From: Bacteroidaceae bacterium
GTDB lineage: Bacteria; Bacteroidota; Bacteroidia; Bacteroidales; Bacteroidaceae
Assembly: GCA_017560945.1 (NCBI GenBank)
Contig: JAFZDY010000003.1
Location: 1-37,306, forward strand
Length of the DNA stretch: 37,306 nt
Reading direction: 5' to 3'
The first letter of the stretch is position 1. The number at the start of each line of letters is the position of its first letter. A program made the translations under genes and the position numbers. The notes beneath the pieces are model-generated. The model had not been told where the DNA came from and did not search any database. It saw nothing but the letters and a program-made list of their open reading frames with translations. Below are positions 1 to 37,306 of the stretch, piece after piece.

Positions 1-289
1 AATTAATTTTAGATACCCTCTTTTCTCCACATTGGTAGTTGGAAATAGAAGTATTATTATATATATATATAATATAATAAAATATATTTACATTTAATTC
101 TAAAATAATATGAGAGATAGTATGCATATTTAATTGTCACGAATTGTCACGTCACGCTAAGTTAGCTCCTCATTACCCACATCAACAGATCTCATCTATA
201 GTCTTAGGGGAATCATATTTTCTACCTCACTGGGGGAAAATATTTTTCCTCACGCACCAAAAAAAATGGCGTGAAATCCGCATCTAAAG
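1..289. other. AT-rich intergenic sequence, no gene seen
   Basis: No credible coding sequence here. The stretch 58-90 is almost pure A/T. Two tandem copies of AATTGTCACG lie at 132-151, followed by another TCACG. A small inverted repeat, GGAAAA-TA-TTTTCC, lies around 235-248. It could hold the promoter of a gene to the left of the window, but I see no box that decides this. Confidence 0.5.
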
Positions 290-324
290 CAAAAAAAGAG
301 GATGCCTGCAACGAGGCACCCTCT
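290..324 (-). terminator. Rho-independent terminator of the xylanase gene
   Basis: Read on the minus strand, AGAGGGTGCCT pairs with AGGCATCCTCT (one G-U wobble, six-base loop) at 297-324. A run of seven T residues follows. It lies 36 bp past the xylanase stop, the right place and direction to end that transcript. Confidence 0.8.
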
Positions 325-359
325 CTTTCTTAAATATATGATTTCTTTGGTGTTATAGG

Positions 360-3047
360 TTATTGTTGGTAGAACTTCTTGCCGTTCTTGATGACAATGC
401 CCTTGTAACTGTAATCAACCTGAACACCTGCGGGGGTGTAGAGACGGTCGTTGTACATACCATCAACGGTGATGGCGTCAATACCTGTGCTCTCGGTGCA
501 CTTGAGGTTCACCTTATCGATGTTACCCATAGCGGTATTGATGGTGAAACGGAGGATCTGTTGACCAGCCTCGAGGTTAGCACCCAATTTACCCTTCACT
601 ACTCGGTAGGTGTTCTTGTTACCTGTATTAGGTATTGTTACCTTGCACAAGTTGGTGATGGTACCGTCCTCGTTAACCAAACCAATGCTGAAGGTAGAAC
701 CTGTGACGGTAGAGGATACAGTAGCCTCGTACTCGTACACACCAGGATCGGTCACATTTACAGTGTACTCCATCCACTCGTTAGGCATGGTGTTACCTAC
801 TGCATAACCTCCACCAGTGACAGAGATGATGTCCAAACCTTCGTTGTCGGTACGATAACCTGTCTTACCTGAGTCGGTTGCATCCTTGTCGTAGAAGGTT
901 GACTCGTTACCACCCATATCGAAGTTCTCGGCCTCGATGACACCCGGCAAAGTGATGGCTCCGTTGAACGGCTTGCGTACATCGTTGGCACGGAGGGTGT
1001 AAGTTGACATTTGAGACTCGTATCCCTCGGCATCGTAAGCCATGGCACTTACATTGTATGATCTCTTCTCAGTAGGCGTAAACTCGATTTCGAAAGGAGC
1101 CTCGGTGAGTGTACCCTTCAATACATTGTCTACCAAAATCTTCACACTGGCAATGGTGCTTGTGGGTGAAGAGGCATCTACGGTGATGGTGGTGCTTTCG
1201 TTGACGATGGCGGGTGCGGGGTTAGCAGAGATGTTAACCTTGATGTCGTCGTCAATCTTCAGATGAGTGAACACAATCTTGTCGATGTTACAGCTGCTAC
1301 CAGTGATGTTCAAGCGGATGATCTGCTCGCCCTCTTCCAACTTCACTAACAAGCGACCAGTGATCTTACGATAGTTGTCCCAGTTGTTGGATGTAACACA
1401 GGGTACTGCCAACTTACTGGTCAAAGGAATGAGTTCGTCGTTCTTGTTCAATGAGAGGCTGAATGAAGAGTTTTCAGCACCTGTTGAAGCGGTGGCTTCG
1501 TAGGTGTAATAACCAGCCTTGGTCACATTTACAGTGTACTCGAGCCACTCACCTGAATTGGTGTAACCGATAGCATATCCACCGTTACCACTCACGATGT
1601 CTACACCACCTGTACCTGTGCGGTATGAGGTACCTTCGTTCTTGGTGTCAGAGTCGTGGTAAGAGATACCCTCAGCTCCGTCGTCGAAATTCTCGGCTTG
1701 CAATGTACCGGGCAATGTAGCAGGAGTTCCCTTGTAAGGTGTGCGGGGCTTGTAAACGGTGAATCCACCCAAACGCTCGTACTCAGAGCCATCGGTATTC
1801 ACTACCACTGCCTTCAAATCGTGACGTCCCAAAGCGGTGGGAGTGTACACGGTGTCGTAAGGAGCCTCGGTGAGTGTGCAATACAACTGGTTCTTTACAT
1901 AGAGGTCGATGTGGTCGATGGTCTTGGTCTTCATCTTTGCACGTACAGTGATAGGCAATGCTTCGTTTTGTGAAGCTGCGATTGTAGCGGGCTTGATGTA
2001 TACAGAAGCTTCCTTAACCATATTGGGGTAGGGGCTCTTGGCATTCTTCGCCGCGTCGCTCTGCATATACTCGCGCAACCATGTCATAGCGGGACGGTCT
2101 TCGCCATTTCTGATGATACCAGAGTTTCCATCGGTTGTCCATGTAGCGCCGTAGATGTATCCCCACAAGGTGATACCTGCGCAATAGTCAGCCTCCCACA
2201 TGTAAGGAATCTGCTCCTTATAACGTTGCAACTGGAGGGCGTCGTCGGTAGTACCGATATCGTACTCGGTGCTGTACATAGGCATCTTCAGTGCATTTTG
2301 AATTTCGGTCATTGCTGACTTGAAACTACTTACACTCATGTCGGTCAAGTCGTGTGACTGACATCCGTATGCATCGACAGGTGCACCTGCATCGCGCAAA
2401 ATCTTCACAAGGTTGATGAATTCAGTCTTTTGCCACTGGAAAGTGTTGTAATCATTATAAATAAGGATAGCATCCGGCCAACGCTCGTAAGCCATTTCAA
2501 ATGCCTTGATAATCCAGTCGTATCCAGTCTTTCCATCGCCACCAAGTGCATTCTTGTAAGGGGCAGGTGCGTGGCCGGGTACGGCTTCGTTCACTACGTC
2601 AATCATCTCGAGGTCGGGATATTTCTCCTTTACAGCATCCATCCACTCAACGATTTCCTTGTATTGATCGGTTGTAGAGAGGTTGTCCATCCAACTGGGG
2701 TACTGTGAACCCCATATCAATGTATGGAACTTGAAGGGGAAGCCGTGCTTCTTGGCATAGTTGTACGCATTGTTACATCCACCCCAATTGTACTGGTCGC
2801 GATTGCCTTCGATGGATGACCACTTCGATTCGTTTTCGGGTGTAATCTGGTCCCACAAGGTGTAATACTTCTCGCCACCAGACTCTACACTTCCGCGTGT
2901 GGTGATGTTACCCAAGAATTTATCAGGGTTCTGATTTAACTGAGCAACTGCATCCACTGAGGATAGCCACAGGGCAGAGGTCAACACACAAGCCGATAAA
3001 GTGCCTCGCCATTGGCGTCGGGTCATTCGTGTAAATTGTTTTTTCAT
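360..3047 (-). CDS. Secreted GH10 endo-1,4-beta-xylanase with two CBM6 modules
   Basis: This 895-residue protein is predicted to cut the xylan backbone outside the cytoplasm. A signal peptide covers about residues 1-35. The GH10 domain spans about 38-335: it has TPENESKW at 69-76, the acid/base Glu154 in DVVNEA, and the nucleophile Glu261 in STEYDI, where the family usually has TELD. Ig-like linkers (about 350-432 and 605-690) alternate with two CBM6-like carbohydrate-binding modules (about 445-597 and 697-845), each opening with LPG..(Q/E)AENFD. The last 40 residues (RLYTPAGV...GIVIKNGKKF) resemble the C-terminal tails of secreted Prevotella proteins, possibly a sorting signal. It stands alone with its own terminator; no SusC/SusD genes are adjacent. 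The GH10 call is firm; the preference for plain or decorated xylan is not visible. Confidence 0.93.
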   Translation of the reverse strand: MKKQFTRMTRRQWRGTLSACVLTSALWLSSVDAVAQLNQNPDKFLGNITTRGSVESGGEKYYTLWDQITPENESKWSSIEGNRDQYNWGGCNNAYNYAKKHGFPFKFHTLIWGSQYPSWMDNLSTTDQYKEIVEWMDAVKEKYPDLEMIDVVNEAVPGHAPAPYKNALGGDGKTGYDWIIKAFEMAYERWPDAILIYNDYNTFQWQKTEFINLVKILRDAGAPVDAYGCQSHDLTDMSVSSFKSAMTEIQNALKMPMYSTEYDIGTTDDALQLQRYKEQIPYMWEADYCAGITLWGYIYGATWTTDGNSGIIRNGEDRPAMTWLREYMQSDAAKNAKSPYPNMVKEASVYIKPATIAASQNEALPITVRAKMKTKTIDHIDLYVKNQLYCTLTEAPYDTVYTPTALGRHDLKAVVVNTDGSEYERLGGFTVYKPRTPYKGTPATLPGTLQAENFDDGAEGISYHDSDTKNEGTSYRTGTGGVDIVSGNGGYAIGYTNSGEWLEYTVNVTKAGYYTYEATASTGAENSSFSLSLNKNDELIPLTSKLAVPCVTSNNWDNYRKITGRLLVKLEEGEQIIRLNITGSSCNIDKIVFTHLKIDDDIKVNISANPAPAIVNESTTITVDASSPTSTIASVKILVDNVLKGTLTEAPFEIEFTPTEKRSYNVSAMAYDAEGYESQMSTYTLRANDVRKPFNGAITLPGVIEAENFDMGGNESTFYDKDATDSGKTGYRTDNEGLDIISVTGGGYAVGNTMPNEWMEYTVNVTDPGVYEYEATVSSTVTGSTFSIGLVNEDGTITNLCKVTIPNTGNKNTYRVVKGKLGANLEAGQQILRFTINTAMGNIDKVNLKCTESTGIDAITVDGMYNDRLYTPAGVQVDYSYKGIVIKNGKKFYQQ

Positions 3048-3102
3048 CCTGTTGTTGTTTAAAAGTTAATAAATTGAATTTGGTTTGTTTTAATGTTTGT
3101 TG

Positions 3103-3136
3103 CAAATATATAGAAAATAAAATATATGGTAACAAG
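3103..3136 (-). promoter_or_regulatory. Candidate promoter of the xylanase gene
   Basis: On the minus strand TATATTTG (3103-3110) matches the Bacteroidales -7 consensus TAnnTTTG, about 55 bp before the start codon. A partial -33 box, CTTG at 3133-3136, lies 22 bp further upstream, slightly beyond the usual 19-21. Confidence 0.5.
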
Positions 3137-3201
3137 AATTTGGAAATATTTCCATAATTAAACGTGTTGACAACAACTTGAAACATTTTTGGAAAGGAAA
3201 A

Positions 3202-3233
3202 CTTGGTTAAAACGGCAAAAAAGCGTATCTTCG
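3202..3233 (+). promoter_or_regulatory. Candidate promoter of the fetAB-like operon
   Basis: CTTG (3202-3205) is followed after 20 bp by TATCTTCG (3226-3233), one base from the Bacteroidales -7 consensus. This would leave a leader of about 190 nt before the ATPase gene at 3435. I see no clear riboswitch fold in the leader. Confidence 0.4.
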
Positions 3234-3434
3234 CCAACTGATTTATGTACGTGTGACCGATGGATGAAAAATCAACCCTTTCCCTCGTCGCTTTTGACTA
3301 AGGGACGAAAGGGGGCATCGGATGGTTTGAAATTTTTCCCTACCTGAAAAAACTTTTTATCAGACAGGGGAAGAAAAATGGGCAGGTTTTCGTACCTATG
3401 CACACACCAATTTTCATGATAAGACAAGACAAAG

Positions 3435-4073
3435 ATGCTACGGATTGAACACTTAGGAATACACTTCGGACAGACAGATATCCTCAAGGACGTGAACCTG
3501 CACGTGGGAAAAGGGGAACTCATCTGCCTCACAGGCCCTTCGGGATGTGGCAAGACTACGTTGCTGCGTGCCATCATGGGTTTCGTGTCCTCCTATCAAG
3601 GTAGCATTGTGGTGGACAATGTCCCCCTGAGTGCTCGCACGATAGAGTCCATCCGCCAACGCATAGGCTGGATGCCGCAAGGTCTGTCTCTACCCATCGA
3701 GTGGGTGAGCGAAATGGTGCGTCTGCCCTTTGACCTGCGCATCAACAAGGGTGTACACTACTCCGAGGAGAAGTTGCTCACATACTTCGACCAGTTAGGA
3801 CTTGAAAGAGGTGTTTTGTCAAAGCGCATACACGAGATTTCGGGCGGACAATGCCAACGCATCCTGCTCGCCATCACGGCCTTACAAGAAAAGCCTCTGC
3901 TCATCATCGATGAACCAACCTCGGCACTCGACAGTGCTTCCTCGCTACGTGCTTTGCAATTTGTGCAACAACTGGCCAGGGAGGAGGGGCGCACGATACT
4001 GGTCGTAAGCCACGACAAGCAATTCATGGAGGGATGCGACAAAGTGATGACCCTGCAATCAATAAACAATTAA
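3435..4073 (+). CDS. fetA: ABC transporter ATPase, FetA (YbbL) type
   Basis: A 212-residue stand-alone nucleotide-binding domain that would power export by the membrane protein encoded just downstream. It has Walker A GPSGCGKTT (34-42, Lys40), Q-loop Gln82, the signature variant ISGGQ (135-139), Walker B LLIIDE (155-160) and the switch His193 in VVSHD. The length is normal for small export ATPases. The specific call rests on the partner gene, a FetB/UPF0014 homologue 24 bp downstream, an arrangement like E. coli ybbL-ybbM (fetAB), reported to export iron and ease oxidative stress. Iron as substrate is by analogy only. Confidence 0.8.
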   Translation: MLRIEHLGIHFGQTDILKDVNLHVGKGELICLTGPSGCGKTTLLRAIMGFVSSYQGSIVVDNVPLSARTIESIRQRIGWMPQGLSLPIEWVSEMVRLPFDLRINKGVHYSEEKLLTYFDQLGLERGVLSKRIHEISGGQCQRILLAITALQEKPLLIIDEPTSALDSASSLRALQFVQQLAREEGRTILVVSHDKQFMEGCDKVMTLQSINN

Positions 4074-4097
4074 GAAGAAAGAGAGAGAGAAAAAAAG

Positions 4098-4880
4098 ATG
4101 ACCATAGACATCACATATTCAGGACTTGCCATAGGTATGTTGCTTCTGCTCGTACCCATCTATTTCCTTCATCGTTACAAGACGGGGTTGGTGAAGGCTA
4201 CCATAGTGGGAGCACTTCGCATGGTGGTGCAATTGTTCCTCATAGGTATGTACCTGAAGTACCTGTTCCTATGGGACAATCCATGGATAAACTTCCTGTG
4301 GGTGTTCATCATGGTGTACGTGGCTACCGAGACGGCACTTTCACGCACCCGACTCCGACGCGGCATATTGATGATTCCCCTCGCCATAGGATTTTTGGTG
4401 TCGGCCATCCTCGTAGGACTCTACTTCCTGGGCATTGTGCTCAAACTCGACAACATATTCGGAGCACAGTATATGATACCAATCTTCGGCATACTCATGG
4501 GCAACATGCTTTCGAGCAATGTGGTGGCACTCAATACGTTTTACTCAAACCTGGTGCGCGAGCAACAACTCTACTACTACCTGTTGGGCAACGGAGCGAC
4601 GCGACACGAGGCCATCTCGCCATTCGTTCGCGAAGCCATCATCAAGGCATTCAGCCCTGCCATTGCCAACATGGCGGTGATGGGACTTGTGGCATTGCCA
4701 GGTACCATGATTGGACAAATACTGGGAGGTTCGTCGCCCAATGTAGCCATCAAGTATCAGATGATGATCATTGTCATTACCGTGGCTGCCTCCATACTAT
4801 CGTTGATGATAACCCTGTGGTTGGGTGCACGAAAAACCTTTGACTCGTATGGATGTATCCGTCAAGTATTCAAGGAGTAA
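4098..4880 (+). CDS. fetB: ABC transporter permease, FetB (YbbM, UPF0014) family
   Basis: A 260-residue inner-membrane protein with about seven hydrophobic helices and little outside the membrane. The family-typical stretch GLVALPGTMIGQILGG followed by AIKYQMMI near residues 208-236 identifies it. The polar loop with GATRHEAISPFVREAI (about 165-185) is the likely coupling region facing the ATPase. It lies 24 bp after fetA and ends the two-gene operon. FetB is linked to iron efflux in E. coli; the substrate here is inferred. Confidence 0.82.
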   Translation: MTIDITYSGLAIGMLLLLVPIYFLHRYKTGLVKATIVGALRMVVQLFLIGMYLKYLFLWDNPWINFLWVFIMVYVATETALSRTRLRRGILMIPLAIGFLVSAILVGLYFLGIVLKLDNIFGAQYMIPIFGILMGNMLSSNVVALNTFYSNLVREQQLYYYLLGNGATRHEAISPFVREAIIKAFSPAIANMAVMGLVALPGTMIGQILGGSSPNVAIKYQMMIIVITVAASILSLMITLWLGARKTFDSYGCIRQVFKE

Positions 4881-4946
4881 TGCGATAAATGTCATAGAGA
4901 GTGGGGTAGGATCACCACACATTGCAAAGGCTTGAATCCCCTTGAT

Positions 4947-4966
4947 AAGTCCTGAAACAGGGACTT
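4947..4966 (+). other. Short hairpin downstream of fetB
   Basis: AAGTCCTG and CAGGGACTT pair with one bulged base around an AAA loop. It lies 66 bp past the fetB stop, but no T-run follows, so it is at best a weak terminator. The rest of 4881-5132 is A-rich leader for the next operon; I found no convincing -7 box in it. Confidence 0.3.
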
Positions 4967-5132
4967 TCGTGGCAAACATAATAAAACAATAATTAACAAA
5001 AAAAAGATAAACAGAAAAATAAACCTTTACAAAGATTTTTTATCATATTCGTGTATGATTGTATTAAAAAAGTTAACATCTACACACACGACTATTTGTT
5101 TACGACCAAAAAAAATTAAGTAATTATAAAAA

Positions 5133-6026
5133 ATGTCTATTGTAATCAAAAACCTAAATAAGGTGTATTCCAACGGACACCATGCCTTGAAGGATATCAA
5201 CTTGGAGATACCCTCGGGCATGTTTGGCTTGCTTGGGCCTAATGGTGCAGGAAAGAGTACACTTATGCGCATCCTGGTCGCTTTGATGGAGCCATCGAGC
5301 GGTGAGGTAGAAATGTATGGATGCAACCTGTTGAAGGAGCGCCGCGAAGTAAGACGTTTGTTGGGATATTTGCCACAGGACTTCCGCTTCTTTGCGAAGT
5401 ACAAGGTAATCGAGTATCTGGATTATGCTGCTCGTCTTTCAGGAATGGACGACAATCGGAAACGAAAGAAAGCCGTGGCAGACATGCTCGAGCAGGTAGG
5501 ACTATATGAAGTGCGCGAACGCTATGCATCCAAGTTATCGGGTGGTATGAAACGTCGATTGGGTATTGCGCAAGCATTGATTCACGAGCCCAAAGTGATT
5601 ATCGTAGACGAGCCTACAACAGGTCTTGACCCCGAGGAACGCATCCGATTCCGTAACCTCCTGACTCAGGTGAGTGGAAACGATATCACCATCATCCTAT
5701 CCACACACATCGTAGGAGACATCAGTAGTTCGTGTGTAAACATGGCTCTGTTGAACAAGGGTGAAGTATCCTTCAGAGGTTCACCTGAGGAGATGCTACA
5801 AAGAGCCGAAGGAAAGGTTTGGCGACTGACAGTAAGTAATGACGATTACAAGCAGATAAGTCGCGAATACCCCGTAATCTCTACCATCCCACGTGGACGT
5901 AAATGGGAAATTCAAGTGGTGGCTGATGAACTGAAAGGTTTTGAAGCCGAACAGTTCCCTCCCAATTTGGAGCACGCCTATGTGTACTTCATGGAGAACA
6001 AATTGGACTTGTGGATGAATGATTGA
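5133..6026 (+). CDS. ABC transporter ATPase, first gene of the hybrid ABC/RND cluster
   Basis: A 297-residue ABC-2-type ATPase. Motifs: Walker A GPNGAGKST (35-43, Lys41), Q-loop Gln82, signature LSGGM (135-139), Walker B VIIVDE (155-160) and His192 in the switch. Residues after about 215 form a C-terminal extension that ends in NLEHAYVYFME, as in drug- and lipid-export ATPases. Its permease follows with the next in-frame ATG 29 bp downstream. It is clearly paralogous to the ATPase part of the fusion gene at 15492-20186: both share GMFGLLGPNGAGKST, GLDPxERIRFRNLL, and a close match over STHI(V/I)xDIxSSC. It probably energises the permease at 6056; the substrate is unknown. Confidence 0.9.
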   Translation: MSIVIKNLNKVYSNGHHALKDINLEIPSGMFGLLGPNGAGKSTLMRILVALMEPSSGEVEMYGCNLLKERREVRRLLGYLPQDFRFFAKYKVIEYLDYAARLSGMDDNRKRKKAVADMLEQVGLYEVRERYASKLSGGMKRRLGIAQALIHEPKVIIVDEPTTGLDPEERIRFRNLLTQVSGNDITIILSTHIVGDISSSCVNMALLNKGEVSFRGSPEEMLQRAEGKVWRLTVSNDDYKQISREYPVISTIPRGRKWEIQVVADELKGFEAEQFPPNLEHAYVYFMENKLDLWMND

Positions 6027-6055
6027 AAACCTTAAAAAGAGAGAGAAAAGAATAT

Positions 6056-9000
6056 ATGACCTTTCTGAACAACATATTATCGGTAGCAAAATACGAATCA
6101 AAGTTACTTAAACGCAGTTGGTTCTTCAAAGTATTTAGTGTGCTATCTGTGTCGCTGATAGCGTTTGTATCGGTGACAATCATGCAAACACAAAAGTTTG
6201 CTTTCACTTGCATACCTTCAATGGCAGCCTATAACCTGATGCTCTACTTCAATGTAGCACAGGCCATTGTATCGATTTTCCTGGCTTCGGAATATCTAAA
6301 GCGCGACAAGCAATTGGATACATCCGAAGTTTTCTATGTACGTCCGCTGAGCAATGCTGAGTATTTGCTTGGCAAAATGTGGGGTACGATACAGGTATTC
6401 ATATTGCTGAACTTACTGGTAATGATAGTAGCACTGACCGTATGCTACATCTACATACCCGAGAGTGTGTCACCCCTCAGTTTCGTAATGTACTTCTTCA
6501 TCCTGAATCTACCTACGTTGATTTACATTATCGGTCTTAGTACATTGATGATGTTATTGGTGAAGAATCAGGCACTTACGTTTGTAATACTACTGGGATA
6601 CATCGGTCTTACCCTCTTCTACATTGGTGACAAATGTTACTACTTGTTTGACTACATAGGCTTCAACATCCCCTTGTTGGAATCTACAATCACAGGGTTT
6701 GCCGACCTTCAATCATTGATCGTTCACCGAGTGCTATATCTGTTGTTAGGTATAGGATTCATCCTGTGTAGCATCTCGCTTTTCCGTCGATTGCCCAACT
6801 CTCCTCGCGCTCTTTATCCATGGCGTGCGGCTGCTACCATCTTCTTGTTGGGTGGTTTTGCATGTGGAGGATATCACGTAAGCAGATACATACAGAAAGA
6901 GAACTTCCAACAAGAAATGATAGCGCTAAACAACCGCTATGCAAGTGATCCTAAGATGGAGATTGACTCGTGCTCAATAGAAGTGGTACAAAACAAAGAT
7001 GTGTTACACTTTGAGACCCACATTGTAGCAACTCCTGTAAAAAAGGCTTCGGTATTTACCTTCACACTTAACCCAGGTTTTGAAGTGAAATCGGCTACCA
7101 TGGAAGGTTCTCCATTGACATTCAAGAGAGAAAGCCACCTTCTGTGGTTAGAATTCCCCAAGGAGATAGCTGATGATGAAACTGTACGATTCACACTTGA
7201 GTATGAGGGAATTGCCGACGAGAGAATCTGCTACCTCTACATTCCTGAAGAGTTGTTGATTGAACAAGAAAAGTTCATGAATACATTCAATGTAGGGAAA
7301 CGCTATCTATATCAGACAGAGGACTATACATTGCTCACACCCGAATCATACTGGTATCCAAGACCTGGTGTATGTTATAGCGATGAAAATCCTGATTGGC
7401 AACAAAGTTATTTCACAAGTTTCCAAATGAATGTAAAACCAAATCCTGGTTTGGTAGCCATTTCACAAGGAGAAAGAACAATGAGCAACGACTCGATGAC
7501 CGTATCTTTCAAACCTGAATATCCGTTGCAATCGTTGTCTTTGATCATCGGACACTACAACGATGTATCTGTGGAAGTAGACAACACACTCTACTCTGTT
7601 TGGTACCTCGATGGACATGGCTCTTTCATAAATGAATTTACTCTCATCAAGGATACTATACCATCTATCATCAGAGACGTAAGATTTGATTACGAAGAAT
7701 TGGTGGAGATGGAGTATCCATTCAATCGATTCTCTATTGTGGAAACACCCGCACACCTTTCGAGTTACACACGTGCATGGACAGGTGCACAGGAGAAGAT
7801 GCAACCCGAAATGGTGCTGGTACCCGAGCGAATGTACAACAACTGGCGATTCAACATCAAAGGACTCAAAGAAAGCCGCAAATCCGAGAATCGTGGCGGA
7901 AGAGCACGTGGAGGAGGTGGCGGAAGACGTCAACAGAACATGACCGACGAGGAAATAGAAATGCAAATCTTCCGTGATATGCTTAGTTTCATGAGAGAAA
8001 CCAACGCGGGCATGAGTTTCCAAAGAGGTCAAATGGGACGTAATACTATCACCACAAAGGAGAGCCCTTATTACATCTTTGCACAGATGTACAACTTCAG
8101 ATACAACATTTACTCTACCGAGTGGCCAGTGGCTAACCGAATGATAGAACTGATGCTACAAGGCAATCAACAAACTAATAACTGGTTGAGAAATGTAAAT
8201 GGACTTAGCAATGATGAGAAGTCACTGATGTTGATGCAAAGATACTCATTCAAGGAGGTTCAAAACTTGACTGATCATCGTGATTTGCTGAACAATTTAA
8301 TTAAGTTGCAAGGCAAAAAACTTTTCCTCGATGCTGAGAGAAAGATGGGTGTGCAAGCATTCAAAGACACTTTGTTTGCTCACATCAAGACTAATGCATT
8401 CAAAAATCTTTCATTCGAGGCACTATTGGATACATTAGAAATGATTAGCCACACACAACTGAAGAATCAAATATCAGATTGGAATCACCCAACTGAATTG
8501 ACTGAATTCATGATAGGTACTCCCAGTGTTACCAAGATTGAGACTGAAACTATGGAGATTTATCAAGCAGAAATCATCATCTCCAACCTGTCTAATCAAC
8601 CTGGTAGCATCAATATGAAATTGGAATTCTGGTCAGAAGGTAATAATGGAAATTCCGATTATCAGATATTCGATGGTGAAGAAAAACCTGTTGAATGGAT
8701 TGTAGATTTCAAACCACACGAGACAAAACGTATCGTGACACATTGGGAAGAAAATCCTGGTACATTTATTATCAATACCCTCTTCTCTAAGAATCTGCCT
8801 GTACAAGTAACCTCTCGTAACCAACGAGTTGAGGAGGTTTACGTCCTTACTCCCGAAGGAGAATATACTTTGTCTGAGGACTTCATGTATGACAAAGAAG
8901 AAGTGATAGTAGACAATGAGGATGAAGCCCTATTCACTCTGTCCACACCTCCGCCTTCAGGATATTTGGGAGAATGGATTACCAAGGATAGTGAAGAAGA

Positions 9001-9436
9001 AGAGTTCAAATACATAGGTATTAGTGAGTGGCAAGCACCTGCCAGATGGACATCTACTACAGATCAAAACTACTACGGACGCTCTATACGTTCGGCTGTA
9101 CATATCCGCGCAGGAAAGGGTACTCAGTATGCCCAGTGGAAGATTCCCGTACCCAACGCTGGACGATACGAATTGTATTACCATGTACGTCGTCCTGAAC
9201 AATTGAGACGCGAAAATCGCTGGGGACGAATCAAGTACTTATACAATTTTACTGTTAAATCGGAAAATGACGATTACGAAGAGAAAGCAGAATTGGATAT
9301 GCGTAGAGCTGATGAAGGTTGGAATCTAATCGGCACCTATGGACTGACTGGAGATACGTTAATCGTAAGACTGACAGATAAAAGTGAACTGAATATGATA
9401 GCCGCTGACGCGGTAAAATTGGTGAAGAAGAATTAA
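6056..9436 (+). CDS. ABC permease with large periplasmic M1-peptidase-like and golvesin-like domains
   Basis: An 1126-residue protein. I chose ATG 6056 over the in-frame TTG at 6023, which overlaps the previous stop and adds 11 polar residues. Seven hydrophobic helices (about 24-43, 60-79, 108-134, 143-168, 172-190, 222-243, 257-275) form an ABC-2-like membrane part. The odd number places the remaining 850 residues in the periplasm. About 290-870 resembles the M1-aminopeptidase-like part of the Bacteroidetes 'permease/M1' proteins (for example YPFNRFSIVETP near 551), but no HEXXH zinc motif and no GxMEN motif is present, so it is probably not an active peptidase. A Gly/Arg-rich stretch lies near 605-625. 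About 986-1126 looks like a golvesin C-terminal-like beta-sandwich. It lies between its ATPase and a TolC gene. Confidence 0.8.
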   Translation: MTFLNNILSVAKYESKLLKRSWFFKVFSVLSVSLIAFVSVTIMQTQKFAFTCIPSMAAYNLMLYFNVAQAIVSIFLASEYLKRDKQLDTSEVFYVRPLSNAEYLLGKMWGTIQVFILLNLLVMIVALTVCYIYIPESVSPLSFVMYFFILNLPTLIYIIGLSTLMMLLVKNQALTFVILLGYIGLTLFYIGDKCYYLFDYIGFNIPLLESTITGFADLQSLIVHRVLYLLLGIGFILCSISLFRRLPNSPRALYPWRAAATIFLLGGFACGGYHVSRYIQKENFQQEMIALNNRYASDPKMEIDSCSIEVVQNKDVLHFETHIVATPVKKASVFTFTLNPGFEVKSATMEGSPLTFKRESHLLWLEFPKEIADDETVRFTLEYEGIADERICYLYIPEELLIEQEKFMNTFNVGKRYLYQTEDYTLLTPESYWYPRPGVCYSDENPDWQQSYFTSFQMNVKPNPGLVAISQGERTMSNDSMTVSFKPEYPLQSLSLIIGHYNDVSVEVDNTLYSVWYLDGHGSFINEFTLIKDTIPSIIRDVRFDYEELVEMEYPFNRFSIVETPAHLSSYTRAWTGAQEKMQPEMVLVPERMYNNWRFNIKGLKESRKSENRGGRARGGGGGRRQQNMTDEEIEMQIFRDMLSFMRETNAGMSFQRGQMGRNTITTKESPYYIFAQMYNFRYNIYSTEWPVANRMIELMLQGNQQTNNWLRNVNGLSNDEKSLMLMQRYSFKEVQNLTDHRDLLNNLIKLQGKKLFLDAERKMGVQAFKDTLFAHIKTNAFKNLSFEALLDTLEMISHTQLKNQISDWNHPTELTEFMIGTPSVTKIETETMEIYQAEIIISNLSNQPGSINMKLEFWSEGNNGNSDYQIFDGEEKPVEWIVDFKPHETKRIVTHWEENPGTFIINTLFSKNLPVQVTSRNQRVEEVYVLTPEGEYTLSEDFMYDKEEVIVDNEDEALFTLSTPPPSGYLGEWITKDSEEEEFKYIGISEWQAPARWTSTTDQNYYGRSIRSAVHIRAGKGTQYAQWKIPVPNAGRYELYYHVRRPEQLRRENRWGRIKYLYNFTVKSENDDYEEKAELDMRRADEGWNLIGTYGLTGDTLIVRLTDKSELNMIAADAVKLVKKN

Positions 9437-9471
9437 ATATTTAACGAATTAACAACAAAAACTTAAAATAT

Positions 9472-10980
9472 ATGCTACGACCTATCAAAAAAATGACATG
9501 TGCGATAGCAATCTTGTGCGGTAGCACCGGAATCTATGCACAATCGGGTGAATCGTCAGTAACTATGATGCTGACATTGGAAAAAGCCTTGGAATATAGC
9601 GTGGATCATAGCCCTGAATTGCAAGAGGCTTTGATCAATTTGGAGCGTTATAAACTGAGTTTGGAAGCCCAAAGGGCATCGTTAAAATCAAAGTTTGCAT
9701 TAACGCTAAATCCCTTTACGTATAGCAATAGCCGTACGTTCGATAATCGTTTCTCGCAATGGTATACCAATGAGTCCCTTTCATCAAACGGAACATTCAG
9801 TATTACTCAGCCTCTTATCTGGACGGATGCTACCGTATCATTGAACAACAAGTTTGGTTGGCAAAAAAATGTCAGCACAATGGATACTTCTAATGAGAAT
9901 AAAGCATTCAGTAATGACCTTTACTTGAGTATCAATCAGCCATTGTTTACCTACAACCGCACAAAGGTGAATTTGCAAAGTATTGAGTTCGATTATGAAA
10001 ATGCACTCATAAACTACGCATTGCGTCGACTGAGTCTTGAAAGTTCAATCACTTCATCTTTCTATAATGTATATACTGCTAAAAATAACTTAAGCATTAG
10101 TGAAGCAGAATTGAAAGACGCACAACAGAACTTTGAAATTATAAAGAACAAGGTAGATGCCGACCTATCTGCTCGAGGTGAACTATATCAGGCAGAGTTA
10201 AACGTGGCGCAGGCTGCCTCAACGGTGGACAACCGCAAAGTGTCATTGGAAAATGCAAAGGATGACTTGAAGAAGACATTAGGTATTGACATTGACCAAG
10301 AAATTGATGTGGAAGCTGAAATCAATGCAAAACCGGTAAAAGTGGATATGCTTACAGCGATAAATAGCGCATTAGGTTCTCGTCTTGAATTGAGACAACG
10401 CGAAATATCTCGTGTCGAATTAGATATTCAGATGAAACAGGTTAAGGAAACAAATAGTTTGGATGGTAATATTTCAATGTCACTCGGTATCATGGGTGAT
10501 AACGAAGAATTCCAAAGAATTTATGACCATCCGACCAACAATCCGAGAGTATCAGTTTCGTTAAGTGTTCCCATCTTCGATTGGGGTGAAAGAAGAGCTC
10601 GTATCAAAGCACAAGAATTACAATCTAAGATCTTTGATATGCAAACCGAAGAAGAGGAGAAAAGTATTGAAATCGCAGTTAGACGTAGTTGCCGTAGTTT
10701 GAAGAACTTGGAAACTCAGATGACGATTGCAGAGCAGAGTGTAAAAAATGCACAGTTGACCTACGATTTGAATGCTGAAAGATATCGTAATGGTGAGTTG
10801 ACAGGTATGGAGATGAACCAATTCCAAACTCAGCTTTCAAACCAAAAGATGTCTTATGTATCAACAATAATCAACTACAAGTTAGAGTTGCTCAACTTAA
10901 AGATTATCTCCTTGTACGACTTCGAAAATGACACACCTATTGTACCAATGAGTGTCATCCCCGAAGACGATCAAAAATAA
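9472..10980 (+). CDS. TolC-family outer-membrane efflux channel
   Basis: A 502-residue outer-membrane factor with a signal peptide ending near residue 24 (IYAQ). It shows the family's two-fold repeat of long amphipathic helices: LTLEKALEYSVDHSPELQEA (about 34-53) opens the first half, and heptad-rich segments surround IEIAVRRSCRSLKNLETQ in the second. Alternating beta-strand segments such as LTLNPFTYSNSRTF fit the outer-membrane barrel. It starts 35 bp after the permease gene and precedes the adaptor and RND genes, so it probably forms the exit duct for the RND pumps, and perhaps for the ABC modules too. Confidence 0.9.
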   Translation: MLRPIKKMTCAIAILCGSTGIYAQSGESSVTMMLTLEKALEYSVDHSPELQEALINLERYKLSLEAQRASLKSKFALTLNPFTYSNSRTFDNRFSQWYTNESLSSNGTFSITQPLIWTDATVSLNNKFGWQKNVSTMDTSNENKAFSNDLYLSINQPLFTYNRTKVNLQSIEFDYENALINYALRRLSLESSITSSFYNVYTAKNNLSISEAELKDAQQNFEIIKNKVDADLSARGELYQAELNVAQAASTVDNRKVSLENAKDDLKKTLGIDIDQEIDVEAEINAKPVKVDMLTAINSALGSRLELRQREISRVELDIQMKQVKETNSLDGNISMSLGIMGDNEEFQRIYDHPTNNPRVSVSLSVPIFDWGERRARIKAQELQSKIFDMQTEEEEKSIEIAVRRSCRSLKNLETQMTIAEQSVKNAQLTYDLNAERYRNGELTGMEMNQFQTQLSNQKMSYVSTIINYKLELLNLKIISLYDFENDTPIVPMSVIPEDDQK

Positions 10981-11043
10981 ACATACATAAAATAAGATAA
11001 ACAATAAAATTAACACATTAACGAATTAAAAATATAGATCAAT

Positions 11044-12102
11044 ATGAAACAGAATAATATCCTTCCCGCAATAATTTTCGCTTCCATGCTGATGACCGCA
11101 TGTGGAAATGAACAAGCAGGTAGCACCGTAGAGTTGGCTTCACCCGTATCTGTTACAGAGGTAGAATATAGTAACATTAGAAAATACAATAGCACAAGTG
11201 GTACAGCTTTGGCTAATGCCGAAATAGAGTTGACATCTGAAATGGCTGGTGAGTATAACTTGATGATCAACCCCCGTACTAACAAGCCTTTCAAATTGGG
11301 TGACAAGGTAATGGCTGGTGAAACTATTGTGAAGTTGACTAACCAATCATACGAAAACGATATTGCTATTGACTCTAAGAAGTTATCATTGGAGATTGCA
11401 GAGCAAGACAAAGTCAATAAACTCGCACTTTACGAAAAGGGTGGTGTAACACAGAGCGAAATACGTAACGCAGAAGTTACCATCACAAATGCAAAGTATA
11501 GTTATGAGAATGCTCAAATTAACTTGGAAAAAATGAGCATTAAGGCTCCGTTCACTGGTGTCATTGTGAATTTGCCTCACTACACAAAGAATGTACAATT
11601 GTCATCAGGTTCAAGCATAGTATCAATCATGAGTTACGAGGAGATGATTATGGAAATCAATCTTCCTGAGAGTGCCATTGGTGAAGTTGTAGAAAATCAG
11701 GAGGTAGTTATTACACATTACACTCTGCCCCGTGATACTATCAATGGTATCATCAGCGAATTGTCACCTGCAATTAGCCCCGAAACACGTACCTTCAAGG
11801 GAAAACTTCTCATTGATAACAAGGATTTGAAATTGCGTCCTGGTATGTTTGTTAAGGCCGACATTGTGGTTGATGAAGCAGAAAATACCATTGTTATCCC
11901 GAAGGAAATCGTGATGAACAATCGTAATAGAAAGTCAGTATTCGTGGTTGATCGTGGTGTAGCACGTCAAGTAAACATCCGTACAGGATTGGAAGACCAG
12001 GACAACATCGAAGTATTGGAAGGTTTGAGTTTGCATGATATGTTAGTCACAAGAGGTTATGAAACACTCCGTGATGGTAGCAAGGTGAAGATTCAAAAGT
12101 AA
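11044..12102 (+). CDS. RND periplasmic adaptor (membrane fusion) lipoprotein
   Basis: A 352-residue HlyD/AcrA-type adaptor that would bridge an inner-membrane pump and the TolC-like channel. The lipobox LMTAC places the lipidated cysteine at residue 20. A split biotinyl-lipoyl-like domain is visible: KLGDKVMAGETIVKL, then a short helical hairpin (about 100-160) and MSIKAPFTGVIVNL. Beta-barrel (PRDTINGIISELSPAI) and membrane-proximal (IVIPKEIV, VFVVDRGVA) domains follow. The helical hairpin is short, which fits an outer-membrane partner reaching deep into the periplasm. It lies 63 bp after the TolC gene and 109 bp before the RND gene. Confidence 0.9.
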   Translation: MKQNNILPAIIFASMLMTACGNEQAGSTVELASPVSVTEVEYSNIRKYNSTSGTALANAEIELTSEMAGEYNLMINPRTNKPFKLGDKVMAGETIVKLTNQSYENDIAIDSKKLSLEIAEQDKVNKLALYEKGGVTQSEIRNAEVTITNAKYSYENAQINLEKMSIKAPFTGVIVNLPHYTKNVQLSSGSSIVSIMSYEEMIMEINLPESAIGEVVENQEVVITHYTLPRDTINGIISELSPAISPETRTFKGKLLIDNKDLKLRPGMFVKADIVVDEAENTIVIPKEIVMNNRNRKSVFVVDRGVARQVNIRTGLEDQDNIEVLEGLSLHDMLVTRGYETLRDGSKVKIQK

Positions 12103-12116
12103 AATCAAAACACAAG

Positions 12117-12187
12117 ACAAGGTATTAATTACGCAATCGTAGTGTGTCTCTTTAGTAATAGTAACTACGTAGGAAATTACACCTTGT
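12117..12187 (+). promoter_or_regulatory. Intercistronic RNA hairpin before the first RND gene
   Basis: The adaptor-RND spacer folds on itself in three nested steps. ACAAGGT (12117-12123) pairs with ACCTTGT (12181-12187), TAATT (12126-12130) with AATTA (12175-12179), and CGTAGT (12138-12143) with ACTACG (12164-12169), closing a 20-nt loop. No T-run follows, so it is not a classic terminator. It could be an RNA-processing, stability or attenuation element ahead of the RND start at 12212. Confidence 0.55.
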
Positions 12188-12211
12188 TATTGGTAATTCG
12201 TAAATGAAATT

Positions 12212-15200
12212 ATGAAAAAACTAATAAAATTAGCTGTCAATAATCAGGTCACTATCCTCATGATAGTATTGGCTATTGGGTTATTGGGCAAAATATCATA
12301 CGACAAGTTAAGCGTTGACTTGTTGCCCGATTTGAACAATCCAAAATTGTTCGTAGAAATCAATGCTGGTGAAAGACCACCTGAAGAAATTGAAAAACAA
12401 TTTGTGGAGAGAATGGAAGCAATGGCCATTCGCCAACAAGATGTAGTAGGGGTGTCATCCATCATCAGAGCGGGTAGTGCTCAGATGACGGTGGAGTATT
12501 CTTGGAACAAAGATATGGATGAAGCTTTCTTGGATTTACAGAAAGCAATGAATAGTTTTGTACAAGACGATGCAATCAGTGAGTTGCAAATTACTCAAAA
12601 TGATCCCAATACCGATCCTATCATGTTGGTAGGTATGAGCCATTCGTCTATTACCAATATGGCCGAATTGCGCAAGGTTGCTGACTCGTACGTACGAAAT
12701 GAATTGGTACGTATTGAAGGTGTAGCAGACGTGGTATTGTCAGGAGATGAGGTAAGTAATCTTGTAATCAAGACCAATCCTTATAAGTTAGACGCTTTTG
12801 GCTTGGATATCAATTCACTTTCTTCTAAGATACAGGAAGAGAACCAACGTATTAGTGGAGGACGTGTAACAGAGATGGGTACTCAGTACATCGTTAGTGG
12901 TGTGAATATGCTCAACTCTGAGGAAGATTTCGGAGATATCATTGTAGGATACAAGGAGACTGAAGCCAGTGGTGGAGGTGTTGCCGTAAGTTCCGAATTT
13001 GCTGCCATCAGCAGAGCCCCCATCTATATGAGAGATGTGGCAGAAATCTACTTTGAAAATGAAGAACCCGAAAATATTGTACGAATCAACGGACAACGTT
13101 GTATTGGCTTGGCCGTTTACAAAGAGATGCGTTACAATACAGTACATGCCGTTTCTGGAGTAACTGAGCGTCTGGAAGTTATTCAGAAGGCATTGCCCGG
13201 ATATCATTTTGATATAGTAAGCAACCAAGGAACCTTCATCAACGAGTCTATCGGAGAAGTAAAGAATAGTGCCGTATTGGGTGTATTCCTTGCGGTTATT
13301 GTACTTTATCTATTCCTTCGTCGCATTAAGGTGACACTCATCATTTCATTGGCAATTCCTATCTCTATCATTGCTACATTCAACTTGATGTTCTTTGGTG
13401 GACTAACCCTCAATATCATGACATTGGGTGGATTGGCATTAGGAGCAGGTATGCTTGTCGATAATGCGATAGTCGTGATTGAAAGTATCTTCCGTAATCA
13501 GGAAAACGGATTATCACTCAAGGATTCAGTCATACAGGGTACAAGCGAGGTTGGTAGTGCCATTATAGCCTCTACATTGACTACTATTGTAGTATTCTTA
13601 CCTATTGTATATCTCCAGGGAGCCTCAGGAGAGTTATTCAAGGATCAGGCTTGGACTGTTACATTCTCGTTACTTTCTTCACTCTTTGTAGCTATCCTGG
13701 TTATACCTACTTTGTATGAGCGTATATTCAGAAAGAGCGAAGGAAAAGATAAGACCTCAAAGGTAGTAGTTCCCCAAGAGCCAGCTTCAGAAGGAAAGTT
13801 AGTCACAACATACGCTGGCATACTCAATAAGGTCCTCAATAAACGTTGGATGGTAGTTTGCGTATCAATCCTTTTGGTTGTCGGTTCATATATGTTGATA
13901 CCTGTTATTGGAGCAGAGTTCATGCCTAAAGCAGAGGGCAATTCATTCAACATCAGTGTAAAGATGAACGAAGGAACTCGTCTTGAACGCACCTCTGCAA
14001 CAGTAGAAGGAATTGAAAACCTCATTTTTGAAATCACTCAAGACTCTTTGTGTACAATATATAGTCACATTGGTCCTGGAGGAAGTACAGGTGGTAGCAT
14101 TTTCGATGGTGAAAACACCGCAAACATGAAGGTTATTCTCTCTCCTGAATCAAAATACACTCCTGAGGCATTGATTGAGCAACTCTATGTTCACACTCAG
14201 GGTATTGATGGATTGGAACTCTCTTTCTTGCAAGAAGACAATACCTTAGGTTCTTTGATGGGTACTGAAGGTGCTCCTGTAGTCATTGAAATTAAGGGAG
14301 AAGAGTTGGATGAAATAACCAGAATTGCTGCAGATGTTACCACACGTGCAGAACAGATACCTGGATTGTTCAACGTAACCAATGCCATTGAAGATGGTGC
14401 TCCTGAAATGATCTTGACTGTCAACCGTGCCATTGCAAGCATGAATAATCTGAATGTTAGCACCATTGTTTCTCAAATCCAACAACAACTTTCAGGAATC
14501 AGTGCTGGACAAATGGACTACAAGGGAGAAATGAGAAACATTATGATTAAAGTCCCCGAAATCACATTGTCACAATTTGACAATATGATTATTACCAGTG
14601 GAGGACAAAGTTTCCGTTTGACAGAGTTGGTAAGCATCCGTCAAGATGTTGCTCCCAAAGAGATTTATCGTCGTAACCAGAGCCGTATAGCCAAGGTAAC
14701 TGCCAATCTCGAAGAGGGATACTCGTTGAGTGAGGTAGCATCTGTGATTCGTGAAACATTAAAGGATTATGATCTTCCTGTCAACTATTCAATCAATGTC
14801 ACTGGTGAAGAAGAAATGCGTCAAGAGTCCATGGGCGGATTGATATTAGCTTTGGTTCTCTCTGTCATATTGGTATACATGGTGATGGCTTCACAATTCG
14901 AGTCATTATTGCATCCGTTCACCATTTTGTTGACCATTCCTTTGGCATTGGTAGGTGCCATTTGGTTATTCTTCATCACAGGTACGACCATCAACATTAT
15001 GGGTGTCATCGGTATCATCATGCTTTGTGGTATAGCTGTAAATAACTCCATCATTTTGGTCGATCGTATCAATCAGATTAAGGATGGTTACAACAATCTT
15101 TCGGATGCGATTGTAGCAGCTGCAAGCCAACGTATACGCCCCATTTTGATGACCAGTTTCACCACTATTTTGTCTTTGCTTCCCATGGCCATTGCATTTG

Positions 15201-15343
15201 GTGACGGTGCTTCTTTGCGTGCACCCATGGCCATTGCTGTTATTGGTGGACTCACCACCTCTACGGCGCTCAGCTTAATAGTTATACCCTGTGTTTACTT
15301 CCTTATGGAGCAGATGAAGAACAGGATATCAAAGAAAGGATAA
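12212..15343 (+). CDS. RND efflux permease (HAE/AcrB-like)
   Basis: A 1043-residue inner-membrane pump of typical RND length: 12 predicted helices and two large periplasmic loops (about 30-335 and 560-865). The TM4 motif GMLVDNAIVVIES carries Asp417, equal to AcrB Asp407, but Asn418 where AcrB has Asp408. In TM10, Asn944 in GIAVNNSIILVD replaces AcrB Lys940. This reduced relay is common in RND pumps of the SwrC kind, so ion-driven transport is still expected. There is no metal-pump (HME) signature. It may form homotrimers, or mixed trimers with the next gene's RND part, as MdtB and MdtC do; that is inference. Confidence 0.9.
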   Translation: MKKLIKLAVNNQVTILMIVLAIGLLGKISYDKLSVDLLPDLNNPKLFVEINAGERPPEEIEKQFVERMEAMAIRQQDVVGVSSIIRAGSAQMTVEYSWNKDMDEAFLDLQKAMNSFVQDDAISELQITQNDPNTDPIMLVGMSHSSITNMAELRKVADSYVRNELVRIEGVADVVLSGDEVSNLVIKTNPYKLDAFGLDINSLSSKIQEENQRISGGRVTEMGTQYIVSGVNMLNSEEDFGDIIVGYKETEASGGGVAVSSEFAAISRAPIYMRDVAEIYFENEEPENIVRINGQRCIGLAVYKEMRYNTVHAVSGVTERLEVIQKALPGYHFDIVSNQGTFINESIGEVKNSAVLGVFLAVIVLYLFLRRIKVTLIISLAIPISIIATFNLMFFGGLTLNIMTLGGLALGAGMLVDNAIVVIESIFRNQENGLSLKDSVIQGTSEVGSAIIASTLTTIVVFLPIVYLQGASGELFKDQAWTVTFSLLSSLFVAILVIPTLYERIFRKSEGKDKTSKVVVPQEPASEGKLVTTYAGILNKVLNKRWMVVCVSILLVVGSYMLIPVIGAEFMPKAEGNSFNISVKMNEGTRLERTSATVEGIENLIFEITQDSLCTIYSHIGPGGSTGGSIFDGENTANMKVILSPESKYTPEALIEQLYVHTQGIDGLELSFLQEDNTLGSLMGTEGAPVVIEIKGEELDEITRIAADVTTRAEQIPGLFNVTNAIEDGAPEMILTVNRAIASMNNLNVSTIVSQIQQQLSGISAGQMDYKGEMRNIMIKVPEITLSQFDNMIITSGGQSFRLTELVSIRQDVAPKEIYRRNQSRIAKVTANLEEGYSLSEVASVIRETLKDYDLPVNYSINVTGEEEMRQESMGGLILALVLSVILVYMVMASQFESLLHPFTILLTIPLALVGAIWLFFITGTTINIMGVIGIIMLCGIAVNNSIILVDRINQIKDGYNNLSDAIVAAASQRIRPILMTSFTTILSLLPMAIAFGDGASLRAPMAIAVIGGLTTSTALSLIVIPCVYFLMEQMKNRISKKG

Positions 15344-15373
15344 AAAGTACCAAGATCAAAAAGATGGGTAGGT

Positions 15374-15450
15374 ATGAAGGGAGTCAGAGAATAGACTCAC
15401 ACATAATAAAAATCCATTTTATGGGATGAGTAATTCATGACTCCTTTCAT
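15374..15450 (+). promoter_or_regulatory. Intercistronic RNA hairpin between the RND and RND-ABC genes
   Basis: ATGAAGGGAGTCA (15374-15386) pairs with TGACTCCTTTCAT (15438-15450): 13 pairs including one G-U wobble. Inside, ACTCA pairs with TGAGT and a further A/T stem is possible near TTTTATG. There is no terminal T-run. It occupies most of the 148-bp spacer and mirrors the hairpin upstream of the same RND gene. Confidence 0.55.
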
Positions 15451-15491
15451 TGACCAATTCTTTTAGATTATAAATATTTGAGGAATTATAT

Positions 15492-18400
15492 ATGAAATTC
15501 ATCATAACGAGAAAGATTACAATCTGCATGTTGTTTATAGCACTATCCATGCTTGGATATGTGTCTAATAAACTGTTATATGTGGAAATGCTTCCCAATG
15601 CAGAATTGCCGATGCTATATGTTCAGGTATCTTCCCGCCAAGATGTGAACCCGGCATACATGGAGTCTCAAGTTATCATTCCTTTGGAGGGAGTCGTAAG
15701 TACCATCGAAGGAGTGGAGCGCATCGAGTCCGAGGCTGGAAACCGAAGTGGTCGTTTGCGCGTAGACTTCAACAAGGGAATGAACTTGAAGTACACCATC
15801 TTAAAGTTACAAGAAAGGGTAAACAATATAATACCATCTTTACCTGAAGGATTTACTGTAACCATTGAAAAAGCCAATGTAACCGGTGTTAACAACAACT
15901 TTATGACTCTGCAAGTACGTGGTTCTGGTGGAGTGGATCGTTTGCGCAGTTTGGTTGATAAAGAGTTGAAGCCTCAGTTGGAAAATATCGATGGTATAGC
16001 AGCAGTTAATGTCTATGGTGGACGTGAGAAAGCTATCGAGATACGTGTAAACGAGGCTGCTTTGACCTCGCTCAACATCACTCCCTCTCGTATCAGCCAG
16101 ATGCTCTCTCAGTACAATCAGGAGCGTACCTTCTTGGGGTATGTCAACGAACCCGATTTGCGCTATTTTGTCCATCTCGATGCCAACTACGACCACATTT
16201 CTGAAATTGAAAATGTGATTGTAGCACCAGGTCCTGTATACTTGAAGGATATCGCCACCATCTTCTTTGACTTGAAGGATGAGACAACCTTGAGCCGTGT
16301 CAATGGTAAAGAGGCTATCTCTGTCACATTGGTTAACGATGCCCAAACCAATCTATTGGAACTCTCCAATAGAGCCAAGGCACGCATCGCCCAATTAAAC
16401 GAGGAGTTCATGCCACAAGATATCGAGATGGTTATCCAGTCCAACTCGGCTGACACCATTGAGGATAACATCAATCAAGTCATTGAGTTAGGTGTGAGTG
16501 GAGGTATTTTGGCCATCATTATTCTTTGGTTCTTCTTGCACAATATCCGTTTGGTATTGTTCATTGCACTCTCTATCCCTATCTCCATATTGGCGGCATT
16601 CAATCTATTCTACACCTTTGATATCTCCATCAATAGCCTTACCCTCATAGGTTTGGCGTTGGCTGTGGGTATGTTGTTGGACAATAGTATAGTCGTCTTG
16701 GAGAACATATACCGGCTCACGTCATTGGGTAAGACACCAGAAGAAGCTGTCATTCAAGGTACTCGCGAAGTATGGAAATCCATTTTTGCTGCTACCTTGA
16801 CCACCATCACCGTATTCTTACCTTTCCTTTTCTCCGACGAAGTATATGTCAAGTTAATAGGTGAGCACATCGGTGTATCTATCATTTCTACTTTGCTCTT
16901 CTCATTGGTGGTGGCCCTGTTATTCATCCCCATGACCACCTATGTGATGTTGAAGCGAGGCCATGGTAAGAGTGTTTTCCACGAAAAATTCTCCATCAAC
17001 GAGCGTCCTATACAGATTTATACTGTCATATTGAAGACTTGTTTGCGCAATCCTGCAGCAGCTATTGTAGGATGTGTAGTAGTACTTGTAGGTACACTTA
17101 TGATAGCACTTTCTCAAAACTCCGATGCAGGCCGTACGGTCAACACCGATCGTGTGACCATGACAGTCACTATGCCTCCCAATAGTTCATTGGAGTACTC
17201 CGAGAAGATTGTGAATCTGCTCGAATCCAAACTTGATAGTTTCCCCGAGAAGGAAGACGTCATTAGCCGTATTGCTGAAGATGAAGCCTCCATTACTGTT
17301 ACTTTACAAGAGGGCTATCATGAGAACGGAGGACGTAACATTTCAGAAATCATCTCTGACTTGAATCATCGTATGCGTATACCTAATGTCTATACCCGCA
17401 TTACTGCTGGTACATCCACTCAAGAGCAGAGTGGGGCAGCAACGGCTATGCAGGGCTTTATGGACTTGTTGGGAGTAGGCGACAATAGCGAGCGCATCGT
17501 CATCAAGGGTTCTGACTTTGATATGATGGACGTCATTGCCAGTGACATTCGTTACTATTTAGGTGAGATGGATTTCATTGGTTCAACATGGGCTACCAAT
17601 CCTGGTCGTCGTCGCGAGATTCACCTTACGTTCGATCCCATCACATTGGCTTCGTACGAAATCTCACGTCAGAACATCACTACTGCCCTCAATTCACTTG
17701 GTCGTGAGCTCAGCACAGGTACCAATCTCAAGTTGGGAGCCGATGAGTATGAGATTGTAATTAAGGAAGACCTCACAGAGGAGCAGGAAAAGAAGATACA
17801 GAATACTCCCAAGACTGTTGATGATTTGCGCAAGATTATGGTTGAAGATGCCAATGGTGGCTTGCACGAGTTGGCCTCTTTGGCCTCTATCAAGTACACC
17901 CGCGACATCTCTCGCATCAATCGTGTCAATCGTGATCGTCAGATAACTATCACTTACACCATTGACCAGAGTGAAAACCTTCCCAAGGATGTATTGGAAG
18001 GCTATCGTGACGAGGTTGACCAACTGATTGCTGGATACAATCTGCCCAGTGGTATAGCCATTCAGGTTGATCGTAGCAACGAGTCTATGGGCGAGTTCAA
18101 GTTCCTCATCATCGCTTCGCTTGTCCTCATATACATGATATTGGCTTCTGTATTCCAGTCGCTTAGCACACCCTTTGTGTTGCTCTTCACCATACCTTTG
18201 GCAGCTATCGGTTCATTGTTGGGCTTGCTCATCACTGGCAATCCCCTTCAGAATGCCAACACCCTCACAGGTTTCCTCATTCTGTTAGGTGTAGTAGTGA
18301 ACAATGGTATTATCCTTATCGACTATGCCAACATTCTCCGTAAGCGTGGATATGGTCGTCATCGTGCCCTTATCACCAGTGGATTCTCACGTTTGCGTCC

Positions 18401-20186
18401 TATCCTCATCACCACCATCACTACCGTCATCGCTATGCTTCCTATGGCCATGGGCGATACCGACTATGCTGGTGCCATTGGTGCTCCGTTTGCCATTACC
18501 GTCATCGGAGGTCTCACCTTCTCGGCAGTGCTCACATTAGTGATGATTCCTACCGTATATCTTTCTATGGAGAACATCCTTCGTTGGTATCGTTCACTCA
18601 GTCGTCCCATGCATCTGCTTCATGCGGCCATCTTTGTGTTGGGTCTGTTCTACATCTATACGAAGGTAGATGGCATCTTCATTCAGTTGTTATACCTGCT
18701 TGTACTCATATGCCTCATTCCTGGTTGTACCTACTTCATCATGAGTTCTATCCGATTGGCCAACATTCGCGTAATTGACAAGGATGAACCCATTCGCATT
18801 GAAGTACGCAATCTGGTAAAGATCTACGACCGTGCCCCATTATTTGAACGTCAGTGGGTGAGTGGTCTCAAGATTCGTCGCCGTTTGGGTCTCGACCGCA
18901 AGTTCCATCAGTTGGGAGACTTCCTCCCCATCTTGTGGCAAGTAGTTGTATTTGCATTCTTCGGCTACATGGCAGCATTCTACCTCGATAGCATCTTCTG
19001 GATTCTCGTCATGACCCTCACAGTCAGTGCCGGAGTATACCACATCTGGGGTATGGTACGTAGTTACATCGGATACCGCATTCCTGCTAAGAAGAAGTTG
19101 CTCAGCATCATCCATCGTGTAGTCTATTTTGCCATCCCAGTACTCACCATCTGGTTCCTCCATTATCGTGGCATAAGTTCATCAGGCATCATTGTTATGT
19201 CAGCCGTATGGGCTCTGGGTATAGCCATCAGTCTTACTTCGGCCTATATCTATGACAATAATATCAATGTGGAGCGCCTCACAGGACGTTTTGCCGAACT
19301 TCGACGCACATGGTTCATCCTGGTAAAGAGCATTCCTATCATTGGTCATCGTCGCAACCCCTTCAAGGCACTGCGTGGTGTATCATTTGAGATTAAGACA
19401 GGTATGTTCGGTCTTTTAGGTCCCAATGGTGCAGGTAAGTCTACTATGATGCGTATCATCACAGGTATCCTCGACCAGAGTTACGGTACCATCCGTATCA
19501 ATGGTATGAATACCCTTGAGTACCGTGAGGAGTTGCAGAGCCTCATCGGTTTCCTTCCACAGGAGTTCGGTATGTACGAGTATATGACCGCTTGGGACTT
19601 CCTCGACTATCAAGCCATCCTGAAGGGTATTACCGATAACGATGTCCGCCGTGAGCGTCTCGAGTACGTGCTCAAGTCAGTTCATATGTACGAGCGTCGC
19701 GATCACAAGATAGGCTCCTTCTCAGGAGGTATGAAGCAGCGTGTCGGCATTGCACTCATCCTGCTTCATCTGCCCCGTATCTTGGTAGTGGATGAACCTA
19801 CAGCAGGTCTTGACCCACGTGAGCGTATACGTTTCCGTAATCTGTTGGTAGAACTCAGTCGCGAGCGCATCGTCATCTTCTCTACCCACATTATCGAGGA
19901 CATTGCCAGTTCATGTAACCAGGTAGTCGTCATCAACCGTGGTAACCTGAAATACTTCGGCGAACCTATGGATATGATTCGTATGGCTGAAAACAAGATA
20001 TGGTCCTTCACCGTCAGCACTTCCGAGTTATCACAACTCGATACCCGTCTGGTAGTAAACAACATGATGGAGAACGACCGTGTACGTGTTCGCTACATCT
20101 CTATAGAGAAGCCGCCGTATTCCGATGCCGTACAAGTTGAAGCCAACTTGGAAGACGCTTATTTGTGTTTATTAAAAGATATGTAA
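15492..20186 (+). CDS. RND permease-ABC ATPase fusion protein
   Basis: One uninterrupted frame of 1564 residues. About 1-1030 is a complete RND permease: TM4 GMLLDNSIVVLEN with Asp397/Asn398, TM10 GVVVNNGIILID with Asn937, and two periplasmic loops. Two extra helices follow (about 1041-1060 and 1066-1088). IRIEVRNLVKIYDR (1101-1114) then looks like the first strand and A-loop Tyr1112 of an ABC ATPase. The fold resumes only at FKALRGVSFEI (1291 onward), after four predicted helices (about 1145-1167, 1168-1190, 1206-1226, 1232-1255). The ATPase core is intact: Walker A GPNGAGKST 1310-1318 (Lys1316), signature SGG 1411-1413, Asp1434-Glu1435, His1466. Even helix counts keep the ATPase in the cytoplasm. 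A small ABC-2 permease follows 25 bp later. The function is unknown; it may be an ATP-assisted RND pump. Confidence 0.88.
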   Translation: MKFIITRKITICMLFIALSMLGYVSNKLLYVEMLPNAELPMLYVQVSSRQDVNPAYMESQVIIPLEGVVSTIEGVERIESEAGNRSGRLRVDFNKGMNLKYTILKLQERVNNIIPSLPEGFTVTIEKANVTGVNNNFMTLQVRGSGGVDRLRSLVDKELKPQLENIDGIAAVNVYGGREKAIEIRVNEAALTSLNITPSRISQMLSQYNQERTFLGYVNEPDLRYFVHLDANYDHISEIENVIVAPGPVYLKDIATIFFDLKDETTLSRVNGKEAISVTLVNDAQTNLLELSNRAKARIAQLNEEFMPQDIEMVIQSNSADTIEDNINQVIELGVSGGILAIIILWFFLHNIRLVLFIALSIPISILAAFNLFYTFDISINSLTLIGLALAVGMLLDNSIVVLENIYRLTSLGKTPEEAVIQGTREVWKSIFAATLTTITVFLPFLFSDEVYVKLIGEHIGVSIISTLLFSLVVALLFIPMTTYVMLKRGHGKSVFHEKFSINERPIQIYTVILKTCLRNPAAAIVGCVVVLVGTLMIALSQNSDAGRTVNTDRVTMTVTMPPNSSLEYSEKIVNLLESKLDSFPEKEDVISRIAEDEASITVTLQEGYHENGGRNISEIISDLNHRMRIPNVYTRITAGTSTQEQSGAATAMQGFMDLLGVGDNSERIVIKGSDFDMMDVIASDIRYYLGEMDFIGSTWATNPGRRREIHLTFDPITLASYEISRQNITTALNSLGRELSTGTNLKLGADEYEIVIKEDLTEEQEKKIQNTPKTVDDLRKIMVEDANGGLHELASLASIKYTRDISRINRVNRDRQITITYTIDQSENLPKDVLEGYRDEVDQLIAGYNLPSGIAIQVDRSNESMGEFKFLIIASLVLIYMILASVFQSLSTPFVLLFTIPLAAIGSLLGLLITGNPLQNANTLTGFLILLGVVVNNGIILIDYANILRKRGYGRHRALITSGFSRLRPILITTITTVIAMLPMAMGDTDYAGAIGAPFAITVIGGLTFSAVLTLVMIPTVYLSMENILRWYRSLSRPMHLLHAAIFVLGLFYIYTKVDGIFIQLLYLLVLICLIPGCTYFIMSSIRLANIRVIDKDEPIRIEVRNLVKIYDRAPLFERQWVSGLKIRRRLGLDRKFHQLGDFLPILWQVVVFAFFGYMAAFYLDSIFWILVMTLTVSAGVYHIWGMVRSYIGYRIPAKKKLLSIIHRVVYFAIPVLTIWFLHYRGISSSGIIVMSAVWALGIAISLTSAYIYDNNINVERLTGRFAELRRTWFILVKSIPIIGHRRNPFKALRGVSFEIKTGMFGLLGPNGAGKSTMMRIITGILDQSYGTIRINGMNTLEYREELQSLIGFLPQEFGMYEYMTAWDFLDYQAILKGITDNDVRRERLEYVLKSVHMYERRDHKIGSFSGGMKQRVGIALILLHLPRILVVDEPTAGLDPRERIRFRNLLVELSRERIVIFSTHIIEDIASSCNQVVVINRGNLKYFGEPMDMIRMAENKIWSFTVSTSELSQLDTRLVVNNMMENDRVRVRYISIEKPPYSDAVQVEANLEDAYLCLLKDM

Positions 20187-20211
20187 TAAAAAGTAAAAGG
20201 AAAAAAAAGAT

Positions 20212-20904
20212 ATGAATCCACTTATCACAACCTCTTCATTCAATTTGAAGATTATCTTTGGCGGACGTTTCTTGTGGTTTCTGCTCACCAGTTTTCTGCT
20301 TTTTGCCTACTTCGTATGCAGCAGTTTGTGGAAGGGCGAGTTACCGACAGACGAGATGATGTACTCCCACCTTTTCTTCCCAGCCCTGTTGTTGGTGTTC
20401 TATCCTGCCACGTTCGGCATACAGAACGATGCTGACAACCGCATCCTCGAGATTCTGTTCGGAATACCTGGATACATGTATAAGGTATGGCTCGCACGCC
20501 TTGTGCTCATCTACATGATTGTTTTCGTCATGCTGATAGTTTACTCCCTGGTGGCTTACATCTTGGTGTTCCCTGTCAGCCCGTTGGATATGGCCTATCG
20601 TCTCATGTACCCCGTACTCTTTATGGGAGGCCTTGCCTTTTACTTCTCCACTGTCACTCGCAATGGTAATGCCACAGCCCTGCTCATCATCATCCTTGGC
20701 ATCGGCATCATCTTCTTGCGCGACTCATTCTTGCGTGACACCATGTGGGATATCTCTCTCAATCCCTACCGTTTGCCAGACGATATCCATCCAGTCATCT
20801 GGAGTAGCACTGTCATGAAGAACCGCCTTTTCCTCATTATTGGAGCCTTGGTAACCACATTGTTGGCCTTGCTCAATCTGCAGAAGAGAGAGAATTTCAT
20901 CTAA
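20212..20904 (+). CDS. ABC-2-type permease, last gene of the hybrid cluster
   Basis: A 230-residue membrane protein with six hydrophobic helices (beginning near residues 20, 46, 92, 130, 154 and 204) and almost no soluble part. The order of a short N-terminal amphipathic stretch, six helices and a short basic tail matches ABC-2 permeases. It begins 25 bp after the RND-ABC fusion, so its natural ATPase partner is the fused one. It may instead pair with the ATPase at 5133 and the permease at 6056 to give an asymmetric channel. It ends the operon; a strong terminator lies 52 bp downstream. Confidence 0.75.
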   Translation: MNPLITTSSFNLKIIFGGRFLWFLLTSFLLFAYFVCSSLWKGELPTDEMMYSHLFFPALLLVFYPATFGIQNDADNRILEILFGIPGYMYKVWLARLVLIYMIVFVMLIVYSLVAYILVFPVSPLDMAYRLMYPVLFMGGLAFYFSTVTRNGNATALLIIILGIGIIFLRDSFLRDTMWDISLNPYRLPDDIHPVIWSSTVMKNRLFLIIGALVTTLLALLNLQKRENFI

Positions 20905-20955
20905 GCAGTATGCGTATGAGTGATTAAGGAGAACACATTACCATCACACATATAT

Positions 20956-20999
20956 ACAAGGGTGAAGCATCAATCAATGCATTGGTACTTCACCCTTGT
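20956..20999 (+). terminator. Terminator of the hybrid transport cluster
   Basis: ACAAGGGTGAAG (20956-20967) pairs perfectly over 12 bp with CTTCACCCTTGT (20988-20999). The next bases are T-rich but broken (TGTATTCATTTT). It lies 52 bp past the last permease, with no further gene on this strand before the IS remnant. Confidence 0.8.
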
Positions 21000-21113
21000 T
21001 GTATTCATTTTACAAGAAGAATAGGAGAGTATCTTATGCTTTTCCAACGAATATATACTTCATGTGCAAAGTAAGAGCACTTAAATGTGGAGACAATATA
21101 CGTAAATTCAACC

Positions 21114-21792
21114 GCAAATTCAACTTTTAAATGCAACGGAATTGTCGGTTTGAGATAATTTCAGTGAGCAGAGAGGAAAATCTCCTCCCATGCTCTACTG
21201 AATGGGGAAAAAGTGGTTACTTTACAGCCTCAAACCTCCTACCGAAATCAGTTGTAAAGATGAAACACTTAACCCGAGAGCAAAGGTACGGAATTTCTTT
21301 GATGTTACAAGAAGGAAAGAGCAGAAAAGATATATAGCCAAGGCCATAGGTGTGAGCACCAGTACCATCAATGACAGGCTTACTTCTAAGGTGTGGATTC
21401 GAGAGCTTTCGGGGAAAGATGTCGCCTCGTTAGCATTGAAGGCCATTGAAACGTTGCAGCCTATAAAGGATTTGATACATACAATAACGGCAGACAATGG
21501 AAAAGAATTTGCAAAACATCAGGAAATAGCAGAGAAATTGGAAATTTCTTTCTATTTTTGCAAACCCTACCATTCTTGGGAACGTGGCGCCAATGAGAAC
21601 ACCAACGGACTCATTAGGCAATACATACCCAAAGGAACGGACTTCTGTGAGATAACAGATGAGTTTGTCAGATGGGTTGAGAACAAACTGAACAATAGAC
21701 CCAGAAAGAAACTTGGTTACCTCACGCCAAATGAGAAATTTAATTTAATATTAACAAATTAGAATTCGATTGCATTTGTAAGTTGAATTCGC
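21114..21792 (+). mobile_element. Remnant of an IS30-family insertion sequence
   Basis: Imperfect 30-bp terminal inverted repeats lie at 21114-21143 and 21763-21792. They share AATTCAACTT, AAATGCAA and GAATT blocks, matching at 25 of 30 positions. The enclosed 679 bp is well short of a complete IS30-type element (usually about 1-1.2 kb) and holds a broken, internally deleted transposase gene. I could not define a target-site duplication. Confidence 0.75.
21260..21762 (+). pseudogene. Truncated, frameshifted IS30-type transposase
   Basis: The start at 21260 reads MKHLTREQRYGISLMLQEGK, a helix-turn-helix N-terminus typical of IS30 transposases. The frame then stops at 21335. It would continue as AKAIGVSTST in another frame, as if a TA unit had been added in GATATATAGCC near 21330. 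After STINDRLTSK the middle of the protein is missing, including the first catalytic Asp. The C-terminal rve part survives: TADNGKEFAKH, KPYHSWERGANENTNGLIR and NNRPRKKLGYLTP. No active enzyme is expected. Confidence 0.85.
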
Positions 21793-21828
21793 CCTAATTA
21801 TTCTAATTTTTATGTTCACTTTCCTTTC

Positions 21829-22563
21829 TCACCCCAACAACTCCTGGGGTACTTGGTGGAGTGTATCGGGTTTGCCTACGTCGATAAGTTGAAGGTCACT
21901 CTTGGGAACTCCGATGATGGGTACTTTGTCGGCAATGGAGAGGTAGAAATCGATGATGGAAAAGCGTGTGGGCCATGCCTCCATAAGAGGTAGGAGGGAT
22001 GGACAGAAAAGGTGAATACCTGCAAAGGCATACATGCGACAATCCTCGACACGCAGGTTGGGGTAGGGCGATTTCACTTCACCCGTCTGAATGTTTGTCC
22101 ATCCCATCAGTCGGTTATCATCGGGGTTGAAGAGTAGATAGCGCGACGTCTTCCGTTCGCTGACCAAGAGGGTGGCTCCTTCGCAATGGTGGTGTTGATG
22201 GTAAAAGTCGGCTACATCCAAGTTGCTGAAAATGTCCACATTGTGTATAAGGAAGGGACGTCCGTCGTTGGAGAAGAGGTTGCCTGCCTGACGTATGCCT
22301 CCACCTGTATCGAGCAATTCAGCGCGTTCGTCGCTTATGCGGATGGTCATTCCTTCAATGGGATTTGCCTCTACATAGTCAATAATCTGTTGGCCAAAGT
22401 GGTGTACGTTGATGACAACTTCGGTGTATCCTGCCTTGGAGAGTTTGCGCAACACGTGCCCCAACAGGGGTTGGTCATATATCTCTACTAATGCCTTGGG
22501 CTTAGTGTCTGTCAATGGTTTAAGCCGAGTTCCTAGACCGGCTGCAAATATGAGAGCTTTCAT
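21829..22563 (-). CDS. murU: MurU-like sugar-1-phosphate nucleotidyltransferase
   Basis: A 244-residue cytoplasmic enzyme of the NDP-sugar pyrophosphorylase family. The nucleotide-binding start FAAGLGTRLKPLTDTKPKAL (6-25) is intact. DTGGGI and the metal-site segment HNVDIF (NGD in most relatives) follow. It resembles Pseudomonas MurU, which makes UDP-MurNAc from MurNAc-1-phosphate in the peptidoglycan-recycling bypass. The upstream neighbour on the same strand is an AmgK-like kinase, whose known partner is MurU. Other sugar-1-phosphates cannot be excluded. Confidence 0.72.
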   Translation of the reverse strand: MKALIFAAGLGTRLKPLTDTKPKALVEIYDQPLLGHVLRKLSKAGYTEVVINVHHFGQQIIDYVEANPIEGMTIRISDERAELLDTGGGIRQAGNLFSNDGRPFLIHNVDIFSNLDVADFYHQHHHCEGATLLVSERKTSRYLLFNPDDNRLMGWTNIQTGEVKSPYPNLRVEDCRMYAFAGIHLFCPSLLPLMEAWPTRFSIIDFYLSIADKVPIIGVPKSDLQLIDVGKPDTLHQVPQELLG

Positions 22564-22690
22564 GAGAATTAGGGGACCCCATCCCTTACCTTCCCCTCTA
22601 TGGGAAGGAGTGGATAGATTTTGTTATTACTTTAATTACTGTTCATCACATTTTACTCCTCCCTGTGAAGGGGTAGTGGGGAAGGTTTGA
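22564..22690. repeat. Dispersed-repeat material between murU-like and amgK-like genes
   Basis: CCCCATCCCTTACC and CCCCTCTATGGGAAGGAGTG near 22576-22613 recur, complete or in part, in the ATP synthase operon (for example CCCCTCTATGGGAAGGAGTG near 33730 and CATCCCTTACC near 32913). An inverted relative, CCCTGTGAAGGGGTAGTGGGGAAGG near 22661-22685 split over two parts, runs into the 3' end of the kinase gene and supplies its last dozen codons. Confidence 0.5.
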
Positions 22691-24177
22691 TTGATTCCCT
22701 GCTCCCTATGCGTCAACTCCACCTTTACACCAAACTTTTCGTGGAGGTGCTCGGCAAGGTGTTGCGCACTATAGACTGAACGATGTTGCCCACCTGTACA
22801 TCCGAAGGAGAACATCAAATCGGTAAATCCGCGTTCGAGGTAACGGGCTACATGGGTATCGGCCAACTGATATACGCTTTCGAGGAATGTAAGGATTTCT
22901 CCGTCCTTTTCGAGGAAATCAATCACGGGTTGGTCCAGTCCTGTCAGCTTCTTATAGGGTTCGTATCTACCGGGGTTGTGGGTACTACGGCAATCGAACA
23001 CATAGCCTCCACCGTTTCCAGTAAGGTCCTCGGGGATTCCTTTTTTATAACTGAAACTGAATACCCTTACAACAAATTGTTGAACCTTTTCTCGAGGTTG
23101 ATACTCGGGCTTGGTACATACCTTGGTCAATACCTCATGAAGGTAAGGAAGGGCGTTTATGGGGCTATTCGCAGCACTTAATTGCTGGCGCACACTCTCG
23201 ATGGCGGGCGGTATGCTTGTAAGGAAATGTGCTTTGCGTTCGAAGTATCCGCGGAAACCATAGGCACCCAACACTTGCATCAGACGGAAGAGTACAAAGA
23301 GTTGCAGACGCTGATTGAACTGCTCTCTATCCACTTCACCCATGTAAGGTCTGGCATGTTGGAGGTAGGTCTCTATCAACCTATTGCGCAACGATTGCGG
23401 ATAGCGCGATGCGGCTTGCCAAAGGAAGGAGGCAAGGTCGTAGTAGATGGGACCCTTTCTGCCACCCTGGAAATCGATAAAACGAGGTTCGTCATCAGCA
23501 GTAAGCATCACATTACGGGCTTGGAAATCGCGATAGAGGAAGGTCCTTTGAGTTGACAAGTTGACAAGTTGACGGGTTGACGAGGAGGAGAGTTGTCCTT
23601 CCTTGTCACTTGTACACAACAGGTCGTCAGCCAACTGTTCGAAATCGCGTTGCAAACGTATTTCATCCACATCATCTACCACGGCTTTGAGGAAGCAATA
23701 TTTGAAGTAGTTCAAGTCGAACATAATGCCTTCGCGGTCAAACTCGGCCTTGGGATAGCACCATTCGCCATTCAGCCCTTCGCCACCAAGGAACTGCATT
23801 TGAGGCAACAGGGAGATGGTACGATGGAGCAGAGTTTCTTCCTCCTTACTATAGTCACCACCTCGCTTGCGACCCTCGGCAATGGCATCGTACAAGGCAC
23901 GATTCCCCAGGTCTTCCTGAAGGTAGAAGTGGCCATCCTCGCTCAATTCGCCTACGATACGTGGCACGGGCAAGCCTTTGGAAGCAAAGTGTGTGGCCAT
24001 GTTTACAAAAGCCCTATTCTCCTCTACACAAGCACCATATACGGCTATCAGGCTACCCTGTGGGTGGTCCTTCAATCGCAAATACACACGGTTGCTACCC
24101 GAGCCTGTAATTTGTTCCACTTCGCCCTTGTACTGGGGCAAGTAGGTGTGCAGTATGTTCGATATTTCAGTTTTCAT
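22636..24177 (-). CDS. AmgK-like sugar kinase fused to a RapZ C-terminal domain
   Basis: A 513-residue fusion. About 1-335 is an aminoglycoside-phosphotransferase-fold kinase: catalytic loop YRDFQARN (Asp217) and metal-binding IDFQG (Asp235), related to AmgK, the anomeric MurNAc/GlcNAc kinase. About 369-491 matches the C-terminal domain of RapZ: FSFSYKKGIP, VFDCRSTHNPG, LTGLDQPV and FGCTGGQHRSVY. In E. coli that domain senses glucosamine-6-phosphate. The N-terminal P-loop domain of RapZ is absent. A MurU-like gene lies 72 bp downstream, pointing to cell-wall sugar salvage with built-in amino-sugar sensing (inference). Residues about 195-211, just before the catalytic loop, are encoded by an octamer tandem repeat, and the last 20 residues look repeat-derived. 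Confidence 0.8.
   Translation of the reverse strand: MKTEISNILHTYLPQYKGEVEQITGSGSNRVYLRLKDHPQGSLIAVYGACVEENRAFVNMATHFASKGLPVPRIVGELSEDGHFYLQEDLGNRALYDAIAEGRKRGGDYSKEEETLLHRTISLLPQMQFLGGEGLNGEWCYPKAEFDREGIMFDLNYFKYCFLKAVVDDVDEIRLQRDFEQLADDLLCTSDKEGQLSSSSTRQLVNLSTQRTFLYRDFQARNVMLTADDEPRFIDFQGGRKGPIYYDLASFLWQAASRYPQSLRNRLIETYLQHARPYMGEVDREQFNQRLQLFVLFRLMQVLGAYGFRGYFERKAHFLTSIPPAIESVRQQLSAANSPINALPYLHEVLTKVCTKPEYQPREKVQQFVVRVFSFSYKKGIPEDLTGNGGGYVFDCRSTHNPGRYEPYKKLTGLDQPVIDFLEKDGEILTFLESVYQLADTHVARYLERGFTDLMFSFGCTGGQHRSVYSAQHLAEHLHEKFGVKVELTHREQGINQTFPTTPSQGGVKCDEQ
23551..23582 (-). repeat. Four tandem octamers inside the kinase gene
   Basis: On the plus strand the units are AGTTGACA, AGTTGACA, AGTTGACG and GGTTGACG. 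They encode part of the Ser/Thr/Leu-rich stretch STRQLVNLSTQ just before the catalytic YRDFQARN. Because the unit is 8 bp, gain or loss of one copy would shift the frame before the active site. Confidence 0.85.
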
Positions 24178-24212
24178 GTACAGTAATCCCTTCTGTTAAA
24201 AATAAGGATGAG

Positions 24213-24220
24213 CAAAGATA
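24213..24220 (-). promoter_or_regulatory. Candidate -7 box for the amgK-like/murU-like operon
   Basis: TATCTTTG on the minus strand exactly matches TAnnTTTG and lies 36 bp before the kinase start at 24177. No clear TTTG box is seen at -33. Confidence 0.45.
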
Positions 24221-24259
24221 GTGTATTTTTCTACAATATGGGATAAAATGGTACATTTA

Positions 24260-24291
24260 TTTGAAGGTCATGGATAAAATGTTTACCTTTG
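24260..24291 (+). promoter_or_regulatory. Promoter of the BASS symporter gene
   Basis: TTTG (24260-24263), a 20-bp spacer and TACCTTTG (24284-24291) fully match the Bacteroidales consensus TTTG-N19-21-TAnnTTTG. Transcription should start near 24298, at the edge of a heptamer repeat array. Confidence 0.75.
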
Positions 24292-24299
24292 CATGAGGA

Positions 24300-24341
24300 T
24301 TCAAGGTTCAAAGTTTAAGATTCAAAGTTCAAGGTTCAAGA
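24300..24341 (+). repeat. Six tandem TTCAAGG-type heptamers in the symporter leader
   Basis: Units in order: TTCAAGG, TTCAAAG, TTTAAGA, TTCAAAG, TTCAAGG, TTCAAGA. The array fills nearly all of the predicted 5' leader and ends 10 bp before the start codon at 24352. The same heptamer recurs around and inside atpG. Confidence 0.85.
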
Positions 24342-24351
24342 TTAAAAAATT

Positions 24352-25209
24352 ATGAATACAGTTTGGATAGTAATGCCTATTTTGATAGTGCTAATGTTTC
24401 TTTTGGGAACAGATTTAAATAAGAAAGCATTTACGGATGTAGCAAGAAACCCGCGTGGAGTATTGATAGGGTTGACAGGACAGATAGTACTATTGCCATT
24501 GATAGCTTTTGGTGTAGCGTGGTTGTTGGACCTTCCACCGGTTTATTTCATGGGAATTGTATTGGTTGCTTGTTGCCCAGGAGGAAGTTCATCGAATGTG
24601 TTCTCCATGCTTGCAAAGGGTGATGTGGCTTTGTCTGTCACACTCACGGCCATCAGTAGTGTAGTCACACTCTTTACCTTGCCTTTCATCATGGAAGGTG
24701 TTTCGTTGTTTGTCTCCAACCAATCAGGCATTGATGTACACCTTCCTATAGGTAAGTTGCTGGTACAAAACTTAGTACTACTGCTTGCTCCTATGATGTT
24801 GGGTATTCTTTTCCGTCGCATTCATCCTGAGTTAGCAATGCGTGTCAACAAGGTGTTGAGCAAGTTTGCTTTCCCTGCGTTGATGACATTGGCATTGGTC
24901 TTTTTCCTTCAATATACAACGGAAATCATCGATAACTTTGCCGTACTGGGTTTAGCATCAGGTGCACTCATCCTGTGTGCTATGCTATGTAGTTCGGTGT
25001 TGTCAAGAGTGGTGAAGTTCAGCAATGCAGTTCGACGAACCATTGTGATAGAGGTAGGAATGCAAAATGCGGCTCAAGCCATTGCCATTGCCGCATCACC
25101 TTTTATTTTCAATAGTGGTGAGATGGCTTTACCTGCCATCATCTATGCCTTGTTGATGAATGTCATCCTACTGCTCTATGTGTACGTCATCCGAAAAAGG
25201 GGACAATAA
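24352..25209 (+). CDS. BASS-family (bile acid:sodium symporter-like) transporter
   Basis: A 285-residue inner-membrane protein with nine or ten hydrophobic helices, the family's usual size. CCPGGSSSN (74-82) and EVGMQNAAQA (Glu234, Gln238, Asn239) are the two crossing-helix motifs that hold sodium and substrate in ASBT-type transporters. Bacterial members move varied organic anions, so bile acids are only one option. Its 3' end overlaps the convergent menA gene by 23 bp. Expression probably starts from the consensus promoter at 24260-24291. Confidence 0.88.
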   Translation: MNTVWIVMPILIVLMFLLGTDLNKKAFTDVARNPRGVLIGLTGQIVLLPLIAFGVAWLLDLPPVYFMGIVLVACCPGGSSSNVFSMLAKGDVALSVTLTAISSVVTLFTLPFIMEGVSLFVSNQSGIDVHLPIGKLLVQNLVLLLAPMMLGILFRRIHPELAMRVNKVLSKFAFPALMTLALVFFLQYTTEIIDNFAVLGLASGALILCAMLCSSVLSRVVKFSNAVRRTIVIEVGMQNAAQAIAIAASPFIFNSGEMALPAIIYALLMNVILLLYVYVIRKRGQ

Positions 25210-26071
25210 GGCTACACAGGAGCAATCCAAGGGAATATATCAACAGGTTCTTTGCCGTTTTTCCAAGCAAGGGATTGAGTGCTGAGCCTTCACTCTGTGT
25301 TAATGCCTTCCACGTGGAGATGTGTAAAAATAGGTAAATCAAGGGAATTATCCATGAAAAGAGGGAGAGTTGCATCCACACTTTCCACATGACACATACA
25401 CCTATCAACCCTGCAAGTAAGTACCAGCGACTCATTGTCTTACGACCAAAGAGCACTACCGTAGTGTGTTTCCCAACCTGTTTATCATCATCCACATCAC
25501 GATAATTGTTTACCACCAACACATTGGCCGCAAGCAACCCTACTGAAAGAGACGTGGGAAAGGACAAAGACAACCCTGCCCAACTTCCAGTTTGCAGATA
25601 ACAGGTAAGTGTAACAGGCACAATACCAAAGAAAATGACTACTGCCACATCACCCAATCCGTGGTGAGAAAGAGGGTAGGGACCTGCACTGTATGCCAAT
25701 GCAAACACTCCTATGAGAGCACCCACAATGACCATCCACCACTCTCCGTAAAACAACATCAACAGACCTACCATAGCTGCTAACACCAGTGTGGCATAGG
25801 TCGCTAACTTCATGGCTTGAGGTGAAATGTCTCCTTCAGTAACTCCACGACGAAACCCTGCTCTTCCTTTCTTGTCAAGGCCATTCTTATAGTCAAAGTA
25901 TTCGTTTGCAAAGTTGGAAGCCACTTGGGCAAGGGTTGCAAACAACAGACACAAGAGTGCGGGTACGAACCTGAAACTCTCACACATGATGGCACATGCA
26001 GAACCAGCCAACACTCCTGATAAACTAACAGGTAGAGTCCTCAAACGCATGGCTTCAATCCATTTCTTCAT
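25187..26071 (-). CDS. menA: 1,4-dihydroxy-2-naphthoate polyprenyltransferase
   Basis: MenA attaches the prenyl tail to dihydroxynaphthoate in menaquinone synthesis, in the inner membrane. The 294-residue protein has about eight helices and both UbiA-family aspartate motifs: NEYFDYKNGLD (56-66) and NNYRDVDDD (188-196). I chose the start MKKWIEAMRLRTLP at 26071; an upstream in-frame ATG at 26155 would add 28 uncharacteristic residues and overlap menG. It follows menG by 46 bp on the same strand, a coherent pair because MenG methylates the product of MenA. The 3' ends of menA and the convergent symporter overlap by 23 bp. Confidence 0.93.
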   Translation of the reverse strand: MKKWIEAMRLRTLPVSLSGVLAGSACAIMCESFRFVPALLCLLFATLAQVASNFANEYFDYKNGLDKKGRAGFRRGVTEGDISPQAMKLATYATLVLAAMVGLLMLFYGEWWMVIVGALIGVFALAYSAGPYPLSHHGLGDVAVVIFFGIVPVTLTCYLQTGSWAGLSLSFPTSLSVGLLAANVLVVNNYRDVDDDKQVGKHTTVVLFGRKTMSRWYLLAGLIGVCVMWKVWMQLSLFSWIIPLIYLFLHISTWKALTQSEGSALNPLLGKTAKNLLIYSLGLLLCSLIVPFFG

Positions 26072-26117
26072 GAGTAAGAAATTATAATGTATGTGTAGGT
26101 AGATGAATGTATTTGAA

Positions 26118-26816
26118 TTATCCCTTTTGCCCAATGTACATGCGGCATATGCCAAAGGTAAAGGGTTTGTGAGTCACCTTAGTAAAACCAGCCTCCTTCA
26201 TCATCTGCATAAACTTTTCGGGTGCAGGGAAACGAAGTACTGAAGCAGGAAGGTATTCATAAGCTCCTCTGTCGCCTGAAATCCATCCTCCAATAGTGGG
26301 GAGTATCTTCAGGAAATAGAGCTTGTAGCACCAACGTATGAAGCCATTCGAGGGTATTGACAATTCAAGTACTACGAGTTTGCCATCGCGCTTCATCACA
26401 CGACACATCTCCTTCAGTCCTAAATCCAAGTGCTCGAAGTTTCTCACACCAAAGCCCACGGATATTCGGTCAAATGTCTCATCTCCAAAGGTTAATGCCT
26501 CGCAATCGCCTTGCACCATTTCGGCCTTTACACCTGCCGAAGCAATCTTTTCACGACCAATCTTCATCATTCCTTCCGACAAGTCGATACCTGTCACTTG
26601 GCTACCATGGGGCACCTTTTGAGCAATCTCTATGGTAAAGTCGCCCGTGCCACAAGCCACATCCAACACATTCAGTGGGGAGGTTGTATCTACCAATTCG
26701 CGTACAGCCTTCCTTCGCCACCCTTTGTCAATGTTCAGTGAAAGGATATGGTTCAATCTGTCATAGTCGGGTGCTATGTTGTCAAATAGTTTTCTGATTC
26801 CGTCTTTCTTTGCCAT
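26118..26816 (-). CDS. menG: Demethylmenaquinone methyltransferase
   Basis: A 232-residue SAM-dependent methyltransferase of the UbiE/MenG family that carries out the last step of menaquinone synthesis. The family start FDNIAPDYDRLN (11-22), SAM motif VLDVACGTGDF (50-60), GIDLSEGMM and the family-specific GFGVRNFEHLD are all present, and the length is normal. With menA just downstream and no ubiquinone genes in view, menG is the better name than ubiE. A -7-like box lies at 26845-26852, and a 22-bp repeat array lies further upstream. Confidence 0.94.
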   Translation of the reverse strand: MAKKDGIRKLFDNIAPDYDRLNHILSLNIDKGWRRKAVRELVDTTSPLNVLDVACGTGDFTIEIAQKVPHGSQVTGIDLSEGMMKIGREKIASAGVKAEMVQGDCEALTFGDETFDRISVGFGVRNFEHLDLGLKEMCRVMKRDGKLVVLELSIPSNGFIRWCYKLYFLKILPTIGGWISGDRGAYEYLPASVLRFPAPEKFMQMMKEAGFTKVTHKPFTFGICRMYIGQKG

Positions 26817-26844
26817 AGTTCGGTTGATTATCTCTTTCGAAGTG

Positions 26845-26852
26845 CAAAATTA
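26845..26852 (-). promoter_or_regulatory. Candidate -7 box for menG-menA
   Basis: TAATTTTG on the minus strand fits TAnnTTTG and lies 28 bp before the menG start. The -33 region shows only ATTG at a shorter spacing of about 17 bp. Confidence 0.45.
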
Positions 26853-26906
26853 GCATTTATTTTGTCAATCAATGAAGAAATGTAGGTAAATATTTAATTC
26901 ATTGTC

Positions 26907-26994
26907 ATTCATTCTACGATTGAATGTGATTCATTCTATGAATGTATGTGATTCATTCGTAACATGAACAAGGTTCATCCTATGAATAAAAAAA
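26907..26994. repeat. Four direct repeats with exact 22-bp period upstream of menG
   Basis: ATTCATTCTA begins at 26907 and 26929, ATTCATTC at 26951 and the degenerate GTTCATCCTA at 26973: four copies spaced exactly 22 bp. Copies also contain small inverted repeats such as ATTCAT-TCT-ATGAAT. The array lies about 55-140 bp upstream of the menG -7 box and between it and the terminator of the next gene. Confidence 0.7.
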
Positions 26995-27015
26995 CTTCAC
27001 ACGATGTATTTACCC

Positions 27016-27076
27016 TATAAAAAGAGAAGCACGAATTACATGTGCTTCGCAATGAGCATTGCCTTGTAACCCGTGC
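27016..27076 (-). terminator. Terminator of the beta-eliminating lyase gene
   Basis: On the minus strand GCACGGGTTACA pairs with TGTAATTCGTGC over 12 bp, with two G-U wobbles (27029-27076). TTCTCTTTTTATA follows. It lies just past the lyase stop at 27115. A competing shorter hairpin, AAGCAC/GTGCTT, lies within it. Confidence 0.75.
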
Positions 27077-27114
27077 AACTTGTATAATTTTATCTCTTAC
27101 TTTCAGCAAGCGAA

Positions 27115-28563
27115 TCAGAGTGAATCCCCGAAGTCTTCCTTAAACTTGGTAACGAGTTCCTCTTGCCAATGGCCGATTTCCTTCAGGCGACCGAAGAAGA
27201 AGCGGAGTACGGCAGGTTCTTCCACCCACTTGAGACCTCCGATGAGTTGGCGATTATCCCACAACCATTTCACACGGTCGGCCACATACTTGATTTGCGA
27301 AAGTGTGTACACACGACGAGGCACAGCCAAGCGCATAAGTTCGAGTTCTGAATAGCGCTCAGTACCATCCGGCTCACGTTGTTCAGACAGAGAACCACGC
27401 TCCATACCACGAATACCACTGGCAATGTAGAGAGCTGCAGCTACTGCGGCAGCAGGGTATTGGTCATGGGGCATATCGGGTACAAACTCCATACAGTTGA
27501 GGTGAGCACCCAATCCACCCGCAGGCTTAATCATAGGCACACCATAGGCATCCAATTCCTTTACAAGGTATGAGATGAATTCAGGACCGTGGCTCAAGTA
27601 ATCCATATCGAGTGACTCATAAAGGCCCTCGGCCATAGCTTCGATAGAACGAACGTCGATACCTCCGTATGTCAAGAATCCTTCGTAGAGGGGGATGTAC
27701 TCCATCATGCTCTTGATAAGTTCGGTATTGTGGCTGATGATGGCACCACCACGTGCGAAACCAAGTTTACGAGCAGAGAAGTAGATGATGTCCATCTTGT
27801 TTGCCAAGAGGTGGTAAATTTCCTTCGGAGTCATGTACTTGCACTGTGCTTCGCGAGTCTTCATGAAGTAGATGTTATCCTGAAGAAGTGAAGCGTCGAG
27901 GATGCTGGGTACGCCAAAGTCGTGACAGATGTCAGCTACGGCCAACATATTTTCAAGACTAACGGGCTGTCCACCAATGAGGTTAGTACCAGCCTCTACA
28001 CGCACGTAAGCAACCTTCTCAGGACCAATCTCACGAATGGCCTTCTTCAATTCGCGCAAGTCAAAGTCGCCCTTGAAGGGGTCGTCGCTCTGGGGGATAA
28101 GACCTTTCTTGTGTACCAACTCTATCACATCACCTCCGCAACGTGTTACGTGAGCCTTGGTAGTAGTGAAGTGGAAGTTCATGATGGCGGTCATACCAGG
28201 TTTTACGAAACGCTCGGCAAGGATGTTTTCGCACGCACGTCCCTGGTGAGCAGGAAGCACGTTGTCCACACCAAACACATCCTTAATCGCTTTTTTCAAG
28301 CGGTTGAAGGTTTCACTACCTGCATACGCATCGTCGGCAATGTGCATAGCAGCAGTCTGTCTATCAGACATAGCGTTCACACCCGAGTCAGTAAGCATAT
28401 CGAGGTAAATGTCCTTGTTTTGCAACAGGAAAGTATTGTTACCTGCTTGTTGGATAGCACGAAGGCGCTCGTCCACAGGGAGGAGGTTGAGTTTTTGTAC
28501 AACACGTACCTTATGCATCTCCAAAGGTACTTGGTCTTCTGATTTATAAAATTTTACACTCAT
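27115..28563 (-). CDS. Tryptophanase/tyrosine phenol-lyase family enzyme (PLP)
   Basis: A 482-residue PLP-dependent beta-eliminating lyase, which would cleave an aromatic amino acid to pyruvate, ammonia and an aromatic product. Conserved: LLTDSGVNAMSD (57-67), Tyr80, Arg109 in HQGR, PLP-stacking Phe132, Asp223, PLP Lys266 in SARK, and PRRVYT. Aligned by eye to Citrobacter tyrosine phenol-lyase (offset nine), Thr133 and Arg389 equal its Thr124 and Arg381, where E. coli tryptophanase has Asp137 and Ile396. Yet Leu226 replaces the conserved Arg217, and the loop after Lys266 (LGFARGG) is one residue short and lacks the Asn of the potassium site. It is often annotated as tryptophanase, but the substrate is open. 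Monocistronic, with its own promoter and terminator. Confidence 0.85.
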   Translation of the reverse strand: MSVKFYKSEDQVPLEMHKVRVVQKLNLLPVDERLRAIQQAGNNTFLLQNKDIYLDMLTDSGVNAMSDRQTAAMHIADDAYAGSETFNRLKKAIKDVFGVDNVLPAHQGRACENILAERFVKPGMTAIMNFHFTTTKAHVTRCGGDVIELVHKKGLIPQSDDPFKGDFDLRELKKAIREIGPEKVAYVRVEAGTNLIGGQPVSLENMLAVADICHDFGVPSILDASLLQDNIYFMKTREAQCKYMTPKEIYHLLANKMDIIYFSARKLGFARGGAIISHNTELIKSMMEYIPLYEGFLTYGGIDVRSIEAMAEGLYESLDMDYLSHGPEFISYLVKELDAYGVPMIKPAGGLGAHLNCMEFVPDMPHDQYPAAAVAAALYIASGIRGMERGSLSEQREPDGTERYSELELMRLAVPRRVYTLSQIKYVADRVKWLWDNRQLIGGLKWVEEPAVLRFFFGRLKEIGHWQEELVTKFKEDFGDSL

Positions 28564-28615
28564 GGTATTATGTATTTTAAGTTAATTTTAATTGGTTGTT
28601 TCTTTTAACGGGTTG

Positions 28616-28645
28616 CAAATATATAGCAAATTATTCAATTACAAA
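28616..28645 (-). promoter_or_regulatory. Promoter of the beta-eliminating lyase gene
   Basis: On the minus strand TTTG (28642-28645), an 18-bp spacer and TATATTTG (28616-28623) fit the Bacteroidales promoter well. The predicted leader is about 45 nt. It lies in the 396-bp divergent region shared with the ATP synthase operon. Confidence 0.65.
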
Positions 28646-28861
28646 ACAAAATGAAAGCAAAAATACTATATTTGCCATAAAAATGATGGTTTAGTATATT
28701 CATAGTGAGTAAAATTTAGTGAAATGAATCAAGAACTTATGCTGTATAACATCTTTATGTAATTTAAAAACTTAAAAAAGCAAAAAATGACGATACAAGT
28801 AGGATGTTTAATGTTTAAATGTTTATCTTTGCAAAAGTTTGATTTTCTACACGAGAAATAA

Positions 28862-28894
28862 TTTCACCCTGTGTGTGAGAAAAAAATATCTTTG
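28862..28894 (+). promoter_or_regulatory. Candidate promoter of the ATP synthase operon
   Basis: TTTC (28862-28865), 21 bp and TATCTTTG (28887-28894) place a start near 28901, about 60 nt before atpD. A second exact -7 box, TATCTTTG at 28824-28831, and a third, TATATTTG at 28667-28674, lack a clear -33 partner, so several start points are possible. Confidence 0.5.
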
Positions 28895-28941
28895 GTAGTG
28901 AAGAAAATACTGAAAGACGAGACCTTACATTATTTATATAA

Positions 28942-30474
<1,533 letters not shown>

Positions 30475-30753
30475 GAGAAATCAGCGACAAGTGATAAATC
30501 ACTTTCACCTAACTGTGATTCGTGATAATTGAGCTATGAGTTGTGAGCTTTGAGCAATGAGCAATAATTGCTAAAGACTTCGATACTGACGAGTAATAGT
30601 GAACTAATTAGTTCGAGCAAGTTCTCATCAAGCTACGCAAGTCAGAATTCAGAATTAATGAAGTTTGCTTCATCTGCATCAAAAAAGTCATGCAAGAAAA
30701 GTAACCACTCGTCACTAGTAGCAATTCACTATTAACTAACAAAAAATAGAATA
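30475..30753 (+). repeat. Repeat-filled spacer between atpD and atpC
   Basis: No gene is visible in these 279 bp. Short units built on GAGCTATGAG, GAGCTTTGAG and GAGCAATGAGCAATAATTGCT lie around 30530-30570. Copy 1 of the TCATCAAGCTACGCAAGTCA element lies at 30625-30644, in the wider context AATTAGTTCG...GAATTAATGAAG (30606-30662). A segment resembling AAGTAACCACTCGTCACTA near 30699-30717 recurs before atpA at about 33928. It breaks an otherwise compact gene pair. Confidence 0.7.
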
Positions 30754-31017
30754 ATGCCCATACATCTACAAATATTGACACCTGAAAAGCCCCTGTTCGA
30801 TGGACGAGTGAGCAAGGCTACCTTCCCTGGCACAAAGGGTAGGTTCACCGTGTTGCCTCGCCACGCGGCGCTCATCTCTTCGTTGGAGGGTGGTGTCATC
30901 AACTTCTCTGAACTTAGGGGAGACAATCCTCACGAGGCAGTGGAGCACATCATCCACATTAGTGGCGGATTTGTAGAGGTAAAGAACAATCACATAGTAG
31001 CATGTGTAGAGAAATGA
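30754..31017 (+). CDS. atpC: F1Fo ATP synthase epsilon subunit (short form)
   Basis: An 87-residue subunit containing only the N-terminal beta-sandwich (LQILTPEKPLFDG, FPGTKGRFTVLPRHAALIS). The C-terminal helical pair found in the roughly 135-residue E. coli protein is missing, so the usual epsilon brake on ATP hydrolysis is probably absent. Short epsilon subunits are, to my knowledge, normal in Bacteroidetes. Its stop overlaps the atpB start in ATGA, suggesting coupled translation. Confidence 0.93.
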   Translation: MPIHLQILTPEKPLFDGRVSKATFPGTKGRFTVLPRHAALISSLEGGVINFSELRGDNPHEAVEHIIHISGGFVEVKNNHIVACVEK

Positions 31018-32084
31018 GACACCATACGAACTACCTTCTCACGGTCATTCTTCTTTTGATGATGACCCTGTTGCCCGCCCATGCATTGGCGAGCAATAGC
31101 CATTCTTCGGGCGAAATGGACGTCAAGGAGGTAATCTTTGAGCACCTCGGCGATGCGTATGAGTGGCACATAATTACATGGGGCAATTCACACATCAGCC
31201 TTCCTCTTCCCATCATCGTTTATAGTGTCGAGAGTGGATGGCACACTTTCCTCTCTTCACGTCTTCACCATGGACACGCGTACGAGGGATTTCACCTTGC
31301 TACCGAGGGGAAATATGTGGGAAAGGTTGTCGAGACACTTCCCTCAGGCGAGGTCGTTCGTCCGCTAGATATCTCGCTCACTAAGGTAGCCGCAGGCATT
31401 CTCATCAATAGCCTATTGCTTGTATGCATCATCTTAGGTGTCAGTAGTTGGTATAAGCGTCGTGAGGTCACCGACAAGGCTCCTCGCGGATTCGTAGGAG
31501 CCGTAGAGATGCTCATTGTCACCGTGTACGACGGTATCATAAAACCCAGCGTGGGCGAAGATTATAAGCGCTATGCGCCCTATCTGCTCACCGCTTTTTT
31601 CTTCATTTTCTTTAGCAATCTCATGGGGCTTGTTCCCTTCTTTCCTGGCGGAGTCAATGTGACTGGTAACATTGCCATCACCCTTGTCCTTGCCCTTTGC
31701 ACCTTCGTGGCCGTCAACGTGTTTGGCACTCGCGAGTATTGGCGCGAAATTCTTTGGCCCGATGTGCCTACGTGGATGAAGTGCCCATTGCCACTCATGC
31801 CAGTCATCGAGTTATTTGGCATCTTCACCAAGCCCTTTGCGCTCACCGTGCGTTTGTTGGCCAACATCATGGCTGGCCACTCTGTGATATTAGCCCTTGT
31901 GTGCATCATCTTCATCACCCATTCTATGGGTGCGGTCATTGGGGGAAGCCTCACGGTGGTGTCGGTACTCTTTAGCATCTTCATGAATTGTCTAGAGTTA
32001 CTCGTTGCCTTCATCCAAGCCTATGTCTTCACCATGCTCTCCGCCGTGTTCATAGGAATGTCGAGGGTGAAGCAACACGGTTAA
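31014..32084 (+). CDS. atpB: F1Fo ATP synthase a subunit
   Basis: The 356-residue Fo stator subunit that lines the proton path. I chose the ATG at 31014, overlapping the atpC stop by 4 bp; an in-frame ATG at 31002 would add four residues. The first 25 residues (LTVILLLMMTLLPAHALA) look like a signal peptide. A long N-terminal segment of about 100 residues precedes the helices, making it larger than the 271-residue E. coli protein. The essential arginine is Arg280 in VRLLANIMAGH, where His replaces E. coli Glu219, a known pairing. Confidence 0.95.
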   Translation: MRHHTNYLLTVILLLMMTLLPAHALASNSHSSGEMDVKEVIFEHLGDAYEWHIITWGNSHISLPLPIIVYSVESGWHTFLSSRLHHGHAYEGFHLATEGKYVGKVVETLPSGEVVRPLDISLTKVAAGILINSLLLVCIILGVSSWYKRREVTDKAPRGFVGAVEMLIVTVYDGIIKPSVGEDYKRYAPYLLTAFFFIFFSNLMGLVPFFPGGVNVTGNIAITLVLALCTFVAVNVFGTREYWREILWPDVPTWMKCPLPLMPVIELFGIFTKPFALTVRLLANIMAGHSVILALVCIIFITHSMGAVIGGSLTVVSVLFSIFMNCLELLVAFIQAYVFTMLSAVFIGMSRVKQHG

Positions 32085-32161
32085 GAATGAAAGAATAAAA
32101 AGTTGAGAAAATAATAAATCATAATCTATAATTTATAATTCATAATTCATAATTAAAAAAC
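32085..32161 (+). other. AT-rich spacer before atpE
   Basis: It consists largely of repeated ATAATTYATAATT units (TATAATTTATAATTCATAATTCATAATT near 32121-32154, read as overlapping parts). Similar units appear beside the repeat elements before atpA and atpG. Confidence 0.4.
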
Positions 32162-32416
32162 ATGTTATCATTAGTAGCATTACAAGCGGTCGCAGGAGCC
32201 GCAAGTTTAGGAAAAGTAGGTGCCGCTCTCGGAGCCGCCATTGCCGTAATTGGAGCCGCATGGGCTATTGGTAAAATCGGTAGTTCAGCCATGGAAGCCA
32301 TTGCACGTCAACCCGAGTCTGCAGGAGACATCCGCACCACCATGATCATCATTGGTGCGCTCATCGAGGGTGCAGCTCTGTTTGCCATCGTAGTGTGTCT
32401 GCTCGCCGTATTCTGA
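32162..32416 (+). CDS. atpE: F1Fo ATP synthase c subunit
   Basis: The 84-residue rotor-ring subunit with two hydrophobic helices (about 12-47 and 57-82) and the polar loop ARQPES at 48-53. The ion-binding carboxylate is Glu69 in GALIEGAAL. The residue after it is Gly, not the Ser/Thr of sodium-binding rings, which suggests protons as the coupling ion. It lies only 7 bp before atpF. Confidence 0.96.
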   Translation: MLSLVALQAVAGAASLGKVGAALGAAIAVIGAAWAIGKIGSSAMEAIARQPESAGDIRTTMIIIGALIEGAALFAIVVCLLAVF

Positions 32417-32423
32417 TTTTCCT

Positions 32424-32939
32424 ATGGAGTTGTTTACACCCGATGCCGGTTTGCTCTTTTGGATGGTCCTCTCCTTTGGAGTGGTCTTCTTGGTATTGGC
32501 CAAGTGGGGTTTCCCTGTCATCACCCGCATGGTGGACGATCGCAAGCGCTTTATCGACCAATCGCTCGATGCCGCACGCGAAGCCAATGAGAAGTTGACC
32601 GACATCAAGAAGCAGAGCGAGACTATATTGGCTCAGGCACGCGAGGAACAGGCAAAAATCCTCAAGGAAGCAGCTGATACTCGTGCCCTCCTCATCGAGG
32701 AAGCACGTGCCGAAGCGCGCACCGAGGGAGCCCGTCTCCTCAGCGAGGCTCGTGTTCAGATTCAACAAGAGAAGGAGGCTGCCTTGCGTGACATCCGCCA
32801 GCAGACCGCCCAGATAGCCATCGAGGTAGCCGAGAAGATCATGCGTAAGTCCCTCACCGACGAGCGCCAACACATGGAGTTGATCGAGAGAATGGTGGAG
32901 AGTGAAGGACCACATCCCTTACCGACCTCCGAAGAATAG
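32424..32939 (+). CDS. atpF: F1Fo ATP synthase b subunit
   Basis: The 171-residue peripheral stalk subunit: one N-terminal membrane helix (about 8-28) and a long, charged, Ala/Glu/Arg-rich coiled coil. The helix ends at IERMVES near 158. The last ten or so residues, EGPHPLPTSEE, are not helical and come from the left end of a dispersed repeat that also lies after atpH. The original C-terminus was probably replaced by insertion of that repeat. Confidence 0.95.
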   Translation: MELFTPDAGLLFWMVLSFGVVFLVLAKWGFPVITRMVDDRKRFIDQSLDAAREANEKLTDIKKQSETILAQAREEQAKILKEAADTRALLIEEARAEARTEGARLLSEARVQIQQEKEAALRDIRQQTAQIAIEVAEKIMRKSLTDERQHMELIERMVESEGPHPLPTSEE

Positions 32940-33014
32940 GGCACTATGCTTCCCTCGCTACGGCACGAATTGATATCTAATCAATTCACGAGGCCTTGCT
33001 ACGCCCCAAGGGGA
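32910..33014 (+). repeat. Palindromic dispersed repeat, copy 1 (atpF end and spacer)
   Basis: It shares about 100 bp with the copy at 33632-33740: CATCCCT..., GACCTCCG, AGGGCACTATGCT, CCTCGCTACGGCACGAATTG, then ATCAATTC and CGAGGCCTTGCTACGCCC. The centre is a hairpin, GAATTGAT-N5-ATCAATTC, with the loop changed between copies (ATCTA here, ATCCG there). Its left end encodes the last codons and stop of atpF. Confidence 0.85.
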
Positions 33015-33082
33015 AGACGTAAATAGTTAAATTATCATTAACTAAACGTAAGCCAACCATATAGTCAATAGTCACTTTCAAC

Positions 33083-33625
33083 ATGGAAACAGGAACCATA
33101 GCCACACGATACGCCAAGGCGCTATGGGCTTACGCCCTCGAGTGCAAGGCCGAGGAGGAGATCTATCCGCAAATGTTCTCCCTCTGTCGTTCGTTGATGC
33201 AGGTCAAGGAGTTTCAGCGCGCATTGCTCAATCCCGCCATCGATCGCACCACCAAGTTTGCCCTCTTGGCGCAAGCCTCGGGAGTCGATCAGTTGCACCC
33301 CGTGTGCCATCGATTCCTCACCCTTGTTTTCGACCAGCGTCGCGAGCGATATCTGCTCTTCATTCTTGCCTCATTTGTTGCTCACTATCGCCATGCAAAG
33401 GGGCTCTATGTAGGCAAACTCACCACGGCAGCCCCCCTTGACGACTCCACACTCGACAATCTCAAGCAGATGATTGCCAAGGATATACAAGGCACAGTAG
33501 AGTTCGATGTTCGTGTGGACGAAGACCTCATTGGTGGATTCATCCTCCAGCTTGATAATCTCCGCATGGACGCCAGTGTAAAGGGACAACTCAAGCAGAT
33601 TGCCGAGGAGTGGAAGAGGGGGTGA
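33083..33625 (+). CDS. atpH: F1Fo ATP synthase delta subunit
   Basis: A 180-residue stator subunit joining the b stalk to the top of F1. The N-terminal helical domain begins TIATRYAKALWAYALE; the C-terminal domain carries DEDLIGGFILQLDN and DASVKGQLKQI, the usual delta signature. It starts 143 bp after atpF and is followed by a 342-bp repeat-rich spacer. Confidence 0.95.
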   Translation: METGTIATRYAKALWAYALECKAEEEIYPQMFSLCRSLMQVKEFQRALLNPAIDRTTKFALLAQASGVDQLHPVCHRFLTLVFDQRRERYLLFILASFVAHYRHAKGLYVGKLTTAAPLDDSTLDNLKQMIAKDIQGTVEFDVRVDEDLIGGFILQLDNLRMDASVKGQLKQIAEEWKRG

Positions 33626-33631
33626 TAAACG

Positions 33632-33740
33632 GACTCCATCCCTGACTGACCTCCGTCGCTTAGGGCACTATGCTCCCCCTCGCTACGGCACGAATTGATA
33701 TCCGATCAATTCTCGAGGCCTTGCTACGCCCCTCTATGGG
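33632..33740 (+). repeat. Palindromic dispersed repeat, copy 2 (after atpH)
   Basis: Near-identical to the element at 32910-33014, with the same central hairpin GAATTGAT-N5-ATCAATTC. Here the right end runs on into CCCCTCTATGGGAAGGAGTG, a segment also seen between the murU-like and amgK-like genes. Confidence 0.85.
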
Positions 33741-33967
33741 AAGGAGTGAAATAATGGAATAAAGAAAAAATAATCCGTTGAAAAAAAGTCAGTGTCAATT
33801 TGTGTAATCAGTGTGCTCCGTGGTCAAAGAAGAAGAGGATGAAATAATTAGTTCGCTATTGCTCATCAAGCTACGCAAGTCATAATTCATAATTAATGAA
33901 GTCTGCGTCTAAAAAATTAAGTAAACAAAGTAACCACTAGTCACTATTCATTAAAAAAATAAACATC
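33741..33967 (+). repeat. Repeat-filled spacer before atpA
   Basis: No gene is visible. Copy 2 of the TCATCAAGCTACGCAAGTCA element lies at 33863-33882, followed by ATAATTCATAATTAATGAAG. AAGTAACCACTAGTCACTATTC near 33928, read in two parts, echoes the atpD-atpC spacer. With the preceding element, 342 bp separate atpH and atpA. Confidence 0.75.
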
Positions 33968-35545
33968 GTGAATTCCCAGATAAAACCCAGCGAGGTGTCC
34001 GACGTATTGCTTCAGCAATTGCGCGCCATCGACACCAGTTTGAAGTTCGACGAAGTAGGCACCGTCCTCCAGGTGAGCGATGGCGTAGCACGCATCTATG
34101 GCCTTAACAAAGCCGAAGCCGAGGAACTCCTCGAGTTCGAAAACGGCGTCATGGCCATCGTCATGAACCTCGAGGAGGACAATGTAGGAGCCGTACTCCT
34201 TGGCCCCACCGACCTCATCAAGGAGGGAATGACCGTCAAGCGCACTGGCCGTATTGCCAGCATTCAGGTAGGCGAGGGTATGCTTGGCCGTGTCATCAAT
34301 CCCATTGGACAACCCATCGATGGAGCAGGGGAGATCATTGGCTCTCTTTACGAAATGCCCCTCGAGCGCAAGTCGCCAGGTGTCATCTTCCGCCAACCAG
34401 TTACCGAACCCCTTCAGACTGGACTCAAGGCCATCGACTCCATGATTCCCATCGGACGAGGTCAGCGCGAACTCATCATTGGCGATCGTCAGACAGGTAA
34501 GACCTCCATCGCCATCGACACCATCCTCAACCAACGTGCCAACTTCGACAAGGGCGAACCCGTCTATTGCATCTACGTAGCCATTGGTCAAAAGGGCTCT
34601 ACCGTGGCCAACATTGTAGAGACTCTGCGCGAACGCGGAGCCCTCGAGTACACCATAGTCGTAGCATCTACCGCATCCGATCCCGCAGCCCTTCAGTACT
34701 ATGCCCCCTTTGCAGGAGCTGCCATAGGAGAGTATTTCCGCGACACTGGGCGCCATGCACTCGTTGTCTATGACGACCTCTCCAAGCAAGCCGTGGCCTA
34801 TCGCGAGGTTTCCCTCATCCTTCGTCGTCCCTCAGGTCGCGAAGCCTACCCTGGCGACATCTTCTACCTCCACTCACGCCTGCTCGAGCGAGCCGCACGC
34901 GTCATCAATCAGCAGGAGGTGGCCGAGCAAATGAACGACCTCCCCGATAGCCTCCGTGGCTTTGTTAAGGGCGGAGGTTCGCTCACCGCACTCCCCATCA
35001 TCGAGACACAAGCGGGAGACGTGTCGGCCTACATCCCCACGAATGTCATCTCCATCACCGATGGACAGATTTTCCTCGAGACCTCCCTCTTCAACCAAGG
35101 CTTCCGTCCCGCCATCAATGTCGGCATCTCCGTGTCGCGCGTAGGTGGCAGTGCACAGATCAAGTCCATGAAGAAGGTAGCCGGCACACTCAAGATCGAC
35201 CAAGCCCAGTATCGCGAACTCGAGTCCTTCTCCAAGTTCAGTAGCGACATGGATCCCGTCACCGCCCAAGCCATCGATCGTGGTCGAAAGAACAACCAGT
35301 TACTCATCCAACCTCAGTATTCACCCATGCCAGTAGGCGAACAGGTAGCCATTCTCTATTGCGGTACGCGTGGCCTCATGTCCCACATCCCAGTGGAAAA
35401 GGTGCGCGACTTCCAGGACCTCTTCCTCGATCGCCTTCGCACCCTCCATCAGACCGATGTCATCGATCGTCTTGCCTCTGGAGTCATCGACGACAACATC
35501 ACCCACATCATCGAGGAGGTAGCAAAGTCAGTGATAATTGGATGA
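33968..35545 (+). CDS. atpA: F1Fo ATP synthase alpha subunit
   Basis: The 525-residue non-catalytic nucleotide-binding F1 subunit. It starts at GTG 33968, the only start that gives the normal N-terminus [18 protein letters not shown]-loop GDRQTGKT (172-179), the family signature around [17 protein letters not shown] and the C-terminal helical domain are intact. The GTG start and upstream repeats may weaken translation relative to atpD, although alpha and beta are needed in equal amounts. Confidence 0.98.
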
Positions 35546-35550
35546 ACAGA

Positions 35551-35578
35551 TTTAAAGTTCAATGTTCAAGATTCAAAT
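35551..35578 (+). repeat. Four TTCAAGG-type heptamers after atpA
   Basis: TTTAAAG, TTCAATG, TTCAAGA, TTCAAAT in tandem, beginning 6 bp after the atpA stop. Same family as 24300-24341 and the copies inside atpG. Confidence 0.75.
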
Positions 35579-35734
35579 CTTGTAGGGGCACCCTTTGTGG
35601 GAGCCCATACAATTGCCCCTTTCAGAACAACCACAAGGGATTGCCCGTACATTATGCATCACGCATAGCAATTAGTTCGAACGCCCCCCTCATCAAGCTA
35701 CGCAAGTCATAAATCAAAAATCATAAATCAAAAA
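35579..35734 (+). repeat. Repeat-filled spacer before atpG
   Basis: It includes GTAGGGGCACCCTTTGTGGG with a partial mirror in GGGATTGCCCGTAC, and copy 3 of the TCATCAAGCTACGCAAGTCA element (35690-35709) preceded by AATTAGTTCG. CATAAATCAAAAATCATAAATC, in overlapping parts, runs up to the GTG start of atpG at 35735. Confidence 0.7.
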
Positions 35735-36787
35735 GTGCCCTCTCTAAAAGAAATAAAAACCCGCATAGGTTCCGTCAAGAACACGCTGAAGATCACTTCA
35801 GCTATGAAACTCGTCTCCTCTGCCAAACTCCACAAGGCACAGATGGCCATCGAAGGAATGCTCCCCTATAGCCAACAACTTGAAGCAATGTTGCAAGATA
35901 TCAAGCTATCTGAAAAGTTCAATGTTCAAGGTTCAATGGAGCAAGACATTTTACTCCCCTCGCTTGAGAGGGGCAGGGGGGAGGGTCCTCAAAATGCCAT
36001 TGCCCTCGTTGCCATCAGTAGCAGCACCAGCCTATGCGGAGCATTCAATCACAACCTCATCCGCCTCACCCAGCAAGTCATCAGCGAGTACCAGTCACAG
36101 GGCCATCGCGTACTCCTCATCCCCATAGGCCGCAAGGTAGCGCAAGCCTTCACCACCACCGACACCCTCCAGGTGAACGATACCTATGTGCAGATAGGCG
36201 AGAAACCCCTCTACGCCCAAGCAGCAGCCCTCTCCACACACCTCACCACCCTCTATCAGAGTGGCCAAGTACAGCGCGTAGAGCTCCTCTATACCCACTA
36301 CAAGAACATTGCCGTACAAGTACTCACCCGCAATCAATTCTTGCCAATAGAGGATAAAATTCAAGATTCAAAGTTAGTTCGAGCAAGCTCTCATCAAGCT
36401 ACGCAAGTCAAAGTTCAAGGTTCAAAGGAGTCATGTGGTCTCAGTCAGCATGACAAAAAAAATATAGAGGAGGGTAATAATTCTTCTGCGTCATCTGCGA
36501 ATGAAAATTTAGACGTGAAGGATGGGGGAGGATTCCTTGAGTACATCCTCGAGCCCACGCCCCGCGAGCTCATCCGCACCCTATACCCCCGCGTGTTAGC
36601 CGTGCGCCTGTTCGCCACGTTGCTCGACTCCTCTGCTGCCGAGCACGCAGCCCGCTCCTTCGCCATGCAACAAGCCACCGACAATGGCGAGATGCTCCTC
36701 CAAGAGCTCAACCTCCAGTACAACAAGGTGCGCCAGCAATCCATCACCAACGAACTCCTCGACATCATAGGAGGCACACTAAGGTAA
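35735..36787 (+). CDS. atpG: F1Fo ATP synthase gamma subunit with repeat-derived insertions
   Basis: A 350-residue central-stalk subunit, about 60 longer than usual, starting at GTG 35735. Both ends are normal: IKTRIGSVKNTLKITSAMKL (7-26) and ATDNGEMLLQELNLQYNKVR, then ITNELLDIIGG. Two non-family stretches explain the extra length. Residues about 59-87 (KFNVQGSM...LERGRGEGP) derive from three TTCAAGG heptamers and a C/G-rich segment. Residues about 207-264 (IQDSKLVRASSHQ...) contain heptamers flanking copy 4 of the TCATCAAGCTACGCAAGTCA element. Both fall in surface loops of the globular part, before LVAISSSTSLCG and before FLEYILEP, away from the rotor coiled coil. The frame is intact and probably functional. 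Confidence 0.93.
   Translation: MPSLKEIKTRIGSVKNTLKITSAMKLVSSAKLHKAQMAIEGMLPYSQQLEAMLQDIKLSEKFNVQGSMEQDILLPSLERGRGEGPQNAIALVAISSSTSLCGAFNHNLIRLTQQVISEYQSQGHRVLLIPIGRKVAQAFTTTDTLQVNDTYVQIGEKPLYAQAAALSTHLTTLYQSGQVQRVELLYTHYKNIAVQVLTRNQFLPIEDKIQDSKLVRASSHQATQVKVQGSKESCGLSQHDKKNIEEGNNSSASSANENLDVKDGGGFLEYILEPTPRELIRTLYPRVLAVRLFATLLDSSAAEHAARSFAMQQATDNGEMLLQELNLQYNKVRQQSITNELLDIIGGTLR
35918..35938 (+). repeat. Three in-frame heptamers inside atpG
   Basis: TTCAATG, TTCAAGG, TTCAATG: 21 bp, so the frame is kept. They encode FNVQGSM. The C/G-rich segment just after (CCCCTCGCTTGAGAGGGGC, 35957-35975) is also hairpin-forming and unlike gamma-subunit coding sequence. Confidence 0.85.
36360..36427 (+). 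repeat. Composite repeat inside atpG: heptamers flanking a dispersed element
   Basis: TTCAAGA-TTCAAAG (36360-36373), then TTAGTTCGAGCAAGCTC and TCATCAAGCTACGCAAGTCA (36391-36410), then TTCAAGG-TTCAAAG (36414-36427). The middle is the fourth copy of the element seen in the atpD-atpC, atpH-atpA and atpA-atpG spacers. Translated, it gives QDSKLVRASSHQATQVKVQG. Confidence 0.88.
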
Positions 36788-36788
36788 A

Positions 36789-36808
36789 TTAAGGTTCAAG
36801 GTTCAAGG
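36789..36808 (+). repeat. TTCAAGG heptamers after atpG
   Basis: TTAAGG followed by two exact TTCAAGG units, directly after the atpG stop. The rest of 36809-37026 holds no gene that I can support. Confidence 0.75.
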
Positions 36809-36932
36809 ATCAGTTTAGGCACGGATTTTTTCGCTATTGCTCAACAACTCGTCACGGATGATACGGATTTAATTTATTCCTGTCCTCTATCATTTTTACT
36901 CCACATAGTTACAATATTTTCCATTAAAAGCA

Positions 36933-36946
36933 ACCCTTTTAAGGGT
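36933..36946. promoter_or_regulatory. Inverted repeat ACCCTT-TT-AAGGGT
   Basis: A six-base perfect inverted repeat with a 2-bp spacer, about 80 bp upstream of the -7 box of the HU-like gene. The spacing is too tight for a good RNA hairpin, so a protein-binding site is more plausible. It could also be chance. Confidence 0.3.
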
Positions 36947-37026
36947 GAATTGTGATAAATCGTGCAGAAAAGTAAAGTTCTGTGAAGAAGGGTGACGAAG
37001 CATACCTACCCCCCGCGAAGATGTCG

Positions 37027-37034
37027 TATCTTTG
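37027..37034 (+). promoter_or_regulatory. Candidate -7 box of the HU-like gene
   Basis: TATCTTTG exactly fits TAnnTTTG. No clear -33 TTTG is seen. It predicts a leader of nearly 190 nt before the start at 37228, unusually long, with room for post-transcriptional control. Confidence 0.45.
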
Positions 37035-37211
37035 TGACGTGAAATCGAGGTGATGACGTCTGTAACCACGATGAACAAACGAGAGTGTGATGGCGATTGA
37101 CTAAAGTACAGAGGTTTGATGACCAAGGTACCAGGGTTTGATAATCAGAGTATAGGAGGTATTTCCAAGGTCGGTCCCAACGATAATGATTGTGTAAACA
37201 TCTTTTAAAAG

Positions 37212-37218
37212 AAAGGAG
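37212..37218 (+). promoter_or_regulatory. Shine-Dalgarno sequence of the HU-like gene
   Basis: AAAGGAG lies 9 bp before the ATG at 37228. Most genes in this window lack such a site, so it stands out and fixes the start. Confidence 0.6.
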
Positions 37219-37227
37219 AAAAGAAGT

Positions 37228-37306
37228 ATGGCATTTTACAAGATTAGAAAGAAGAAAGTGAATGGACTGTTTTACCCCGAAGCAGTGGTGATGGGCAAGC
37301 AGGCGA
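37228..37306 (+). CDS. HU/IHF-like DNA-binding protein (5' part only)
   Basis: Only the first 26 codons are in the window: MAFYKIRKKKVNGLFYPEAV, then VMGKQA. This resembles the N-terminus of the Bacteroidales HU-related (DNABII) DNA-binding proteins, which begin MAFYKI.KK.NGK.YP and act on chromosome structure. The call rests on this short match alone; the DNA-binding arm lies outside the window. Confidence 0.65.
   Translation, partial: MAFYKIRKKKVNGLFYPEAVVMGKQA

Follow-up and report, generated by a model that had tools for sequence, protein, structure and literature searches.

Large exporters are grouped according to what powers them: ATP in the case of ABC exporters, ion gradients in that of RND exporters. 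MacB and FtsEX work as mechanical ABC systems, and MacB is not known to carry an RND part. For MdtBC, which has two RND subunits, the active form is reported as MdtB2C in the available portions of PMC7015380 and PMC12802153. The fusions treated in the available portions of PMC4754349 and PMC6447562 are engineered RND-adaptor constructs. Joining of an RND protein to an ABC ATPase goes unmentioned there and in the available portions of PMC8277102 and PMC7997004, and no description of such a fusion was found in open-access papers, subscription papers and preprints being outside the scope of the search.

Here we analyse an RND-ABC fusion encoded in a 37,306-nucleotide stretch of DNA (the window) from a Bacteroidaceae bacterium (assembly GCA_017560945.1, contig JAFZDY010000003.1). 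Its component families are known; the joined, split-domain architecture and the fixed set of seven genes in which it lies appear undescribed in the open-access literature. Databases probably label such proteins plain RND permeases, which would hide the ATPase.

RESULTS

One conserved frame encodes an RND permease and an ABC ATPase

The gene at 15492..20186 (+) is an uninterrupted frame that begins with ATG and encodes 1564 aa. A preliminary description of the window had read it as a complete RND permease and a complete ABC ATPase in one frame. The join itself is borne out: the frame is open throughout, and the domain search proposed in that description matched both Pfam profiles above their cut-offs, ACR_tran at residues 2-1025 (E 7.6e-161) and ABC_tran at residues 1294-1438 (E 9.6e-26). 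The residues that it singled out, D397, N937, K1316, S1411-G1412-G1413, E1435 and H1466, all lie at the positions it gave. The NCBIfam models RND_permease_2 (464.6 bits; cut-off 1250), GldA (180.1 bits; cut-off 402.6) and drrA (169.4 bits; cut-off 312.45) each scored below cut-off on the fusion. The parts of the gene are as follows.

15492..20186, + strand: RND2::NBD2 fusion, 1564 aa
15492..18572, + strand: RND2 part, residues 1-1027 (ACR_tran 2-1025)
16680-16682 and 18300-18302, + strand: D397 and N937 of the RND2 part
18621..18761, + strand: predicted first extra TM hairpin, residues about 1044-1090 (hydropathy, single-sequence and alignment-averaged)
18792..18827, + strand: putative displaced ABC strand 1 and A-loop, residues 1101-1112, with Tyr1112 (NBD1 first-strand profile)
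18828..19352, + strand: predicted membrane insert within the ABC domain, about residues 1113-1287 (A-loop-Walker A spacing, hydropathy)
19353..20183, + strand: ABC core, residues 1288-1564, with K1316, Q1357, SGG 1411-1413, D1434, E1435 and H1466

A search of the first 60 relatives returned six full-length homologues from other assemblies, at 91, 91, 85, 84, 68 and 48% identity. Parabacteroides massiliensis SN4 carries a single-frame fusion of 1592 aa on a 1.94 Mb contig, and genome G1013 a divergent one of 1595 aa on a 5.985 Mb contig. The split homologues in G047, G050, G058 and G018 are partial and stop at contig ends; at locus L205, the first ~79 residues of the fusion are in a different frame. 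Against its two nearest relatives, L009 and L010, for which dS is near saturation, the window had a dN/dS of 0.03-0.06 in each of its three parts (RND, linker and ABC); against L011 and L012 it was 0.03-0.10 where dS was unsaturated. These low values in all three parts indicate that selection at the protein level acts on the entire frame, including the linker. Across the 62 fusions counted (no pair more than 95% alike; six partial), the A-loop Tyr, K1316, Q1357, SGG, D1434, E1435 and H1466 are each kept in 62/62, the acidobacterial and Latescibacterota copies included for the Tyr, and the TM4 Asp (D397) is kept in all 59 readable copies. An assembly chimaera or frameshift join is ruled out by the many assemblies, the long contigs and the low dN/dS throughout, and a decayed ATPase by retention of the catalytic residues checked in 62/62. 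An assembly join and decayed motifs were the outcomes that the preliminary description had named as counting against it; both were checked and neither occurred.

The distribution of the fusion was probed with a profile built from residues 1028-1300, the linker alone, a region not expected in ordinary RND or ABC proteins. The searches scored few candidates in each genome (6 or 7 in the order-wide linker and PERM searches and in the Pseudomonadota sample), so absences are soft. Within the window's order, 53 of 393 genomes matched, 52 convincingly and G134 weakly. The phylum sample gave seven matches in 395 genomes, namely the window's own and G140, both counted above, the new G489, G583, G541 and G768, and the weak G741. 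At least six fusions were among the 80 loci listed in a scan of named genomes: those of an uncultured Proteiniphilum, P. massiliensis SN4, a Carboxylicivirga MAG, two Bacteroidales MAGs and a Latescibacterota MAG, in which a 1443-aa frame runs past both contig ends. Further samples, each assigned to the phylum of its seed locus, yielded matches in 2/16 Latescibacterota (seed genome included), 1/121 Gemmatimonadota and 7/119 Acidobacteriota genomes, three of the last with weak linker scores yet full-length fusion-profile matches. None of 149 Planctomycetota genomes matched, a soft absence given the few candidates scored per genome. The one match in 329 Pseudomonadota genomes (G1221) was weak, lay in a 326-aa frame and is not a fusion. 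G134 (weak, 153 aa, with a stop inside), G741 (weak) and G1221 were left out of the fusion counts. The survey of the architecture suggested by the preliminary description thus returned 62 fusions in four phyla. In the window's genus, the fusion occurs in 4 of 14 other genomes, indicating patchy presence. The fusion is real and old, and the same fused gene recurs within the same pump-gene set in several phyla.

A fixed set of seven genes surrounds the fusion

The conserved order, on one strand, is ABC1, BIG, channel, adaptor, RND1, fusion and PERM. The partners of the fusion in the window are listed here.

5133..6026, + strand: ABC1 (NBD1), stand-alone ABC ATPase, 297 aa (ABC_tran E 4.5e-31)
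6023..9436, + strand: BIG, ABC-2-type permease with an M1-aminopeptidase-like domain and a Golvesin_C-type domain (1004-1134)
9472..10980, + strand: TolC-like outer-membrane channel, 502 aa (OEP E 1.8e-40)
11044..12102, + strand: periplasmic adaptor (RND_mfp), 352 aa (HlyD_D23 E 6.3e-18; TIGR01730 173.4 bits, cut-off 94.9)
12212..15343, + strand: RND1, unfused RND permease, 1043 aa, TM4 DN, TM10 N (ACR_tran E 6.8e-212)
20212..20904, + strand: PERM, probable ABC-2-type permease, 230 aa, with a coupling-helix-like segment at 73-97

The two genes expected in the operon of an RND pump, for an adaptor (11044) and an outer-membrane channel (9472), are thus present. The complete order was found in 37 of the 48 loci examined, two of which come from one genome (G058); of the remaining 11, L029 has BIG in two frames and ten are interrupted by contig ends. 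All seven genes are present in the Gemmatimonadota locus L209, and the acidobacterial L212 has ABC1, BIG, adaptor, RND1, fusion and PERM in order. L205 and L207 hold the same six genes, with ABC1-BIG divergently transcribed and adaptor-RND1-fusion-PERM together; BIG in L207 is two genes. The DNA examined at L210 and L211 was too short to reach ABC1, and the PERM match at L211 scored only 21 bits. An outer-membrane channel gene was unrecognised in five acidobacterial loci (L205, L207, L210, L211 and L212). No further conserved neighbour gene was found within a few kb of flank (best cluster 4/51 loci), the linker search of plasmid records gave no match, and promoter and terminator scans returned fewer sites than in shuffles.

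ABC1 and the fused ABC domain are 42% identical. The best NCBIfam model for ABC1 is GldA, below its cut-off. The ATPase motifs of ABC1 (Walker A, Q-loop, signature, Walker B Glu, H-loop) each occur in 40-41 of 41 rows, of which one is shortened. The start of BIG is listed as TTG; an ATG at codon 12 (6056) may be the true start. Hydropathy predicts TM segments of BIG between residues 32 and 258, and its coupling-helix Glu102 is present in 42/42 readable of 44 rows. Pfam matches at E up to 0.01 in 41 BIG orthologues were to Golvesin_C (41), ABC2_membrane_2 (25) and Peptidase_M1 (12); the window's protein matched Golvesin_C only. No HExxH occupies the M1 site of BIG in 44 rows, of which three are fragments; an active M1 peptidase was rejected on this ground, the M1-like part being unlikely to be one. 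HExxH is also absent from four acidobacterial BIG frames. One off-site HExxH match, at residue 885, was observed in the BIG of L032.

Among the 393 genomes of the window's order, the PERM profile and the fusion-linker profile matched the identical 52, and neither a fusion without PERM nor PERM without a fusion was seen, with the qualification that the sequences behind the PERM profile are neighbours of the fusions themselves, so that remoter permeases may be missed. In G133, the two genes are on separate contigs; PERM directly follows the fusion in all 37 complete seven-gene loci. The Pfam search gave no match for the window's PERM protein. Among 46 orthologues, at E up to 0.1, ABC2_membrane_3 matched 5 (best 3e-5), ABC2_membrane_2 matched 3, and Acyl_transf_3 matched 3, with the lowest E-value among these matches (7.1e-6). 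The G1013 PERM reached E 5e-6 with ABC2_membrane_2, just below the gathering score, and the L205 orthologue had no ABC2_membrane Pfam match. A kinship of PERM with BIG was dropped, as the profile comparison was too weak (E 0.067). Glu80 of PERM is invariant in the coupling-helix-like segment (46/46), and a conserved Glu in the coupling helix is what we take to be an ABC-2 signature. PERM, whose profile matches to the ABC-2 class are weak, is probably an ABC-2-type permease.

The preliminary description suggested that the fused ATPase may drive the neighbouring permease while anchored to the RND trimer, or else may modulate the RND cycle. The partnership with the permease is well supported (the same 52 of 393 genomes, adjacency in 37 loci, an invariant Glu in 46/46). 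The picture was incomplete: within 5133-9436 the set also encodes a second ABC ATPase and a second permease, of ABC-2 type, and at 12212-15343 a second RND, which makes a heterodimeric ABC unit and a heteromeric RND trimer likelier than a lone ATPase-permease pair.

Predicted membrane helices interrupt the fused ABC domain

In NBD1, 23 residues separate the A-loop Tyr from Walker A (21 rows caught by the pattern). The corresponding distance is 131-247 residues in the fusions (n=53) and 198 in the window. The fused ABC domain therefore lacks the continuity of an ABC ATPase (131-247 vs 23), and its ABC_tran match begins only past the membrane insert. A profile of the NBD1 first strand, run along the linker, had its best position at the equivalent of 1101-1112 in 53/53 fusions; the observed score was reached by 11 of 10600 shuffles. 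The insert amounts to ~175 extra residues between the first ABC strand and the remaining domain, and hydropathy predicts about four TM helices in it in the window and apparently two in L107 and L108. The hydropathy order of hairpin, strand, two hairpins and core would leave all ABC pieces in the cytoplasm. As judged from sequence, the fused ATPase domain is split by membrane helices, with strand 1 displaced. Its description as a complete ABC ATPase holds for the motifs, which are kept in 62/62 fusions, and has to be amended for the membrane insert predicted between the A-loop strand (1101-1112) and Walker A (1310-1317).

Both RND subunits have an altered relay

By sequence, the nearest solved chain to RND1 and to RND2 is MdtB (9lyq for RND2). 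In the alignment to MdtB, D397 corresponds to the first TM4 Asp, and Asn occupies the positions of the second Asp and of the TM10 Lys. Written as TM4 pair/TM10 residue, the relay of RND2 is DN/N in 53, DT/N in 4, DC/N in 1 and DS/N in 1 of 59 readable rows; RND1 was examined in 52 rows, of which 51 were readable, with DN/N in 49 and DN/S in 2. Neither RND1 nor RND2 thus has the TM4 Asp-Asp/TM10 Lys relay. Fifty other RND genes, hand-picked from matches in related genomes and not random, had DD with K or R in 39 cases and DN/N in 2, the other 9 being different or not fully readable. The two DN/N controls are placed among DD/K kin and adjoin channel and adaptor genes; the ABC1 and PERM profiles were unmatched in the 14.6 and 19.9 kb around them. 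These 2 of 50 rule out a DN/N relay unique to the seven-gene system, and the relay change alone is thus no proof of a loss of ion coupling or a switch to ATP. Since the Asp/Lys pair is missing in both RNDs, gradient-driven export cannot be assumed either. The claim of a complete RND can be kept as to length (full-length ACR_tran, with D397 and N937 present); the relay is altered, both the TM10 Lys and the second of the two TM4 Asp residues being absent.

Phylogeny fits one ancient fusion

All trees were quick ones without bootstrap. The NBD tree comprised 80 rows, with 25 of the 62 fusions; L206, L210, L211 and L212 were left out of it but are in the residue counts. NBD2 forms one clade (SH-aLRT 100) and NBD1 another (92), and the group that unites them also contains ten other ABC domains. 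That ABC1 was recently copied to give the fused ABC domain is unsupported, as NBD1 and NBD2 are separate clades. RND1 and RND2 likewise form one clade each, with matching deep splits, and the two as a group are separate from 15 other RNDs of diverse kinds (99). The separate clades and matching splits fit a single, ancient fusion event and two RNDs paired within one operon, as MdtB and MdtC are. The Gemmatimonadota copy is nested among Bacteroidota copies in the RND trees and may have been transferred or mis-binned. Related genomes also contain open frames of about 1448-1475 aa with RND matches, which we take to be CusA-TolC (CusA-OEP type) fusions of Bacteroidota.

DISCUSSION

Based on these data, we propose a model in which we place about as much belief as doubt: a heteromeric RND tripartite pump and a heterodimeric ABC-2 exporter joined by a covalent link, with hand-over from an ATP-driven to a gradient-driven step. 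NBD1 and the fused NBD2 would pair as a heterodimer on a heterodimeric ABC-2 membrane unit that combines PERM with the N-terminal TM domain of BIG. RND1 and RND2 would assemble into a mixed trimer, probably with one fused RND2 per trimer in a 2:1 ratio like that of MdtB2C, and the adaptor and TolC-like channel would connect this trimer to the cell exterior. The location of NBD2 within the RND2 chain would hold the ABC exporter at the RND pump, and a 2:1 trimer with one fused subunit would carry exactly one NBD2, matching one ABC heterodimer. ATP hydrolysis would drive the passage of an amphiphilic substrate to the periplasmic side, starting from either the cytoplasm or the inner leaflet; BIG's dead M1-like/golvesin-type domain would then present it, and the RND trimer would export it across the outer membrane. 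An amphiphilic substrate is hinted at by the ABCA lipid exporters, the nearest solved chains to the C-terminal profile. We infer subunit pairing, stoichiometry, direction, hand-over and kind of substrate, the heterodimer and the 2:1 trimer being analogies. The set encodes ABC ATPases and ABC-2-type permeases, two of each, and a coupling-helix-like segment with an invariant Glu occurs in both permeases; this argues for such a two-engine exporter. Against it stand the weak ABC-2 character of PERM, the unrecognised channel in five acidobacterial loci and the absent relay pair.

Alternatively, the ABC module could, in the manner of MacB or FtsEX, be a mechanical regulator or motor of the RND pump and not a separate transporter, a reading that we think rather unlikely. 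ATP turnover, acting via the hairpins and BIG's periplasmic domain, would open or reset the trimer and partly replace the ion relay. Such a role would suit the geometry of NBD2, tied to RND2 by TM hairpins inside the ABC domain and so well placed for helix movement, as well as the prevalence in both RNDs of TM4 DN and TM10 N instead of DD and K, and the fact that neither fusion nor PERM was found without the other in 393 genomes. However, two of the 50 other RNDs have DN/N beside channel and adaptor genes with no ABC1 or PERM match nearby, and both permeases retain transporter-type coupling helices. We are more doubtful still that the RND part has abandoned the standard proton drive, its cycle being driven or licensed by ATP via the fused, membrane-split ABC domain. 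Were this true, the fusion would be the first case of an RND machine that draws its energy from an ABC engine on its own chain, and would found a transporter class neither purely primary nor purely secondary.

A simpler arrangement, built on the main idea of the preliminary description, in which an NBD2 homodimer drives PERM, NBD1-BIG is a separate transporter and the RND merely acts as an anchor, seems to us the least probable of the readings that accept the gene as real. It would account for the adjacency and co-occurrence of NBD2 and PERM, and ABC1-BIG does form its own transcription unit in L205 and L207. Nevertheless, all seven genes stand together in 37 complete loci, a single ATPase and permease of each kind points to a mixed dimer, and an RND trimer would need two NBD2 placed side by side. 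Finally, the split homologues (though at contig ends) and the first ~79 residues of the L205 fusion, which lie in a different frame, might suggest an artefact of assembly or annotation, or a one-off fusion in decay; this reading has a negligible chance of being correct in the face of 62 fusions in four phyla, long contigs, purifying selection and invariant motifs.

The heterodimeric exporter tied to an RND pump is thus the reading that we favor. An old ABC-RND join with its ATPase residues intact and its RND relay changed in both subunits allows dual or shared energy coupling to be tested directly, and offers a natural example of an ABC domain apparently split by membrane helices. P. massiliensis SN4, a named species with an isolate genome that carries the fusion, is usable for study.

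The seven-gene system resembles several known exporters in part. Like MdtABC and MuxABC, it combines two homologous RND subunits and an adaptor in one operon. No ABC part is mentioned for MdtABC in the available portions of PMC7015380 and PMC12802153, whereas here one RND carries a split C-terminal ABC domain; moreover, MdtB has the second Asp and the Lys (available portion of PMC12802153; alignment), both of which are missing from RND1 and RND2. The ABC module is akin to ABC-2/type V exporters, NBD1 and NBD2 scoring best among ABC models against GldA and DrrA, and to the ABCA family, in that ABCA7, ABCA4 and ABCA1 are the solved chains closest to the fusion's C-terminal profile. It differs from ABC-2/type V exporters in that NBD2 is fused to an RND and apparently TM-interrupted, and one permease bears a dead M1-like and a golvesin-type domain. 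RND-TolC fusions would join parts of one ordinary pump and not, as here, two energy-coupling systems. With MacAB-TolC, as presented in the available portions of PMC8277102, the system shares an ABC transporter, an adaptor and a TolC channel; it differs in that an RND pair is encoded alongside the ABC module.

A split ABC domain in the fusion

Within the C-terminal ABC ATPase domain of the RND–ATPase fusion, a membrane insert separates the A-loop strand from the Walker A motif (strand and insert at window 18792-19352). Both the insert and the A-loop Tyr are retained in all aligned fusions (62/62). Fusions with a shorter insert are encoded at two homologous loci, L107 (14655-16079) and L108 (14754-16244), where the insert appears to form one transmembrane hairpin within the ABC domain rather than two.

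The ion relay sites of both RND subunits

In the unfused RND permease (window 12212-15343) and in the RND part of the fusion (15492-18572), the usual DD of TM4 and K of TM10 are replaced by DN and N, respectively. Among 50 further RND genes, selected from matches in related genomes rather than sampled at random, 2 carry the same combination.

Reading frames in homologous loci

The gene termed BIG, which encodes an ABC-2-type permease with M1-peptidase-like and Golvesin_C-type domains, occupies two overlapping frames of 700 and 479 aa in genome G012 (L029, 2585-5985); this arrangement may reflect a frameshift, an assembly error or a true split. BIG is also represented by two genes in the acidobacterial locus L207 (2355-5910), with the following products:

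ABC-2-type membrane protein, 764 aa
Separate protein bearing a Golvesin_C-type domain, 419 aa

In G955 (acidobacterial locus L205, 8999-9476), the first ~79 residues of the fusion match in a different frame from the remainder.

Genes flanking the operon

Immediately downstream of the seven-gene operon lies a 186-aa IS30-type transposase fragment (window 21202-21762), which aligns to positions 151-267 of the 267-position model. At 22636-24177 on the reverse strand, an APH-type phosphotransferase domain and a RapZ C-terminal domain share a single frame. Of the loci examined, L028 and L029 are the only ones where an ABC ATPase and a UPF0014 protein were both found next to the operon. In the window, the ATPase gene is followed by that of the UPF0014 membrane protein (3435-4880), and the two resemble a FetAB-type pair.
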